DNA from: Acidobacteriaceae bacterium
GTDB lineage: Bacteria; Acidobacteriota; Terriglobia; Terriglobales; Acidobacteriaceae
DNA length: 64,000 nt
Direction of reading: 5' to 3'
Assembly (NCBI GenBank): GCA_003151335.1
Contig: PLXE01000102.1
Location: 1-64,000 of the forward strand
Shown here: one piece after another, positions 1-64,000 of the stretch
Layout: every line of letters starts with the position of its first letter
How positions within the stretch are numbered: the stretch's first letter is position 1
The notes under the pieces: model-generated
Databases searched by the model: none
What the model was told of the DNA's origin: nothing
What the model saw: only the letters and a program-made list of their open reading frames with translations
Made by a program: the position numbers and the translations under genes

Positions 1-20
1 AGCTCTCTTTCAACCCCTCT

Positions 21-569
21 TTGAAGGTGGATTTCCAAGGATCGCGAGTAACGTCGGATGGTGGCCTGCTGCTCGTGCGAGAGTTGGATGAACGCTTGGG
101 GTTGAGCGAACTCATCGCAGAACACTTGACCGACTCACGAGGGAAGAACACGCAATTGCCGATGGCCGATCTGTTGCGTCAGGCTGTGTACAGCCGCTTG
201 GCAGGCTATGAAGACGTGAACGATGCCGAGCGTCTTGCACAAGACCCGACCTTCCGGCTCATGGGTTCGGAAAGAATCTGGGAGCGCGGGGCGGCGCTGA
301 CCTCCCGGGTGCAGTCGTTCGAGACGGAGCTGTTGACCCAAGAAGAGAATCTCTCTGGGCTGGCCGCGATCAACCGGGAGCTGATTGCACGAGCGGAAGC
401 GATCGATTCGCCGCAGCGCGTGGTGCTGGACATGGATAGCACAGAGACCGGTGTACGGGCAGCAGGAGAACAGTGTGGGCAATTTTCTTCAGCTACTCTT
501 CACCATCCGAAAGAACCTCTGCGCTCTCGCCACGTCTCTACCGATTTGCTCGCGCAAGGCTTCCACTGA
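21..569 (+). pseudogene. IS1380-family transposase, N-terminal remnant
   Basis: The first about 140 residues read as an IS1380-type DDE transposase: an N-terminal SDGGLLLVRELDERLGL stretch and the first catalytic aspartate in VVLDMDSTE. Full-length family members are about 430-480 aa, so most of the protein is missing. Right after DMDSTE the frame changes. The expected PVYGQQENSV continuation is present but in the +1 frame (about 445-480), so a single-base deletion broke the gene before a larger deletion or junction removed the rest. After the TGA at 567-569, the same frame reopens as a protein-like tail (DYYRGQIPLDTILVRIQQDL) ending with TAA at 684-686. I cannot assign that tail to a family. 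The gene is dead, and it marks the rearranged left side of the island. Confidence 0.8.
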
Positions 570-982
570 TTCGAACTTGATTTCCTGGCGCAGCCGCTTC
601 AGGAAAATCAACTCGACTATTATCGCGGGCAAATTCCCTTAGACACAATTCTCGTCCGTATCCAGCAGGACCTCGCACGTTTGTAACGGCCCAGCAACTT
701 GATCCAAAACGGAACCGGCCGTGTCTAGGGCTTGTGAGATTCCCGCTTGGATTACTGCGTATGCGTCGCAATCGACACGAAGCTATGACGGGCGAGCTAC
801 TTTTCCGAAGGTTTCTAGCATTTCCTACATTTCCTACAAAAACATGACATTTTGACGATTTTCCGGCATTTTCTACCTCGCGCTTCTGCTTTTGTGGCAT
901 GGCAGGTATGCGAGACAAACCTACACGTGATGGCAGCAATACCACGCAAGACAGCGGTCCAATACGCTTGAAACGCACAAGG
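570..982. other. Non-coding remnant region
   Basis: This stretch holds the 570-686 protein-like tail described with the transposase remnant. From 687 to 982 I see no supportable gene. The T-rich part near 805-880 contains the short direct repeat TTTCCTACA TTTCCTAC and is interrupted by stops in all useful frames. It looks like eroded mobile-element DNA. Confidence 0.4.
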
Positions 983-1468
983 TCAAGCGGGAGGATTCAG
1001 TCGCTTATTGAGGCCATCAATTTGCTCTTGAATCCGTTGTTTAGTGATTTCAATTTTCTTCCGGGACATTCGGCCAGCTTCAATGAAGCCCAGTAGTGAG
1101 AGAAGAATGGCGAAAGCAAAAAAAACGACGCAGCCGAGTTGAAACACGTCAATAAGCGGCCTTGCCAAGATGAGCAACCTAAACAAATAGAGGAATATTG
1201 CGACGAAGGCGCAGAACAAGGCGGAGAGGGTTAACTGAATGAGATAAAGAAACAAATCCCTTGGGTGAGCGTCCAAATAATTGATGCGATCCAAGGAGTA
1301 CTCTGCGGTGGCGATAGCTGTGACGAGCTGACCCTTGCTCTGGGGGGTCAGGGGTGAAGGTGTGTTCACCCTCTTCCAAAGCATCTTCAGCAAAGGTTGT
1401 AGAACGATTCCGATGACCAAAAGAAAGAAGCCGATTACCAGCTCACCAATGATCTGTGCGTGTGTCAT
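983..1468 (-). CDS. Small multi-pass membrane protein, unknown
   Basis: This is a 161-aa protein starting MTHAQIIGEL. It has an N-terminal membrane helix (about residues 8-28), then a soluble stretch, then two closely spaced helices (about 75-98 and 108-128), and ends in a basic amphipathic tail (MSRKKIEITKQRIQEQI). No catalytic motif is visible. The layout, one helix followed by a two-helix hairpin and a charged tail, would suit a small membrane effector or accessory protein, but that is only a guess. It stands alone on the minus strand between a transposase remnant and a GIY-YIG gene, with no strong ribosome-binding site. Confidence 0.55.
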   Translation of the reverse strand: MTHAQIIGELVIGFFLLVIGIVLQPLLKMLWKRVNTPSPLTPQSKGQLVTAIATAEYSLDRINYLDAHPRDLFLYLIQLTLSALFCAFVAIFLYLFRLLILARPLIDVFQLGCVVFFAFAILLSLLGFIEAGRMSRKKIEITKQRIQEQIDGLNKRLNPPA

Positions 1469-1805
1469 TTCGAGGCAATATTAGCACCACGTCAGCATCT
1501 AATCGAAGCGCTTTTTACCGTTGCTGCACGGGATTAGCTGGAACAGGAACTTCAGGTTTGTCCAATTGACCGGCGTATTCGCATATGGCAGTGCATAAAG
1601 TGCATATGTCCCAATTCTCAAACGGGAAGTGTCGCACGCTCACGCTCGAATAGCTTCTCGCGCCCAACCCACTGGCTGTAATCACGGTTGCGAATCTTCA
1701 CCCAACGACTCCGTTCCGGCAGGTAAAGGTGAGCATCACTCATTGCCGTGCGGGACCGACCACACATTCTTGACGGTCCAAGGTTTTGCAGGTAGCATTC
1801 GCCTC
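1469..1805. other. Intergenic stretch, no gene seen
   Basis: These 337 bases lie between two divergent genes. An open frame runs in from 1629 into the GIY-YIG gene, but its residues are not domain-like and I treat it as leader DNA. It should carry both promoters. I cannot point to convincing -35/-10 boxes. Confidence 0.4.
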
Positions 1806-2225
1806 ATGCCAGTGAGCGATCTACGCCTGATCCAGAGATGCTCAGAGTTTAGCCCTCAAGATAGCATCAACTTTGTGCCGCCCAATACTCGCGGAATCTA
1901 TGTTCTGCTTCGGAGAATAAAGACGCCAGCGCCGAGGCAGCCGAAGTTTGATGTGGTCTATATCGGAATGGCGCGCGGCTTGAAGACAGGAATTAGAGGA
2001 CGATTGATTTCGCACAAGAAACGTATAGGTGATGAGTGGACGCACTTTTCCGTATTTGAAGTTTGGCCCAATATTAGCGAGACGGAGATAGCGGAACTTG
2101 AGGGGCTTTTCCGCCACATCTATCGTAAAGACCGGAAAGCCATTCGCCTAAACTCTCAGCGCGAGTTTCTCAAACTGAAGAAGGTCCGCAAGGCGTTCCC
2201 GTGGACTCCCTGGCCGCTTCCGTGA
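1806..2225 (+). CDS. GIY-YIG nuclease-domain protein
   Basis: A 139-aa protein from the ATG at 1806 (MPVSDLRLIQ). It carries the two defining strands of the GIY-YIG fold, RGIYVLLRR and VVYIGMARG, followed by an arginine-rich helix (GIRGRLISHKKR) and a glutamate in the ETEIAELEGLFRHIY helix. These fit the catalytic Tyr/Tyr, Arg and metal-binding Glu of the family, so nuclease activity is plausible. The open frame extends upstream to 1629 but looks non-coding there. Stand-alone GIY-YIG proteins occur in homing elements and in restriction or defence islands. It sits just outside the inverted repeat that bounds the Hsp70-SNF2-DISARM block, so a link to that block is possible but unproven. Confidence 0.7.
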   Translation: MPVSDLRLIQRCSEFSPQDSINFVPPNTRGIYVLLRRIKTPAPRQPKFDVVYIGMARGLKTGIRGRLISHKKRIGDEWTHFSVFEVWPNISETEIAELEGLFRHIYRKDRKAIRLNSQREFLKLKKVRKAFPWTPWPLP

Positions 2226-2249
2226 GGGGGCCGCGGAGCTAGAAGCACC

Positions 2250-2367
2250 TCAGCGCACTCGACCGGCTTGCCCAATTACCCCCTCGAACCTGTTCCGCTA
2301 AGTGGCTGATATTGTGACCCCACCCATTGCGCGGTTCATTTGCCCACAAACACAAGATTTTGGGCAG
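2250..2367 (+). repeat. Left inverted repeat flanking the Hsp70-SNF2/DISARM block
   Basis: Two conserved blocks define it: CGGCTTGCCCAATTACCC at 2264-2281 and a 27-mer starting TGCCCACAAACA and ending TTTTGGGCAG at 2341-2367. The reverse complement of both blocks occurs at 20534-20637. The first block is identical (18/18) and the second matches 24/27. The spacing between blocks is exactly 59 bases in both copies, with partial similarity between them. A weaker match continues outward (CTCA-CG---TCGAC). The copy lies downstream of the Hsp70-like gene. Confidence 0.75.
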
Positions 2368-2468
2368 AGCAAACCAAGACTGCCGGTTGGTTCGTTTGTT
2401 TAGTTGTTCGAGTTGCTCGACTCGATTTGCGGCGGCTTCGACTTCACCGAACGAGCAGTCATCGGGAT

Positions 2469-3827
2469 TCACTTTGCATAAATATCTTCGCGGTCGAGAC
2501 GATTACGCCTTTCATTTCTGTCTGGCATTGGGGGCACTTCGCCAGGTGTAAGAGCTTCTGGGACCGAGAGACCAATGTTTGACAGTCCGTAGGCAACGGT
2601 TACAAATGGCAACTCGCCGATCGTCACCTTCTTGTTGTCGGCGCGCACCAAGTCCGCTGGTTGTTCGAGGACCGCCAGGTCAAGCACCACTCCTCGGCCT
2701 GGATGTAGGCGGCATGACTCCACCAGAGCGGGAATAAGACTGCCCCCGCCGATGACGAAAATCCTGTGATCTTTCCACGCAGTCAATTCAGCGACGTACT
2801 TGTTTATCTTGTGATAAGTCTCGATCCAGGCTTTGTGATAGGCCTCGTAGATTTGTTCTTGCACTGGAATTAACGCTCTACGAGCCCTAGCGTCCGATTG
2901 CAGGATGGAGTTTTCCAAACCCCTTAACGCGAGGCAGTCGCCGCCCAAACCCTGACAGCCTGCAATAGCACTATCCACCGCATCCATTCCAACCGGGACG
3001 GTGACTGCACCGAAGAATGCTATTCCTGCTTTTGGCGTCCTATTGTTTCCGAAGATTCGATATAAGCTTGAGTGCGTTGTACCTGCGCCAATATCCACTT
3101 TCGCATACGAACCCGCGGCGATTGCGGGTGATTGGAAGGGCCACCACATTGCAGCCTCGCCCTCCGACCGGATCCAGTCCCGTACCTCGTATTCGGGTGT
3201 TGCCGGAACTGCCGCGGACGGATGTCGCTGCAATATCCTGAGTGCCTGGTCGATTGCCAGAGTCGGGCCGACTAGACCCTCTTCTCGGTAGAGCGACCAG
3301 GCTCGGCGAGCGATCATCAGGAATGACGACCTTAGCTTTTGATCTTTGAAGAATGCCATTGGAACTCCCATCGTCATACCAATGGCAACACCTTCCATAT
3401 CTCCCCTGAGGTAGGCGGCGACTGCACGGTGCCCTTCGGAAATCAGGAACCATACTGTAAGTACGGCGAGATCGACAGAAGTGAACCCATCCGGCAGCTT
3501 CTTGACTGGGCCGAAATAGTAACTTGACTTTCCACTCACTGCTGCTGCCGCCTGCATTTTGACACTCTCGAAGATGTCGCAATCCTCGCGCTCTTTCCAC
3601 TTATCACCAAACACCAACTCCGAAGCGGTTACACACACCCTAGACGGGATCCGAAACGATCCGTATCGCAAAACGACTACAGCGACTTCTCCTCCCGGTG
3701 CTCCGTAATCGCGAAACACGATCTTCGACGCACTTGTTCCATAGTCGATACCGAGGTGAACCCGGCGTTTAGTTCTAACTGGAATCTGCGTCCGAGACTT
3801 CCAAAAATCCCACCGCAATTTCTTCAT
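2469..3827 (-). CDS. Hsp70/actin-fold ATPase (nucleotide-binding domain only)
   Basis: 452 aa. The actin/Hsp70 ATPase fold is recognised from phosphate-1 (HLGIDYGTSASK, residues about 23-35), phosphate-2 (VDIGAGTTHSSLY, about 244-256) and the adenosine motif (IFVIGGGSLIPAL, about 353-366). It is much shorter than DnaK (about 640 aa) and has no recognisable substrate-binding domain, so it is more likely a regulatory or switch ATPase than a chaperone. Its ATG lies 53 bases inside the end of the upstream SNF2-like helicase gene, and no usable later start is seen before the phosphate-1 motif. The two are therefore almost certainly co-translated. Partnership with the helicase is inference from this overlap. 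I do not recognise the pair as a named system. Confidence 0.85.
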   Translation of the reverse strand: MKKLRWDFWKSRTQIPVRTKRRVHLGIDYGTSASKIVFRDYGAPGGEVAVVVLRYGSFRIPSRVCVTASELVFGDKWKEREDCDIFESVKMQAAAAVSGKSSYYFGPVKKLPDGFTSVDLAVLTVWFLISEGHRAVAAYLRGDMEGVAIGMTMGVPMAFFKDQKLRSSFLMIARRAWSLYREEGLVGPTLAIDQALRILQRHPSAAVPATPEYEVRDWIRSEGEAAMWWPFQSPAIAAGSYAKVDIGAGTTHSSLYRIFGNNRTPKAGIAFFGAVTVPVGMDAVDSAIAGCQGLGGDCLALRGLENSILQSDARARRALIPVQEQIYEAYHKAWIETYHKINKYVAELTAWKDHRIFVIGGGSLIPALVESCRLHPGRGVVLDLAVLEQPADLVRADNKKVTIGELPFVTVAYGLSNIGLSVPEALTPGEVPPMPDRNERRNRLDREDIYAK

Positions 3828-6800
3828 GTTCGATTGCGCCCCATGTTTGATTTTTGTTATGGGTTAGGAACAAGTCTTTCTCTTGCTGAGCCTTTGAAAG
3901 CTGTGCCCTGGTCATTCTGATCGCGAACTCGTTTGCACGAGATGTTTCCAATCTCGTTAGCCGGTCCAAGATGCGCTTCACGCGGAAGTCGAGGATTGCC
4001 ATCCGGGAAACGGACTGCTGTTCGAGTCTGGCTTGCTCCAATCTCGATTCGCGCTTTTCCCAGTCCATCTTCAGCTCGCTAAGGGCTTCCACCAAGAGTT
4101 CCTTGATTCGGGTGGTGTCACTCAACTGCGGTACATTCCTGAGATCGGTCCCGTTGTCCAACATCTCAATTAGCAGAGCCGTAGACTCCTCAGGATCGGC
4201 CCAGACTCTGCCGCTGGACCAGTCCGCAAACAAGACGACCAGCTTCGTCAGCGATCGCTCCGTGCGAACATGGATTAGGGCCACGAGAAAGCCATACTGC
4301 CCGGGTGGCAATCGTCTTGAGGAAAGCGACATTGCAAACGCAGAGTTCCTCGAACCCTTTTCTTTGCTGGTTTCTGAGACGGCAAACCGCGTTAACGGGT
4401 GCTGAAGGTGAATCAGTTCGGCACGCGGGTGACGATACCCAGCTTCGCGTGACAGCGTAATATCCACAGGCCCCGTGCTGATCCGCCTGCCAAACATCGC
4501 GGCGTCGTGGCCGAGTTCGACGGCACTACCTTCAAGCGCAAAGCCGAGCGTCATGCCGAGGTTTATCGAGGCAACTTCACTGACAACGCGGGACGGGAGT
4601 TGGGTTCCGGGATACCGATTCGCGAGAAACGAGTTGAGGAAAAGAATCAACTCATGCTCAGACGGGAGTTGCCGTTCCCCAATGATGGCATTGATCTCGT
4701 CGATGAGCGCCTGGTCCGCCGCGAGCAGGCCATCGACTCGGGTAAGCATTGTCTTGGCTTCAAGCACTCGCCGTGCCAGCGCGTCACCCTGCTGCGTGAC
4801 CATCCTGTCCAGTTCTTCAGGCGCTAGATCGCCCTGCAATGCTCGGCCAGCAAGCCGCTCAATTTCTTCGCCGATAATCGGATCAGGTTCCCCGATAGAT
4901 TCCTTGAAGATTTCGATTTTCGTCAACAGCCTTTGCAGAACGCGCTCTTCGATTGAATCCTCGACGACGAAATTAAGGATCACAAGCCGCTTCGCCTGCT
5001 GGCCGATTCTGTCGATTCTGCCAATCCGCTGCTCGACTACCATCGGGTTCCACGGCAGGTCGTAGTTGAACAGAACGGATGCGGATTGAAGGTCGATGCC
5101 TTCGCCGCCCACTTCTGATGTCAGCAAGACAGGCGCGTCAGTGCGCTCCAAGAAATCGTCGATTGCCCGCTCTCGGTCGTCCATTGGGACGCCGCCGTGA
5201 ATCATGCGGTTCGAGATGCCCCGCTGCGTGAGCGCCCGCGCCAAATACTCAAGTGTTCTGCGGAAGAATGAGAAGACCACGATCTTCCGCCGAGGGTTCT
5301 TGTTCTCTTCATCGTCTTTCCAGGTTTTGCGGAACGCAGAGAGCAGCTCTTCCAGCTTGGAATCGTGTTCTGGCACCCGGTAAGACGACTTGACGATCTG
5401 TTCCAATGCTGTCCGCGCAGGACCAGTCCACGCTGTCAATTCCTCCGCTTCCTGCCACCCACTGTCTTCGTCGTCCGAGACTGGCGCGACTTCTTGCTCC
5501 GTCTCTTTCAGCTTGTCCGCGAAGTACTGAAGAGCAGCGGGAATGCAGCTTGCCGTCATGCGGTAAGCCATCATGAGGCTCATCTGGAAACCCCACGAAT
5601 CTGCCGTCCCTGGCCACTGCTTGCGGCAGATTTCTTCAACGCTTTCGTAGATTTCGCGTTCCTCTTCGTTCAAATGGACGCGCTGCCAGTGCGGATCACG
5701 CTTTGGACGGTTCGGCAGCGCCTCGATCTTGCGCGTGCGGGAAATGATGTGGCTCGTCGGGCTCAGCCTCGAAATGTCGGCTTGGAGTTCAAGGCAATCT
5801 CTGCGATCGGACGGGGCCTCGGCCAATCGTTCCATAATTGAGGCTAGGAACTGTCGGCCAGACCTCTCGGGAGCATAGCGCCGGATGAAAGACTCGACAC
5901 TCTTCTTCGCGGCATCGTAATCGGGCGGATGGTTTGCTAGCGAATTCTGGGCTGCTAGAATCAGACGGTTGCCCTTGATCTGCTCCTGAAACAATGGCCA
6001 CTCACTGAACTCGTCAGGCGAGAGAAGTTTCAGAAGATTCCACAAGTCTTCCAGCTTGTTCTGAACGGGCGTAGCGGTGAGAAACAGAACTGCGTTCGCG
6101 GAACGAGTCAGGACCATACCAACTTTGTGCTGAAGCGTCTCAGGGTTGCGCAAACGGTGCGCTTCATCCACGATCAACACATCAATGGGGAGCGGTACAT
6201 CGTCCAATGCGGCACGAACCTCGTCCGACCGAGAGCTTTCAAACGACGTGATCCAGCGAAATTCCTCTAACTCGCGCCCCTTTGCAATTCGGTTGGCCTG
6301 CTCGATCAGGTCAGTCCCTTTCACAACCTTAAACTGCTCACCGAACCGCTGCCGCAGTTCCTTTTCCCACTTTGATCTCAGTCGTGCTGGTACAACGATC
6401 AGCACGCGCTCAATGGCTTGGTGGGCATCCAGTTCGCGCAGAATGTAGGCCGCTTCGATGGTTTTTCCTAACCCCACATCATCGGCAATCAATATCGCCT
6501 TACCAGGGTTGTCCAGGAATTTGAGCAGCGGCTTGAACTGGTGCGGATAGAACTGAGTCCGCGCTGTTGCGAAGGAGTGTGCGATACGTGCAGGGGGACT
6601 CTTCAGCCGTTCATACGTGAGGGTGAATACGAAGTGCGCCTTACCCGACAGGCTGCCTTGCTCAAACGCCCCCCACGGACTCTGGACGATCGAAACAACT
6701 TCCAAAGCCTCTTCGGGAACGGCGCGTAGCTGTGCTCCGAACTGGACGAGGTAATTCCAGCTTTCCACCTGAACGTCCCAGCGATGTTCGCGGACGATTC

Positions 6801-6870
6801 CAGCCAGTTCGGGCTGATTTACTCGCTGGACATAATCACCAACTTCGAACCTGGGTGGAATTTGCTGCAT
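3775..6870 (-). CDS. SNF2/RapA-like helicase paired with the Hsp70-like ATPase
   Basis: 1031 aa. An N-terminal SH3-like segment (FEVGDYVQRVNQPELAGIV) precedes a superfamily 2 motor. Walker A is DDVGLGKTIEA (about 129-139), the Walker B box is VDEAHRLRN (about 233-241), and motif III is LFLTATPVQNK. Helicase C has SEVGGEGIDLQSA and the arginine finger region VEQRIGRIDRIGQ (about 580-625). About 400 further residues, partly helical and charged, form a C-terminal region I cannot name. The architecture matches HepA/RapA-type SNF2 translocases that act on double-stranded DNA or protein-DNA complexes. It is the first gene of a two-gene minus-strand operon with the Hsp70-like ATPase and is divergent from drmD, itself a SNF2-type protein. 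The two motors share motif style but not length or flanks. Confidence 0.85.
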   Translation of the reverse strand: MQQIPPRFEVGDYVQRVNQPELAGIVREHRWDVQVESWNYLVQFGAQLRAVPEEALEVVSIVQSPWGAFEQGSLSGKAHFVFTLTYERLKSPPARIAHSFATARTQFYPHQFKPLLKFLDNPGKAILIADDVGLGKTIEAAYILRELDAHQAIERVLIVVPARLRSKWEKELRQRFGEQFKVVKGTDLIEQANRIAKGRELEEFRWITSFESSRSDEVRAALDDVPLPIDVLIVDEAHRLRNPETLQHKVGMVLTRSANAVLFLTATPVQNKLEDLWNLLKLLSPDEFSEWPLFQEQIKGNRLILAAQNSLANHPPDYDAAKKSVESFIRRYAPERSGRQFLASIMERLAEAPSDRRDCLELQADISRLSPTSHIISRTRKIEALPNRPKRDPHWQRVHLNEEEREIYESVEEICRKQWPGTADSWGFQMSLMMAYRMTASCIPAALQYFADKLKETEQEVAPVSDDEDSGWQEAEELTAWTGPARTALEQIVKSSYRVPEHDSKLEELLSAFRKTWKDDEENKNPRRKIVVFSFFRRTLEYLARALTQRGISNRMIHGGVPMDDRERAIDDFLERTDAPVLLTSEVGGEGIDLQSASVLFNYDLPWNPMVVEQRIGRIDRIGQQAKRLVILNFVVEDSIEERVLQRLLTKIEIFKESIGEPDPIIGEEIERLAGRALQGDLAPEELDRMVTQQGDALARRVLEAKTMLTRVDGLLAADQALIDEINAIIGERQLPSEHELILFLNSFLANRYPGTQLPSRVVSEVASINLGMTLGFALEGSAVELGHDAAMFGRRISTGPVDITLSREAGYRHPRAELIHLQHPLTRFAVSETSKEKGSRNSAFAMSLSSRRLPPGQYGFLVALIHVRTERSLTKLVVLFADWSSGRVWADPEESTALLIEMLDNGTDLRNVPQLSDTTRIKELLVEALSELKMDWEKRESRLEQARLEQQSVSRMAILDFRVKRILDRLTRLETSRANEFAIRMTRAQLSKAQQEKDLFLTHNKNQTWGAIEHEEIAVGFLEVSDADSS

Positions 6871-7266
6871 CCCTTATCGCCCACTCCGTGACAGGGTGGC
6901 GGCCCCCATGTGCCTGCTGCTTTTCGGCATGAAACTAAGTGCAAGCCTGGCTTGCAAGCCTACCAGAGACTAAACCAGTTCCACGGTGATCTCTATCACG
7001 TCATGGGGGTGGGACAAACCGCGGATAAAGTATCTCTTGAAGCTCGCGAGGAAAGCAGGTCTAATTGCATTCTGTCCTTACAATCATTTGCTGCCTGGCA
7101 ATCAGCGAGAGCGGGCGAACAATCTTTGGCTCCGTTAGCTCTCAGGTTTGACCATTTTGTTTGCGACCATGGAAAGCATCCCAAATCCGGTCAATTTGAT
7201 TGCGAAGTTCGCCAGGAAGAAACGAACCCTACGGGCTGCGGAGAAGCTAACACGAAGAACAACAAC
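6871..7266. other. Divergent promoter region between the Hsp70-SNF2 and DISARM operons
   Basis: 396 bases separate the start of the SNF2-like gene from the chosen drmD start. The drmD frame is open back to 6910, but those 119 codons lack any SNF2 feature and read like shadow coding. I favour the ATG at 7267, just before a conserved-looking N-terminus. Both operons must be transcribed from here. No clear -35/-10 pair stands out. Confidence 0.45.
6986..6999. promoter_or_regulatory. Small inverted repeat, possible operator
   Basis: GTGAT-CTCT-ATCAC is a 5-bp dyad with a 4-bp spacer inside the divergent promoter region. It has the size of a repressor half-site pair and could couple control of both operons. 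The symmetry does not extend further, so chance is a real alternative. Confidence 0.25.
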
Positions 7267-10200
7267 ATGAATCTCGCCGAAGATGTCCAGCCTGCCGGCC
7301 CTATCAGGAGGCAAACTTTTTCTGTTCCCACGGTCGGCGAACTGGTGCGGGTCCGCTCGCGACGTTGGCTCGTCGACGAGGTCATCGAACCAAAGATCCC
7401 CGGACAAACTTGCGTTGTCCGCCTCTCGTGCGCCGATGATGACGCTCAGGGGCAGGCCCTAGAGGTCCTCTGGGATTACGAACTCGACCGTTTGATTCTC
7501 GAGGAAGAAGGTTGGGCCGAACTCGCGGCCAAGGGCTTCGACCAGCCGCGCCTGTTTGCGGCGTTTCTGCATACGCTCCGGTGGAACTGCGTGACTGCCA
7601 CCGACCCAAATCTATTTCAGGCGCCCTTCCGCGCCGGAATCAAGATCGATGCCTACCAGATGGAACCGCTCCGCAAGGCGCTCCGCCTGCCGCGCGTCAA
7701 CCTCTTCATTGCCGACGACACGGGTCTCGGCAAGACGATCGAGGCTGGTCTCATCGTCCGCGAGCTTCTCCTCCGAAAAAAAGTCAAAACCATCGTAGTG
7801 GCGACGCCACCCTCGGTCCTTGAGCAGTGGAAGGCCGAGCTCGAGGAGCGTTTTGGCCTTGTATTCGAATTGCTCGACCGTGCCTACCTGACGCGGATGC
7901 GCCGCGAGCGAGGCTTCGGTGTGAATCCGTGGCGTACCCACAGCCGCTTTCTAATATCCCACAACCTCCTGATCGATCCGGCCTACGCAGATCCGCTACG
8001 TGAGTGGCTAGGTAAGTTCCTGCCGGGAAGCCTTTTGGTTCTAGACGAGGCTCATCACGCCGCACCTGCGAGCGGGGGCCGCTACGGAATCGAGACCAAG
8101 TTCACGCGCGCTGTGCGGGATCTCGCCGGCCGCTTCGAGCACCGTCTATTCCTTTCGGCAACCCCCCACAACGGGCACTCGAACAGCTTCTCCACACTTC
8201 TCGAGCTCCTTGATCCCTACCGGTTCACCCGCGGCGTCAAGGTTCGGGGCAAGAAGGCACTCGAGGATGTGATGGTGCGCCGCCTCAAGGAGGACATCAG
8301 AAACGTGCAGGGAGGGTTCCCGAAGCGGACCATTGATCGCGTCGCGATCGAAGGACTTCCAGAGGACGCCCCTGAGCTCGTGTTATCCCGCCTGCTCGAC
8401 GAGTACCGAACCGCGCGTGAGGAGCGCTTTGCAAGCACCACTCGCCGGGCCCAGGCCGCCTCGGGCCTGCTGGTGGTCGGCTTGCAGCAGCGTCTCCTTT
8501 CATCGATTGAGGCCTTTGCGCGTAGCCTGAAGGTGCACCGCACAACCGTGGAGAGGCAGTGGGAGAAGGGGCAGACAAGCGATGCCGAGATTGCCCCTGC
8601 GAGCGACGCGGATCTCTTCACCTCTGCACCCGACGCCGACGACGAGCGTAGCGAGTGGACACCTGAAGAGCTCGACGCCGAGGATGCGGATCAGATCAAG
8701 GTTGTTACCGCCACCGCGGAGGCCGACTCACCGCGAGATGAAAACGCAGAGAAGCTCTGGCGCCGCGAACAGGCTCTCCTCGACCAAATGCAGGCGATTG
8801 CCGAGAAGGCGCGCTACCTTCCCGACGCTAAGATCCGACGGCTGATCGACTGGATCCGCGGCAACCTGTGCCCCGACCTGCCCATCCTCGGCAAGCAGGC
8901 GAAGGGCCCGACCCCCACCTGGAACCCTCGGCGTGTCCTCATCTTTACGGAGAATCGCGAAGGCACAAAGCGCTACCTGAAGACAATCCTTGAACAAGCG
9001 ATCGAAGGGACTGACCGCGCCGAGGAGCGTATCGAGGTGATCGACGGCCTTACCAGCGGCGCACGGCGCAAGGAGATCCAGCGTCGTTTCAATACTGACC
9101 CCGCGAAGGACCCGCTGCGCATCCTGCTCGCCACCGACGCCGCCCGCGAAGGGCTGAACTTCCAAGCGCATTGTGCGGATCTTTTCCATTTCGACCTGCC
9201 CTGGAATCCGGGCCGAATCGAGCAACGCAACGGGCGCATCGACCGCAAGCTTCAGCCAGCCCTGGAAGTGTACTGTCACTATTTCGTGCTCCCTCAGCGG
9301 GTCGAAGACCGGGTGCTCGAGGTTCTGGTCAAGAAGACGGAGACCATCAAGAAAGAGCTCGGCAGCCTCTCGAAGGTCATTGATGACGACATCGAGCGCC
9401 GCCTGGGACAGGGCATCCGACACCGCGACGCCGATCAGTTGGCGCGCGAGATCGAACATGCGGACCTTGACGCGGAGAAGAAGCGCGTCTCCGAGGAAGA
9501 ACTCGAAGCAGCGCGAGAGCGTCAGGAAGACCTGAAGGCGCAGATCGAGCGTTGCCAGAGTCTGCTTGAGACATCGCGTATCTGGACCGGCTTCGAGGCC
9601 GCGCCATTCCGTGATGCGCTGTCCTGTTCCCTTGAGCTCCTCGGTGCCGAGCGGCTCGCGGAAGCGACTGATGACGCAGGTCGGCCGGTCTGGACATTCC
9701 CGCGGCTCGACCGCCGAGCGGAAACCGATGCGAGCTGGGCCGCGACCCTCGACACCCTCCGCACGCCACGCAAGCAGAACCAGAAGCTCGCCGACTGGCG
9801 CCGCGAGGCACCCATTCGGCCAGTCGTTTTCAAGGACGCTGGCGTACTCACTGAGGACACCGTCCACCTGCATCTTGAGCAGCGGGTCGCCCAGCGCCTA
9901 CTCTCGCGCTTCCGCTCGCAAGGCTTCATCCACCACGACCTGTCGCGCGCGTGCCTCGCGCAGGCCACCGACTCAATTCCGCGCGTGATCCTGCTGGGAC
10001 GCCTCTCGCTCTACGGTCAGGGCGCGGAGCGGCTTCACGAGGAGCTGGTGCCGATCACGGCGCGTTGGATCGAGCCGTCCCAGCGTAAGGGATCGCTTGC
10101 GGCCTACGCGCGGGACGCAGAGGCGAGGACGCTCGAACTCCTTGAGCGTTCGCTTGGCCGTGGCCTCCAGATGCCTGTGGCGACGATCCAACGCAAGCTT

Positions 10201-10584
10201 CTCGACGCGGCGCCGCGGGACATTGCTGAATTGCTGCCCCAGCTCGAGCCGCGAGCGGCGGAAATGGCGGTGCTTGCCATCCAGAAGCTTGGTCAGCGGG
10301 GCGCTCGCGAGGAGAAGGATCTGCGGGAAACCCTTGAGCGACAACGCGAGAGAGTACGCGAAGAGCTCGCCAAGAATGAGGGCGCGTTCGAGCAGCTCAC
10401 CATCGATTTCGGCGACGAAGAGAAGCGCCAGCTCGAATCCGACATGCGCTCCTGGCGAAGTCGCCTCGAGCAGTTCGAGCGTGATCTCACGCGCGAGCCG
10501 CGGCGGATTCGAGCGTTCTATGAGGTGCGAGCAAAGCGTGTAGAGCCGGTTGGACTCGTCTATCTCTGGCCGGAGACGAACTGA
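7267..10584 (+). CDS. drmD: DISARM DrmD, SNF2-type helicase
   Basis: 1105 aa from the ATG at 7267. It is a SNF2-like motor with Walker A DDTGLGKTIEA (about 150-160), the DEAH box LVLDEAHHAAP (about 257-267), FLSATPHNGH, and helicase C with TDAAREGLNFQAH plus RIEQRNGRIDR (about 620-660). Long charged coiled-coil stretches follow (EELEAARERQEDL, LERQRERVREEL). In class 1 DISARM this SNF2 protein is the signature gene alongside the adenine methylase. Here it is the first gene of five, its TGA sharing one base with the next ATG (TGATG). The identification rests on domain content plus the exact class 1 gene order. Its role in blocking incoming phage DNA is known for the family and inferred here. 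Confidence 0.9.
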   Translation: MNLAEDVQPAGPIRRQTFSVPTVGELVRVRSRRWLVDEVIEPKIPGQTCVVRLSCADDDAQGQALEVLWDYELDRLILEEEGWAELAAKGFDQPRLFAAFLHTLRWNCVTATDPNLFQAPFRAGIKIDAYQMEPLRKALRLPRVNLFIADDTGLGKTIEAGLIVRELLLRKKVKTIVVATPPSVLEQWKAELEERFGLVFELLDRAYLTRMRRERGFGVNPWRTHSRFLISHNLLIDPAYADPLREWLGKFLPGSLLVLDEAHHAAPASGGRYGIETKFTRAVRDLAGRFEHRLFLSATPHNGHSNSFSTLLELLDPYRFTRGVKVRGKKALEDVMVRRLKEDIRNVQGGFPKRTIDRVAIEGLPEDAPELVLSRLLDEYRTAREERFASTTRRAQAASGLLVVGLQQRLLSSIEAFARSLKVHRTTVERQWEKGQTSDAEIAPASDADLFTSAPDADDERSEWTPEELDAEDADQIKVVTATAEADSPRDENAEKLWRREQALLDQMQAIAEKARYLPDAKIRRLIDWIRGNLCPDLPILGKQAKGPTPTWNPRRVLIFTENREGTKRYLKTILEQAIEGTDRAEERIEVIDGLTSGARRKEIQRRFNTDPAKDPLRILLATDAAREGLNFQAHCADLFHFDLPWNPGRIEQRNGRIDRKLQPALEVYCHYFVLPQRVEDRVLEVLVKKTETIKKELGSLSKVIDDDIERRLGQGIRHRDADQLAREIEHADLDAEKKRVSEEELEAARERQEDLKAQIERCQSLLETSRIWTGFEAAPFRDALSCSLELLGAERLAEATDDAGRPVWTFPRLDRRAETDASWAATLDTLRTPRKQNQKLADWRREAPIRPVVFKDAGVLTEDTVHLHLEQRVAQRLLSRFRSQGFIHHDLSRACLAQATDSIPRVILLGRLSLYGQGAERLHEELVPITARWIEPSQRKGSLAAYARDAEARTLELLERSLGRGLQMPVATIQRKLLDAAPRDIAELLPQLEPRAAEMAVLAIQKLGQRGAREEKDLRETLERQRERVREELAKNEGAFEQLTIDFGDEEKRQLESDMRSWRSRLEQFERDLTREPRRIRAFYEVRAKRVEPVGLVYLWPETN

Positions 10585-13500
10585 TGGCTAGTTCCAAACG
10601 TGATCCCGAGATTGTCGCCCACCTGGAGTGGATCGGATTCGTCCGACCGACGGGTCTTGTCGTGTCAGCTACGGCGCTCGTCCGCGCGGGTGCAATCCTC
10701 GACAGACGTGATACCGAGGGCCAGAGGCTCCTGCGCGCTTGCGTCGCGGATCGCGTGTTCGACCCCAAGGAAGGTGGAGTCCCGTACCTGTCCGACTTTC
10801 GCCGATTCGCGGAGTCAGTGCTGGGCTGGAATTTCTCACCGAAGGGCTACTCCGGCACAACCGAGTGCCCGATCCCAACCGAGCTGGAGGTGCCACTGGA
10901 TTGCAGCGAGACACTTCGGCCTGATCTCGCCGTCCGTGAGCTTGAGCCGAAGGAAGGTGCATCGATCTGGCAGCTCCTTGTGCGGGTCCTCGAGCCCGGA
11001 GACGACTTTGACCGTGTCGTGCATGAACGAGGTCAGCTCGATGCCTCGGCTCACGGCCGTATGGAGAGGCTGTTGCGCCAGACTGGCGTGCCCGCGGGTC
11101 TGCTGTTCAACGGGCGGGTGTTGCGCCTGGTCTCCGCGCCGCGGGGAGAGAGCTCAGGCTGGCTCAACTTCAGCGTCGCAGACATGGTCCAAACGGCGGG
11201 CCGACCGATCTCGACCGCGCTGCGCCTGCTTCTCGGCCAGCCGCGACTCCTATCACTGCCGCGCGCGCAACGCCTCGCCGCCCTTCTCGAGGACAGCCGC
11301 AAGTATCAGAACGAGGTCAGTGAGAAGCTGGCCGAGCAGGTTCTCCACGCTCTGTACGAACTCTTGCGCGGATTTCAGGCCGCCCACGACGCCTCGAAGG
11401 GCGAACTCCTGCGCAAAGCGCTCGCCGAGCACCCCGACGAAGTCTACCGCGCGCTGCTCACCGTCATTCTTCGGCTCGTCTTTTTGCTTTACGCGGAGGA
11501 GAAGGACATGCTTCCGGAGGACGAGACCTTCCTGCGCTACTATTCGCTCGCAGGCCTCTACGAGCGCCTTCGCGAGGATGCCGCGCTCTTTCCGGACACG
11601 ATGGATCAGCGCTACAGCGCTTGGGCACAGCTTCTCGTCCTCTTCCGAATGATCCATGATGGTGCCGAATCCGGCACGATGCGGCTTCCCAAGCGCCACG
11701 GCGTGCTCTTCGACCCCGACCGCTTCACGTTCCTCGAAGGTCGCTCATCCGGCGGCGCACGTCATGTCGACGAGCGCATTGAGCCACCGCTCGTGCCAGA
11801 CGGCACGATCTACCGCGCGCTCGAAAAACTTTTGGTCCTCGACGGCGAGCGCATCTCCTACCGTGCGCTTGACGTGGAGCAGATGGGCTCCGTCTATGAG
11901 ACGATGATGGGCTTCCGGCTAGAGACGACGACCGGCCGTTCGGTGGCGATCAAGGCTCAGAAGAAACAGGGCGCACCCACTGCAGTGGACCTTGAGGCGT
12001 TACGAGGCGAGCCCGCGGGCGAGCGCGAAAAGTGGATCCAGGACCGCACCGACCGCAAGCTCACCGGCACCGTCGAGAAGGCTCTGGTTGCAGCCACGAC
12101 AGTCGAGGATCTTCACTCAGCGCTGCTGCCAGTGATTGACCTTGCGGCTACGCCTGACCTCGTGTCGAAGGGCGCGATGGTCCTCCAGCCCAGCGAGGAG
12201 CGGCGCGGCTCCGGCTCACACTACACCCCACGCGCGCTCACCCAGCCCATCGTGCGCCGGACGCTGGAGCCGATCCTCGCCCGCCTGCGCGGGAAAGACG
12301 GTAGGCCGCCCCGGCCTTTGCAGATCCTGGACCTCAAGGTCTGCGATCCAGCAATGGGCTCGGGGGCATTTCTCGTCGAAACCTGCCGCCATCTCGGTGA
12401 CGCGCTGGTCGAGGCCTGGCATGCCCACGGCGAACCGCAAGCGATCCCGGCAGACGAGGATGAGGTTATCTTCGCGCGCCGACTGATCGCACAGCGTTGC
12501 CTTTACGGTGTGGACAAGAACCCCGTGGCGGTGGACCTCGCCAAGATGTCGCTCTGGCTGGTTACACTAGCCAAGGATCACCCGCTCACGTTTGTGGACC
12601 ACGCACTGCGTCACGGCGATTCGCTGGTCGGGCTCTCGCGGAAACAGATCGAGGCGCTGCACTGGGATTCTGGATCGCCAATTCTCGAGGGATTGGGAGT
12701 TCGCGAGCCGTTAGAAAAGGTCACCGCGTTACGCAAGCGCATTCGTGAGGCGGGCGAGAGCGTGTCCGACTGGGAGGTGCGAGACCTGTGGGACCACGCC
12801 AAGTCCGAGCTGGACAAGGTGCGGCTTTTGGGGGACCTCGTGATCGCGGCGTTCTTCGAGGCTGAGAAGCCCAAGGATCGGGAGGGGAAGCGCGCCGGGT
12901 ACGTTAGCGCGGTCGTGAGTGGCGAGGCCGACCGCTACCATGGCCGGCTGGAAGAGTGGCGGCACGCCGAGCGGCCACTAGTGCCGTTTCACTGGGAGAT
13001 TGAGTTTCCGGAGGTGTTTGAACGTGAGAATTCGGGGTTCGATGCGATCGTAGGAAATCCGCCCTTCTTGGGAGGAACAAGAATCTCGACGGTTGCCGGA
13101 ATGACGTACTTCCAGTGGCTTACGTGCATGTTTCCACCTTGCGAGCATCTGTGCGATCTTGTCGCTTACTTCTTCCGCCGTGCATTCGGCCTTCTTCGAG
13201 CGCGTGGCACCTTCGGTCTGATCGCCACAAACACAATTTCGCAAGGTGACACTCGAGAGGGAGGGCTCCGAACGATTCTGCATCAGGGCGGACAGGTCTA
13301 TGCTGCAACCCGACGCTTCAGATGGCCAGGCTCAGTTGCCGTCGTCGTTAGCATGGTTCACGTTTCCAAGCAATGCCCCGCAACAGCAGCTTTCCTCGAT
13401 GGAAAGTGGGTGCCTCGCATAAACGCATACCTCACGGAAGGAACCAACGATGAAAGCCCTGCTCGTTTGTCGGCGAATCCGTACTTTTCCTTGGGTAGCA

Positions 13501-14549
13501 AGATCTACGGGCAGGGATTTCTTTTTGCTGACGGCGACCCGGAATGCACGCCGCTTAACGTCTGCGACAAGCTTCTCCAGAAGCGGCCCGATCTTGAGAG
13601 TCGCATTCGACCGTACATCGGTGGGGAAGAGATTCTGTCACATCCAAGGCAGATGTATCACAGATACGTAATTCTATTGAGTGACCTCCAGTCTGAGGCC
13701 GACTTAGAAGAGTGGCCTGAGCTACGAGATATTATTCGCGATAAGGTGAAGCCTGGCCGGGAAATCCTCGGTAACAATCCGAACAACATACCCCTGAAAC
13801 GGAAATGGTGGGCCTTTCAGGCGCATAGACCAGAGCTCTATGAACGCCTTGCCTCCATGCGGCGCGTGCTCGTCACATCTCAAGTGAATCCGCGCTTCGG
13901 ATTCACCTTGATGCCGGCCGATTGGATCTTTTCCCAGAAAGCGGTGGTGTTTTGCATCGAGAGTTATTCTGGCTTTGGAACAATACAGTCCCGTGTTCAT
14001 GAGGTCTGGGCGAGGTTTTTTAGTAGTACTTCTATTGAATTGATGAGCTACACGCCATCTGACTGCTTCGAGACTTTCCCTTTCCCCAAAAACTGGGAAA
14101 ATCACTCCGTCCTTGAAGCCGCCGGCAAGGCCTATTTCGAGTTTCGCGCGGGTGTAATGGTCAAGAACAACGAGGGCCTGACCAAGACCTACAACCGCTT
14201 CCACGATCCCGACGAGCGCGATCCGGACATCCTGCAAATTCGCGAGCTGCACGCCGCCATGGACCGCGCCGTGCTCGACGCCTACGGCTGGAATGACATC
14301 CCGACCGACTGCGAATTTCTGCTCGACTACGAGATCGACGAAGAGGAGGGGGGAGGCAAGAAGAAGCCTTGGCGCTACCGCTGGCCCGACGAGGCCCGTG
14401 ACGAGGTGCTGGCGTTGCTTCTGGAACTCAATGCCGAACGCGCGAAGGAAGAGGCGCGCTCCGGCGCTACTGCGGCAAAGAGGGGCGGCAAGAAATCGGC
14501 AGCGAAGCGCGCACACAGGGCTCCGGAGACGGAGGACCTCTTTTCATGA
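10584..14549 (+). CDS. drmMI: DISARM DrmMI, adenine-specific DNA methylase
   Basis: 1321 aa. The N6-adenine methyltransferase core shows the SAM-binding motif CDPAMGSGAFLVE (about 588-600) and the catalytic NPPF in DAIVGNPPFLGG (about 818-830). Between them lies a region of the kind seen in large type IIG/Eco57I-like methylases. The about 550-residue N-terminal part has no nuclease motif I can see. The C-terminus ends in a lysine/alanine-rich tail. In class 1 DISARM this enzyme marks host DNA so that it is spared. No separate specificity subunit (hsdS) is nearby, which argues against a type I restriction locus. It overlaps drmA by 4 bases (ATGA), so expression is coupled. Confidence 0.9.
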   Translation: MASSKRDPEIVAHLEWIGFVRPTGLVVSATALVRAGAILDRRDTEGQRLLRACVADRVFDPKEGGVPYLSDFRRFAESVLGWNFSPKGYSGTTECPIPTELEVPLDCSETLRPDLAVRELEPKEGASIWQLLVRVLEPGDDFDRVVHERGQLDASAHGRMERLLRQTGVPAGLLFNGRVLRLVSAPRGESSGWLNFSVADMVQTAGRPISTALRLLLGQPRLLSLPRAQRLAALLEDSRKYQNEVSEKLAEQVLHALYELLRGFQAAHDASKGELLRKALAEHPDEVYRALLTVILRLVFLLYAEEKDMLPEDETFLRYYSLAGLYERLREDAALFPDTMDQRYSAWAQLLVLFRMIHDGAESGTMRLPKRHGVLFDPDRFTFLEGRSSGGARHVDERIEPPLVPDGTIYRALEKLLVLDGERISYRALDVEQMGSVYETMMGFRLETTTGRSVAIKAQKKQGAPTAVDLEALRGEPAGEREKWIQDRTDRKLTGTVEKALVAATTVEDLHSALLPVIDLAATPDLVSKGAMVLQPSEERRGSGSHYTPRALTQPIVRRTLEPILARLRGKDGRPPRPLQILDLKVCDPAMGSGAFLVETCRHLGDALVEAWHAHGEPQAIPADEDEVIFARRLIAQRCLYGVDKNPVAVDLAKMSLWLVTLAKDHPLTFVDHALRHGDSLVGLSRKQIEALHWDSGSPILEGLGVREPLEKVTALRKRIREAGESVSDWEVRDLWDHAKSELDKVRLLGDLVIAAFFEAEKPKDREGKRAGYVSAVVSGEADRYHGRLEEWRHAERPLVPFHWEIEFPEVFERENSGFDAIVGNPPFLGGTRISTVAGMTYFQWLTCMFPPCEHLCDLVAYFFRRAFGLLRARGTFGLIATNTISQGDTREGGLRTILHQGGQVYAATRRFRWPGSVAVVVSMVHVSKQCPATAAFLDGKWVPRINAYLTEGTNDESPARLSANPYFSLGSKIYGQGFLFADGDPECTPLNVCDKLLQKRPDLESRIRPYIGGEEILSHPRQMYHRYVILLSDLQSEADLEEWPELRDIIRDKVKPGREILGNNPNNIPLKRKWWAFQAHRPELYERLASMRRVLVTSQVNPRFGFTLMPADWIFSQKAVVFCIESYSGFGTIQSRVHEVWARFFSSTSIELMSYTPSDCFETFPFPKNWENHSVLEAAGKAYFEFRAGVMVKNNEGLTKTYNRFHDPDERDPDILQIRELHAAMDRAVLDAYGWNDIPTDCEFLLDYEIDEEEGGGKKKPWRYRWPDEARDEVLALLLELNAERAKEEARSGATAAKRGGKKSAAKRAHRAPETEDLFS

Positions 14550-17500
14550 CTGCGCCAACCGAAGGCAACTTTCCCACAACCTCCCAAGAGGTGCGCGAGC
14601 GGTTGGTCGATGCGCTGAAGCTGGACCTCATCGGTCCTCGGGCGGGCCAGGCACTCGCTAACGAGCGACTGCCTGGCTGGGTGCGCCCATCGAACTGGTA
14701 TCTGACCGGCTTCCTAATTCCGTCGGGTACGCCACCCGAGAGGGGTGCCGACGCCGATGAGGATGATGACGTCGGTGTGATTCCTGATTCAGCGGGCCTG
14801 GCTGAGGAGTCGAACGATGAGCGCAAAGCAGCCAAGAAGGGTTTCTTTCCCTCGTCGATGGGACTGAGCTTCCTTGTGCCGAAGGAAGCGCACAGCATCA
14901 CCGTGGTCCTACGCTGGGGCGACTATACGCGGTCGGAGATTGAGGGTACCGACGGCAAGGCTATATCCGTCTGGCAGCGACAATCGCGGTCGGAGACTGT
15001 TCCTGTGACTCTCCGCGAGTCCAACGAACCAGTCCACGATGTGCCCAACTCCGGCGGCCTACAGCTCCATATCGTCGAACGATTGATCCTCAGCGGCGAT
15101 CTTGATCAGCATATCCCGCAAGGCACTCGCTCGGTTTCGGTCTTTCTTGTGAACCATCGCGCACCGGATGCGGATAATCCGGATCTCGCCTACATTTTCC
15201 AAGCTGAGATCGAAGTGCGAGGGGACTATCCGTTTGTGCCGCGACCGGACTTGCGTGGCGCGCAGGCCGCCGAGTGGGACGATCAGGTTGCCGATCTCCA
15301 CTATGCCGACACCCCTGAATACGCCACCGGCCACGGTGTCTCCGCCGAGTGGGAGATTGTGGACGGAGCGTGCCGACTGCTGCGCAGTGCATGGATGCCA
15401 AGCGCTCAAGTGGAAAAGACAGCGACCGTGGATGCGCCGGGCACCGAGTTGTCGATGGAGGTGCTTGGCACACTCGCCGATGGCCAAGCCGCCGAAACAG
15501 CACTTCGATCGCTCGTAGGTCAATATCGCGCTTGGATCGAGGCGCGGGGACCGATCATCGCGACGCTGCGAGGGAGTCGGCGCGACACAGCGGACGAGCT
15601 ATTGCGCTTTGCGGGTGTTGCCGCCGATCGGATCGCGCGGGGCATCGCGCTTCTAGCTCAGGATGCGGACGCGCTCGACGCCTTCCGGGTGGCTAATCGT
15701 GCTGTGGCCCTGGCGCTTCGCAAGCGTCTCGGAATCGAGACGCCACGGTGGCGCACATTCCAGCTCGCCTTTCTACTGCTAAATCTCCCAGGCCTTACCG
15801 ACCCGTGCGACCCCAACCGCGCAACGGTGGACTTGCTGTTCTTCCCGACGGGCGGTGGTAAGACCGAGGCCTATCTCGGACTCGCGGCGTTTGCGATGGT
15901 GCTACGCAGGCTGCACCACCCCGGCGAGAAGGGTCGCTCGGGCGCCGGCGTGAGCGTCATCATGCGCTATACACTCCGACTGCTGACGCTCGATCAGCTC
16001 GCACGAGCCGCGGGGCTTGTGTGCGCGCTAGAGCTCGAACGCGAAAAGGACGTCACGCGCTACGGCGAGTGGCCGTTCGAGATCGGTCTTTGGGTGGGCA
16101 AAGCAGCCACACCGAACATTCTCGGGCATAAGGGGGACGGGCGCTCTGACTCAGCCCGAACCAAAGTGCGGCAGTTCAAGGCGGACCCCAAAGGTAAGCC
16201 GTCACCTATTCCTCTTGAGAACTGTCCGTGGTGCGGGACACGCTTCGGGCCAAGCTCGTTCGCACTGATGCCGAACGACGACCAGCCGCGTGAACTACGT
16301 ATCGTCTGCACGAACTTCGAATGCGACTTCACACGCGACCGTCCGCTCCCCATTGTGGCTGTGGACGAGCCGATTTACCGACGACTTCCAGCCTTCCTGA
16401 TCGCAACGGTTGACAAATTCGCATCGCTCCCATGGGTTGGCCAAACCGGATCGCTCCTCGGTGGGGCGGAGCGGCATGATTCGGCGGGTTTCTATGGAGC
16501 CTCGGAGCCAGGCAGGGGGACCCGTCTCGCCACGCCGCTCCCGCCGCCCGACCTCGTCATCCAGGACGAGCTGCACCTTATCTCGGGACCGCTCGGCACG
16601 ATGACTGGACTCTACGAGTCTGCGATCGAGGCCCTATGCGTGCGTGAAATTGACGGGCGTGCGGTGCGGCCGAAGATCGTCGCCTCGACCGCAACTGTGC
16701 GCCGGGCGCAGGACCAGATTCAGGCTCTCTTCGCGCGGCCACTGACGCAAGTGTTTCCTCCGCCCGGGCCCGACAGAAGTGACTCGTTCTTCGCGAGGAC
16801 GGTTCCCTCGTCAGAGACGGCTGCAAGGCTTTATCTCGGAATCGCCGCGCAAGGTAGGAACCCGAAAGTCATCATGCGCAAAGCATGGCTCGCCCTGATG
16901 GGCGCCGCCGAGCGCGCCTACCGCGACGCTGGCGGGCACAAGAACGAGCAGAACCCCGCTGACCCGTACATGACCGTGCTCGGCTACTTCAACAGCCTGC
17001 GCGAGCTGGGCGGGGCCCGCCGGATCCTCGAAGAGGAGGTCCAGAATACGATCAAGGCCTACGGTGGCCGCAAGCGGATTGGTGAGGAGCAAGGGATCTT
17101 TCGAGACCGCAAAACCTTCTCCGAGGTGGTCGAGCTCACCTCCCGCGTTTCGACTGACAAAGTGGCCGAGGCCCGCCGCCGACTCGAGACGCCATTCCAC
17201 AAGATTGAGCAGCGAGTAGATTGTGCAATCGCGACGAATATGATCTCTGTGGGCCTCGACATCCCACGCCTCGGTCTGATGGTCGTATTAGGGCAACCGA
17301 AGACACACGCTGAGTACATCCAAGCCACGAGCCGCGTGGGCCGCGATGACCAGCGACCCGGGCTCGTGGTCACGCTCCTCAATATTCACAAGCCACGCGA
17401 CCGCTCCCACTACGAACGGTTCCGGTATTACCACGAGACCTTCTATCGCTCCGTGGAGGTGTCCAGCGTCACGCCCTTCTCGGCACGGGCGCTCGACCGT

Positions 17501-17944
17501 GGTTTTGCCGGCGCGCTCGTGGGGCTGGCCCGGCACGTCGTACCGAAGCTGACCCCTCCGCAGGGAGTTGAATTGATCACGGATGTGCGGGCAGAGCTCG
17601 AGCGCCGGCTTCTCGATGCTTTCCTCGAGCGTGTCCGAAAGCAGCCTCTTGCGGACGAAGCGGAGCGCGAAGAATGCCTTCGCAGTGTTCAGAACAGGGT
17701 TGTCGAACTGCTCGACTCCTGGCGCAAAGTCTTCGACCACTACCATGCTGCCGGGGTATCTATGCAGTATCAGAAGTACGAGCTGAAGCAACCCCGGCCG
17801 TTACTTCGGGAAATGCTCGACACCAATTTCGAGTCCGATGACCACGGCAAGTTCCGTGCCAATCGATCGCTCCGCGACGTGGAGCCAGAGGTAAATCTGT
17901 TCTTAAAGGATTTGAGTGGTCTACAGGTAGAGGATCCCTCATGA
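14546..17944 (+). CDS. drmA: DISARM DrmA, helicase
   Basis: 1132 aa. A superfamily 2 helicase with an atypical Walker A (FFPTGGGKTEAYLG, about 432-445) and motif II QDELHLISGP (about 672-681). A four-cysteine zinc-binding site lies between them (CPWC near 560 and the paired CTNFEC near 590). Helicase C contains TNMISVGLDIPRLGL and YIQATSRVGRD (about 895-935). DrmA is one of the three DISARM core proteins and forms a complex with DrmB in characterised systems, acting on DNA with 5' overhangs. That role is known from the family. Here it starts within the end of drmMI and ends with a 4-base overlap into drmB, as expected of a single transcript. Confidence 0.9.
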   Translation: MTAPTEGNFPTTSQEVRERLVDALKLDLIGPRAGQALANERLPGWVRPSNWYLTGFLIPSGTPPERGADADEDDDVGVIPDSAGLAEESNDERKAAKKGFFPSSMGLSFLVPKEAHSITVVLRWGDYTRSEIEGTDGKAISVWQRQSRSETVPVTLRESNEPVHDVPNSGGLQLHIVERLILSGDLDQHIPQGTRSVSVFLVNHRAPDADNPDLAYIFQAEIEVRGDYPFVPRPDLRGAQAAEWDDQVADLHYADTPEYATGHGVSAEWEIVDGACRLLRSAWMPSAQVEKTATVDAPGTELSMEVLGTLADGQAAETALRSLVGQYRAWIEARGPIIATLRGSRRDTADELLRFAGVAADRIARGIALLAQDADALDAFRVANRAVALALRKRLGIETPRWRTFQLAFLLLNLPGLTDPCDPNRATVDLLFFPTGGGKTEAYLGLAAFAMVLRRLHHPGEKGRSGAGVSVIMRYTLRLLTLDQLARAAGLVCALELEREKDVTRYGEWPFEIGLWVGKAATPNILGHKGDGRSDSARTKVRQFKADPKGKPSPIPLENCPWCGTRFGPSSFALMPNDDQPRELRIVCTNFECDFTRDRPLPIVAVDEPIYRRLPAFLIATVDKFASLPWVGQTGSLLGGAERHDSAGFYGASEPGRGTRLATPLPPPDLVIQDELHLISGPLGTMTGLYESAIEALCVREIDGRAVRPKIVASTATVRRAQDQIQALFARPLTQVFPPPGPDRSDSFFARTVPSSETAARLYLGIAAQGRNPKVIMRKAWLALMGAAERAYRDAGGHKNEQNPADPYMTVLGYFNSLRELGGARRILEEEVQNTIKAYGGRKRIGEEQGIFRDRKTFSEVVELTSRVSTDKVAEARRRLETPFHKIEQRVDCAIATNMISVGLDIPRLGLMVVLGQPKTHAEYIQATSRVGRDDQRPGLVVTLLNIHKPRDRSHYERFRYYHETFYRSVEVSSVTPFSARALDRGFAGALVGLARHVVPKLTPPQGVELITDVRAELERRLLDAFLERVRKQPLADEAEREECLRSVQNRVVELLDSWRKVFDHYHAAGVSMQYQKYELKQPRPLLREMLDTNFESDDHGKFRANRSLRDVEPEVNLFLKDLSGLQVEDPS

Positions 17945-19737
17945 GCCGGAAATCCCAGGGGCAGGTCAGGCGCGGGCAGATCATCACAACTTACGGACCA
18001 GGCGCCCTCATCGACTTGCCGAAACATTCGGCGATTGTAGGCGGTCTCGAAACCTGGCCGAAGACTAGCGATCTGGAGGAAATTCCTGAGATACGGCTCA
18101 CGCGCAAGCTCGAAATCATGACGGGCGTCCCGGCGCCGCGGCTCTTTGCGCCACCGCCCGACCAAAACGATCCCCGGGAGTCTGCCAAAGGAATCGGCGT
18201 CTGGAGATTCCCGGAATGGTTCGTCGTACAGGAAGCCAGCAGCGGCGGGGAGCGCGAACGATCCCGCCGGCTGGTCCATCGCAAGGAGCTTGATGACAGG
18301 GGACGGTTCGACGGTCGTCCGGTTGTGGCCACTCGCTTTGTGCGCGCCTGCCCGAAAGGGCATGTGGATGACCTCGACTGGCGGCGCTTCGTACACGGCG
18401 CTGCAGATCCCTGCCGCCAACGGCTGTGGCTCGACGAGCGGGGTACGGGAGGTGATCTGGCCGATCTCGTCGTCAGATGCGAGTGCGGTAAATCACCGCG
18501 AAGTTTGTATGAGGCTACTCAGCTTGAGATGAACCCTCTGGAAACGTGTCGCGGGGCGCGGCCATGGCTTGGGCGGAATACAGAGGAGGAATGCAAACTA
18601 CCCAGTCGCCTGCTGATCCGCACGGCATCCAATGCGTATTTCCCTCAGGTGGTAAGCGTGCTGTCACTGCCGGACCGCGGAAGCGCGGTGGAGACATCAG
18701 TTAGAAAGCTTTGGGACGATCTCCAGATCGTTGACGACGCCTCGGACCTCGCGTTTCTGAAGAAAAAGCCGAAGATTATGGAAGGGCTATCCCTATTCAG
18801 CGACGATGAGGTGCTTGCAGCGATACGTGAAGTTAAGGGCGGCAAGGTGGAAGAGAAACCCGTCAAGCAGGTCGAACTGAAAGCCTTGCTCGCCGCACCC
18901 GAGGGTTTTGGCGACGACGTGCCGATCGATCCCAACTTTCATGCCCGTCGGTTACCGGATCGAGCATGGCGGCACTCAAGGCGGAGCGACGGCATTGAAA
19001 CTGTAATTCAGGTGCACCGCTTGCGCGAGGTTCTCGCCTTGGTCGGCTTCACACGCTTCGAAGCGGTGACACCAGACATCAACGGCGAATACGACACCGA
19101 CGTCGAGCGTGCGCAGATCGCGCTCGATCCAAAGTGGTTCCCAGCGGTCGAGAACCGCGGTGAGGGGATATTTATCCAACTTAGTGCGCATGCAGTATTG
19201 AGCTGGCTAGTGCGACCCGCCGTGAAGGAACGGCTCGATGCGCTCGCGCGAGGGCACCTGCGCTGGGGAAAGGATCGGAAGAGTCAGCGCCTATTTCCTG
19301 GTGGATCGTACATACTGTTGCATACGCTCTCGCATCTCCTCATCCAATCGCTTGCCATGCGCTGCGGCTACCCTGCTAGTTCTATTCGTGAGCGGATCTA
19401 CGCGGATACTGAGGCTCAACACTTCGGCATACTCCTATACACGGGCAGCCCCGATGCTGAGGGGACCCTCGGTGGTCTTGTGCAGCAGGCACGCCACATC
19501 GAAGATCATCTTGCGCAAGCGCTTCGGATGAGCGCGCTCTGTTCGAACGATCCGGTATGCGCTTATCACGTACCGGGCGACAGTTTGGAGGGCCGCTGGC
19601 TCCATGGTGCTGCCTGCCACGGCTGCGCGTTGGTGGCCGAGACCTCATGCGAGATGCGGAATGACTACCTGGACCGCGCGCTTGTTGTGCCTGTACTTGG
19701 TTATCCCGACTCTGCATTCTTCGGAGCGGTTTCATGA
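17941..19737 (+). CDS. drmB: DISARM DrmB, DUF1998 protein
   Basis: 598 aa. The N-terminus has the typical DrmB opening VRRGQIITTYGPGALIDLP. The C-terminal third is a DUF1998 domain with the LHTLSHLLIQSLA helix and a cysteine cluster (CSNDPVC near 535-541, then CHGC and SC near 560-575) that probably binds metal. DUF1998 proteins usually accompany a helicase partner, and in DISARM DrmB works with DrmA. Four-base overlaps with drmA and drmC place it in the middle of the operon. The gene is intact, with no frameshift. Confidence 0.9.
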   Translation: MSRKSQGQVRRGQIITTYGPGALIDLPKHSAIVGGLETWPKTSDLEEIPEIRLTRKLEIMTGVPAPRLFAPPPDQNDPRESAKGIGVWRFPEWFVVQEASSGGERERSRRLVHRKELDDRGRFDGRPVVATRFVRACPKGHVDDLDWRRFVHGAADPCRQRLWLDERGTGGDLADLVVRCECGKSPRSLYEATQLEMNPLETCRGARPWLGRNTEEECKLPSRLLIRTASNAYFPQVVSVLSLPDRGSAVETSVRKLWDDLQIVDDASDLAFLKKKPKIMEGLSLFSDDEVLAAIREVKGGKVEEKPVKQVELKALLAAPEGFGDDVPIDPNFHARRLPDRAWRHSRRSDGIETVIQVHRLREVLALVGFTRFEAVTPDINGEYDTDVERAQIALDPKWFPAVENRGEGIFIQLSAHAVLSWLVRPAVKERLDALARGHLRWGKDRKSQRLFPGGSYILLHTLSHLLIQSLAMRCGYPASSIRERIYADTEAQHFGILLYTGSPDAEGTLGGLVQQARHIEDHLAQALRMSALCSNDPVCAYHVPGDSLEGRWLHGAACHGCALVAETSCEMRNDYLDRALVVPVLGYPDSAFFGAVS

Positions 19738-20516
19738 GCGACGCCCTGCTCGATCTTCCGTCGCATCTCCGCGACCGCTTGGCATGTGCTCTCGAGTCCG
19801 GACTGCTGGGTCCGTCTCCCACCCTCGTTTCGTTCCGCGCGGTGCTGGGGGATCGAGAGGACGCGGAGGACGTCGCCGCATCGCTGCTCGAACTCGAGCG
19901 GCTTGGGATCTCGGGGCCGGCCGCTGCTGCCTGGCTTCGAACTGTGGGAAGGGTTGCAGAGAGAACTCGGAAACCTGACCTTGTGTGGTCCGGCCCCGAA
20001 GTCCAAGGTTTGCACGCTCGAGATACCAGACGAGTCTACGAAGAGTTGCTCGGGTCTGCAGAGCGCTCGATTTGGGCGAGCACATACGCTTTTTTCGACG
20101 GTCCTAAGGCGTTCGAGATTTTGGCTCGACACATGGATACGACGCCAGCACTCCGAGTCACATTGTTGCTAAACATCCAACGCAAAAGGGGCGACTCTAC
20201 CGCTTCAGAACAATTGGTGAGGAGGTTCGCGGACCATTTCTGGAAGACCGACTGGCCCGGTTCGTCGCGTCCAAGTGTGTTTTACGACCCGCGATCGCTG
20301 GAGCAGGACGGTCCCGGTTGCGTTCTTCATGCGAAGGCCGTTGTCGCCGACGATGAAGCGGTATTCATAACATCAGCAAACCTCACTGAGGCTGCCTTGG
20401 ACCGAAATATCGAGCTTGGAGTTCTGATTCGCGACCGTGCATTCGCTCTGGCCGTCTGCGGTTATTTTCGGAGCTTGATAGATCGCGATCTGCTGAAACC
20501 CTTGCCGCTGACATGA
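19734..20516 (+). CDS. drmC: DISARM DrmC, phospholipase D-like protein
   Basis: 260 aa. A PLD-superfamily domain with the HxKx4D signature in VLHAKAVVADD (about 196-206), followed by the serine/asparagine strand ITSANLTEAALDRNIELG. Only one HKD motif is visible, so activity would need a dimer or a degenerate second site. DrmC is the third core DISARM gene, but it was reported to be dispensable in the Bacillus system. It closes the five-gene operon. Its stop lies 18 bases before the right inverted repeat. Confidence 0.9.
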   Translation: MSDALLDLPSHLRDRLACALESGLLGPSPTLVSFRAVLGDREDAEDVAASLLELERLGISGPAAAAWLRTVGRVAERTRKPDLVWSGPEVQGLHARDTRRVYEELLGSAERSIWASTYAFFDGPKAFEILARHMDTTPALRVTLLLNIQRKRGDSTASEQLVRRFADHFWKTDWPGSSRPSVFYDPRSLEQDGPGCVLHAKAVVADDEAVFITSANLTEAALDRNIELGVLIRDRAFALAVCGYFRSLIDRDLLKPLPLT

Positions 20517-20533
20517 TAGAAGGCCTCTGCAGC

Positions 20534-20655
20534 CTGCCCAAAATTGTCTGTTTGTGGGCACCCGAGTGAGGCTCCGGCTGGCATTGCAGAATCAGGAACT
20601 TGCGGCAAGTGATTTGGCCGGGTAATTGGGCAAGCCGTCGAATGCCCGTTGAGCA
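20534..20655 (-). repeat. Right inverted repeat flanking the Hsp70-SNF2/DISARM block
   Basis: This is the reverse-complement partner of the element at 2250-2367. The 27-mer lies at 20534-20560 and the 18-mer at 20620-20637 (GGGTAATTGGGCAAGCCG on the plus strand), again 59 bases apart. The rest of the 20517-20793 gap holds no gene that I can support. Both copies sit at the 3' end of the operon they face. They may be mobile-module ends or a shared 3' regulatory element. Confidence 0.75.
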
Positions 20656-20793
20656 GTACCCTTGCTTGCATTGACCAGTATACTTGGGTGTCCAGTTCTG
20701 GTGGGGTGCACTACGGCATGGCATTCCACGGCGACTATGGCCGTTGGCCAAAAAGGTACGATTCTGGAGTGAGATGACCGCGCGATCAATAGT

Positions 20794-21984
20794 TTAGGCT
20801 GGCCATTCGGCTTCGAGCATCAATCGAAGCCATTCGCGATGCTCAGAGTCCATGATCTGTTCGGCATACCACAGGTCGCGCAGAGCCGCTTCCGCCTCGG
20901 CAGCGTCTTTCAGCGCACCGGAATCCAGCCTCTGCATGATGTTGCTCAATGCCAGGTACTTGGCGCGGAAACGGCTGATGTTTCGGGTTGTTTCATTCGC
21001 AGACCGCCAGGTGCGAATTCCCGCCGCCACCGCCGGCAGCAGAACCGCGCAAGCGACTACGGCATCCAGGCCCAACCCAACCGAGGAAGGCAACGCAGTG
21101 GGTAACTGCGTCACGTATTTGCTGTACAAATACGTGACGGCTTCGATGGTCACATGCAAAGCCACAATGATCACGCTGCCGGCAAAAAGCCACTGTGGCA
21201 CTCGCCGCCAGAACTGATCGCGCTGCACGTTGCGCTCGTACTGCTGCTTGAAGTATGCAACTTGATGCTGCAGACGCTTCTCGCGGTAATAATCTCGAAG
21301 CTCGGTAAGTTCCTCGAGATTACGCGGTACGAGCCTGCCTGGAGGGGGAGAGAGCGTGTCGTAGTCCAACCACCGCTGAACGTCTTTATATGACAATTTT
21401 CGCAGGTCTTCTGTGCGAACGCCGAGTGCAGTAAGGCACTCGGTTGCGCCGGTCCGCCCCCGCGCCCAAAGATCGGGATGTATGATCGAGCTGAACTTCA
21501 GCAGGCGGCAACGCTCCGCCGTGTGCCGCTTCGTCAACCAGTCCTGGCGCGATTGTTGCCCTCGTTGGAAAGCCCACAGTGCGCCAATCACAGAGCAACC
21601 TTCAAAAATTGCCGGCAATCCTCCGGAGTGGTGCAGCGTCAATTGCAATAAGGCAAAGAGAATTGCCAGGGTGGCAAACCAGGCGGCCCGAACCACCCAT
21701 CGGCGATGCACACGTTGCGCATGCAGGGCCTCCTGATCCGCGTTGCTATAAATTGCCACCAGCGAGTCGCGACAGTCGCCCAGGACATGATGCAGAAACG
21801 GCCACTTTTTGAAGTCGTCCGGCGTGTCAATCATATCGTCGGGCGGAACGGCCGAGGCCGAGGCCTGGTGCGCTGCAACGGTAAGAGCAGCGGTATGAGC
21901 CGCCTGTTTGGATTGCGAATTCATGCGGCTTTCCGCGGCGCCGCCGTTACGGGCACCAGTGCCGTCTGCGCCGTTACTTTTCAC
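20794..21984 (-). CDS. SLATT-type four-helix membrane effector
   Basis: 396 aa with two pairs of membrane helices (about 97-117 and 121-140, then 264-287 and 302-324), separated by a long helical cytoplasmic segment (LEELTELRDYYREKRLQHQVAYF). The C-terminus is helical (ALRDLWYAEQIMDSEHREWL). Paired helices followed by a helical tail are the hallmark of SLATT domains, which are predicted pore-forming effectors of nucleotide-signalling conflict systems. Assignment is from architecture, not a sequence search. An internal ATG at residue 21 is an alternative start that removes a low-complexity lead. It is second in an operon, 18 bases after the RyR-domain gene. Confidence 0.65.
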   Translation of the reverse strand: MKSNGADGTGARNGGAAESRMNSQSKQAAHTAALTVAAHQASASAVPPDDMIDTPDDFKKWPFLHHVLGDCRDSLVAIYSNADQEALHAQRVHRRWVVRAAWFATLAILFALLQLTLHHSGGLPAIFEGCSVIGALWAFQRGQQSRQDWLTKRHTAERCRLLKFSSIIHPDLWARGRTGATECLTALGVRTEDLRKLSYKDVQRWLDYDTLSPPPGRLVPRNLEELTELRDYYREKRLQHQVAYFKQQYERNVQRDQFWRRVPQWLFAGSVIIVALHVTIEAVTYLYSKYVTQLPTALPSSVGLGLDAVVACAVLLPAVAAGIRTWRSANETTRNISRFRAKYLALSNIMQRLDSGALKDAAEAEAALRDLWYAEQIMDSEHREWLRLMLEAEWPA

Positions 21985-22002
21985 TGCTCTTTGCTGCGAG
22001 AA

Positions 22003-22335
22003 TCAAACTTTCTCAATCCGGTATCCCGACGCCAGGATCGCTTTTAAGGTCCCCAACACAACGCTTCGGTCAACGTTTTTCTCGGATTCGGGTAATTCGT
22101 TGTACCGCACCAGGCAGGGGTGCAACTTCAAGGAGTCATTACGGTCCGGTCCCCACCGCCATCCGCCTGCGATCCGGTCCCTTGCCCAGAGGTCATGAGC
22201 GTTCTCCGCCAGCACCTCAATGAGTGTGCGCATTTCTTCGCTGATTTCGACGCGCGACGTGTCAATCAATTTCGGTTGGTACGATGAAGGGTCGACGGGC
22301 AATATGGCCTCCGTTCGGCAATCAGCGAATGCCAC
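22003..22335 (-). CDS. RyR-domain protein
   Basis: 110 aa, essentially one RyR domain. The motifs are clear: LAENAHDLWARDRI, GWRWGPDRNDSLKLHPCLV, YNELPESEK and DRSVVLGTLKAIL. The domain is named for ryanodine receptors, but stand-alone bacterial versions occur in predicted nucleotide-dependent conflict systems, where they are thought to bind a nucleotide-like ligand. The first about 35 residues have no recognised fold. It is the first gene of a minus-strand pair with the SLATT-type protein, suggesting sensor (RyR) plus pore (SLATT). It is divergent from the SIR2-like-TIR operon across 219 bases that must carry both promoters. Confidence 0.85.
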   Translation of the reverse strand: MAFADCRTEAILPVDPSSYQPKLIDTSRVEISEEMRTLIEVLAENAHDLWARDRIAGGWRWGPDRNDSLKLHPCLVRYNELPESEKNVDRSVVLGTLKAILASGYRIEKV

Positions 22336-22554
22336 CGTTCATTTGTGTGCTCTAACGCTGTCTTCTTACAAACGCTACCTCGAAAGCAGTGTACTCGATC
22401 TGCTTTGGCATGTTGCGATAATTGAACCATTCAGAGTTGAAATGGGTCTTTATGATCACTCCACCGCTGTTTCTTGACCAACATCTTGGTACTCGCATTC
22501 CCGGTCACCCAGGTGTATTCTCCGCTTACAGACCAGCGGAAAAGCGAGACGGCG

Positions 22555-23934
22555 ATGAATGAAGGTGAGGCGAAGCCCTGCGAAACGAGCGATATCTTAT
22601 TTTGGGACCCGCTGCTGGAGCTTATTGACGAGGGCCGGGTCATACCAGTCATCGGCCGCGATCTGCTCGTCGGCAACAGCGGCGGCAATCTCTATGGGGA
22701 GATAGCTGCGCGACTGGCTGCGCGACTCGGCCAGCAAGACCTTCCGTTGTCCCCAGGAGACGAACTCAACGAGGTTGCCTATCGGCATCTGGCTCGCGGC
22801 GGAAACCTAAGGGAAATCTATCCTGCATTGAAGACTGTAGCTGGGCAGCTCCTTAAGGACTACCCCATTCCTGAGGTTCTGCTGCAGTTGGCCCGGATCG
22901 AGCCATTTAAGCTGTTCGTAACAACGACGTTCGATTCGCTTCTTACCCGTGCCGTGAACCAAGAGCGTGCTGGCGGGCGCTCTGAAACGCAAACGATCGC
23001 CTATGCGCCCAATGATGTGAAAGACCTGCCACGCGAGTGGAAGCTGGACTGCGTACCGGCATTTGTGTATCAACTTTTGGGCACATTATCGGCCGAGCCA
23101 AGTTACGTGGTGACAAAGGAAGATATCATTGAGTTTTTCCATTCCCTGCAGTCTGAGACACGGCGCCCGCCCATCCTGTTCGATGAGCTGAAGAAAAAGA
23201 GTTTGTTGATGCTGGGCAACCGCTTCGGCGACTGGGTTTCATGGTTCTTCATGCGCATGTCCAAAGGGGAGCCGCTGTCTGTCCCCGGCAAGCCCGACTA
23301 TTTAGCCGATTATGCGAGTGCCAACGACAATTTAATTCTCTTCTTGCGCAGCTTCAGCCGTGGAACAAAGGTCTATACCAGCGGAGGGGCGGTCGAGTTC
23401 GTGCATGAGTTGTATCAGCGCTGGAGTGCGCGTGTGTTAGCTGAACGTAAGGCGGACGCGCCTTCCGCAACCGGCAAGCCTGCCGGGGCGCTATTTCTCA
23501 GCTACGCGAGCGAGGACCGCGACGTGGTGGAGAAGATTAAGAACCGCCTAGAGGCAGAAGGCATGGACGTCTTCTTCGACAAAGGCTTCCTGGAAGGAGG
23601 AGACGAATGGGAAAAGAAAATACGGCGTAACATCCGGCAGTCCTCACTGTTTTTGCCGGTCATTTCCGGGAACACCCTCACCCGAGAGAAGCGCTTTTTC
23701 CGCGTTGAATGGAACGACGCGATCGAGATCGAGAGAATGAGTCCGCCGGGCGAAACCTTCCTGCTGCCGATCGTCATAGACGGCACCAGTCCGACGGAGG
23801 AAAAACTGCCGGCCCGTTTCCACCAAATCCAGTCCGTGTCGGCGCCGGGCGGAGAGGTTTCGCCGGAGCTGATCGCCCATATTAAACAGCTCTACCGAAG
23901 GCACCAGCTGGCTTTGTCGGCAGGGGCGGCATGA
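22555..23934 (+). CDS. SIR2-like domain fused to TIR domain
   Basis: 459 aa from the ATG at 22555 (MNEGEAKPCE). Upstream in-frame codons back to a TTG at 22474 look non-coding. Residues about 15-300 resemble a SIR2-like Rossmann fold (GRVIPVIGRDLLV; LFVTTTFDSLLTRAV; VYQLLGTLSAEPSYVVTKED; LLMLGNRFGDW). The canonical catalytic Asn of TTNFD is Thr, and the His of LHG is Leu, so NAD hydrolysis by this half is doubtful. Residues about 325-450 are a TIR domain (ALFLSYASEDRDVV; GMDVFFDKGFLEGGDEW; FFRVEWNDAIE) that keeps a plausible catalytic Glu. It overlaps the nSTAND gene by 4 bases. The likely role is NAD depletion or a signalling cue driven by TIR once the STAND partner senses infection. That is inference. 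Confidence 0.85.
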   Translation: MNEGEAKPCETSDILFWDPLLELIDEGRVIPVIGRDLLVGNSGGNLYGEIAARLAARLGQQDLPLSPGDELNEVAYRHLARGGNLREIYPALKTVAGQLLKDYPIPEVLLQLARIEPFKLFVTTTFDSLLTRAVNQERAGGRSETQTIAYAPNDVKDLPREWKLDCVPAFVYQLLGTLSAEPSYVVTKEDIIEFFHSLQSETRRPPILFDELKKKSLLMLGNRFGDWVSWFFMRMSKGEPLSVPGKPDYLADYASANDNLILFLRSFSRGTKVYTSGGAVEFVHELYQRWSARVLAERKADAPSATGKPAGALFLSYASEDRDVVEKIKNRLEAEGMDVFFDKGFLEGGDEWEKKIRRNIRQSSLFLPVISGNTLTREKRFFRVEWNDAIEIERMSPPGETFLLPIVIDGTSPTEEKLPARFHQIQSVSAPGGEVSPELIAHIKQLYRRHQLALSAGAA

Positions 23935-26456
23935 GCGGAACCGGTTTCTCAACACGTGCCGCGCACCCGACTGGCTCCTGCGATCCGCAGAATCCGTGGC
24001 CCGGCCTGTTGCAGTACGAGGAGGCGGACCGTGAATTTTTCCAGGGCCGTCAGGCGGAGACTGATGAACTGCTGCGGCTAGTCATGCGCACGCGCCTTTC
24101 AGTCCTCTTTGGTCTTTCCGGTTTGGGCAAATCGTCACTGCTGCAGGCTGGCTTGTTTCCCCGGCTTCGCTGTGAAGAGAATGTGCTCCCCGTCTACCTG
24201 CGTCTGGATTTCAAGCCCGGCCCTCCGGATTTGCGAACCCAGGTCTTGCACGAGTTGCTGAACCAGGCATCTGCCTTCGGAATCGAGGCTCCATTTTGGT
24301 CTGCCTCCCAACCTGCCGGCGGAAGCTCACTCACTCTTTGGGAATATTTCCATCGCAGCGAGGCTGTTTTTTGGGACAAGAAGAACCGCCCCGTCACGCC
24401 GTTGCTCATTTTCGATCAATTTGAGGAATTTTTCACGTTGGGCCGCTCCAGCCCCGCGATGGAGCACGCGGTGGAATCGTTTCTCGACGAGCTCTCCGAT
24501 CTTGCCGAAGGCCGTGCGCCCCGCGCGGTCAAGGCGCGCCTGGAACTGAACCCTGAAGAATCGTCACAGTACTCGTTTACCCGGCACAGCTACAAGATCG
24601 TGATTGCGATCAGGGAAGATTTCCTGCCTGAGTTGGAGGGACTGCGCGAGCGATTCACTGATCTGGCGTTGAACCGCATGCGCCTACAGGCCGTCAATGG
24701 AGTGGCAGCTCTCGCTATCGTGAACCAGGCGCCTGAGCTGGTGGATGGGGCAGCCGGCGAGCACATCGTCCGCTTTGTCGCAGCGGGAAAACCGGGGCAG
24801 AAACTTGCGCAAATGGAAGTCGATCCCGCCATTCTGAGCGTAGTCTGCTATGAGCTCAACAACCAGCGCCGCGAACGCGGCGAGTCGAAGATCACTCTGG
24901 AGCTGCTTGAGGGCAGCAAAGAAGAGGCGTTGGGCAAGTTCTGCGAAACTGCATTCCGGGGATTACCGCCCCAGGCCCGATATTTTGTTGAGGAAAAGCT
25001 TCTGACGCCTGCCGGACATCGCGATAGTTGTGCGCAGGAGAACGCTCTTCAGCTTCCGGGTATCACTCAAGGAGCGATAGACACGCTTGTGGAGTGCCGA
25101 CTGATTCGGCGCGAGGAACAGCACGGCATGGCGCGGCTTGAGCTCGCCCACGACCGCTTGGCTGAGCCCATTCGCCTGAGCCGCGACAATCGCCGAGAGG
25201 CAGAGACGCTTGAGCGCGAAAGGGTGGCCGCGCGGGAAGCCCGAGCACGCGAGCAAGAGGCCCGGGAGCGCGAGGGCAAAGCGCTGGCCGATCTTCGCCG
25301 CGTGCGTCGGCAGCGGGCAGTCCTTGTTGCGGCCAGTACTGCCGTCATGGTCCTGGCCATTGTGGCTGGCTGGACGACGGTCAGGGCCAGACAAGCCAAC
25401 CAAAAACTGCTTGCGGAAGTGGTGTGGACTGACCCGGCTCATGGATTGACTTGGACCCGCAAGGACAACGGTTATGACTTCAATCGGGCAGCGGCGGTCT
25501 TGTATTGCCGCAGCCTGCGGTACGGCGGCTATTCGGATTGGCGGCTCCCGCGCGTTTCCGAAATCCTCGCGCTGGCCAGCGCCGAAGGCCGCTCCAAGCA
25601 GCGCGCGGTGTACCAATCCGGGGACATTTGGAGCGACTCGCTGCCGACTGAATATGACCCTTCGCAAATCTGGCTTCGCTCTGCCGACGGAGACTGGACG
25701 AGCCAGCCCAAGGAAGAAGGCGCGGGCCGAGCGGTATGTGTGCACGGAGCTCCAGCGGCCGCTTTCGTGCCCGTTTCCCTTCCGGCGAATTTTTCGTTTG
25801 TACCAATTCCCGCCGGTGAATTCGAAATGGGCTGCTCAGCCGGCGATCAGCAGTGTACCGAGGACGAAAAGCCGCGTCACCCTGTCATCATCAGGAAGCC
25901 TTTCCAGATGAGCCGGTACCTGGTCACGCAGGCGGCCTGGTCGGCCGTGATGGGCAGCAATCCGAGTCGTTTCCAGAAGGGCGGCGCGGATCTACCGGTG
26001 GAGGTAAGCTGGTTCGACGTGCAGGTCTTTCTGAGCATGTTAAACGAGCGGCACGACGGTTATCACTACCGTCTGCCCACCGAGGCCGAATGGGAATACG
26101 CCGCGCGCGCCGGAACCACAGGCTCGCGCTATGGGGATTTGGAGAAGATTGCCTGGTACGGTAAAAATTCCGGCAGCGAAATGCATCCGATCGGGCAGAA
26201 GGATCCTAATGCCTGGGGCTTATACGATATGCTCGGAAACGTTTGGAAGTGGGTGCAGGATCCATACGAGCGGGGCGGCTACAACACTAAACCGTCGAAG
26301 GCCGCACCCCAAAGGCCTTCGTCAACGGAAGCGCGCATTCGGCGTGGTGGCTCGTGGCGGGACCTTCCGCTGAGCATACGCGCATCTCGGCGCATCATGG
26401 ACGACCCTGACAATAGGGGCTCCGGTTTTTATTGTGTGCGGGAGGTTGTTCGTTGA
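23931..26456 (+). CDS. nSTAND NTPase with transmembrane helix, DUF1566 and FGE-sulfatase domains
   Basis: 841 aa. A STAND NTPase occupies about 30-420: Walker A FGLSGLGKSSLLQAGL (about 61-76) and Walker B LLIFDQFEEFF (about 156-166), then helical and winged-helix-like segments (LELAHDRLAEPIRLS). A charged coiled coil (RERVAAREARAREQEARERE) leads to one membrane helix (about 461-482). Outside it is a DUF1566/Lcl-type segment (GLTWTRKDNGYDFNRA; YSDWRLPRVSEI) and then an FGE/sulfatase-modifying domain (PAGEFEMGC; YRLPTEAEWEYAARAG; MLGNVWKWVQDP; RRGGSW). FGE-like domains often serve as ligand-binding modules. The layout suggests a membrane-spanning sensor signalling to the co-transcribed SIR2-like-TIR protein. 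Confidence 0.9.
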   Translation: MSGTGFSTRAAHPTGSCDPQNPWPGLLQYEEADREFFQGRQAETDELLRLVMRTRLSVLFGLSGLGKSSLLQAGLFPRLRCEENVLPVYLRLDFKPGPPDLRTQVLHELLNQASAFGIEAPFWSASQPAGGSSLTLWEYFHRSEAVFWDKKNRPVTPLLIFDQFEEFFTLGRSSPAMEHAVESFLDELSDLAEGRAPRAVKARLELNPEESSQYSFTRHSYKIVIAIREDFLPELEGLRERFTDLALNRMRLQAVNGVAALAIVNQAPELVDGAAGEHIVRFVAAGKPGQKLAQMEVDPAILSVVCYELNNQRRERGESKITLELLEGSKEEALGKFCETAFRGLPPQARYFVEEKLLTPAGHRDSCAQENALQLPGITQGAIDTLVECRLIRREEQHGMARLELAHDRLAEPIRLSRDNRREAETLERERVAAREARAREQEAREREGKALADLRRVRRQRAVLVAASTAVMVLAIVAGWTTVRARQANQKLLAEVVWTDPAHGLTWTRKDNGYDFNRAAAVLYCRSLRYGGYSDWRLPRVSEILALASAEGRSKQRAVYQSGDIWSDSLPTEYDPSQIWLRSADGDWTSQPKEEGAGRAVCVHGAPAAAFVPVSLPANFSFVPIPAGEFEMGCSAGDQQCTEDEKPRHPVIIRKPFQMSRYLVTQAAWSAVMGSNPSRFQKGGADLPVEVSWFDVQVFLSMLNERHDGYHYRLPTEAEWEYAARAGTTGSRYGDLEKIAWYGKNSGSEMHPIGQKDPNAWGLYDMLGNVWKWVQDPYERGGYNTKPSKAAPQRPSSTEARIRRGGSWRDLPLSIRASRRIMDDPDNRGSGFYCVREVVR

Positions 26457-28252
26457 CCTTTTTGACAGTCTGTAGCACGGGGCTCCCGCTTCTCGCACTG
26501 TCCCCTTTTGTCGGGGTCGTTGATTACCTGAAGAGTCATGTCATTGGCACCAACCTCAGAGGGTTTTCTGGCCCGAACACATTGCATCTGGGCCTATTAA
26601 TCCCGTATTTCATCTTGCTGCTGTTGCGGACTTCCTACGACCTTAATCGCTATGTCCTATTTTTCAGGTATTACCGATATCGCAGGAACCGTGCTCCGGC
26701 GCCTGCGGCGTACTTTCCCGAAGAGCAGTTGCCGGTCGTTACAGTCCAGCTTCCTGTTTTTAACGAGCAGTTTGTCATTGACCGCCTAGTGGATGCGGTC
26801 TGCAACCTGAATTATCCGCGCGAGAAACTGGAAATCCAGGTGCTTGACGATTCCACAGATGAGACGGTGGAGGTAACGAGCCACAAGGTCGCCTACTATG
26901 CCGCGCTGGGGTACGACATCCATTATTTGCATCGCCCCAACCGCGATGGTTACAAGGCTGGCGCCCTGGCGGCAGGTGCGGCGGTAGCACGAGGCAAATT
27001 TATCGCGATGTTCGATGCTGATTTCATTCCAGCCTCCGATTGGCTCAGAAAGGTCATTCACTACTTTACTGATTCGCAGATTGGCGTTGTGCAGACGCGC
27101 TGGGCCCACATCAATCGCAATTACTCGCACTTTACGAAGGCACAGGCCATACTGCTCGACGGCCACTTCATTCTGGAGCAAGGGGCGCGTTTCCGCAGCG
27201 GCTTGTTCTTTAATTTCAACGGCACCGCCGGAATCTGGCGCCGCGCTGCCATTGAAGACGCCGGCGGCTGGCACTGCGATACCCTCACCGAAGACACCGA
27301 TCTCAGCTATCGCGCGCTATTGAAAGGTTGGCGCTTTATTTATCTGCAGGATGTGGAGTGCCCGGCGGAATTACCTGTCGAGATGACCGCATTCAAAACG
27401 CAGCAAGCGCGCTGGGCCAAAGGTCAGACCCAAGTCGCGATGAAGCTGATGCCGCGCATACTGAGATCCAACGTGCCCCTGAAAGTAAAATTCGAGGCCT
27501 GGTACCACCTCACCGCCTACATCACCTATCCTCTGACGCTTCTGCTTTCCGTGCCGCTGTTGCCAGTTATGCTGCTCTGGTCTTATCAGGACTGGGTGCA
27601 GATCGTTCTGATCAATCTGCCGCTGTTTGTGACCTCAACCTTTTCCGTTTCCAGTTTTTATATGTTGTCTCAGAAAGAGCTGTTCTCACGCGGGTGGCGG
27701 CGGAGTTTGGTCGACCTGCCTCTTGTGATGGCGATCGGTGTCGCACTGACACTCACCAATTCCCTCGCCGTGCTGGAGGCACTCTTGAGAAAACAGACGG
27801 CATTTGCGCGAACTCCCAAGTATCGGGTCGCCTCAAGGAATGATAAACCGCAAGGCAACAAGTACCGCAATCGATCAGGGGTTGTCCCATGGATCGAACT
27901 GGCGATGGGCGGTTATTTCTTTGTTACTATCATCTACGCGTTGCGAAGTCATAATTTGCTTATGGTGGCGTTCCTCGCTCTTTTTGTAGTCGGCTACTGG
28001 TACTCGGGATTGATGTCGCTATTGCAGGGCCGGTTCGAGTGGCTGTTCAGGCGTGGCGAACCGAGCCCGGCAAAGCCGTTTCCCGCGGTCGGTTCGTACT
28101 CAGCCAGCTTAGAAGCAGGCAAGGTCACGGCGCCGGTCATTGACCGGACCCTAGGCATACCCAACAACTCAAAAATGACTCCCGTCGCCGCCCATTCGGA
28201 GCTGCCTTTTGTGTCTTTTCTTCCACTATCGCAAAGCAAACCGAGGTTGTGA
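26453..28252 (+). CDS. Family 2 glycosyltransferase, cellulose-synthase/CslA-like
   Basis: 599 aa from TTG 26453, preceded by GGGAGG at 26440-26445. The TTGA overlap with the previous stop suits coupled translation. Another TTG at 26432 is possible. There is one N-terminal membrane segment, then a GT-A domain with PVFNEQFVIDRLVDAV, DDSTDETVEV, the metal-binding MFDADFIP, the acceptor-site TEDTDLSYR and the QQARWAKG motif of processive beta-glycosyltransferases. Four to five further membrane helices follow. The family makes or exports beta-linked polysaccharide or glycolipid. It is the third gene of the SIR2-TIR/nSTAND operon, which is unusual company. Either it modifies the envelope as part of the response, or it is a passenger. 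Confidence 0.85.
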   Translation: MTFLTVCSTGLPLLALSPFVGVVDYLKSHVIGTNLRGFSGPNTLHLGLLIPYFILLLLRTSYDLNRYVLFFRYYRYRRNRAPAPAAYFPEEQLPVVTVQLPVFNEQFVIDRLVDAVCNLNYPREKLEIQVLDDSTDETVEVTSHKVAYYAALGYDIHYLHRPNRDGYKAGALAAGAAVARGKFIAMFDADFIPASDWLRKVIHYFTDSQIGVVQTRWAHINRNYSHFTKAQAILLDGHFILEQGARFRSGLFFNFNGTAGIWRRAAIEDAGGWHCDTLTEDTDLSYRALLKGWRFIYLQDVECPAELPVEMTAFKTQQARWAKGQTQVAMKLMPRILRSNVPLKVKFEAWYHLTAYITYPLTLLLSVPLLPVMLLWSYQDWVQIVLINLPLFVTSTFSVSSFYMLSQKELFSRGWRRSLVDLPLVMAIGVALTLTNSLAVLEALLRKQTAFARTPKYRVASRNDKPQGNKYRNRSGVVPWIELAMGGYFFVTIIYALRSHNLLMVAFLALFVVGYWYSGLMSLLQGRFEWLFRRGEPSPAKPFPAVGSYSASLEAGKVTAPVIDRTLGIPNNSKMTPVAAHSELPFVSFLPLSQSKPRL

Positions 28253-28276
28253 CGCGCTCTTTCAGCCCGCGTGTGT

Positions 28277-29362
28277 TCAGATGAGATGTTCCAGTTTCAC
28301 ATGATCCTGCGCATAGGCCTTACCGATCTGGCGCAGGAGCGGAATGGAACGGACTGCATCGAGCTGTGCCAACCGCGGGTCGGTGCGAAGCATTTCTTCG
28401 ACGATTTCGGTTTTATAAGACTGGTTGTACCGGACATAGCTGAACCATCGATCTCCGGGAAGCCGCACGCCAACCAGATCGTCAATCTCCTCATCGAGCG
28501 CTTCGCCGTATACACACTCTCCGAGGCATCGGCAAAGGTAATCCTGCTCCCACGCAATTCCCTGAATCAGAGCCGCGGGAATCTTGGATACGTTGTATCC
28601 CAGCCATAATTTTCCGACCTTCTTTGGCAACCCGGAGGAAAACCGCAGCGTGCCCAGCGAAACAACGCGGATATTCTCCGGCCCCGGCGTCCAGTTCACC
28701 CGATAGCAGGGCAACACAACCGTCAGCGCAGCGATGAGAGCCGGATTATTATAGGGCGTCACGGAACCGTCCACAAAGACCTGAGGCCGATCTCCCAACA
28801 TAATCTCTTCGGGATCAAAATAGACCGGCGCCGCAGTACTGGCTCGCACCAGCTTCCACAGCGGAATCTTTAGGTTGCAATCCGGTCGGTCAGGATTGGA
28901 GAACTTCGCCAAGGGATTATTGGTAACCGGCCAAGCCGAGCCGGTCGTGTGGTTGCGAACCACGACCAGCAGGAGTTTTTTCAGGCGTTTGGTTTCCAGC
29001 AGAGAGGGCACGCCGCCCCTGCCGTCCTCGGAAAAAATACGCTGCAGCATCTCTGAGAGAGGCTTGGCGTCGAAGCGTGAGATCAGAATTTTCTTAAACG
29101 GTCTGTACCAGGGAACAGGCTGAAACATCGTTTCGCCGTACTTCACATACAGGTCGAGAATCTCCTCGACCTGCATGCTCCAGCAGAGGCAGGTGGCGAT
29201 AATTGCTCCGGTACTTGTGCCAGCAAAGAAATCAAAGTGATCGGCCAGAACGAGGCCCGGTGAACCATAGTGCAGGCGCAGCAATCCCTGCATGTGCAGG
29301 AGAATCTCCAGGCTGAAGACGCCCCGAATTCCACCGCCATCCAGAGAAAGGATCCGCTTCAT
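28277..29362 (-). CDS. Patatin-like phospholipase
   Basis: 361 aa. It has the full patatin set: oxyanion loop SLDGGGIRG (6-14), nucleophile elbow FAGTSTG (about 46-52) and the catalytic Asp in FVDGSVTPYNNPA. There is no signal peptide, so it acts from the cytoplasm, presumably on membrane phospholipid. Patatin enzymes such as CapV are effectors of CBASS and other signalling systems. Here the partner is a SLOG-SLATT protein whose stop lies just 3 bases upstream. It ends about 24 bases from the convergent glycosyltransferase gene. Function as a nucleotide-triggered membrane-degrading effector is inferred from family and context. No CD-NTase is present in the window. Confidence 0.9.
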   Translation of the reverse strand: MKRILSLDGGGIRGVFSLEILLHMQGLLRLHYGSPGLVLADHFDFFAGTSTGAIIATCLCWSMQVEEILDLYVKYGETMFQPVPWYRPFKKILISRFDAKPLSEMLQRIFSEDGRGGVPSLLETKRLKKLLLVVVRNHTTGSAWPVTNNPLAKFSNPDRPDCNLKIPLWKLVRASTAAPVYFDPEEIMLGDRPQVFVDGSVTPYNNPALIAALTVVLPCYRVNWTPGPENIRVVSLGTLRFSSGLPKKVGKLWLGYNVSKIPAALIQGIAWEQDYLCRCLGECVYGEALDEEIDDLVGVRLPGDRWFSYVRYNQSYKTEIVEEMLRTDPRLAQLDAVRSIPLLRQIGKAYAQDHVKLEHLI

Positions 29363-29365
29363 GAG

Positions 29366-30880
29366 TTATTTTCCCGGCTTTCTATTGCGAACAAGGGATC
29401 TCCATTCGAGCAATTCAACCAGAAGGGCCTTTTCCACCCTGGCGGCTACCTGGAGTACGGAAGGCCAGGTGCGCAGAGCGTCGAGTTGCGCATCCCAGCC
29501 CCTGAGCCAGTCACACAGTTCCCGATAGCGCTGCTGACGCCGGTTGCAATCGTTCACGATGACCAGCGCGCCCGCGACGGTTGCGATCTGGAAGAGCGCA
29601 GATATAACCAGAGCGAGCCATTTCGAGCCGGACAACGCATGCGCGCCTCCGAGACCTAGTTTGCCCGCAAACCACCATGCCGCGATGACGACAGCGAAGC
29701 CGCCGCAGAGCCAGGTCACGGCGCGGAATGTTCGGCCCTCCCGGTCCGAGCGGGCACCATAAATGGAAAAATACTCGATCTGGTTGAATAGGCGCTCCCG
29801 GCGATAGCTTTGTTTGAATTCCTCCAGGGAGACCTTGTTTCGGGCGCCATCCTCCATCTTTAGATAGTTGAGCGACACCAGCATACCGGAAAGTTCCGGA
29901 ATGATTTCCGGCCCGATCACTTCGTAGAGAGCGGGCGTGCCCCATAGCGCCAGGACCGAGCGGCAAACCTCGACAGCGGTTCGGGTTCGCGCCCAAAGCG
30001 CCTGGCGGCGTTTCAGCCGCAGGGCCCAGGGAAGCGCAGCAGCCGTGATCCCGAGCGCCGCACTGACCGCCAGCCAAGCAGGAACGGCAGCACCGCGTGA
30101 CGCCGCGACTCCGCTGAAAAGCGCCGCAGCAGCCGTGTAGACAATAGGAATGGAAGCCAAGCGGCGAACCTGTGGTGCGAACCTGCTCGCATTGCGGTCA
30201 ATTTTGCGAAACCAAGCCCAGGCAAGATCCGCAGGCGAATCCGCCGCGCGGGTAATGCCGGCGTCCGGTAAATGGTTCAGGAAGTCCAACTCGTGGTCGT
30301 GTAGCAGTTTCCGAGCCGCTTCCTCATGAAAGGCCCGCACTTCTCCGGTTTCACTGTGGAACCAGATGACCGGCCTGCCCATCTTTCTGGCGAAGGACAC
30401 GATCTCCTCAGTTCCCCCCAAGCCGCGCGACGGCTGCCCGTCCCACAGCGCAACCAGGAGCTGGCTTTGCTGTACCGTCTCGATGCCGCATTCGTAGTAT
30501 CGCTCCTCACGAATCTGGTTATCTCCAGTTACCTGGACTGATACCTGGACCGAGACCGCTTTCCTCAACACCTGCTCCGCGCGCAACCAGGTTGCGTCAT
30601 CGAAATCTTTGCGGAAGTATTCTTCGGGAACCGGCAATAAGACTCGGAGGGGGATTCCGAGCTTAAGACAACTCTCCGCGAACAATAGATCGGCGCCCGC
30701 CGCCACCGAGGACAATCCATAGACAATTCCAGGCGTCGCCAGCTTGCGCTCCTGCAGAAAATCACAAATCAGCTGGCGAGACTTTGTCTCATCGGGGATA
30801 CCTCTGTGGCCCGTGAAGCCTATGGCCAGGACCGCGGGAAGGCGGATCGCCGAGTTCATTTGGTTCCGGCGTGAGGACAT
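29366..30880 (-). CDS. SLOG-SLATT fusion: nucleotide-sensor plus membrane effector
   Basis: 504 aa. The N-terminal about 180 residues form a Rossmann-like SLOG domain: GFTGHRGIPD (21-30), GLSSVAAGADLLFAE (55-69) and LVALWDGQPSRGLGGTEEIV (142-161). The sets fit the GHR and GGT-E motifs of SLOG proteins that bind nucleotide ligands. A linker leads to paired membrane helices (about 243-260 and 267-288), a helical stretch (SLEEFKQSYRRERLFNQIEY) and a second pair (about 390-412 and 423-445), as in SLATT effectors. It is expected to open or disturb the membrane on binding a nucleotide signal. It sits between the lipoprotein gene (25 bases upstream) and patatin (3 bases downstream). Confidence 0.8.
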   Translation of the reverse strand: MSSRRNQMNSAIRLPAVLAIGFTGHRGIPDETKSRQLICDFLQERKLATPGIVYGLSSVAAGADLLFAESCLKLGIPLRVLLPVPEEYFRKDFDDATWLRAEQVLRKAVSVQVSVQVTGDNQIREERYYECGIETVQQSQLLVALWDGQPSRGLGGTEEIVSFARKMGRPVIWFHSETGEVRAFHEEAARKLLHDHELDFLNHLPDAGITRAADSPADLAWAWFRKIDRNASRFAPQVRRLASIPIVYTAAAALFSGVAASRGAAVPAWLAVSAALGITAAALPWALRLKRRQALWARTRTAVEVCRSVLALWGTPALYEVIGPEIIPELSGMLVSLNYLKMEDGARNKVSLEEFKQSYRRERLFNQIEYFSIYGARSDREGRTFRAVTWLCGGFAVVIAAWWFAGKLGLGGAHALSGSKWLALVISALFQIATVAGALVIVNDCNRRQQRYRELCDWLRGWDAQLDALRTWPSVLQVAARVEKALLVELLEWRSLVRNRKPGK

Positions 30881-30905
30881 GATTCAACCGAAAGGAGATC
30901 CTGGG

Positions 30906-32417
30906 TTAGGGTGTGCGTATCTGGAGAATCTCCGGCAGCGGGAACTTGGAAATGTCCACTGTCACCTCCGATGTGAGGGCGCTGATAAGACGAAACACGT
31001 CGCGGTTCCAATATTGGTTATCAGGGGCCTCCGGGTTGTCTGGATCGGCGATAGCATAGGTTGTCCCCCGGTAGTTCACCCGGATAAGCGGCTCCATTTC
31101 CTGATTCTCGGTTCCAGTAAGCCGCAACAGCGGGAGGCGCTCAATACGGGGCACCGCCGTCAGGAAGCGGGGACGCTCCCGTTCCTGCTCCTCGGGCGAA
31201 AGGTGAGGGTTGGCCGGAATCTCCGGGTCGCTGCTGGCCAGAGCATCGTAGGGGATCTGCTCCTGGGCAGCAGCCGCCATAAGCCCGATCATGGAACGCA
31301 GGACCAGATGAGAGGATATCCCGGAGGTTGGGCACAACTCTCCCGGCGCCTCTTGTAGATTCTTTTGACCCTCAATGGAGAAGCCATAGGAAAGGATGCG
31401 CAGCGCCTGGTCTAAAGCGGCCCCGTGAGCAAGTTCGGGCAGCTCTGCTGTGATCTGCTTTGTGATTTTTTCCTTATCCGGAATGAGGTTCTTTTGCTCG
31501 CCCTCCTTAAGCGGATTCAGATAGAACACGGGTGTGAACACTTTCCGCCCTAATACCCAGTCGCCCTTGTCATCTTTTTCCCAAACGGTGTCTTTGGCGA
31601 CCGCATCGTTCTGGTCCTTCGCGAGCGGGGCGCTCTTGTCGTTCGCCCCAGGAATAGCCGAGTTTTTGTCAAAAGGGACAAAGGTGCTTGTGCCCCGAAG
31701 CAGCAGCAGTCCGTGCTTTTGCAGCGCGTACACTACCGCGCTGACTCTGAGGAAGGTGACATAACTGCTGAGTCTGGCCGGATCATGAGCATAGCTTTTG
31801 TCCGGCTGGCCATTGGGGTTGAGATACACCGGCGGAGGCTGATTGCGAATGGTCTCAACCTCACAGCCGCTTTTGGTCGGCCGGGTAATCTCGATGCGGT
31901 CCACCAGTAGGCGGAAAAGCTGGTCCACGCGCCAGCCCTGCTGGTAAAGGATGTAGAAGGTCTCCGCCGGAATTGGCCTCAGCAGCAACTGCGCGTTGGT
32001 GTCGTCATTGACCGGAATAAATTGGAATACTGGATCATTCTCGTAAATGACACCAGCACTGCCGCCGCCGGCTACGATTGCACCTCCCGGCTTGGTGCCC
32101 TGTGGCGTGTAGTTTGCGCTCCCCCCAACGCTGGCCTGCATCCGGTAACTGCTTTGAATTTGTCCAAGCTTGAAGAAATAGGTGGGATTATGGTTTTGTA
32201 GCCGAGCCAGATTCAAAAGCACTTCCCGGTTTGAGGTTTCGGCATAGGCTCCCTCGAAGCCGATAAAGTCGGCCTTCAGCCGTTTTGGTCCGCAGCCGGA
32301 AACTCCCAGCAACGCAAGGCTGACAAGAGAGAGTAGCAGTTGCGCTCTCCCGCGACCGACAGGCGAAAGGGGCACTGCTGTCGTGCGAGTCAGACCACCG
32401 CACAATTTTAACTTCAT
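30906..32417 (-). CDS. Predicted lipoprotein, unknown family
   Basis: 503 aa. The N-terminus has a hydrophobic stretch (QLLLSLVSLALLGV) ending in a lipobox with the acylated Cys at residue 42 (VSGC), so export and lipid anchoring are likely. The mature part has a YAETSNREVLLNLARLQNH segment, then mixed alpha/beta sequence with no enzyme motif that I know. A Gly/Ala-rich loop lies near residues 95-120. It is the first gene of a compact minus-strand operon with SLOG-SLATT and patatin. An envelope lipoprotein feeding two cytoplasmic or membrane effectors is unexpected. It may detect envelope events or anchor a complex. Function unknown. Confidence 0.7.
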   Translation of the reverse strand: MKLKLCGGLTRTTAVPLSPVGRGRAQLLLSLVSLALLGVSGCGPKRLKADFIGFEGAYAETSNREVLLNLARLQNHNPTYFFKLGQIQSSYRMQASVGGSANYTPQGTKPGGAIVAGGGSAGVIYENDPVFQFIPVNDDTNAQLLLRPIPAETFYILYQQGWRVDQLFRLLVDRIEITRPTKSGCEVETIRNQPPPVYLNPNGQPDKSYAHDPARLSSYVTFLRVSAVVYALQKHGLLLLRGTSTFVPFDKNSAIPGANDKSAPLAKDQNDAVAKDTVWEKDDKGDWVLGRKVFTPVFYLNPLKEGEQKNLIPDKEKITKQITAELPELAHGAALDQALRILSYGFSIEGQKNLQEAPGELCPTSGISSHLVLRSMIGLMAAAAQEQIPYDALASSDPEIPANPHLSPEEQERERPRFLTAVPRIERLPLLRLTGTENQEMEPLIRVNYRGTTYAIADPDNPEAPDNQYWNRDVFRLISALTSEVTVDISKFPLPEILQIRTP

Positions 32418-32815
32418 CTCGGTACCTGGTGGGATTACGGGAGGATCATATTGGAAGGTGCGGGGGGATGCAATAGATTTTGCGGCAGCTCACTTCTAGA
32501 GCAGTTTCGGATTTGGTGTATCCGATTTGATTGGGTAGAGCAGGTCTTCCCGGCCTGCGTCCAGCAGCGGCAATGAAATCTGTTCCGGCGCTGAGGTCGA
32601 AGACCTCAGCGCCGGAACCCCAAAAGTGGCGTTTGAGACGCGGGCCTGAAGGCCGCTCTACCCAAACACAGGAAAAACAAAACTACTCTAGTGATTTCCA
32701 GCCATAACCCCAGGTGTTCAAGCTCCGCCAGGAATGTATGAGCGAGTCTTCCCGCATCTTCAGCAAGAAGTGGCTGTCGTGGTTACTCCTAAACGGAGCA
32801 GATTTTAAGCAGGCA
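32418..32815. other. Intergenic region carrying a palindromic element
   Basis: 398 bases between the lipoprotein gene and the TIR-Sel1 gene. It holds the 135-bp palindromic repeat listed separately and otherwise no gene I can support. Confidence 0.5.
32531..32665. repeat. REP/MITE-like nested palindrome
   Basis: The ends are perfect 11-bp inverted repeats (TTGGGTAGAGC at 32531-32541 and its complement at 32655-32665), extended by an imperfect match (GG-CTTC--GGCC-GCGTC). At its heart is a perfect 17-bp hairpin with a 3-base loop: GTTCCGGCGCTGAGGTC (32582-32598), GAA, then its complement (32602-32618). The nested design fits a mobilised REP-like or miniature inverted-repeat element. It would also act as a strong transcript hairpin. 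Confidence 0.8.
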
Positions 32816-33985
32816 CTATTCTTTGTAGCCGTCAGCCTTTGCCTTTTGATACCACCTCTGCGCTTGCGCCTCGTCCTTCTTGACTCCGAATCCGTTCTGG
32901 TACATGTAGCCCAGATTGTTTTCCGCCAATGAGTTCCCCTGCGCTGTGCTCTTGCGGTACCACTGTAGCGCTTGGGCATAGTCCGTCTGAACTCCTAGCC
33001 CATTCTGGTACATGTAGCCCAGATTGTTTTCCGCCAATAAGTTCCCCTGCGCGGCGCTCTTGCGGTACCACTGCAGCGCTTGCGGGTAGTCCTTAGCACC
33101 ATAGGACGCTTGTCCGCGCCGGACCATCTCTTCCACCGATAGCGAATCGGCGGCAGGTATGGTCGACGCCGGGGTTTCGGAAGGTGTGGGTTTGCCACGC
33201 CCGTACCAAATCAGCAGGGCTATTATCACGACGATACCGACCCCTCCCCCGAGAGCAATCCACAATCGCCAATGTGACGTGGGCGGCGTGGCCTGCCCGA
33301 TTTGCTCGCAAGTGGGCTTTTCTTCGGCAGTAGCCCGCCCCTCGCCTTTTTCCAGTTCCAGCCGCGCCCTTTCGATGGCAGCCAGTCGTTCCAGTTCTTC
33401 CTGCTCCAGGCGAGCCTTCTCGGACGCTGCGTGCCGTTGGCGTTCTTCCGCTTCCAAACGCAACTCAGCGGTCTGGCGCTCTTCCTCTTCCTGCTCCAGA
33501 CGAGCTTTCTCGGTGGCCGACGACTCTTTCGAAGCGCCTACCGCTGCAGCTAGCTGCACCGGACCTGCACTTTGTGGCTCCATGCGTGCCAGCAGCATCT
33601 TTATAGTGCCCGCGAGATTCTTGAGATGGGCCTCCAGCGGCGGCGTCAGGGCATCGAGCCAGTGAACGTTTCCAATGAAGTACTCCAGCGCTCTGCCCGG
33701 CATGACGTCTTCGATTCGCAAAGGCAGGATTGCAACGCCGTGGTTGACGGCCCGTTCGACCTCCCTGCGAATCTGCGGTGAGTCATTCGCGGCGGCCGTG
33801 AAGACGAGCACCATGATGCGAGACTGCTCAATGGCATCGATAATGCACTCGCCCCATTCCATGCCGGGGATTACATCGCGGGGAGCAATCCAGCACCGGA
33901 TTCCATTGGATTCCAGCATGACGCAGACCGCGTCGGCGGTAGTTTTGTTTTTTGCGGAATAGCTGATGAAGACGTCGTGGGCCAT
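32816..33985 (-). CDS. TIR domain - coiled coil - transmembrane - Sel1 repeats
   Basis: 389 aa from the ATG at 33985 (MAHDVFISYS). The frame runs 70 codons further upstream, but a TIR domain normally starts this way. TIR occupies about 1-135 (HDVFISYSAKNK; IRCWIAPRDVIPGMEWGE; QIRREVERAV with a candidate catalytic Glu; ILPLRIEDV). A charged coiled coil with repeated KARLEQEE units follows (about 155-230), then one membrane helix (LWIALGGGVGIVVIIALLIW) and two to three Sel1 repeats (QALQWYRKSAAQGN; AENNLGYMYQNG). The two full Sel1 units are nearly identical, a sign of recent duplication. A cytoplasmic TIR effector tied through the membrane to an external protein-binding array is the likely layout. 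Confidence 0.9.
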   Translation of the reverse strand: MAHDVFISYSAKNKTTADAVCVMLESNGIRCWIAPRDVIPGMEWGECIIDAIEQSRIMVLVFTAAANDSPQIRREVERAVNHGVAILPLRIEDVMPGRALEYFIGNVHWLDALTPPLEAHLKNLAGTIKMLLARMEPQSAGPVQLAAAVGASKESSATEKARLEQEEEERQTAELRLEAEERQRHAASEKARLEQEELERLAAIERARLELEKGEGRATAEEKPTCEQIGQATPPTSHWRLWIALGGGVGIVVIIALLIWYGRGKPTPSETPASTIPAADSLSVEEMVRRGQASYGAKDYPQALQWYRKSAAQGNLLAENNLGYMYQNGLGVQTDYAQALQWYRKSTAQGNSLAENNLGYMYQNGFGVKKDEAQAQRWYQKAKADGYKE

Positions 33986-34550
33986 AGAGACCGCGACTTC
34001 TGCTGCGGAAACCTCAGACGCTGCGGATTCTATCACGGGTTGGTGGCCTTCCACGCCGTTCTTCGGTCTTGTAGGCTCCCTGAATCTGCATTTAGGTGTG
34101 CCAAACCGCTCGAAGGCTGGGATGGCATGGCCAATGCGTGGGTCGGCATTTCGCCTCCAGAGCCAGGCCCGCGCGCGTACAGTTGTTGTGCGCAATTCAT
34201 GTTGCTGCCACCAGACTAAGCGGATAGATCGTACTTATTAACGACTGATGCTCAGTTGGCGCGATTTGCTGATGGACCTTGGAACTGGTTTCGTGAGGGC
34301 CCTCGTAAATTCGGAAACATCGTCTCAGGCGCGTACCACGCCCGTGCTCGCAAACATTCAACGCACTTCGTCCTCGCCGACGCCATCGACATCTGGCTCG
34401 GCAGGATGCAGCGCAACTTCGAGTCGATGCGGAAGCAGGCTGAAGGCCAAGGGGTAAGAGCCAGCTCACCGCCGATTGCCGATCCCGCCACTCGCTATCG
34501 CCGTTTTGACCTTCCCAATACCAAACGCAAGAATAGTGGACATTTCACCG
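33986..34550. other. Intergenic region, no firm gene
   Basis: 565 bases. An open frame on the plus strand (34256-34708, TTG start) has a normal-looking first 65 residues (e.g. NIVSGAYHARARKHSTHF) but then runs antisense into the recombinase gene. I leave it unannotated. This stretch may be a fragment of an older gene. Confidence 0.35.
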
Positions 34551-35297
34551 TCATCGCACGCCTTCAGCGCCTTCACGACCTTGCTCGGCAGCGGGAAACC
34601 GAACCGAATGTTTCGTCTTCGCCTGCCGTAAGAAGAGCTTGCCGTTCTTCAGGCAATCCGCAGGCAAGCGTGCCACTGATCGCTGGGCGCTCCCCTTGCT
34701 CACATTGAGTGTTCGACACACCTGAGACCACGAAAGCCCGTCCTGGCGCAGTGCAGCCACCTTGGCAGCGTCAAGCTGAACGCGGGGCCTTCCGAACTTC
34801 TTGCCCTTGGCGCGCGCATTGCGCAGTCCGGCCCTAACCCGCTCCTGGATGAGCGACCGTTCAAACTCTGCCATTGCTCCGATGATCTGGAACATCAGGC
34901 GGCCAGAGGGTGTGCTGAGGTCGAGATTATCGCGGAAGCTGACGAAAGCAACTCCGTAGGCGCAGAGGTCCGCGAGGGCGTTAACCAGATGTTTCAGAGA
35001 ACGACCAAAGCGATCAATCTTCCAAACCAGCACGGCGTCGAACTTCCGCCGGCAAGCGTCGGCCATGAGTTGATTCAGTTCTGGCCGCGATTCCTTTGAG
35101 CCGGAGACGCCCGTATCGACATACTCGCCAGTGATGGTCCAGCCGCGGCGACTGGCGTACTCGCGCAGTTCACTCAGCTGCATCTCGGGGTCTTGGCCGT
35201 TGAGAGTCGATACGCGCGCATACAAAGCGACGCGAGCAATTGTGAGTGGTGGTTCTTGAGTGAGTGAAGATGCGGTGTTACGTTGATGTACAGCCAT
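34551..35297 (-). CDS. Serine recombinase (resolvase/invertase family)
   Basis: 248 aa. The N-terminal catalytic domain has the nucleophilic Ser in ALYARVSTLNGQDPEMQL, then YVDTGVSGSKESRPEL, VLVWKIDRFGRSLKHLV and the helix AMAEFERSLIQERVRAGL. The C-terminal helix-turn-helix (LDAAKVAALRQDGLSWSQV) is of the Hin/resolvase type. The length is slightly above a standard resolvase (about 190-210) because of a basic tail. It could resolve cointegrates or invert DNA. No matching transposase is nearby. It lies 300 bp inside the tRNA-Leu scar, so it belongs to the island edge, but tRNA integration itself is more typical of tyrosine integrases. Confidence 0.9.
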   Translation of the reverse strand: MAVHQRNTASSLTQEPPLTIARVALYARVSTLNGQDPEMQLSELREYASRRGWTITGEYVDTGVSGSKESRPELNQLMADACRRKFDAVLVWKIDRFGRSLKHLVNALADLCAYGVAFVSFRDNLDLSTPSGRLMFQIIGAMAEFERSLIQERVRAGLRNARAKGKKFGRPRVQLDAAKVAALRQDGLSWSQVCRTLNVSKGSAQRSVARLPADCLKNGKLFLRQAKTKHSVRFPAAEQGREGAEGVR

Positions 35298-35600
35298 TGG
35301 GTGCCTCCTCTGCAGGTGCCCTGGTTAGCGTCGTGTCGGTGTTTGCGCATCGGCACGGCGCGCTTCTGTTTTAGACCTCTTTATTCCGGTCTCTGCTTTG
35401 CGGTAATTCTCTCCTTGTACCAATTGAGTTGCATTGACCGAGGAGTTACCCCCGCGGCGACTGTGCCCAAAATTGTGCCCACTGGCCACTTGCACGAGTT
35501 TAGTTTCCAGTTAGGATAAAGCCCTCAACCCCGCATTTTTACTAGCGAATCTCAACTCCTCCAAACTTCGCTAAACTACTGATTCTTCGTGCGACGGGAA
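35298..35600. other. Island-edge non-coding region
   Basis: 303 bases between the recombinase and the tRNA fragment. TGCCCAAAATTGTGCCCAC near 35464 echoes part of the DISARM-flanking repeat but lacks its partner block. I see no gene. Confidence 0.4.
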
Positions 35601-35653
35601 CTTAGGATCTGGCGGGGAAACCCGTGGGGGTTCGAGTCCCCCCTTTCGCACCA
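35601..35653 (+). tRNA. 3' fragment of tRNA-Leu(TAG), integration scar
   Basis: Only the 3' part of a class II tRNA is present. It begins in the anticodon loop (CTTAGGA, anticodon TAG at 35603-35605), with the 3' anticodon strand TCTGG, a long variable arm CGGG-GAAA-CCCG, a perfect T-arm GGGGG-TTCGAGT-CCCCC, the acceptor strand CTTTCGC, discriminator A and an encoded CCA. The upstream bases (GCGACGGGAA) cannot form the matching anticodon, D or acceptor strands, so the tRNA is not functional. This is the expected att duplication left at the far end of an island integrated into tRNA-Leu. The intact gene should lie left of the window. Confidence 0.85.
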
Positions 35654-35777
35654 GCACTTTGGCTGTCCACGGGCAGCCGCATTGCCTGCTAATCCTCCGG
35701 CCTGGCTCACAGCCACCTGTGACCGCAATCACGGAAGCAAGTTCAATCGCCAAGCAGAATGGCCTCAGAGGTGTGGT

Positions 35778-35921
35778 ATGCCAGTCTTGGTGATTGCCGT
35801 GGTTTTCTTCCTGATTTTCCTGGTGATGGGCGTGATGGGCATTTCGGCGATGGTAGCCGAGCATCGCGGCAAGCTGTTCAGCGGGAAGTGGAGCGACCTG
35901 CCAAAGCCTGCGAAGCGATAG
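35778..35921 (+). CDS. Small single-helix membrane protein
   Basis: 47 aa from the ATG at 35778, preceded by an AGAGG-like site. One membrane helix (VLVIAVVFFLIFLVMGVMGI) is followed by a basic tail (HRGKLFSGKWSDLPKPAKR). The frame is open upstream through the tRNA scar, but that part is not protein-like. Function unknown. Confidence 0.5.
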   Translation: MPVLVIAVVFFLIFLVMGVMGISAMVAEHRGKLFSGKWSDLPKPAKR

Positions 35922-35960
35922 TCCACGCGGCCTTAAACTGGCGCGACGGTGTGGGGCGCG

Positions 35961-36491
35961 CTATACCTCCTGTAGCACACGCGAGAGGCAGTCTTCGCAG
36001 AAGCCGCTGTCTTTGATGTCGATCCACTCCACCGCGTGGGCCGGGGCCATGGCACAGCGATAGTCGTGGCAATGGGTCAGGCCCAGCGTGTGTCCCAGTT
36101 CATGCACGGTCTCGATCAACAGCCGGTTGGCGAGAACGTCCGCATCTGCTGGCAACCCGTAGAATTCCTGCCGCAAACGATGATAGGAAACCAGCGCTCC
36201 GGCGCCGCCCAGTTGGGCTTCCCCAAAAACAAAAGTCAGAATTGGAATGTAGAGGTCCAATTCCGTGACTCCGACCAGGCGCCAGGTGCTGCCGTTGACG
36301 TACTTCTGCATCCTGGCCAGAATTTCGGAGGAGTGGTATTGCTGGCGTTCCGCGTGCCGCGCAAACGAGGGATCGATGGCTGGCCGCAGCGCCTCGGTGG
36401 GCACACGAAACTTCTGCTGGAGCTCGTGCTGCAACCATTCCAGCAGCCAAGCGTCCACGGTTCCCACCGGTAGGAGTTGAAGTTTTTTCAC
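35961..36491 (-). CDS. Archaemetzincin-type zinc metallopeptidase
   Basis: 176 aa. The catalytic signature is plain: HELGHTLGLTHC (HExxHxxGxxHC), followed by the cysteine pattern of archaemetzincins with CAM and CEDC near the C-terminus for a second zinc. The family is AmzA-like. Substrates are poorly known, mostly aminopeptidase or small peptide activity. The frame extends to an ATG at 36524, but those codons come from the heptamer repeat region. The GTG at 36491 (VKKLQLLPVG) matches how family members begin, so I prefer it. The gene lies downstream of the two-component operon, separated by the repeats, so it is probably expressed on its own. Confidence 0.85.
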   Translation of the reverse strand: MKKLQLLPVGTVDAWLLEWLQHELQQKFRVPTEALRPAIDPSFARHAERQQYHSSEILARMQKYVNGSTWRLVGVTELDLYIPILTFVFGEAQLGGAGALVSYHRLRQEFYGLPADADVLANRLLIETVHELGHTLGLTHCHDYRCAMAPAHAVEWIDIKDSGFCEDCLSRVLQEV

Positions 36492-36514
36492 GCGGATATC
36501 CAGAGAGCAACCAG

Positions 36515-36697
36515 CGATTAGCAACTAGCAACTAGCAACTAGCAACTAGCGACTAGCCTTTGGCCTTTAGCCTTTAGCTTTTAGCAATCGGGATCACCGA
36601 CGCAGCTTGGCACCACTAAGAACTTCTGGATTTCTAAGAGCTAAGAGCTTAAGAGCTAAGAGCCAATTGCTAACTGCCAATTGCTAGTTGCTAAGAG

Positions 36698-36715
<18 letters not shown>
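36515..36715. repeat. Heptamer and degenerate TAGCAAC/AAGAGCT repeat tracts
   Basis: A tandem array of about five TAGCAAC units at 36518-36555 degrades into TAGCCTT units. A second tract at 36637-36715 is built from AAGAGCT and GCCAATTGCTAA words that are partly complementary to the first. No gene fits here. The tracts lie in the 3' region of the regulator gene and at the start of the archaemetzincin gene. Simple repeats of this kind seem common between genes in Acidobacteria genomes, by recollection. Confidence 0.8.
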
Positions 36716-38071
<1,356 letters not shown>

Positions 38072-38075
38072 TCTT

Positions 38076-39782
38076 CTACCTCGTTTCCACCGCTGCGCGG
38101 TCACGATCGCCAGCCACGGCTGGATTCTGGCTGTCCACCGGCAGCTCAATTCGGAATGTGGTCCCTTGTCCCACGACGGAGTTCACTGCGATCTGCCCGC
38201 CATGGCGTTCCACGATGTTCTGGCTGATGGCCAGGCCGAGCCCCGAGCCGCCGGATTCCTTGGTGGTGTAGAAGGGCTCGAAGATGTGGGGGAGATGCTC
38301 GGCGGGAATCCCGATGCCGTCGTCACGAATGACCAGTTCGATCCACTCCGCGCTGGCCTGGGTGCTGATCCACAGATTGCCTTCCTGGGGCATGGCGTCG
38401 ATGGCATTGATCACCATGGCCAGCACCACCTGCTCGATCAGCGCGGGATCGCAATGCGCCATGGGCAAGTCGCCGGCGAGATCGAGGTTGAGCTGGATGC
38501 CGGCCATTTCCATCTTGTGCTGCACCAGGCGCAGGCAACGGTCGATGACCTGGTTCAGATCGCACCAGGCCAGATTCATGGGCGAGACCCGCGAGAAACT
38601 CAGCAGGTTCTTCACCAACTCGCCGCAGCGCTTGCTCTCGCTGGCCACCAGATCGAGCGATCCCTTCATCTCTTCTTTCTTGGGCGAGCTGGCGGCGTTT
38701 TTGTCGATCCAGCGCTTGACCAGCTTCGAATAGGTCAGGATGCCGGAGAGCGGATTGTTGATTTCGTGCGCCACCACCGCCGCCATCTTGCCGATGGTGG
38801 CCATCTTCTCCACGTGCAACATGCGCTGGTGCGCCTGTTTCAACTCGCGGGTCTTCTCCTCGACGCGCTCTTCCAGGGTGTGGGCCCAAGCCGTGATTTC
38901 CGCCTGCGCCACCTGCAAACGGTTGCTCATCTGGTTAAACGATTGCGCCAGTTCGCCCACCTCATCCTGGGAGTGGACGGGAATCTGATAGCCCAGTTCG
39001 CCGGTCGCCACGCGGTCGGTGCCGGTCTTCAATTCGCGCAGCGGGTTGCGGACCACGATCCACACGAACAGTCCGCTGAGGAAGACCACCGCAAGCAGTG
39101 CGACCCCGGTCCCGGCGAGCATCTCTCTCCGCTCCCGGCGCAGGTTTTCATCCACCTTGGCGAGGGAAAGATTGGTGTCGAGCACGCCCAGAATCCGCGT
39201 ACTTGCGGGATGCGCGTGGCAGGCGGCATTGGAGCAGGCGGGCTGGTTCTCGATCGGGGTGATCACTCCCAGCACGCGAGTGTTGGCTGCGCGATAGACG
39301 CGAAACCGGTCGGAGCGGTCCAGGTGGCTGAGGGGCTGCGATTGCGTGTGGCAGCCATAGCAGGCTTCGCCGCCCTTATCCACCATGGTGCCGACCTCGG
39401 GTGGGGCCGTCGAATAGCTGATCACGCCTTGCGGATTCAAGATGCGCACCCGCACCACGCCAGGCTGGTCGGCCATGTTCAGCATCATCTCGTACAGGCC
39501 ACTGCGATCGTTGTTCAGCATGTAATGCGAAGCGCTGCGGCGGAGCACCTCGCTCTGCTGCTCGGCGCTGACCAGCGCCGCGGCTTCCAGATGCTTGCGA
39601 TGCAGTTGCGTGCTGAAATATCCCAGCAAGGCGAAGATGATGATCATGACCACAAAAATGGAGACCATCAGCTTGGCGCTTACGCTGTGTCCCAGCCGTT
39701 GCAGCCAGAAGGGACGTGCCGAGACTGGGCTCTCCCCGGTGGTTTCGGGTGAGGGCCGGCCCGAGTTGTCAGTCTCCAGCAT
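38076..39782 (-). CDS. Membrane sensor histidine kinase with periplasmic c-type haem motifs
   Basis: 568 aa from the ATG at 39782, which overlaps the end of the NrfD-like gene by 14 bases. Two membrane helices (about 37-55 and 221-245) frame a periplasmic domain with CYGCH (about 140-144) and CSNAACH (about 182-188). These are a CxxCH and a CX4CH haem attachment motif, so this is likely a redox or gas sensor carrying two haems. HAMP (VVRNPLRELKTGTDRVATGE), a coiled coil, HisKA (AHEINNPLSG), and HATPase (NAIDAM, RDDGIGIP, FEPFYTTK, SGLGLA) follow. Partner: the NtrC-type regulator directly downstream. It probably reads the redox state of the electron-transfer genes encoded upstream in the same operon. 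Confidence 0.9.
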   Translation of the reverse strand: MLETDNSGRPSPETTGESPVSARPFWLQRLGHSVSAKLMVSIFVVMIIIFALLGYFSTQLHRKHLEAAALVSAEQQSEVLRRSASHYMLNNDRSGLYEMMLNMADQPGVVRVRILNPQGVISYSTAPPEVGTMVDKGGEACYGCHTQSQPLSHLDRSDRFRVYRAANTRVLGVITPIENQPACSNAACHAHPASTRILGVLDTNLSLAKVDENLRRERREMLAGTGVALLAVVFLSGLFVWIVVRNPLRELKTGTDRVATGELGYQIPVHSQDEVGELAQSFNQMSNRLQVAQAEITAWAHTLEERVEEKTRELKQAHQRMLHVEKMATIGKMAAVVAHEINNPLSGILTYSKLVKRWIDKNAASSPKKEEMKGSLDLVASESKRCGELVKNLLSFSRVSPMNLAWCDLNQVIDRCLRLVQHKMEMAGIQLNLDLAGDLPMAHCDPALIEQVVLAMVINAIDAMPQEGNLWISTQASAEWIELVIRDDGIGIPAEHLPHIFEPFYTTKESGGSGLGLAISQNIVERHGGQIAVNSVVGQGTTFRIELPVDSQNPAVAGDRDRAAVETR

Positions 39783-40956
39783 GGACGGGCACCGCAACTT
39801 CTGCGAACCCGGCTTCGGGTTCGTGGAGTGCCGGGATATGGACTTTCTCTTCGGGGAAGATCGGCAGGTACTTCGCTGCCAGGCCGAAGATGGCAAAACC
39901 GAGTGCCACAAACATCGCGGTGATTACTACCTCGGTCCACCTGGGGGCGTAACGGCCGCCGACGGCGGTCTCGACTCCGGTGATGGTCACGTTCAGACGA
40001 TTGGTGACAAATCCGAGCAGGGTCAGCACCGCCGCCAGGTACAGGCCTTGCGCGCTTTCCCGGACCTTGGGTATCAGCAGAAGTCCCAGCGGCGCGACCA
40101 GCGAGAGCAGCATTTCCAGCAGGAAGAAGCGCTGTTCGTATCCCGATACCAGGACCAGTTTGAGGACGCCGCGATGATACAAATCTTCGAAGCGCAGGAT
40201 GCCGTAGAGCGCCAGCACCACCACCAGCACCCGTCCCAAGTCGCGCAGGATGGGCAGCTCCAACTCACGGCCAAAGTACTTGGAACTCATCGAGGATTCG
40301 AAGATCGTCATGGCCAATCCAACTGCAATCGCCGACAAAAAGAAGAAGACCGGCAGCAGCGGGCTCCACCAGAACGGGTGCAGCTTGTTGGGCATGATCA
40401 GATACAGTGTCCCCAGCGACGACTGGTGCAGCGTCGAGAGCAGCACGCCGAGAATCACGAACACCACCATGACGCTGCGAATGACCCTCAGCGCTCGCTT
40501 CAGTTGGAAGTGCTCCAGCACAATGGGCGAGAACTCCAGGGCCAGCACGGTGGTGTACAACATCACGCACCATGCCACCTCAAACATCACCGAATGAGGA
40601 TTGCGCATGACCAGCGGATGCCAGATGTTCCAGGGCAGTCCCAGGTCGTACATCAGCGCGGCACAAACCAGCAGGTAGCCCAGGAAGGCGGTAAGGATCG
40701 TGGGCCTTACGATGGAATGGAACCGTTTGATGTTGAAGATCTCGACCGCCGCGGTCAGCGTGAAACCGCCCGCCGCCAGCATGACACCGCACATCACATC
40801 GAAGCCGATCCATAGCCCCCAGGGAAACTGATCGCTCAGGTTCGTGGATGCGCCCAGCCCGCGGAAGAAGCGGAGGAATGTGCAGTACACGCCGGCCGCC
40901 ATGATGAAAAGAAAGATCGCCTTCCAGAAGGTGAAGCGGATTCTTGGGACCGTCAT
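39769..40956 (-). CDS. NrfD/HybB-type integral membrane quinone oxidoreductase subunit
   Basis: 395 aa with about ten membrane helices and no signal peptide. It starts MTVPRIRFTFWKAIF and has the family helix FPWGLWIGFDVMCGVMLAAG. It resembles HybB, the quinone-reacting subunit of membrane hydrogenase and related complexes that move electrons between quinones and an iron-sulfur partner. It overlaps the ferredoxin gene by 4 bases and the kinase gene by 14. No hydrogenase or molybdopterin catalytic subunit is present, so the complex probably links quinol to the adjacent cytochrome c or to a distant enzyme. Confidence 0.85.
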   Translation of the reverse strand: MTVPRIRFTFWKAIFLFIMAAGVYCTFLRFFRGLGASTNLSDQFPWGLWIGFDVMCGVMLAAGGFTLTAAVEIFNIKRFHSIVRPTILTAFLGYLLVCAALMYDLGLPWNIWHPLVMRNPHSVMFEVAWCVMLYTTVLALEFSPIVLEHFQLKRALRVIRSVMVVFVILGVLLSTLHQSSLGTLYLIMPNKLHPFWWSPLLPVFFFLSAIAVGLAMTIFESSMSSKYFGRELELPILRDLGRVLVVVLALYGILRFEDLYHRGVLKLVLVSGYEQRFFLLEMLLSLVAPLGLLLIPKVRESAQGLYLAAVLTLLGFVTNRLNVTITGVETAVGGRYAPRWTEVVITAMFVALGFAIFGLAAKYLPIFPEEKVHIPALHEPEAGFAEVAVPVHAGD

Positions 40957-41720
40957 CGCACACCGCCTTTCTGTTCTTTCTCCTTGGCCTCGGCTTCGGC
41001 AACATCTTCCCGGCGATGGGTGATCCAGTAAATGCCGCCCAGCATGGTGCCGAACAGGGGAACGAAGTCAGGAATGCGCGACAGCACCTGGTAGGTGTAC
41101 ATGGGGAGCGCCCGTTCCGTCAGGTCGGTGCGGAAACCGAAAAGGTTAAACGGGACGGAAGACAGCAGCATCACCGAGGTGCCCCCGACTTCGGTCTCAC
41201 CAAAGATGTGCGGCAAATATTTGCCGGGATTGTCGTGGATGCGTTTCCTGGCTTCTTCCAGCAGTTGGTCGCGCTCGCCGAACTGGGTGGCGCCGGTGGG
41301 ACAGATTTCCGCGCAAGCTGTCTGTTTTCCTTGGGCGACGCGCTTGCTGCACATGACGCACTTGCGCACACCGGGCACCGCTTTCTCCCATTCGTACTTG
41401 GGCACGCCGAAGGGACAGGCCGCCATGCAATAACGGCATCCCATGCAACGGCTCTTGTCGTAAGTGACGGGCCCGAGAGCGGTTTTCTTCAGCGCGCCTA
41501 CTGGACAGACCGAGGCGCAAGCCGGGTCGTCGCAGTTCATGCACAACTTGCGCATGAACTTATCGTCCTTGATCAGGATGGCGGTGTACTTGTGCGCCGA
41601 TGTGATCTGCTGGTCGGCGATGCGGTCGTCGTATGGCAGGCCGTTTTCGGTGGCGCAGCCCTGCTCACACTGCTTGCAGCCGATGCACAAGGTCGCATCG
41701 TAAAGGATTCCTTTGCTCAT
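40953..41720 (-). CDS. HybA/NrfC-like ferredoxin with four [4Fe-4S] clusters
   Basis: 255 aa from the ATG at 41720 (MSKGILYDATLC), with GGAG 9 bases upstream. Cysteine sets are CIGCKQCEQGC, CMNCDDPACASVC, CMGCRYCMAACPFG and CVMCSK/CAEICP, the standard four-cluster pattern of HybA, NrfC and DmsB. A Tat signal, usual for HybA, is absent. Near the C-terminus a hydrophobic segment (VPLFGTMLGGIYWI) may anchor it. It is translationally coupled to the NrfD/HybB subunit and should pass electrons to it. The missing export signal raises the question of which side of the membrane it works on. Confidence 0.9.
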   Translation of the reverse strand: MSKGILYDATLCIGCKQCEQGCATENGLPYDDRIADQQITSAHKYTAILIKDDKFMRKLCMNCDDPACASVCPVGALKKTALGPVTYDKSRCMGCRYCMAACPFGVPKYEWEKAVPGVRKCVMCSKRVAQGKQTACAEICPTGATQFGERDQLLEEARKRIHDNPGKYLPHIFGETEVGGTSVMLLSSVPFNLFGFRTDLTERALPMYTYQVLSRIPDFVPLFGTMLGGIYWITHRREDVAEAEAKEKEQKGGVR

Positions 41721-41883
41721 GCTTTTCTCCACATCGCCCTGGCGGCCCGGTCGGACCTCGGCAGGTGGAAGCGGCGCCAAAGCGAGGGCGCCGTCGGGCG
41801 ACTTCGGAACTTCGGGGATTTCCCGCTCCAGACCGGCTTACAACCTGGAGCCGGCTTGGAGAGGAAGCCAGCGTGAAGCGGGC

Positions 41884-42207
41884 CTACTTCAGGCTCTTCA
41901 CGTAAGTAGCCAGCTTGGCAGCGTCAGCCGGGCTGACGCCCTTGTTGGCAAAAGCGTGCATGGCCTTCTTCTGCGGCCCGCCATTCTCAATGTAGTCAAC
42001 CAGATCGGCGTTCGACGCCTTCTGCACGGTGGCCGACGAAAACTCCGGAGCTCCCATCTTCTTGCCGGCGGCGGTGCCCTTTCCATCCGCGCCATGGCAG
42101 CTCGAGCACTTTGCTTTGTAAAGGTCTTCCTGCGCCCACGACAGGCTGGGAAGGATCAGGAACAGCGCGAAAGCGGTAAGTAGAACAGCTAAGATGACCT
42201 TCTTCAT
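41884..42207 (-). CDS. Periplasmic monohaem cytochrome c (class I)
   Basis: 107 aa from the ATG at 42207, with GGAG upstream. It has a signal peptide (KKVILAVLLTAFALFLILPSLSWA), then the haem site CSSCH with downstream ADGKGTAAGKKMG and a C-terminal helix (DAAKLATYVKSLK). Met residues (KKMGAP, KKAMHAF) can supply the sixth ligand. It is the leading gene of the redox operon: cytochrome, ferredoxin, NrfD/HybB, haem-sensor kinase, regulator. It is a likely electron partner of the membrane complex. Confidence 0.9.
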   Translation of the reverse strand: MKKVILAVLLTAFALFLILPSLSWAQEDLYKAKCSSCHGADGKGTAAGKKMGAPEFSSATVQKASNADLVDYIENGGPQKKAMHAFANKGVSPADAAKLATYVKSLK

Positions 42208-42546
42208 GACTTCTCCGCGTAAAAGATTATGAATACTGGGTCTTGTTTGGCCCTCTGTCAGACCCGCACCCATGAAACCGCCATGAGTACGATTTCAGTG
42301 TGGGACATCGGCTTAGGGGGATGCTGTGATGGGAGTCACACGGCGACGTGATGGGTTTCGCCGCAGTTCGGACGAGCGTTCGAACGCGGCTGTGGCGGTT
42401 TGCCACAGCTACTGGCAAAAAGTACTGCAGGGAGGTGCGAACAATCTCCGCAGCCACCCGCTCGCTACGATGATTTTCTCTGCGGCCAGGCCAGAATACG
42501 TGGCGATTCTCAGCTACGTGGCTGTCGCTGGTGCGGATGTCAGGAG
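42208..42546. other. Upstream region of the cytochrome operon
   Basis: 339 bases. No gene is evident on either strand; open frames here lack a start site and protein character. The two palindromes at 42376-42409 are listed separately. No good sigma-54 promoter was seen. Confidence 0.4.
42376..42409. promoter_or_regulatory. Twin palindromes upstream of the cytochrome/HybAB operon
   Basis: GCGTTCGAACGC (42376-42387) is a perfect 12-bp palindrome. One base later is a perfect 8-bp inverted repeat GCTGTGGC-GGTTT-GCCACAGC (42389-42409). Adjacent dyads 170-200 bp before the cytochrome c start are what an activator such as the NtrC-type regulator would use. The second could instead be a terminator for the small gene upstream, but it lacks a T-run. 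Confidence 0.45.
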
Positions 42547-42723
42547 CTAGTCCCCGCCTGCCGTAGGCGCCAGGGCTGGCGCGCTGGATGGTTTCTTCTG
42601 GGTCCGGTCGGGATGAAATAAGTTCAATAATCCGCAAATCACCCAATATCCCATCGCAACCCCGAAGGCGAATGCCGCAACGATGGTGAACAGGAGCAGG
42701 GTCGAGAGCAGAAACGTCGTCAT
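42547..42723 (-). CDS. Small single-pass membrane protein
   Basis: 58 aa from the ATG at 42723, with AGAAGAGAA upstream. One long membrane segment (TTFLLSTLLLFTIVAAFAFG, then VAMGYWVICGLLN) is followed by a polar proline/alanine tail. It faces the same way as the cytochrome operon but is 339 bases away. Function unknown. Confidence 0.55.
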   Translation of the reverse strand: MTTFLLSTLLLFTIVAAFAFGVAMGYWVICGLLNLFHPDRTQKKPSSAPALAPTAGGD

Positions 42724-43034
42724 ATCGTTCTCTTCTTTTGATGCGCCGGAATCCGCCGGATGATGCCCAGAATTTCTCCGGGCAGGTTGAGTGCAGGGAC
42801 GCCAAGCAATCATCTACTGTGCTGATGTTACTTTACCTCGCGTTGACGTATCTCGCTGTTGGCAACTAAGATACGTGAGTAGAATTGCGTTTCCCCTCTC
42901 GCGGACTTTCCAGAGCAGTGCATCAGGCTGAAACGGCGGTTCCCGGGTCGTAGCCCGAAGAACGCGACCGTACTTTTCGGCCCTGGATCGAAGCAAGCCG
43001 GACCGCGCTGCGGGAGTCGAGCCAACAGTTATCC

Positions 43035-45845
43035 ATGGGTATCAGCAGCATCACAGTCCGCGGGGCGCGTCAGCATAACCTCAAGAACATCAGCGTCCAG
43101 ATTCCGCGCAACACTCTGACCGTGATTACCGGCCTCAGCGGCTCGGGCAAGTCGTCGCTCGCCTTCGACACCATCTATGCCGAGGGCCAGCGGCGCTACG
43201 TGGAAACGCTGTCGGCTTACGCGCGCCAGTTCCTCGACCAAATGGAGCGGCCCGATGTGGACAGCATTGACGGCTTGAGTCCGTCCATCGCCATCGAGCA
43301 GAAAACGACCAGCCGCAGCCCGCGCTCCACCGTCGGCACCATCACTGAAATCTATGACTATTTGCGCCTGCTCTATTCCTCCATTGGCGCGCCGCATTGT
43401 CCGCAGTGTGGACGCGCCATCTCGCGCCAGTCCGCCGACCAAATTGTGCAACGGGTGATGGACCTGAAGCCCGACGACCGGGTGATGATCATGGCGCCCA
43501 TCGTTCGCGGTCGCAAAGGCGAGTTCAAGAAGGAACTGGACAAGCTGGCCCAGCGGGGCTTCACCCGCGCCCGCATCGACAACGAGCTGCGCAACATTGC
43601 CGATGACGAGATCACGCTGGACAAGCGCAAGAACCACACCGTCGAACTGGTGGTTGACCGGCTGCTGGTGAAGCCGGGAATCGAGCACCGCTTGGCGTCG
43701 TCGGTTGAGTTGGCGATGAAGCTGGCGAATGGATTAGTGCAGGTCGCCGTGGTCGGCGGCGAGGAGCATTTGTACTCGTCCAAGCTGGCTTGTCCGGAAT
43801 GCGGCATCAACGTTCCCGTGCTGGAGCCGCGTTCGTTTTCATTCAACAGCATGTACGGCGCGTGTCCGGAGTGCAACGGCCTGGGCAGCAAGTACGATTT
43901 CGATCCGGCCAAGGTCATTGCAGACTGGTCGAAGCCTCTGCTGGACGGCGCTTTGGGACCCGGCTCGGCGTCGCAACACCTCATCCACATATTGCAGTTG
44001 GCGGCGGAAGCCTATGGATTCAGCCTGACCACGCCGTTCGAGCAACTGCCGCGCAAGACGCAAAACCTGATCCTCTATGGGCCGGAGCAAGCCGAGAAAA
44101 AGAAGGGCGGTTTCCTCGGCGTATTCGCGTATCTGCGGCAGGCAATGGAAGACAGTTCCTCCGAAACCTACCGCGATTGGCTACTGGACCACATGTCCGC
44201 GACCACATGTCCTGCCTGTCACGGCCAGCGGCTGCGGCCCGAGAGCCTGGCGGTGAAGGTGAACGGGATGTCCATTGCCGACTTCACGGCGCTGCCGGTG
44301 TCGCGCGCCGTGGAAGCGGCGGCGCAGATCAAACTCTCCGAGCGCGAGGAGCGCATCGCCGGCCGAATTCGCAAAGAGATTGCCGAGCGACTGGGTTTTC
44401 TCAACGCGGTCGGGCTGGGCTACATCGCGCTCAATCGTTCGGCTGCGACCCTGAGCGGCGGCGAGGGCCAGCGCATTCGCCTGGCCACGCAGATTGGATC
44501 GAAGCTGCGCGGCGTGCTGTATGTGCTGGATGAACCTTCGATCGGACTGCACCATCGCGACAACGACCGTCTGCTGCACGCGCTGGAATCGTTGCGCGAT
44601 CTGGGCAACACCGTGCTGGTGGTCGAGCATGACGAAGACACAATTCGGCGCGCCGATTACGTCATCGATCTCGGGCCGGGCGCTGGCCGTCACGGTGGAG
44701 AAGTAGTGGCCAGCGGCACTCCCGCGCAGATTGAGGAGACGCCGGGTTCGCTGACCGGACAGTACATTTCCGGGCAGAAGCAAATCAGTTATCGTTACGC
44801 GCGACGGCAGCCCGCCGCGGCGGGCAAGGCCATCACCATTCTCGGCGCGCGCGCGAACAACCTGAAGAATCTCGACATCAGTTTTCCGCTGGGCGTCATG
44901 ACAGTGGTGACGGGCGTATCGGGTTCGGGCAAATCAACCCTGATTAATGACATTCTTTACCGCGTGCTGGCCAAGTCGCTGTACGGTTCGCGCGAGGAGG
45001 CCGGTGCCCACAAGGCCATCGCCGGAACCGAATTCATCGACAAAGTCATCCGCATCGACCAATCGCCCATTGGCCGCACGCCGCGCTCGAATCCCGCGAC
45101 CTACACCGGCGTCTTCACCCTGATTCGCGATCTTTATGCCATGCTGCCGGAGTCGCGCGAGCGTGGCTACAAGGCCGGACGCTTCTCCTTCAACGTTGCC
45201 GGCGGACGCTGCGAGGCCTGTCAGGGTGACGGGCAGCGCCGCATCGCCATGAACTTTCTGCCCGACGTGTACGTGCTGTGCGAGGTGTGCGGCGGCAAAC
45301 GGTACAATCATGAGACCCTGGCGGTGAAGTACAAGGGTTACTCAATCGCCGATCTGCTGGAGACGCCGGTAGCCGACGCGCTGCCCATCCTGGAGAATAT
45401 CCCGCAGATCAAGCAAAAACTGCAGACGCTGGTGGATGTCGGCCTAGGCTACATTCATCTTGGCCAGTCGGCGGTAACGCTGTCGGGCGGAGAAGCGCAG
45501 CGCATCAAGCTGGCGCGCGAGCTCAGCAAGCGCCAGACCGGCAGGACACTGTATCTTCTGGATGAGCCGACGACCGGGCTGCACTTCGACGATGTCAGCA
45601 AGCTGCTGGAAGTTTTGCACCGGCTGACCGACCTGGGGAACAGCATTGTCATCATCGAGCACAACATGGACGTTATTCGCAACGCCGACTGGATCATCGA
45701 CCTGGGGCCGGAGGGTGGCGAGGACGGCGGACGTTTGGTGGCGCAAGGCACCCCGGAGCAGGTGGCGCGGGTGAAGAAGTCCTACACCGGCCAGACGCTC
45801 GCCAAACTGTTGCCGCGTTCGTCCAATGCGAGGAGCAACGCGTAA
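43035..45845 (+). CDS. uvrA: Excinuclease ABC subunit A
   Basis: 936 aa, normal length. It has two ABC ATPase modules: Walker [10 protein letters not shown] (33-41) and GVSGSGKST (about 632), signature [12 protein letters not shown] and [12 protein letters not shown], and Walker [13 protein letters not shown] and [12 protein letters not shown]. Zinc-finger cysteines are present as CPECG...CPECNG and CEACQGDG...CEVCGG. UvrA is the damage-scanning subunit of nucleotide excision repair and loads UvrB. It is a monocistronic-looking start in front of the CPBP protease gene (3 bases after its stop). I see no obvious LexA-type operator, but the operator sequence in this lineage is uncertain. Confidence 0.98.
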
Positions 45846-45848
45846 ACC

Positions 45849-46718
45849 GTGTTAAACCTGATGCCTGATCCAAGTGAAAATCCGCTCGCCGCAGAAGCAC
45901 CCGCCGATCTGCCGGGCCCGGCCCCAATCGCGCCGCCAGAGCCCGCCGTCGTGCTCGCCGCGCAACCGTCTTTTCTCCCCCGGCCTTTCCCCGCCTGGTC
46001 AGCCTGGGATGTGGTGGCGGTAATGCTGATCACGGCGGTCGTAGTGTTCGGCTTCAGCATAGCTGCACTGTTCATCGCACGTGCCGTCCCTGGATATCGG
46101 CACACACCGATCACCGAACTGGCTACCAACGCGCGCGTGGTGATAGGAGCGCAAGCGGCAGCCTACCCCATCGTCCTTTTGTTTATGTTTGTACGGGTGC
46201 GTTCGCGCAGCCACGAACGCTTCGGGAAAGCGATCCACTGGAATTGGCCCGGAGTTTCCGCGCCCGGATTTTTTGTTATGGGGACGATTGTGGCGGTGGC
46301 CGTCGATGGCGCTTCGCACTTCCTGCCCATCCCGAAGTCGCTGCCCATGGACAAGTACTTCCATGACGCGTCCAGCGCCTACCTCATGGCTGCCTTTGGC
46401 GTGACCCTGGCGCCCTTGCTGGAAGAACTGTTTTTCCGCGGGCTGTTGTATCCGCTGCTGCGGCGGGCGTTTGGCCTTACCATGGCCGTCATCGTGACGG
46501 CCGCCACCTTCGCCGCCATTCACGGGACCCAGTTAGGCTATGCGTGGGCGCCGGTCCTGAGTATCTTCGTGGTCGGCGTGGCGTTCACGGTGGCGCGCGC
46601 GCGCACTAATTCCGTGGCCGCTTCGTTCCTCATGCATTGCGGTTACAACTTCTCGCTGTTTGCGCTGTTGTGGCTGGCCAGCGATCACTACCGCCACCTG
46701 GAAAAAGTGACCGGGTGA
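45849..46718 (+). CDS. CPBP-family intramembrane metalloprotease (CAAX/Abi)
   Basis: 289 aa from GTG 45849; ATG 45861 (MPDPSENP) is an equally good start. After a proline/alanine-rich cytoplasmic lead there are about seven membrane helices. Catalytic motifs are EELFFRG (EExxxR) within APLLEELFFRGLLYPLLRR, FAAIHG with a zinc-ligand His, and the C-terminal LMHCGYN His. The CPBP family processes prenylated proteins in eukaryotes and peptides or bacteriocin-related substrates in bacteria. The substrate here is unknown. It is placed directly after uvrA and before pyrE, probably a loose housekeeping operon. Confidence 0.85.
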   Translation: MLNLMPDPSENPLAAEAPADLPGPAPIAPPEPAVVLAAQPSFLPRPFPAWSAWDVVAVMLITAVVVFGFSIAALFIARAVPGYRHTPITELATNARVVIGAQAAAYPIVLLFMFVRVRSRSHERFGKAIHWNWPGVSAPGFFVMGTIVAVAVDGASHFLPIPKSLPMDKYFHDASSAYLMAAFGVTLAPLLEELFFRGLLYPLLRRAFGLTMAVIVTAATFAAIHGTQLGYAWAPVLSIFVVGVAFTVARARTNSVAASFLMHCGYNFSLFALLWLASDHYRHLEKVTG

Positions 46719-46724
46719 AATGGT

Positions 46725-47327
46725 ATGGTTGACAGGATGGCAAAGGCGCGCGAACAACTGTTGGCCATGCTGGCGGAAAAGTCGTTTCGCCTGGGTGAAT
46801 TCAAGCTCTCCAGCGGCGGGATCAGCGACTACTACATCGATTGCCGTCTTACCACGCTCGATGCCACCGGGGCGCTGCTGACCGGGCAAGCCGTCTTCGA
46901 CGAGATTCGCGCGCGCGGCTGGCGCGCCGATGCGATTGGTGGGCTGACCCTGGGCGCCGACCCGATCGTGGTGGCGACTTCTGTTATCAGCGCACAGGAG
47001 GGAAAGCCCGTGCATGGTTTTCTGGTGCGCAAAGCGGAGAAAGCCCACGGCATGGCCCAGCGCATCGAAGGTTTTCGGCAGAAGCCGGCGCGGGTGGTCA
47101 TCGTGGATGACGTCTGCACCACGGGGGCTTCTACCATCCAGGCCATTGAGGCGGCGCGTGAGTTCGGATTTGAGATCGCCGGCGTGCTTTGCCTGGTGGA
47201 ACGCGAGGAAGCGGGAGGTCGCGCCAACGTCGAGAAAGCTGCTGCCCCGGCGGAGTTCGTCGCGCTGTTCACCGCCAATGACGTTCGTGCCCAACATGTG
47301 AAGGGGGACGTGCCAACAACGACATGA
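46725..47327 (+). CDS. pyrE: Orotate phosphoribosyltransferase
   Basis: 200 aa. The PRPP-binding motif [14 protein letters not shown] (about 124-137) and the orotate-site loops ([37 protein letters not shown]) are all present. It converts orotate and PRPP to OMP in pyrimidine synthesis. The start is ATG 46725, with another ATG at 46737. It overlaps mtnA by 4 bases. Confidence 0.95.
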
Positions 47328-48373
47328 TCAAGACCCTGGAGTGGACCGACGCGGGTGTGCGCTTGATTGACCAGACCAAGCTGCCCACGGAAGAGACCTA
47401 CGTCACCTGCACCAGCTACGAAGAAGTTGCCAACGCCATCCGCACCATGATCGTGCGTGGCGCGCCGGCCATTGGTGTGACCGCGGCCATGGGAGTTGCG
47501 CTGGGCGTTCGCGATTCGCAGGCCACGGACCATGCCGAACTGAAGCGCGACTTCGACCGGATCTGCGAGGTCCTGGCTGCGGCTCGCCCGACCGCGGTCA
47601 ATCTCTTCTGGGCGATTCGCCGCATGCGCAACAAATTTGAACAGGTCAGCTCCCAGCCTATTGCGCGGATTCAACAGGAACTGGTGACCGAGGCGCAGCG
47701 CATGCTGGTGGAAGATATTGCGGCCAACGAAGCCATGGGCAAGCACGGTGCCGTGCTGATGCCTTCCAGCGGCGGAGTGTTGACCCACTGCAACGCGGGC
47801 GCGCTGGCAACCTGCGGTTATGGCACGGCGCTGGGCGTGATTCGCGCGGCGGTGGATTCGGGCAAGAAGCTGCACGTTTTTGCCGACGAAACCCGCCCGT
47901 TTCTGCAAGGCTCACGTCTGACAGCGTGGGAGTTGATGAAGGACCACATTCCGACCACGCTGATCTCCGACAACATGGCCGGCGCCATGATGCAGCAGGG
48001 AAAAATCGATGCGGTGATTGTGGGCGCCGATCGTATCGCCGCCAATGGCGATGTGGCCAACAAGATTGGGACCTACACGGTCGCAGTGTTGGCGAAGGCG
48101 CATGGGATCCCGTTCTACGTCGCGGCCCCGCTTTCCACGGTGGATCTGGAAACGCCCGATGGCAACCGCATTCCCATTGAGCAACGTTCCTCCAGGGAAG
48201 TGACGCACCTGGCCGGCAAGCAGATAGCGCCCGACGGCGTAGCGGTTGAGAATCCGGCGTTCGATGTCACCCCAAATGCCTACGTCACCGCGATCATCAC
48301 GGAATGCGGTGTTGCGCGACAGCCTTATGCAGAGTCGCTGCGCGAACTCTCCGCCGTGGGCGTCACGACGTAG
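47324..48373 (+). CDS. mtnA: Methylthioribose-1-phosphate isomerase
   Basis: 349 aa, standard length. Motifs: [41 protein letters not shown] with the catalytic Cys, [16 protein letters not shown] and [20 protein letters not shown] with the catalytic Asp. It isomerises 5-methylthioribose-1-phosphate in the methionine salvage pathway. It is coupled to pyrE by an ATGA overlap; both use phosphoribosyl-type chemistry, but the pairing is probably historical. Confidence 0.95.
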
Positions 48374-48394
48374 GGCGAAGACCCATCATCAGCC

Positions 48395-48425
48395 GAAATA
48401 CAAAGAGCGCCCGGCGGGACGCTCT
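48395..48425 (-). terminator. Rho-independent terminator of the STN-domain gene
   Basis: On the minus strand the stem AGAGCG-TCCC/GGG-CGCTCT is followed by TTTGTATTT. It lies 27 bases past the stop of the gene ending at 48452. The hairpin can also serve the convergent mtnA transcript, although that side has no T-run. Confidence 0.6.
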
Positions 48426-48451
48426 TCGTGCATTGATCTACGCCATCGTCA

Positions 48452-49312
48452 TTACTGCGGCGGTTGCGGTTGCCCCTCGACGTTGGCAGGATTCAACTGT
48501 TGCTGATAGTTCTGCTGTTGTTGTTGCATATTTTGCAGCTCCTGGAGCAACTGTTCCGGAGTTTTTCTGCCGGCCGGCGGGTTGCCATTGTCCGGCACCG
48601 GCTCGGGGTTGGTGTCGGGCTGGGGCATCGGGACCTGCCCCGTACGGAACCGTCCGGGCATCGGCATGCCCTGGGGAGATTGCGGCGGGTTGTCGGGCTC
48701 CGCTTCGGGTGGCATCTCTTCGTCCTGCGGCTCGTCGGGTGGCGGTTGGTACTGCTGTTGAGCGTGGCCGGGGGTACTGCTTTGCGCCGTGTTCACGGTG
48801 GCCGCCGCGTTTTGCCGGGTAATCAAAATTACTTTCTGCACACCATCCGGATTGTCGGCCATCCCCAGGATGATGTAGTCAAACTTGGATCCGTTCAGCA
48901 GCGTGTTCAGCACATCTCGTGCCCGTCCGGGACCCACCTGCATCATGACGCGCTCGTTGGCTGCGCTGGACGGCATCTCGACGGCCGCGCCCGTCCGCGC
49001 CTGTACCGCCCGCAAGACCTGCGACAACGTCGAATTCCTGGCGTCGATGGTGAGCAATCCATTCTGGTAAGTGACCTGCGGCGGGGTGGGACTCATTTGC
49101 TCCGGCGTCAGCGGTGCCGGCGGCGGTTGCGGAGTCTCGACTGCTGGAGCGGTTTTCTTGCGGTGAGCATGCGCCTTTTGCGGGTGCGAACTGGTTGCCG
49201 AAGCGCCGCTCGACGGGGCCGCCGTCTGGGTAGCCGGCGATGTCCCCGCCGCAAGGCACAGTCCTGCTGCCAGCAACAAGGCCAATCCTAAGTTGTGCCC
49301 AAGGCGTACCAT
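48452..49312 (-). CDS. Secreted proline/glutamine-rich protein with STN-like domain
   Basis: 286 aa from the ATG at 49312 (MVRLGHNLGLALLLAAGL), a signal peptide; longer starts add non-secretory sequence. A basic, proline-rich linker leads to a short beta-alpha-beta domain (YQNGLLTIDARNSTLSQVLRAVQ, ending near VILITRQ) typical of the secretin/TonB N-terminal (STN) fold. The C-terminal half is low-complexity Pro/Gln/Glu, including a QQQQQ run. STN domains sit in secretins and TonB receptors. Here the domain stands alone in the envelope, possibly as a pilus or secretion accessory. Confidence 0.7.
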   Translation of the reverse strand: MVRLGHNLGLALLLAAGLCLAAGTSPATQTAAPSSGASATSSHPQKAHAHRKKTAPAVETPQPPPAPLTPEQMSPTPPQVTYQNGLLTIDARNSTLSQVLRAVQARTGAAVEMPSSAANERVMMQVGPGRARDVLNTLLNGSKFDYIILGMADNPDGVQKVILITRQNAAATVNTAQSSTPGHAQQQYQPPPDEPQDEEMPPEAEPDNPPQSPQGMPMPGRFRTGQVPMPQPDTNPEPVPDNGNPPAGRKTPEQLLQELQNMQQQQQNYQQQLNPANVEGQPQPPQ

Positions 49313-49430
49313 AATATGTTCGACGGCCCAAGGGCGGTATCGTTTCTCGACGCGTGCCGCCATGTCTATTCTAAACCCGGCCAAGGCCGCGCACCGCCAT
49401 GGGCATTCACGCGGCGTTAAGACTGCGAAC

Positions 49431-50450
49431 ATGATTCGACTATCGTTCACTTATCGCTCGACCTGCTACTTGCTCCTTTGGATGGGGCTCCTGGTGCTTG
49501 CAGTAACGATCATGGCGCCTGCGGGGACGGCACAGACTTGCGCCAGCGGCGCCGATTTGGACGTCCCCACCAAGAACGCCGTCGAAGCGGCAGCGCGCCA
49601 ATATCTCGACATGTCCAAACGCGGAGATGTTACCGGGCTCAAAGCCAATTCCATCTCCGCTATCGCGGGCGATTTCGGCGCCATCGAACAGGCCGTGGTC
49701 ACCAACAAGCCGTACTTCTCCGAAGGCCAGGCGACAGTCGGTGGGACCTACGTCCTGGATGCCTCGCAGGCCAAAGGGCCGCTACCGCGGGCAGATTTTT
49801 ATTGCGGCATCTATAACTCGCCCGACCGCCTGGTGTTCTCGATTTCCAATCTGCCGGCTGGCCGTTACGCGCTGGTGATGCAGAAGATTGCCGGCAAAGA
49901 TCCGATCACGCTGACCCTGGTCCTGCAAGAGGTGAGCGGCGCGTGGAAGCTGGCGGGTTATTACCCGCGGTTGGACGCCATCGGCGGCCAGGATGGGCCG
50001 TGGTATCTGGCCAAGGCGCGCGAGTACAAGTCCAAAGGGCAATTGCACAATGCCTGGTTCTACTATCTGACAGCGTGGGACTTGATGGCGCCGGTGAATT
50101 TCATGAGCACGCCGCAACTCGACAAGATTGCCGACGAGATGCAGGGCGCGCGCCCCAGCGACCTGCCGGACAACGGTAGTCCGCTGAACCTTGCCGCCAA
50201 TGGCAAAACCTTCAAGGTTACGGAGATGGTGGCCGTGCCGGTGGAAGACAATCTGGACCTGCGGGTGCGTTACGAAACCGCCGACGCTTCCAACACCGGC
50301 CTGACGTTCCGGGACAACATGGCCGTCAGTAAAGCGATTGTGGCCAAGTATCCCGAGGTCCGCGATGCCTTCAGCGCGGTGATTGCGCGCGCCGTGGATG
50401 CCAGCGGCCACGATTACGGGTCGGTGCTGCCGATGAAGGATGTCAAGTGA
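49431..50450 (+). CDS. Secreted protein of unknown family
   Basis: 339 aa from the ATG at 49431 (MIRLSFTYRS). A signal peptide (YLLLWMGLLVLAVTIMAPAGTAQ) is followed by an NTF2/SnoaL-like-looking helix (AVEAAARQYLDMSKRGDVTGL) and a beta-rich middle (LVLQEVSGAWKLAGYYPRLD). The C-terminal part is VVE-type alpha/beta with no catalytic motif. The upstream frame extension to 49293 is antisense to the STN gene and is rejected. The gene overlaps a small ORF by 4 bases. Function unknown. Confidence 0.75.
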   Translation: MIRLSFTYRSTCYLLLWMGLLVLAVTIMAPAGTAQTCASGADLDVPTKNAVEAAARQYLDMSKRGDVTGLKANSISAIAGDFGAIEQAVVTNKPYFSEGQATVGGTYVLDASQAKGPLPRADFYCGIYNSPDRLVFSISNLPAGRYALVMQKIAGKDPITLTLVLQEVSGAWKLAGYYPRLDAIGGQDGPWYLAKAREYKSKGQLHNAWFYYLTAWDLMAPVNFMSTPQLDKIADEMQGARPSDLPDNGSPLNLAANGKTFKVTEMVAVPVEDNLDLRVRYETADASNTGLTFRDNMAVSKAIVAKYPEVRDAFSAVIARAVDASGHDYGSVLPMKDVK

Positions 50451-50635
50451 GTCAGGTTATACGTGTCATGAAATCTCGTCTGAAGAACATTATCTCGGCT
50501 CTGAAGGAGCGCATGCTCGCAGAGGACAGCTACGAGCGCTCCATGCGGCAGGTCCTGGCGCGGAAGCCCTTCCTGAAGGCAGATCGCCGGTATATTTCTC
50601 GCGAGGAAGCCCACTTCCGACCCGGCCTGCGGTGA
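50447..50635 (+). CDS. Small basic protein, unknown
   Basis: 62 aa from GTG 50447, overlapping the previous stop (GTGA); ATG 50468 is an alternative. It is highly charged and helical (MKSRLKNIISALKERMLAED; RQVLARKPFLKADRRYISRE). The overlap suggests translational coupling to the secreted protein gene. No family recognised. Confidence 0.5.
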   Translation: MSQVIRVMKSRLKNIISALKERMLAEDSYERSMRQVLARKPFLKADRRYISREEAHFRPGLR

Positions 50636-50665
50636 GAAGACTTCACTCCAAAATGCAGCGGTCGC

Positions 50666-51685
50666 CTACCTCGCGTCCCGCGCTTCTGCCTTCTTGACCG
50701 TGGCAGACGCGTTGGCTGGACGCTCGAGCTTGCACTCCTTCGCTTTCTTGTCGAAGCGCAGTCCCTGAAACACGGGAGCGCGCATCTTCATTCCGCCGCT
50801 TTGCCCCTCGTGCGTCCACTCGGTGAACCTGATTTCGGCGACTAACTCCGGCTTCAGGTAATGCACTCGCCGCGTGCTTTCCACTTTGCCGAAGAAGGGG
50901 CTGCGCTTGGTCTCCAGGGCGTGCAGCCGCTTCCACATGGCGGCGTGCGACTCCTCGGTAAAGCCGCTGCCGGCTTGGCCAACGGGAATCAGGCGGCCCT
51001 GATCGTCGTAGAGGCCGAGCACAACGGAGCCAAAGTTTTCGCGCGAGCCCCGCGGATCGGTGTAACCGCCAATCACGCACTCCTGCCGTTTGACGATTTT
51101 GATCTTCAGCCAGTCGCTGCTGCGCTTTTGCACATAAGGACTGCGGCGGCGCTTGGCGACAATGCCTTCCAGTTCGCGCTCAGTCGCTGCTTCAAATAGC
51201 GCTTTGCCGTTTCCAATGTAATGGTCGGAATAGCGGATGAGATCGCCCGGCGCCAGGATGGAGGCCAGTAGCTCTTTGCGTTGTTCCAGCTCGGCTGGCA
51301 TCAGGTTGTAGCCATCCAGGTAGAGCAGATCGAAGACGTAATACATCACGGGAATATCGTCGCGGGTGCGACGAATGCGACGCCCGCCTTCACCCACTCC
51401 CGTCCGCTGCTGCATCAGGCTGAACGAAGGCCGTCCCTGCTCGTCGAGCGCGACGATTTCGCCATCCAGAATTGCCGTGCGCGCTTTGACCGCATCTGCG
51501 ATCGCGCGAAGTTCGGGATACGCGGCGGTCATGTCGTTCAGGTTGCGCGAGACCAGGCGCACCGACCCGCTCTCCAGAAAGGTGATGGCGCGATAGCCGT
51601 CCCACTTCACCTCGTAGAGCCAATCCTGGCTGTCGAACGGCTTATCCACGAGAGTTGCGAGCATGGGATGGATAATGCGGGGCAT
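50666..51685 (-). CDS. ligD: LigD-type ATP-dependent DNA ligase half
   Basis: 339 aa from the ATG at 51685 (MPRIIHPMLAT). The nucleotidyltransferase site is YEVKWDGYRA (motif I Lys), with LDGEIVALDE, YVFDLLYLDG, EGIVAKRRRSPY and WLKIKIVKRQE. An OB-fold domain follows (GSVVLGLYDDQGRLIPVGQA; RFTEWTHEG). In most bacteria this domain is fused to the phosphoesterase encoded just upstream in another frame. The frame is open well upstream of the ATG (LLGRDERGEGLKPDP), and no ribosome-binding site precedes the ATG. That supports synthesis as a frameshift fusion. No Ku gene or polymerase domain is present in the window. Confidence 0.9.
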   Translation of the reverse strand: MPRIIHPMLATLVDKPFDSQDWLYEVKWDGYRAITFLESGSVRLVSRNLNDMTAAYPELRAIADAVKARTAILDGEIVALDEQGRPSFSLMQQRTGVGEGGRRIRRTRDDIPVMYYVFDLLYLDGYNLMPAELEQRKELLASILAPGDLIRYSDHYIGNGKALFEAATERELEGIVAKRRRSPYVQKRSSDWLKIKIVKRQECVIGGYTDPRGSRENFGSVVLGLYDDQGRLIPVGQAGSGFTEESHAAMWKRLHALETKRSPFFGKVESTRRVHYLKPELVAEIRFTEWTHEGQSGGMKMRAPVFQGLRFDKKAKECKLERPANASATVKKAEARDAR

Positions 51686-51731
51686 TGGCGATTTGTGGCC
51701 AATGCGCGCCGGGTCGGGCTTCAGACCTTCA

Positions 51732-51763
51732 CCGCGTTCGTCGCGGCCTAGGAGTTTTTTTTT
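51732..51763 (-). promoter_or_regulatory. Candidate -1 ribosomal frameshift (or slippage) site joining LigD halves
   Basis: Read on the minus strand: a run of nine A (51755-51763) whose last part is the heptamer A AAA AAC in zero frame, then 7 bases including the stop codon, then the GC hairpin CCGCG-ACGAA-CGCGG (51746 down to 51732). A -1 shift, or one extra A added by the RNA polymerase, joins the phosphoesterase frame (GVKKN) to the ligase frame (KKLLGRDERGEG). The same spot would also be prone to a sequencing indel. Confidence 0.6.
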
Positions 51764-52527
51764 ACGCCGCCCGAGGAGGCGCTGGTGGGGCGAGCGGTCT
51801 TGCCTGGCTTCTTCGCCGTCGCGGAGGATGCCTTGGATGCTGCCGATTTCTTCCCGGCTTTGGCCTTCTTCGCATCCGCTTTCGCGATCGATTCGGCCAG
51901 CCAGTTGTTCTTCTTGCTGGCGCCGCCGGCTGACGCCTTTCGGCTGCTCTTCCACTCCGCCGAGCCTTGATCGCCCGCGATTTCGTCCATGGTGCGCTTC
52001 GTCAGCACCGAGTAGTCGTACTCGTCGATGTTGTAGCCCTCCTGCACGTAGGCATCGCGGTGCTTGATCAGCAGCCACTCTGTGCCCTTGCTTCCCGGCC
52101 GGCGCGACTTCATGTGCACCAGCGCGAAGTCGCCTTTCAGCTTCTCGCCGTTGAGGCGAAACTTCAGGTCGCCCTTGTGCAGCATCTCCGCCGCATCTCC
52201 CTGCGGCTCCCACGTGCCCGCGTCCCATACCATGACGCTGCCCGCCCCGTAATTGCCGGCAGGAATGATGCCCTCGAAATCAAAATACGAAACGGGATGA
52301 TCCTCCACCTGCATCGCCAGCCGCTTGTCGGCGGGATCGAGCGACGGCCCTTTGGGCACGGCCCACGACTTCAGCACACCCTCCATCTCGAGCCGGAAAT
52401 CATAGTGCAGGCGCGTGGCGCGGTGCTTCTGCACCACGAAGCGGCGGCGCTCGCCGCGTTCCAACTTCGCCGGAGGCTCGGGGGTTTGCTTGAAATCGCG
52501 TTTGCGCTTGTATTCTTCGAGTGCCAT
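51748..52527 (-). CDS. ligD: LigD-type 3'-phosphoesterase half
   Basis: 259 aa. The phosphoesterase motifs are FVVQKHRATRLHYDFRLEM, SWAVPKGPSLDP, EDHPVSYFDFEGIIPAGNYG and GSVMVWDAGTWEP, with the metal-binding His/Asp residues. A Lys/Ala/Ser-rich linker of about 70 residues follows and ends at a stop inside a poly-A tract. The ligase module continues in the -1 frame. The enzyme trims 3' ends in non-homologous end joining or related break repair. It may be made both alone and as a phosphoesterase-ligase fusion of about 620 aa. Confidence 0.9.
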   Translation of the reverse strand: MALEEYKRKRDFKQTPEPPAKLERGERRRFVVQKHRATRLHYDFRLEMEGVLKSWAVPKGPSLDPADKRLAMQVEDHPVSYFDFEGIIPAGNYGAGSVMVWDAGTWEPQGDAAEMLHKGDLKFRLNGEKLKGDFALVHMKSRRPGSKGTEWLLIKHRDAYVQEGYNIDEYDYSVLTKRTMDEIAGDQGSAEWKSSRKASAGGASKKNNWLAESIAKADAKKAKAGKKSAASKASSATAKKPGKTARPTSASSGGVKKNS

Positions 52528-52635
52528 AAGCCACTTAGATGAACATATTTAAGAAGCCTGCTGCAAGGTTTTTGGCGAAGCGCAGTGCGCTGGGCCTCCC
52601 GGCTGGATTTGCTACAATCGAGATACCGCAACTGT

Positions 52636-52710
<75 letters not shown>

Positions 52711-52767
52711 TTATTTTCTGCCACTTACAGCCAAAAGTTCTCTGGCGCTTATGCACGTTAACGCACA

Positions 52768-53970
52768 TTAAGCGCCAGCCGCCTTGGCTGCCTCGGGAAT
52801 TTCTGCCCGATGCACCATCTCCACCACTTTGCCTTGCGCCCGGCGGGCGTCATCCGTGAACGCCTGAGCGTAGAGGCCCATTGTGGTGCTCGGATTCGCG
52901 TGGCGACACAACTCCTGAACGACCTTCACGTCTTCACCGTTGGCTTTCAGAAGTGAAGCAAAGGTCCGTCGGAACGTGTGCCAGCCGATCGTCTTGGTGA
53001 TGCCAAGCTTCCTTGCCAGGGGTTGGACGTGGCGCCTCAGGATCATGTGAGGCCAGAGCGGTTTCTTCCCCCGCGAGCGATGGGAAGCAAATACCCAGTC
53101 ATCGTCGTCGCTGTAAGATGAGCCCGCCCGCCAAGCTGCCAAGTCCTCCAGTTGGTATGGGTGGAGTGGAACGAGCTTCTTCGAGATCTCGGTCTTTACC
53201 TTCCCGAGATGCCCTTTCACGATTCCCTTGGTGACCAAAGCAGTGCCGCGTTCGAAGTCAATGTCGCGCCATTGCAGAGCAAAGCCCTCGCAGATGCGGA
53301 GTCCGTTGCCGAATTCGATGGAAATGGCTGCGCGCTCCCGCTCCCCAGCAGACACCCACAGCGCCTTGGTTTCCCATGGTTCCAGGATATCGGGGATACG
53401 GCTGCGCTTGCCTGTCTGCCTCACGAGCTTGATCGGGTTGTGGCCGATGGGGACAAACTCGTAACGCTGAGCATGGGCGAAAAGAGTGCTGAAGATATTC
53501 CGGATACGTTGTTTCGTTCCGTTCTCCAGTGGCTTACCAGTCTTCTTCGTGCTCATCAGCGTACCCAGCCAGGCCTCGACGGCCACTGACTTGACGTCAA
53601 GCATCCGCGTGGTTTCCCACCGCGGCAAGATGAACAGGTTCAGCATTTCCTTGTAATTCTGTTTTGTGGCCCACGAACGCCGCTCATTGGCATCGTTCAG
53701 TTCCACGTCCTTGAAATGCTGAGCTACGGGGCCGACGGTCGGCACTTGCGCCGCCGGACTTATGTTGTTGATTGTCAGCCGCACCTGGTCCGCAGCTTTT
53801 TGGGCCTGGGATTCGGTTTTGTACTTCTCCGTGGTCCCAACTACGGCCTGTCGCTGAACGCGGCGGCCATCGTCGAGCGTTACGCGGTAACGCAGGACCC
53901 ATTCGCTGCGGCCATCAGCGCGGCGCTTCTTGACCAAACTGCCGGCCTCATACCGTTGCCGTGATTCCAT
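52768..53970 (-). CDS. Tyrosine recombinase (phage-type integrase)
   Basis: 400 aa. A SAM-like core-binding domain (TVGPVAQHFKDVELNDANER) precedes the catalytic domain with Arg in GNGLRICEGFAL (about 222-233), the box HTFRRTFAS (about 328-336), LCRHANPSTTMGLYAQ with the His and nucleophilic Tyr (about 352-367). The C-terminus is intact. It points toward tRNA-Val. Its ATG overlaps the stop of the excisionase-like gene (TAATG), giving an int-xis unit. It should integrate the element at the tRNA-Val 3' end. Confidence 0.95.
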   Translation of the reverse strand: MESRQRYEAGSLVKKRRADGRSEWVLRYRVTLDDGRRVQRQAVVGTTEKYKTESQAQKAADQVRLTINNISPAAQVPTVGPVAQHFKDVELNDANERRSWATKQNYKEMLNLFILPRWETTRMLDVKSVAVEAWLGTLMSTKKTGKPLENGTKQRIRNIFSTLFAHAQRYEFVPIGHNPIKLVRQTGKRSRIPDILEPWETKALWVSAGERERAAISIEFGNGLRICEGFALQWRDIDFERGTALVTKGIVKGHLGKVKTEISKKLVPLHPYQLEDLAAWRAGSSYSDDDDWVFASHRSRGKKPLWPHMILRRHVQPLARKLGITKTIGWHTFRRTFASLLKANGEDVKVVQELCRHANPSTTMGLYAQAFTDDARRAQGKVVEMVHRAEIPEAAKAAGA

Positions 53971-54239
53971 TATTGGATGCTCCCTGTCTCACGGCACGGG
54001 TCGCAGGGGAAGTTTACGCGCCCGCGCATCCAGGCATCAAGCTCTGAAAGTAGGAACAGCCAGCGACGGCGCTGGCCACCACCGCGAGGGTGCGCTGGGA
54101 TGTTGCCCTCGCGGGCAAGCTTTTTGAGATGACGCGGCGAAATATGGACGAATGGCCCTGCGTCCTCGGCTTCGACAAACGCCTCCAGCAGGGCTGGAGC
54201 AATTGCTGGAGTGGTACATGAAATGGGGGTCGGGTTCAT
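53970..54239 (-). CDS. Excisionase-like MerR/HTH_17 DNA-binding protein
   Basis: 89 aa. A winged-helix DNA-binding segment (VHISPRHLKKLAREGNIP, then GQRRRWLFLLSELDAWM) is typical of small excisionase or helix-turn-helix 17 proteins that partner integrases. It overlaps the integrase gene by one base. The likely role is to set the direction of recombination or to repress int. Confidence 0.75.
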   Translation of the reverse strand: MNPTPISCTTPAIAPALLEAFVEAEDAGPFVHISPRHLKKLAREGNIPAHPRGGGQRRRWLFLLSELDAWMRGRVNFPCDPCRETGSIQ

Positions 54240-54427
54240 GTTTCCAGCATGGCAGGCCGCGCCCGGCTGCCAAAGACAACGAATGAAAATGGATCATTGG
54301 CATCTGGCTAGTCCGCTACGTCTTTTGAATTACCCCGTCTCAGGCCCCCTGGTTCCTCGGGCTGGCTTCCAAGAACTAAGCTGCTGGCAGCCCTGTTAAT
54401 ATTGCAATAGTGACACTACTGGCCGAG

Positions 54428-54487
54428 CGGGAAGATAAGTTGTTCTTGATCTTCCCGAGGCTTTGCCCAGAAAAGGTGGCAAAGCCT
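54428..54487. repeat. Tandem perfect hairpins
   Basis: Two abutting stem-loops: CGGGAAGAT (54428-54436) with ATCTTCCCG (54449-54457), 12-base loop; then AGGCTTTGCC (54458-54467) with GGCAAAGCCT (54478-54487), 10-base loop. Both stems are perfect, and neither is followed by a clear T-run. They lie between the excisionase gene and the next gene. Options are terminator, att accessory site, or replication/transfer origin. Confidence 0.7.
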
Positions 54488-54526
54488 TAAGAAAAGGCAT
54501 ATTGCGCAATTCTTGGGCAGGATCGG

Positions 54527-55369
54527 TCAACCGAGAAGCCCCTTTCGATCAAATGTTCTCAGGACGTGACGGATGAATTGGGACATCTGATACAGGGTTG
54601 GAATAACCGCCTTACCTTTGAGAACCCCAGGCTCTCCGAACGCCATCACAAAGGGGAAATACATCTCCTGATCTGCTTTCGACATGGGGCGTCTCCCGAG
54701 TTCATCGCCAGCCTTCAGCGGGAACGGAGAGAAGGATTCGGTCTGGAAGGCAACCGCCTCTTCCCTTGCGGTCAACCTCCCATCTTCCATGCCGAGCGCA
54801 CGTTTGTAGGACGCGATCTTGCCTGGCGGCATTGTCTGAGTCGGATTTCTGCCGCGGACTGTAAGCAGAAGACGATGCTTGTCAAGGATGTCGAGCTGAT
54901 GGAGATGATAGAGAATAGCTCCCCCTCCTCCATCGTATGGTTCGAGACGCGCGATAGCTTTAACCGCGTCTGGCCCAAGTCTCTTTATTATTCCGTCCGC
55001 GACGGTTTTGTATTCCTCGGCTGCCTTGAGCCTCTCCCGGAAAATGTGAGCGTTCTTCGCGATTGGGAAATACAGTCCGTCGAAAGGGCCAGCGCCGCTG
55101 GTTGCAATGACGGCCAAGTGATGACAGATGTGGTCCAAGGCGCACCTGAGATTGTGGACGGCATCCCCGGCAATGGCGCGGAAGTCGTTGGGAATGGGCT
55201 TAGCGTAAGCCAAATACCAGACTCTCTCGCCAGATTGCGGGTCGTCCTTGGATTTGACTGGGTAAGCGTCGGGGATGAAGTCAACCCATCGCTCCTGAAG
55301 ATCAAGGATGTGATGTTCGGCCCGTTCAATCTTTGACCTCAGGCGATTTAGTGTTTTTTGTTCGGCCAT
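54527..55369 (-). CDS. Conserved-looking hypothetical protein
   Basis: 280 aa. Its N-terminus is helical (NRLRSKIERAEHHILDLQER). A distinct helix (AIAGDAVHNLRCALDHICHH) resembles metal-binding or HEPN-like helical proteins, but no RxxxxH toxin motif is seen, and I do not assign a family. The middle has YDGGGGAILYHLHQLDILDKHR. It sits in the integrated element next to integrase genes, flanked on both sides by perfect hairpins. Confidence 0.65.
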   Translation of the reverse strand: MAEQKTLNRLRSKIERAEHHILDLQERWVDFIPDAYPVKSKDDPQSGERVWYLAYAKPIPNDFRAIAGDAVHNLRCALDHICHHLAVIATSGAGPFDGLYFPIAKNAHIFRERLKAAEEYKTVADGIIKRLGPDAVKAIARLEPYDGGGGAILYHLHQLDILDKHRLLLTVRGRNPTQTMPPGKIASYKRALGMEDGRLTAREEAVAFQTESFSPFPLKAGDELGRRPMSKADQEMYFPFVMAFGEPGVLKGKAVIPTLYQMSQFIRHVLRTFDRKGLLG

Positions 55370-55542
55370 TGGCCGAGATCATAGCAGACTACTTTAATTT
55401 GTAGTTTCAGAATTACCCCAGAAAACTGAGTCGATGCCAAGTTCGTACATTTCGTGAATGAGTACTACCAAGTAATGGCAGAGCACCTTATAAAGCGTCT
55501 CACCCCTTCCTCCATGACTGTTTAACCTCTGTCTTCCGATGT

Positions 55543-55636
55543 CCCTACCTGCCAGTATCGTTGGCATGGGTATGCTGCAGGTAGGGCCTGTACGATAATA
55601 CGATCAGATTGGGAGGCGGGCGCGTTATGCGCCCGC
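55543..55636. repeat. Two further perfect inverted repeats near the initiator-like gene
   Basis: CCCTACCTGC (55543-55552) pairs with GCAGGTAGGG (55577-55586) over a 24-base loop. GCGGGCGC (55616-55623) pairs with GCGCCCGC (55629-55636) over 5 bases. They fill the gap between the hypothetical gene and the initiator-like gene, and the second could end transcription of the latter. Confidence 0.6.
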
Positions 55637-55655
55637 GCCACCTATGACGTAGGGA

Positions 55656-56525
55656 TTACATGACGTGCTCAACCTGCTGGTCCGGAGGCCGCCTTATGGC
55701 GGCCTTTGCGGCACCCAGCTTAACCGACGGGGTTTTCAGGGCTCGTGCTGGATCTGGCCGACTATACCTGTCCAATGGTGCGTCAATGTAATCGAACAGT
55801 TTGGGAATCCACGTGTGTGGAGAGGGCCGATGGTTGACCTCTGACTTGAACCGGTGTCGGATCGCACGTAAGAGTTCGGCCTCGCCGTACGTGGGATTGT
55901 CGAGGAGTAATCGTTTCAAGGCGGCACCTGCTCTGGCTGGGTATGGCATTACGTGCCCGCCACGGTTGGAGCGACGGTACTTCGCAGATATCTCGTCGAG
56001 CAAGACCTTGTGAAGTGCTTTTGAATCCTCAGGCAGTTGACGAGTGCGTCGCTTACTGTCGTCGCGCCGCACTTTACGGTGGGGATGCTCTTCATTCTCT
56101 TCCTTATATAGGGGATCACTTGCTGACAGCTCCGTTGTCATTTGCTGACAGTGAGGAGTGTCGTAAACGATTGCTTTTCCGGATACGAGTTCATAGCGAT
56201 ACCGATTCCCAGCAAGGTCTTCAGAACAGAACTGTACTCTGATGTATCCCATCTGTTCGAGTTTCTTGCGGGCCGCCTTCATGGTGTTGCGTGACAGGCT
56301 GCAACCTGGAAACGTCTGCTTGCGGTTCCAATCGTTGATGCCGTTCAATAACTGATGATCGCTCAGCTCAAAACAATCCTGCATGGCGAAGAACGTCCTC
56401 AACCCCAGCAGGTGCGTCAGGAGTCGGAACTCCGCGAGAGACAGAAGGTCCGGCGTCAGTGCGCTCAATGGCACCGGCGCAAAGTCTTTCATGCGCATTG
56501 CAAGTGCGCGTTGATCATTGTTCAT
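55656..56525 (-). CDS. Replication-initiator-like winged-helix protein
   Basis: 289 aa from the ATG at 56525 (MNNDQRALAMRM). The first half has a helix-turn-helix pattern like phage replication protein O and plasmid initiators: LSLAEFRLLTHLLGLRTFF, DHQLLNGINDWNRK and LSRNTMKAARKKLEQMGYI. A basic linker follows (KVRRDDSKRRTRQ), then a C-terminal helical domain (YGEAELLRAIRHRFKSEV; HTWIPKLFDYID). Assignment comes from the wH pattern and the mobile context and is tentative. Nearby palindromes could be its origin. Confidence 0.6.
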   Translation of the reverse strand: MNNDQRALAMRMKDFAPVPLSALTPDLLSLAEFRLLTHLLGLRTFFAMQDCFELSDHQLLNGINDWNRKQTFPGCSLSRNTMKAARKKLEQMGYIRVQFCSEDLAGNRYRYELVSGKAIVYDTPHCQQMTTELSASDPLYKEENEEHPHRKVRRDDSKRRTRQLPEDSKALHKVLLDEISAKYRRSNRGGHVMPYPARAGAALKRLLLDNPTYGEAELLRAIRHRFKSEVNHRPSPHTWIPKLFDYIDAPLDRYSRPDPARALKTPSVKLGAAKAAIRRPPDQQVEHVM

Positions 56526-56746
56526 TAAAGTTTTCTTTCCCATGCGAAGGCACAGACGCTTCATCGTGCGCCGTGCCCGCATGGTTTGCCGCAGTGGTTG
56601 TAAAAAGGGTGAGTGTCCGGGATCAATTCACCGGCAATCCGGGTGTACACACCGGCCGGCGGCGCTCTGACAGCTCGCCGCATAGGGGCACATCGACAAT
56701 CAAGAGACTCGGATTGATGCTGTCTCCAATCGTAGGTGCCATTGCA

Positions 56747-57586
56747 TTACTGCTCTTGGTACCGATGCCATTCTTTCACCGAAAATCGTCGTCCCTTCTC
56801 ACGATTCAATGGCAGAAGTGGTAGCGGCGTCTCGGGAACTTCGCGCACCAGGTCGACCGTTTTGGGGTCCGCCGTCAGGCCCTGTCTCTCTGCCAGGTGC
56901 AGACCGAGAGCGTTGCTTCCTTGCTCGCTCTTGCCTGTTGATGCTTGCTTGAAAAAAAACGGCGTTCCAGTGCGCCGTGTCAGGTCGTAGAGGCTCGCTG
57001 CCCATTCAATCCGCATTTGCTTCTCTTGCCACAATTCACCGCTCATCCCACCGACGAGCGCCCAACCGATTCCATCGAGATCGAGTTCGGTGCTTATATC
57101 TTCCAGCAGGGGCTCTATGCTCAGGAACCGCTTCGAACAGGGGATCTGGCGCAGGGCGTCGACCCGTCCAAGTGACGAACGATGGCCGACCGTTGTCCCT
57201 AGCCACACGTGGTTGAAGTTCTCTGTCCAATCCTCCGGCAGGCATGCTTCGGCGTCCTTTATTCGCTTGCTCAGGACGAGCCATATCAGGTTCTTGCATT
57301 CGCGGACTACGCTCCACGCATCTTCCCGCCACCCGTCCGCGTCATGGTGAAACCAGTCCGTAAGGCTGCTCGCAAACATGAACGCACAGCAACCTTGCCG
57401 GCCCGCCAAGGCGTTGAGCGTGTACGGGGCATTCCAGGTTGATGTAAGAACCAGCGTGCTGAAGTCACATCCTTTCTTCTCCCGGTCAGCGCGGGCGTAA
57501 CAGCCCGCGCATTCCGGCGAAACTGCATGACATCCAATCCACGGATTCCACGTACCGTGAGTCCAGGGAATCTTGCTGATGTTCAT
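56747..57586 (-). CDS. DUF5131 (phage Gp37/Gp68-family) protein
   Basis: 279 aa from the ATG at 57586, with GGGAGGG upstream. The N-terminus WTHGTWNPWIGCHAVSPECA plus GCYA gives the family cysteine pattern (C-x6-C-x2-C) that resembles a radical-SAM iron-sulfur site. SLTDWFHHDAD, FLSIEPLLEDI and WALVGGMSGE are also family marks. Function is unknown; the proteins are common in phages and integrative elements. It overlaps the upstream gene by 4 bases. Confidence 0.9.
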   Translation of the reverse strand: MNISKIPWTHGTWNPWIGCHAVSPECAGCYARADREKKGCDFSTLVLTSTWNAPYTLNALAGRQGCCAFMFASSLTDWFHHDADGWREDAWSVVRECKNLIWLVLSKRIKDAEACLPEDWTENFNHVWLGTTVGHRSSLGRVDALRQIPCSKRFLSIEPLLEDISTELDLDGIGWALVGGMSGELWQEKQMRIEWAASLYDLTRRTGTPFFFKQASTGKSEQGSNALGLHLAERQGLTADPKTVDLVREVPETPLPLLPLNREKGRRFSVKEWHRYQEQ

Positions 57587-58368
57587 GCTGCCCTCCCATG
57601 CTGCGCATTCCGTTTCTGCCCGTCTATGGTGACAGTGCCGCAACACGGCCTTACTTCAAGGTTGAACGAGGTAGTCATTCGAAGGACCAGGAAGGCCGCT
57701 TCGTTCAGAGCCTGGCGCAGAACGCTCATTTGCTGTTTAGGCGGAACGCCCTGCAGACCCTTGCGAATGTGCTCGCGCAGCTCAAAAACCTGACGTTCCT
57801 CCTCCGTCAGTCGTGGATGGTGTTTGCGCGGGTCGACGAACGCTTTAGCAAGCTTCACAGCCTCTTTTGCTTGCGCCAGCGTCAACTCCTTCTTACCTGG
57901 TGCGTCATCAGTCCAGGACAACATCTCAAGGACCCTTGCCACCAGTGCTTCGTTCCTTTTGGCGGCGGGGTCGAGGCCCTCAGACTCGAAAACTTCAAGG
58001 ACATTGGCGGGTAGCGGCGATGTGCGCACAAAGTCTTCGATAACGCGGTGGAGTGTCCGCGTGCTCACTTTGAGGGCGCACGCAATTACCTTGCAGGCCT
58101 TTAACCACGCACCATCGGCCTTCCATTTTTCACGATACTGAAATAAGACCCGGCCAAGTTCATACCGGGACCGGGAAAACTGCATTACTGCGTCGATGAC
58201 CTGAGGCCGAAACTCCAACTCGGCATCGGCGTCGACTCCCTGAAGGCTCGCCGCGACCTTCGCGAGCCCATTTGACAAATTGTCAAGCGCCATTACATCG
58301 AACGCGCTTGGCTGAGCCTGAGATGGCTTAATACCATTCCCCGGGCCCAACTGGGTTGCGTCTTCCAT
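57583..58368 (-). CDS. Hypothetical protein with central helix-turn-helix-like segment
   Basis: 261 aa from the ATG at 58368, with AAGGA 6 bases upstream. Longer in-frame starts lack such a site. The middle (CALKVSTRTLHRVIEDFVR) resembles a DNA-binding helix-turn-helix, and the C-terminal third is helical and charged. It is coupled to the DUF5131 gene by an ATGA overlap, which suggests joint function. Family not recognised. Confidence 0.6.
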   Translation of the reverse strand: MEDATQLGPGNGIKPSQAQPSAFDVMALDNLSNGLAKVAASLQGVDADAELEFRPQVIDAVMQFSRSRYELGRVLFQYREKWKADGAWLKACKVIACALKVSTRTLHRVIEDFVRTSPLPANVLEVFESEGLDPAAKRNEALVARVLEMLSWTDDAPGKKELTLAQAKEAVKLAKAFVDPRKHHPRLTEEERQVFELREHIRKGLQGVPPKQQMSVLRQALNEAAFLVLRMTTSFNLEVRPCCGTVTIDGQKRNAQHGRAA

Positions 58369-58787
58369 CAAAATTCCTTTCACCAGGGCTAGCAAGGCAC
58401 ACCCCGGCATTATTGTTTTCGTTGATTGTCTCGGTCTCATTCGGCTCGATTGCCCGGTCTTCATCTCCGGGAACTTCCTGCGATCCGATGAGCCACTTCC
58501 GATGGCAGTACTCCTGCCATCGAGGCCCAATGGGCCGTTTGCAGGATAAGGACGGGTTTGCCGGCCTTTCCTGCTTTGCCAAAATGTCAAAGATCACTGC
58601 CATGACCCGCCTGGGCAGGCCATATCACATACACGGATTCATTGCCGGGCAGAAACCCCGGCAGCCGCGGATGGTCAACCAATCTGTCTTGCTACTATTA
58701 ATGACGGCGTGTTTGCCGGAGTGTGACACCCGTCCATGACAATTCGACCGGTATCTGATAAACAGGGATGTCTGTTAATCGTCCGGG

Positions 58788-59429
58788 ATGAAAATGGAAC
58801 CGATCGAGGATGTCGTCAGGCGTGCAATTGACGGTGATCAGGATGCTTGGTCCGCCCTGTGCCTTCGACTACACCCCGTCGTTGACCGCGCAATTGAGCG
58901 CGTGGTTCGGGGTAACTGGCATTTACAGAACGATCCGCTCGACGTCGAGCAGCTTGTTTGGTCCCGAATACATAACAAGTTGAAACAGTTTGAGGGTGGC
59001 CCGCGAGGCTCATTTGAGGGTTGGGTCAGGAGGATCGCGCGCAATGTTGCACTCGACTTCGTCCGGAGTCACCCACGGGAATGGCAGGAACAGCCTGAGA
59101 AACTTGACCCTTTGCCGAAGAAAGAGCCGGTCCATCAGGGCAGGAGGCTATCGCGTCGTTGTCACGAATATCTGCTCCAACGGCTGTCGGTCAAGGACAT
59201 TGAGCAGGAGATCGACCTATTGACACCTAATCGACGTGAAGCTGTCAAGATGCACTTCGAAGGTGCCTCAGGCGTAGATATCGCGAAGATGCGGGGAACC
59301 ACGCCGGTGACGGCGCGCAAGCATGTGTCACGGGGCTGTAGGGATCTGCGGCTGAGGCTGACTGCCCGGTTATGTGGTGACCGGCCACGCTGCTGTGCTT
59401 GCCGCGAGGTGTGTGGAAGGGAGATTTAG
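58788..59429 (+). CDS. ECF-like RNA polymerase sigma factor with cysteine-rich tail
   Basis: 213 aa. Sigma region 2 spans about 15-95 (DVVRRAIDGDQDAWSALCLR; FEGWVRRIARNVALDFVRSH), and region 4 about 135-195 (IDLLTPNRREAVKMHFEG; VDIAKMRGTTPVTARKHVSR). After region 4 a short Cys-rich tail (RPRCCACREVCG) could bind metal or sense redox. No anti-sigma gene is adjacent. It is encoded on the opposite strand to the integrase-side genes and may control the element. Confidence 0.8.
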   Translation: MKMEPIEDVVRRAIDGDQDAWSALCLRLHPVVDRAIERVVRGNWHLQNDPLDVEQLVWSRIHNKLKQFEGGPRGSFEGWVRRIARNVALDFVRSHPREWQEQPEKLDPLPKKEPVHQGRRLSRRCHEYLLQRLSVKDIEQEIDLLTPNRREAVKMHFEGASGVDIAKMRGTTPVTARKHVSRGCRDLRLRLTARLCGDRPRCCACREVCGREI

Positions 59430-59564
59430 CGTCACCCCAGTGTAAGTCCGCGGCAAGAAGCGCGATGACCGGCCTTAATGATGTTGTCAACCCTCGAATG
59501 CCTGGCGCGTCGTCAAGCCAACCCGCGTTTATACCCGAATGTTCGTACGAGGGAAGAAGGGATC

Positions 59565-59687
59565 ATGAATTACAGAACTCTGGGGTTCGGAGCTTTTACT
59601 GGACCTAGGAACAGCAATTCCTCTCCCGACGCAAGAGGCGCGAACTACTGGACGATGCTCATCCAGCACCGCAACCGATCTTCTTGA
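59565..59687 (+). CDS. Possible 40-aa peptide
   Basis: ATG 59565 is preceded by GAAGAAGGGAT. The product (MNYRTLGFGAFTGPRNSNSS then DARGANYWTMLIQHRNRSS) is polar with aromatic residues and no known family. The end overlaps the 3' end of the glycosylase gene on the other strand. Support is only the ribosome-binding site and start. Confidence 0.25.
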   Translation: MNYRTLGFGAFTGPRNSNSSPDARGANYWTMLIQHRNRSS

Positions 59688-60118
59688 TTCCTTCGATTCG
59701 CACCACTGGAAGAGGGGAGAATCCGGATTGTGTATCCGAGGCAGCGCAGCAGTTTTTCGGACTGCCCTGCTTCCTTGCCATTGAAACAGACCAGCCTCAG
59801 CTTTGGAGCAAGGGTCTCGAGGGCCGAGAAATCGTTAGCTTCCTGTTCAGAAATGTCCTTGTCCATGCTCCCGGGTCGAACACAACTGTGGTAAACATCC
59901 CAAAGGCCGATTTTGTGCGCCAAGAGCCTTTGAATCTTGGTGTCGTAATTGGCACCCACAAGACGCTCGTTTACCAGCGCCTCCATCAGTTTCCAAAAGT
60001 CGTTGGTAGGCTTGGCGTAATACTGCCCCTTCGACAGAGATTCATCACTTGGCAGCGTCCCAAGAATGAGAATCTCCGTGTTTGCATCCAGCACGGGTTG
60101 GAGACCAGACTTTCGCAT
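59645..60118 (-). CDS. Hypoxanthine/uracil-DNA glycosylase-family protein
   Basis: 157 aa. It has the glycosylase opening ILILGTLPSDESLSKGQYYA followed by NDFWKLMEALVNE, then IGLWDVYHSCVRPGS and VCFNGKEAG. These fit the UDG-superfamily branch of DNA-deoxyinosine glycosylases (family 6-like). It would excise deaminated bases. The presence in an integrative element may protect against host deaminases or be moved DNA-repair cargo. Confidence 0.8.
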   Translation of the reverse strand: MRKSGLQPVLDANTEILILGTLPSDESLSKGQYYAKPTNDFWKLMEALVNERLVGANYDTKIQRLLAHKIGLWDVYHSCVRPGSMDKDISEQEANDFSALETLAPKLRLVCFNGKEAGQSEKLLRCLGYTIRILPSSSGANRRNQEDRLRCWMSIVQ

Positions 60119-60195
60119 TGTTCGTGGGCCTATGGATAGGTTAGCAACCGGGTCGCGCCAGTCTACCTATGTGGGAGACGAGCACGAGATTTACT

Positions 60196-60444
60196 TCAGC
60201 TTTCGATTACAGATTCCCATGGCGCGAGGACTTTCAGTTCGCGCCCGAGATCACTGAGATCGACGTCTCGGTCGATGATCAGATTGCGGTTGACGTCTAC
60301 GCGCATGTACTTCCCAAAACTCGGATCGTGCAGCGGTATATTTCTGGTTGCCCTGACGCTTTCCAACTCCTTGCCCAATTTGCGATTAATTCGCTGCAGG
60401 AGCGCTCTCTCAGTGACTGGCACAGTGGCCTTAGCCTTTGACAT
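60196..60444 (-). CDS. Small hypothetical protein
   Basis: 82 aa from the ATG at 60444 (MSKAKATVPV); a longer start at 60468 is possible. It is basic and mixed alpha/beta (LLQRINRKLGKELESVRATR; NRNLIIDRDVDLSDLGREL). No recognised family. Confidence 0.5.
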   Translation of the reverse strand: MSKAKATVPVTERALLQRINRKLGKELESVRATRNIPLHDPSFGKYMRVDVNRNLIIDRDVDLSDLGRELKVLAPWESVIES

Positions 60445-60468
60445 GGGTTTGTTTTTTCCTCGGCTCAT

Positions 60469-60841
60469 TGAGTTAATGGCACAACAACACTATAAGCGGA
60501 TGGGCTGTTGAGCGTCAAGCCCGCGCGCCTTGCCCCGTGACCGGCGCCCTTCCCCGTTGAGAGTGCCGGACATCCTGCACAGAAGTCCAGCCGCAGCTCA
60601 GCTGGTTTGTCGATTCGACGGCGCCCACACACGCATCTTATGCAAGTTATTGAAACTAAATACTATTACATCTTATATCTAGCAGAACAAAATGGAATGA
60701 ATCAACGCCATCCGCTCCCGAAACGGAACAAAATACGACGATAATGATGATAATGATGATGATTTTCATTGACTCCATCCAGTTTGAGGAGCAGCATTAC
60801 GCCTGTACTCGCGACCAATTTGTTACGGAGGGAGCACGCAA
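60469..60841. other. AT-rich intergenic region
   Basis: 373 bases with AT content above its surroundings, including a short GATAAT/GATGAT microsatellite near 60738-60765. No gene. It likely carries the promoter of the next plus-strand gene (listed). Confidence 0.45.
60650..60679 (+). promoter_or_regulatory. Possible sigma-70 promoter
   Basis: TTGAAA (60650-60655), an 18-base spacer, then TATATC (60674-60679), in the AT-rich island upstream of the gene starting at 60842. A leader of about 155 bases would result. Confidence 0.3.
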
Positions 60842-61402
60842 GTGGCCTTAAGAAAAATCGGTGATGAAACCTTCGTTGATGTGGAAGGGCTCGTATTTGC
60901 AGAATTCGAGCAACTAGAGTCCGATCCAAAAGCTACCCTTATCTTCACTTCTGGTCAGCAGATGAGGATCAGCGGAAATTCGGCTTCCGCCCTCCATTCA
61001 TTTCTGAATCCAGAATCGCAGCCGCCAAGTCGCTCGACGCCATCCATGCTAGAGGATGCCGAGGCGGTTGCTATTAGTGCTTTTGCCGAGTCGGACAGAA
61101 TTGAATTTACTCCAATGGTCCGCAACAAGGCTTGGTACCACAGGTCTGACAAGGCCACAAACCGAAGCTTCTTCATGGCCTTCGTGAACGCCAAGGGAAG
61201 TTGCAGTCTTCGGATGTTCGACGCTGGGACTGGAATTGCTTTTCCAAAACAGTACCGCTCGGGCAACTATCAGGATCAGTTCAAAGAGCTAATTCAGGGT
61301 GCAGTCGAGTTAACTGTACCGTCCCAGCCGAATTTGGAACGCGACTGCAAGGAGCGACTGCCCCAATCCACCTTGGGTGTCCTCCGCAGTCAGATTGCGT
61401 AG
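60842..61402 (+). CDS. Hypothetical protein
   Basis: 186 aa from GTG 60842, with a strong GGAGGGAG at 60828-60835. The N-terminal part is a small beta-rich unit (DVEGLVFAEFEQLESDPKAT; SGQQMRISGNSASALHSFL). The rest has SFFMAFVNAKGSCSLRMFDA and no known motif. Function unknown. Confidence 0.6.
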   Translation: MALRKIGDETFVDVEGLVFAEFEQLESDPKATLIFTSGQQMRISGNSASALHSFLNPESQPPSRSTPSMLEDAEAVAISAFAESDRIEFTPMVRNKAWYHRSDKATNRSFFMAFVNAKGSCSLRMFDAGTGIAFPKQYRSGNYQDQFKELIQGAVELTVPSQPNLERDCKERLPQSTLGVLRSQIA

Positions 61403-61469
61403 TTCGACCGAAAAGGCATCATCTGCGAATTAAGAACACGAAAACTTTGCATTAAATAGGGAGAAGATC

Positions 61470-61769
61470 ATGTTTGATTCCGCACGTTACGGGTATCCAC
61501 TGGTCGCCAGCTTCGATGGACAAAAGCTGGAACTGCTTTTGAAGTCGTTTGAAAACGCCGTGAAGCGCGAAGGCGACAACAAGCTTGCGGTGAAACTTCG
61601 CTTCGAACTCTTACATTCCGATCCCCCGATGCTGACAAAGACAACCTTCCAACGTTTGGCGCGTTGGTGCAAGACTGACGGTATCTATGGAGACGGAATG
61701 ATGGTCGCGCAGCGGATTAGTGAGTTGTTATTTGGCAGGGTTATCGACCGCCGCTTAATCGGCACGTAA
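61470..61769 (+). CDS. Hypothetical small protein
   Basis: 99 aa, ATG 61470 after GGGAG. Mostly helical (LELLLKSFENAVKREGDNK; TKTTFQRLARWCKTDGIYG; MMVAQRISELLFG). It follows the previous gene by 67 bases and may share its transcript. No family recognised. Confidence 0.55.
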   Translation: MFDSARYGYPLVASFDGQKLELLLKSFENAVKREGDNKLAVKLRFELLHSDPPMLTKTTFQRLARWCKTDGIYGDGMMVAQRISELLFGRVIDRRLIGT

Positions 61770-62096
61770 AACAAGAGAGCTACCCTCTACACTGACGTGG
61801 GGCTGGGCACGGGGGCGCGAAAACACTGAGAATGATACCCCGTATACCCGCAATGGCGTACTCAGACTATTAACCAACCCTTTTGTGTGTGGCTGCTCGG
61901 TTGCCAGCCAGTGGGGTGGAGTCTCCAAATGCTCTAACTCCATCCCACCTTTAAGTTTCTGTTGCAGACTCATCTAGTCAACTCTGACAGTCCCTGCGAG
62001 ACTTGAAGAGAGCGATGAACGGAGAGGGCAGCCATAAACGGTCGCTTTCTCAGACAAGCAAATCGGTAATATGCAGCAGTAAGGTGAGGTCGTCCA
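61770..62096. other. Intergenic region, nothing recognised
   Basis: 327 bases without a supportable gene, strong hairpin or repeat. The AAGGTGAGG at 62081-62089 is the ribosome-binding site of the small ORF that follows. Confidence 0.4.
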
Positions 62097-62267
62097 ATGA
62101 GTCGTAAAGCAGGTATCTCCCGTGGTGGCGCACTGCGCGTGGGCTTCGGTCGCCGTCATGTGGCGACAACCGTGGGGCGTTACACCACGTCAGAACTTAT
62201 GGGGCCATCTGCAAAGATGGCCATCGCCATCGCCGTACTCATATTGTTATTTAAGATCTGCTGCTAG
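62097..62267 (+). CDS. Small basic tail-anchored peptide
   Basis: 56 aa: ATG 62097, preceded by AAGGTGAGG at 62081-62089, stop TAG at 62265-62267. The N-terminal 30 residues are strongly basic (MSRKAGISRGGALRVGFGRR). The C-terminal 16 form a membrane segment ending in two cysteines (KMAIAIAVLILLFKICC). Such a layout resembles small membrane-active or tail-anchored peptides. Function unknown. Confidence 0.55.
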   Translation: MSRKAGISRGGALRVGFGRRHVATTVGRYTTSELMGPSAKMAIAIAVLILLFKICC

Positions 62268-62319
62268 ACGGACCGCGGCCCTGACCACGTCCGAAACTGC
62301 ACTGGATTCCGAAACCCCT

Positions 62320-63423
62320 CTAGGTCCAGCGAAACCAACGTAGTGCGAGTAAGAAAGATACACCACCCCAGACCGCCAAAATGATGATCCTGCCTGCTTG
62401 CGAGCTAAGGGTCTCGCCTTGCAGAATGATGGCGCGCAAGGCATCGTTAAGTGCCGTCAGCGGTAAAGCTTTGATCGCCGGCTGCACGATTTGAGGGAAA
62501 CGCTCGTAGGAGAAGAACACTCCGGAGAATATCCACATCGGCATCATGACCAAATTGATAAGCCCGCTCACAGTCTCGATCTTTTGCGCGCGGCTCGCCG
62601 TCAGCAGTCCGATGCCACCGAACGAAACCGCACCGAGTGCTCCGATGAGGAGAATCGCAAGCAGCGAGCCTTCGACTCGCATATGAAAAACAAGGACTCC
62701 GAAGCCCAACAGCAACGCGACCTCGATCAGCATGAGCACCAGACGGCTGCTCCCCATCGCCAGAAGGAAATCGGTGCGGCGCATGGGCGACGCAACAAAT
62801 CGCTTCAGCAACTTGCGCTGGCGCATCTCCACTATGGCGAAGCCGATGCCCCACATGCCTGAGTTCATCAGGTTCATGCCCAGCAATCCAGGAACCAGGA
62901 AGTCAATGTAGCGTGCGCCCGGTTGGCTCGATTGCGTGGCCTCGGTCTTTAGCGGGCTGTTGCGGCCGGACGCGGTTTGTAGCACATCATCCACCTGCGT
63001 GCGCGCCAAGACACTCTCCGGCCGAGCCGGATCATAGCGATAATGAAGTCCGCTGTCATCCGCAGTTACGACGAGCGCATACTTGCCCAAGCGGAAGCGA
63101 TCGAATGCAACGTTGGCGTCCAGCACGTCGGCATGAATGGCCGTCTTTGCCGGGGAACGCTGCAACAGATCGATCACCTGCTGTGCGTGGGAATTTGCTA
63201 CGACAGCGATCGTGGTTATGTCGGCAGGTTTATTACGAAATGCGATACCGAGTCCCAAGGCCAGAAGCAGGGGGAAAACGAACACCCAGAAAATGACCTC
63301 CGGCTCCCGCCACAATTCCTTCATGCGGGCTCCGAGCAGGTGCCGGTATCCCGCCCAGCGTCCGTTCGTGACCATCTTTGATGCAGCGACCGCTGGCGTC
63401 GGTGGCGTTTCAACGTAAGCCAT
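62320..63423 (-). CDS. ABC-2 type exporter permease
   Basis: 367 aa. One N-terminal helix (VIFWVFVFPLLLALGLGIAF), an extracytoplasmic domain of about 150 residues (TIAVVANSHAQQVIDLL), then five C-terminal helices, with the YhhN/ABC-2 pattern LMNSGMWGIGFAIVEMRQRK, RRTDFLLAMGSSRL and MMPMWIFSGVFFSYERFP. It matches ABC-2/DrrB-YadH-type drug or lipid export permeases. It shares one base with the ATPase gene (TAATG-type overlap). Confidence 0.9.
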   Translation of the reverse strand: MAYVETPPTPAVAASKMVTNGRWAGYRHLLGARMKELWREPEVIFWVFVFPLLLALGLGIAFRNKPADITTIAVVANSHAQQVIDLLQRSPAKTAIHADVLDANVAFDRFRLGKYALVVTADDSGLHYRYDPARPESVLARTQVDDVLQTASGRNSPLKTEATQSSQPGARYIDFLVPGLLGMNLMNSGMWGIGFAIVEMRQRKLLKRFVASPMRRTDFLLAMGSSRLVLMLIEVALLLGFGVLVFHMRVEGSLLAILLIGALGAVSFGGIGLLTASRAQKIETVSGLINLVMMPMWIFSGVFFSYERFPQIVQPAIKALPLTALNDALRAIILQGETLSSQAGRIIILAVWGGVSFLLALRWFRWT

Positions 63424-64000
63424 TATTCCTCCCGCAGATGACGGCCGGTGAGTTGTACGAACACGTCCTCAAGACTCGCCTGGCGGGTTGTGAGGTGAAC
63501 CAAGCGCGCCCCCTTCTGCTGTACTACGGAAAGCAGAGCAGGTATCGTCTCGTGAGGTTCTTCAACTTGCAATGAGAAATGTCCGTCTTCATTCCGCACC
63601 GCTTGCACGCCGGGAAGACGACTCCACACGCCATCGTCATTCACCGCGTCGCTGAGTGCAAATTCAACTACATGGTGCCCGCTCAAGCGTGCACTCAGTT
63701 CCGACGGAGTGCCTGCGGCAATGATCTGTCCGTGATCGATGATGGCCAGCCGGTCGCATAGCCTCTCCGCCTCATCCATGTAGTGCGTGGTCAGCAGCAC
63801 AGTCCCTCTGCCCTGCTGAAACTGACGAATGATGTCCCAAAGCTGGCGGCGGCTTTGCGGATCCAATCCAGTAGTCGGCTCATCGAGGAAAAGGATCTTC
63901 GGATTGCCCACTAGCGCGGTCGCAACCGCGAGGCGCTGCTTCTGCCCACCGGAGAGCTTGCCCACCAATGCATCGGCCTTTTCGCCCAGAGACAGCTCCT
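63423..64000 (-). CDS. ABC exporter ATPase, truncated by the window edge
   Basis: The C-terminal about 192 residues are present. The signature KLSGGQKQRLAVATALVGNP, Walker [15 protein letters not shown] and the H-loop LLTTHYMDEAERLC are visible; Walker A lies beyond base 64000. A C-terminal extension (VEFALSDAVNDDGVWSRLPG onward) is typical of drug/lipid ABC-2 ATPases. It powers the adjacent permease. Confidence 0.95.
   Translation of the reverse strand, partial: ELSLGEKADALVGKLSGGQKQRLAVATALVGNPKILFLDEPTTGLDPQSRRQLWDIIRQFQQGRGTVLLTTHYMDEAERLCDRLAIIDHGQIIAAGTPSELSARLSGHHVVEFALSDAVNDDGVWSRLPGVQAVRNEDGHFSLQVEEPHETIPALLSVVQQKGARLVHLTTRQASLEDVFVQLTGRHLREE

Follow-up and report, generated by a model that had tools for sequence, protein, structure and literature searches.

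In a 64,000-nucleotide stretch of an Acidobacteriaceae genome (contig PLXE01000102.1, positions 1 to 64,000; hereafter the window), a gene for an Hsp70-like ATPase overlaps a gene for a SNF2-family motor. These two genes are a real unit: they are near-obligately paired in the same direction and are inherited jointly. The pair recurs across about ten bacterial phyla as an unnamed, mobile unit, frequently but not exclusively among defence genes, and is probably an undescribed defence module.

Both ORFs described in an earlier note on this DNA are present on the reverse strand. The Hsp70-like gene (2469 to 3827) encodes 452 amino acids, comprising a nucleotide-binding domain (NBD; residues 21-421) and a short tail. 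The SNF2 gene (3775 to 6870) encodes a 1031-amino-acid SF2 ATPase with RapA architecture. By coordinate arithmetic the two overlap by 53 bp (3775 to 3827, reverse strand), as claimed. An alternative TTG start for the Hsp70-like gene shortens the overlap to 44 bp, and no in-frame ATG, GTG, or TTG lies between this TTG and the first conserved residues. On the forward strand, diverging from the pair, is a DISARM locus, which we take to be class 1. It contains DrmD (7267 to 10584), followed at 10584 to 20516 by DrmMI (10584-14549), DrmA (14546-17944), DrmB (17941-19737), and DrmC (19734-20516), all on the forward strand.

The earlier note had proposed that the pair shares a promoter region with DISARM and lies within the same inverted repeats. 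The 1224-amino-acid DrmD ORF is listed from a GTG at 6910. The family models do not cover its N-terminal ~120-135 amino acids, and translation probably begins at the ATG at 7267, which would leave a divergent gap of ~396 bp (6871 to 7266). A promoter scan of positions 2200-7100 found one site, with 1.8 expected. The inverted repeat is also real (27 nt, 89%), but its arms are parts of a ~110-bp repeat with copies downstream of the Hsp70-like gene (2255 to 2367, reverse strand) and directly downstream of drmC (20525 to 20645, forward strand). Another good copy is on a different contig, and there is one weaker copy. As the repeat is dispersed, enclosure by it is weak evidence for a single cassette. 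Base composition of the window in 3-kb steps revealed no sharp shift delimiting an 18-kb insert. The arms were also considered as terminators, and this was rejected: compared to shuffled sequences, one arm folds better (z -2.6) and the other does not (z 0.14), and no T-run follows.

The structure model of the Hsp70-like protein (pLDDT 89.4, pTM 0.88) matches the NBDs of Hsp70 and DnaK, bearing out the fold first proposed from the sequence. Residues 21-421 of the model matched 7n46 (Z 28.6, rmsd 3.1, 313 residues). The phosphate-1, phosphate-2, and adenosine motifs of the Hsp70 superfamily are present, and active-site residues D28, K90, E222, D245, G360, and G361 are invariant in all 36 aligned rows. 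Beyond the NBD the protein has just ~30 more residues, mostly modelled with low confidence, and so has no substrate-binding domain, as had also been proposed. Two marks of an Hsp70 chaperone, the PF00012 profile and a substrate-binding domain, are both absent; PF00012 had no match to this protein, also not when its own genome was searched. At a threshold of 1e-3, the window protein matched nothing in Pfam, NCBIfam, or PADLOC. Its cyanobacterial relatives carry N-terminal extensions of coiled-coil-like appearance. A membrane anchor in these extensions was considered and dropped, as none of their 19-residue windows passed a hydropathy of 1.7.

The description of the second protein as a RapA-like SNF2 motor also held. 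E. coli RapA (8spg) was the top structural match (792 residues, Z 24.1, rmsd 10.2), spanning residues 64 to 1028, and the best sequence match in the PDB. The SNF2 profile PF00176 scored 103.8 bits (cut-off 24.9), the residues of Walker A (K136), DEAH, and motif VI are intact, and the SNF2 motifs are invariant across 35 aligned rows. The motor also has an N-terminal small domain and long C-terminal helices (919-976 and 981-1006). The protein did not reach the cut-off of the curated RapA model NF003426 (181 bits; cut-off 576). Past residue 690 there is no conserved acidic/lysine nuclease pattern, and we rejected a nuclease function for this protein. The strongest conserved positions in this region are E818, H824, P825, G857, G1021, and a few hydrophobic residues, of which E818, H824, and P825 presumably fit a RapA-type domain. 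An almost full-length RapA-type SNF2 architecture is shared with DrmD, BrxHII, DpdE, HmaA, and ARMADA ArmA. SNF2-type motors recur in defence systems, including DISARM, type 3 BREX, Dpd, and Zorya.

The earlier note would have abandoned its proposal had the two genes never been found together again. Instead, they co-occur almost everywhere they were found. Outside the window, 42 loci from about ten phyla carry an intact Hsp70-like ORF, and at every one of them the SNF2 gene adjoins it on the same strand. The distance between the genes ranges from -361 to 67 nt (median 0.5; 40 of 42 within -60 to 70), and they overlap at 20 loci. This tally retained two sets of near-duplicates (L052/L054 and L037/L038) and left out three loci. 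In L033, the Hsp70-like gene is in two pieces, with no SNF2 gene within 12.6 kb; L050, in genome G318, holds remnants of both genes; and L053 has both genes and ends at a contig edge. Two further genomes (G611 and G309) contain fragments, and the stretches of 12 and 14 kb retrieved from them hold no SNF2 gene.

Genome searches gave the same picture. Among 399 genomes of the host class, all 11 Hsp70-like profile matches of at least 128 bits were paired (window counted), and such strong matches were present in 10 genomes. In the reverse search of this class, 10 of 11 SNF2 matches at 1e-60 were paired (window counted), the sole partnerless match being G335:C1:344324; for four of the paired matches, plain tblastn had overlooked the Hsp70-like partner. 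All five matches at 1e-20 among 398 genomes of Pseudomonadota, the phylum of G683, were also paired, two of them at loci already known. As these searches scored two (SNF2 reverse search) or four candidates per genome, unpaired or weaker copies may have escaped. Homologues also occur in culturable Mycoplana, Sinorhizobium, and Aminobacter. In a recurrence test over the neighbourhoods, which left out L054 only, no gene family apart from the pair occurred in more than four.

The distances of the two proteins are strongly correlated (rho 0.85, 21 genomes), while their correlations with those of DnaK in the same genomes were 0.07 and 0.05. The partial correlation was 0.854, and none of 2000 permutations was as high. 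The pair is carried on one mobilizable and one conjugative plasmid. On three of four plasmid records found, the Hsp70-like gene is annotated as a hypothetical protein; the remaining record lacks an annotated gene at that place. Near-identical copies of the SNF2 gene are also present in two metagenome-assembled genomes (MAGs), one from Binatia and one alphaproteobacterial, a cross-phylum likeness that in MAGs could reflect binning error.

The genomic context is mixed. At 13 loci we saw defence-type neighbours (the loci were classified only in part), and many others have ordinary neighbours, such as sulfatases, epimerases, and a porin. The earlier note had named a mainly housekeeping setting as contrary evidence. 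Scans of the neighbours, leaving out near-duplicates L054 and L038, matched 91 PADLOC families, compared to 29 in control stretches (34 minus two that do not exist; one lies on the L061 contig, far from the pair). As these counts are of models rather than proteins, the enrichment is only indicative. Phage and viral collections contained no relative and so provide no direct tie to a phage conflict.

The pairing, joint inheritance, mobility, defence-type neighbours, and intact active sites of both ATPases are best explained by a self-standing anti-invader module of two genes, with the Hsp70-like ATPase as regulator of a DNA translocase; judging from sequence, we give this reading a probability of about 0.55. 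The defence part of it derives from context (the 13 loci), mobility (the plasmids), and protein kinship. The pair would be a self-contained operon that moves horizontally, and its products, which would bind each other, very likely work as one complex. One would be a RapA-type translocase of double-stranded DNA and the other an Hsp70-fold ATPase reduced to a nucleotide clamp. By opening and closing with ATP and ADP, the clamp may regulate or couple the motor rather than fold proteins, a role that actin-fold subunits play in eukaryotic SNF2 remodellers. The target of the motor would be foreign DNA, or the RNA polymerase or replication complexes bound to it, and phages or plasmids would be blocked or stripped, not cut. 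The module could provide this defence alone or as a helper to any restriction system nearby.

Actin-fold subunits sit on the eukaryotic SNF2 remodellers SWI/SNF, INO80, and SWR1, which likewise combine an ATPase of the actin/Hsp70 superfamily with a SNF2 motor; the likeness is in how they work, and we claim no homology, the bacterial partner being Hsp70-like. By this analogy, the pair may, more tentatively, be a new stand-alone immune machine, a SNF2-Hsp70/actin-superfamily DNA remodeller of SWI/SNF-INO80-like design that silences or strips invading DNA while leaving it uncut.

The role of E. coli RapA is RNA polymerase recycling. Since the entire architecture of the SNF2 protein is RapA's, a transcription-related role has to be weighed, in which the pair would serve housekeeping or stress needs as a mobile module: a RapA-like recycler or remodeller of RNA polymerase under an Hsp70-type ATPase, borne on islands and conferring a benefit other than phage defence. 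RapA's rank as best structural and PDB match, the presumed fit of E818, H824, and P825 to a RapA-type domain, and the many neighbours that are not defence-like agree with this. However, the pair is sparse, being strongly matched in so few class genomes, its distances do not track host phylogeny, and it is found on plasmids and recurrently beside defence genes. Moreover, a separate, ordinary full-length DnaK is already present in 21 of the 24 pair genomes searched, with a partial one in two. To our knowledge, RapA has no Hsp70 partner. We consider a housekeeping role unlikely.

The earlier note had left open whether the pair assists DISARM as an accessory or forms a defence system of its own. 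As an accessory, it would give DISARM another SNF2 motor plus a regulator, both under a common divergent control region. In addition to adjoining the DISARM locus of the window divergently, the pair lies within ~12 kb of DrmB in 4 of the 13 pair genomes with a DrmB match (the window, G668, G683, and G663), which is above chance placement for DrmA/DrmB. In G668, DrmA and DrmB are accompanied by a DrmMII-type methylase, and in G663 DrmA/DrmB diverge from the pair as in the window. PADLOC also places the SNF2 family under a model named DrmD: PDLC02623 fits the window motor at 492 bits and matches all nine family members (best 8.8e-295), and the name suggests that its authors met this family in DISARM loci. 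However, DrmB went unmatched in 28 of 41 pair genomes (12 of the 13 matches were over the cut-off). The contigs of the closest relatives (82/65% and 79/64% identity), 9.9 and 10.3 kb long, contain no match to the window DrmMI, DrmA, DrmB, or DrmC. The window also has its own true DrmD, which scores 1027 bits with the curated model NF038317 (cut-off 610), compared to 318 for the motor of the pair. In a tree, one branch (support 86/86) separates the SNF2 proteins of the pair from DrmD and four other SNF2s, where the branches are long. Unlike DrmD, whose partners are a methylase and DrmABC, this motor is partnered by an Hsp70-like protein. Thus, though DISARM is present in the window, occurrence with drmA, drmB, or drmC is not the rule, and the pair is not a fixed DISARM part. 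Since the two genes are together nearly everywhere and mostly without DISARM, a separate unit is favoured, and an accessory role now seems rather improbable to us.

Tight two-gene operons, often overlapping, and carriage on plasmids would also suit a toxin-antitoxin-like or abortive module, in which one ATPase becomes harmful once infection frees it from restraint by the other. As both genes encode large intact ATPases, in which we found neither a domain that would kill a cell, such as a nuclease or a pore, nor a match to a toxin family, there is little to recommend this idea. That the genes are chance neighbours or an annotation artefact is refuted by the pairing at all 42 intact loci and of the strong matches in two genome samples.

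In agreement with the earlier note, which knew of no named system with this pair, we found no matching named family, system, or paper. In the literature searched, which covered papers open in PMC, Hsp70 and SNF2 were not joined as a defence pair; nor does such a pair appear in the available portions of PMC11090510, PMC12839542, PMC10853773, PMC12458937, and PMC7159879. CnuD of the CoCoNuT predicted restriction systems is likewise Hsp70-like, yet it has an NBD and a substrate-binding domain, its Walker A-like motifs are degenerate, and its partners are McrB/McrC, whereas the pair's protein has only an NBD, intact motifs, and a SNF2 partner (PMC11090510). In that paper, SNF2 is mentioned at two places, both figure legends. 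No McrB-like GTPase or CnuC partner was among the 10 window proteins scanned. A subset of GAP1-N2 GTPase conflict systems includes a second Hsp70-domain protein that lacks the peptide-binding domain; as described in the portion available, these systems are GTPase-centred with GrpE/DnaJ and, unlike the pair, have no SNF2 partner (PMC7159879). We also considered PADLOC PDC-M61, which is in no paper found. PDC-M61B weakly matches 9 of 10 Hsp70-like members (best 7.4e-10), in the window protein over 23 residues round one ATP motif. Its partner PDC-M61A was matched in none of 10 pair genomes and likewise in none of 14 control genomes. Membership is not supported by these matches.

The Hsp70-like protein thus resembles the DnaK/Hsp70 NBD in fold (Z about 28 across about 310 residues) and in its invariant catalytic-site positions but, unlike DnaK, has no substrate-binding domain, and the motor resembles E. 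coli RapA in overall architecture. The DrmD label that PADLOC gives the SNF2 family can cause false DISARM calls. With its near-obligate Hsp70-clamp partner in about ten phyla, the motor offers a small two-protein setting for direct tests of how such motors are regulated. If our reading is correct, Hsp70-type ATPases would have been drafted into DNA remodelling or defence minus their chaperone half.

The SNF2 motor gene (3775-6870, minus strand, 1031 aa) and the Hsp70-like ATPase gene (2469-3827, minus strand, 452 aa) overlap by 53 bp, confirming the earlier note; an alternative TTG start for the Hsp70-like ORF would shorten the overlap to 44 bp. Searching genome contigs with ten Hsp70-like proteins as queries yielded 43 loci, of which we kept 40 after leaving out three that lack an intact Hsp70-like ORF, and we added two found otherwise. 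At all 42 intact loci, the Hsp70-like gene has the SNF2 gene as its direct neighbour in the same orientation, contradicting the possibility that the two genes never again occur together. The SNF2 gene comes first in 36 and the Hsp70-like gene in six, all cyanobacterial; the median gap is 0.5 nt, and the genes overlap in 20. By record titles and lineages, the pair occurs in ten phyla: Acidobacteriota, Pseudomonadota, Binatota, Planctomycetota, Synergistota, Omnitrophota, Cyanobacteriota, Spirochaetota, Verrucomicrobiota, and Kiritimatiellota.

Two genome samples gave the same picture. In an even sample of 399 genomes of the host's class, all 11 Hsp70-like profile matches of at least 128 bits (from 10 genomes, the window's included) were paired; below this lay fragments at 61 bits or less, then background. 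In the reverse search of this sample, 10 of 11 SNF2 matches at 1e-60 were paired, the window's among them, and four of the Hsp70-like partners had escaped tblastn with the window protein. All five Hsp70-like matches at 1e-20 in 398 Pseudomonadota genomes (the phylum of G683, a genome with the pair near DISARM genes) were paired, two being the known loci L052 and L069. Scoring in both samples covered the best two to four candidates of each genome. No third gene family (ORFs of at least 120 aa, within 7 kb) was found in more than four pair neighbourhoods. The two genes are a unit.

The pair also moves as one unit. Over 21 genomes, distances between SNF2 proteins correlate with those between Hsp70-like proteins at 0.85 (partial correlation 0.854; 0 of 2000 permutations as high), and correlations with DnaK distances are 0.07 for SNF2 and 0.05 for the Hsp70-like protein. 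The SNF2 proteins of a Binatia MAG and an alphaproteobacterial MAG are nearly identical (branches 0.024 and 0.026), with MAG misbinning a possible alternative. Three plasmids carry the pair: a 44-kb Leptolyngbya plasmid, 7 kb from type I-D cas1/cas2; an 86-kb mobilizable Cyanobacterium plasmid; and the conjugative Aminobacter plasmid pAA03, where restriction genes and a Hachiman-AbiEii cluster flank it. The Hsp70-like gene is a "hypothetical protein" in all three plasmid records; in a fourth record, a 4.6-Mb Shinella replicon, the site has no annotated gene.

The Hsp70-like protein had no match in Pfam, NCBIfam or PADLOC at 1e-3, and Pfam HSP70 detected DnaK in the window's genome and not this gene. 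Its predicted structure (36 sequences; pLDDT 89.4, pTM 0.88) resembles the nucleotide-binding domain of Hsp70/DnaK proteins (7n46: Z 28.6, 313 residues aligned at rmsd 3.1, model residues 21-421). Beyond residue ~421 nothing but a short tail, mostly of low confidence, remains, so the model agrees with the proposed Hsp70 fold without a substrate-binding domain. Residues D28, G30, T31, K35, K90, E222, D245, G247, G249, G360 and G361 are identical in all 36 sequences and include what we take to be the counterparts of DnaK catalytic K70, E171 and D194, so the protein likely hydrolyses ATP. The six cyanobacterial homologues (L051, L057, L058, L062, L066, L067) have coiled-coil-like N-terminal extensions of very different lengths.

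The SNF2 protein matches Pfam SNF2-rel_dom (103.8 bits) and Helicase_C (83.2 bits). Across aligned members its helicase motifs are invariant, and the C-terminal part contains no conserved nuclease pattern. The earlier description as RapA-like is borne out by the predicted structure (35 sequences; pLDDT 84.4, pTM 0.80), whose top match is E. coli RapA (8spg; residues 64 to 1028, Z 24.1, 792 aligned, rmsd 10.2), followed by eukaryotic remodellers; ZorD (8qy7, Z 20.2) is also among the matches. The RapA match covers nearly the whole protein. The curated NCBI RapA model scores 181 bits, under its cut-off of 576. The curated NCBI DrmD model likewise falls short (318 bits; cut-off 610). The top PADLOC model, PDLC02623, is called DrmD; it matches residues 11-975 at 492 bits and all nine SNF2 members of our alignment, versus 124 bits for the window's genuine DISARM DrmD. 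PDLC02623 is likely to produce false DISARM calls, and its label probably reflects loci with DISARM genes near the pair. In a tree, 40 pair SNF2 proteins lie on one side of a branch (support 86/86, 85% of bootstrap trees), and the window DrmD and four other SNF2 proteins on the other; because the outside branches are long, support for this separation is only moderate.

The earlier note left open whether the pair is a DISARM accessory or a separate system. Of 41 pair genomes, 13 have a DrmB-family match (12 above cut-off), which lies within ~12 kb of the pair in four: the window's, G668, G683 and G663. The other 28 genomes have no DrmB match. The pair is not a fixed part of DISARM, and a separate unit is the favoured reading; the link in four of the 13 genomes remains, exceeding random placement, as defence islands would lead one to expect. 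In both the window and G663, the pair and the DISARM genes are transcribed divergently. In the window, DISARM runs on the plus strand in the order DrmD, DrmMI, DrmA, DrmB, DrmC. Because homology to the DrmD family sets in only around residue 136-140 of that ORF as listed, with an ATG in frame at 7267, the gap between the operons is probably ~396 bp, not 40. The pair and DISARM do lie inside the same inverted repeats, at the 3' ends of the pair operon (2255-2367, minus strand) and the DISARM operon (20525-20660, plus strand). However, the 27-nt arms are parts of a ~110-bp repeat that is dispersed in the genome: a third copy (81% identity; contig C71, 14758-14878) and a partial copy (C28, 7033-7058) lie elsewhere. 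Two blocks of this repeat are conserved, one of them a TGCCCA...TGGGCA hairpin. The copies may be mobile-cassette borders or merely a dispersed repeat, and do not establish a joint function of pair and DISARM.

Just outside the right repeat, a 396-aa protein (20794-21984, minus strand) matches SLATT_1 weakly, just below cut-off (Pfam 25.9 bits, NCBIfam 37.7 bits). A 486-aa protein (22474-23934, plus strand), whose C-terminal part resembles TIR domains from defence proteins in PADLOC (8e-14), is followed by two large ORFs (23931-26456 and 26432-28252).

Among loci that could be classified, 13 have defence-type neighbours. Besides DISARM in the window and the Leptolyngbya and pAA03 clusters, we found a DrmMII-type methylase with DrmA and a split DrmB, followed by a NERD-helicase and a methyl-directed endonuclease (G668, L039); DrmA-DrmB with a type III methylase (G683, L069); and DrmA-DrmB (G663, L030). 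Also counted are L052 (as one locus with its near-copy L054), L063, L031, L034, L005 (G058) and, weakly, L049. The count also takes in L221 (G914:C1:200001-219000), where DrmD-like and DrmMI-like genes adjoin the pair. More SNF2-type genes, perhaps BREX- or ARMADA-type neighbours, lie beside the pair at L221, L219 and L220, with a methylase-like gene also at L221. The split DrmB of G668 is interrupted by a 753-aa antisense ORF (L160, contig C43, 8592-10853, minus strand) that matches a short PADLOC "DrmD" model, PDLC02630; that label is probably wrong, and the ORF is perhaps a mobile-element protein.

The neighbours are mixed: sulfatases, epimerases, a porin and metabolic genes also occur beside the pair. 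The 132 neighbour proteins matched 91 PADLOC models, and 127 control ORFs, drawn from some of these genomes, matched 29; because the models are redundant and the control matches include a kinase-like family in four, this enrichment is a hint and not a test. The main rival explanation is that the pair would be a mobile module of RapA-like kind with a role in transcription or stress.

As the earlier note had supposed, no named system with this pair turned up in Pfam, NCBIfam, PADLOC or the literature found. The passages on CoCoNuT CnuD (PMC11090510) and on GAP1-N2 systems (PMC7159879) describe the nearest precedents, with no SNF2 pairing; the GAP1-N2 Hsp70, like ours, lacks a substrate-binding domain but, unlike ours, has no SNF2 partner there.

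Because the pair combines two ATPases with no recognisable nuclease, it suggests a regulated translocase. Actin-fold subunits sit on eukaryotic SNF2 remodellers, and by this analogy we favour an Hsp70 clamp that would be a regulatory subunit bound to the SNF2 motor. We infer that the two proteins bind, that the motor is regulated and that the pair has a role in defence, in which invading DNA, or polymerases on it, would be the target of motor and clamp.
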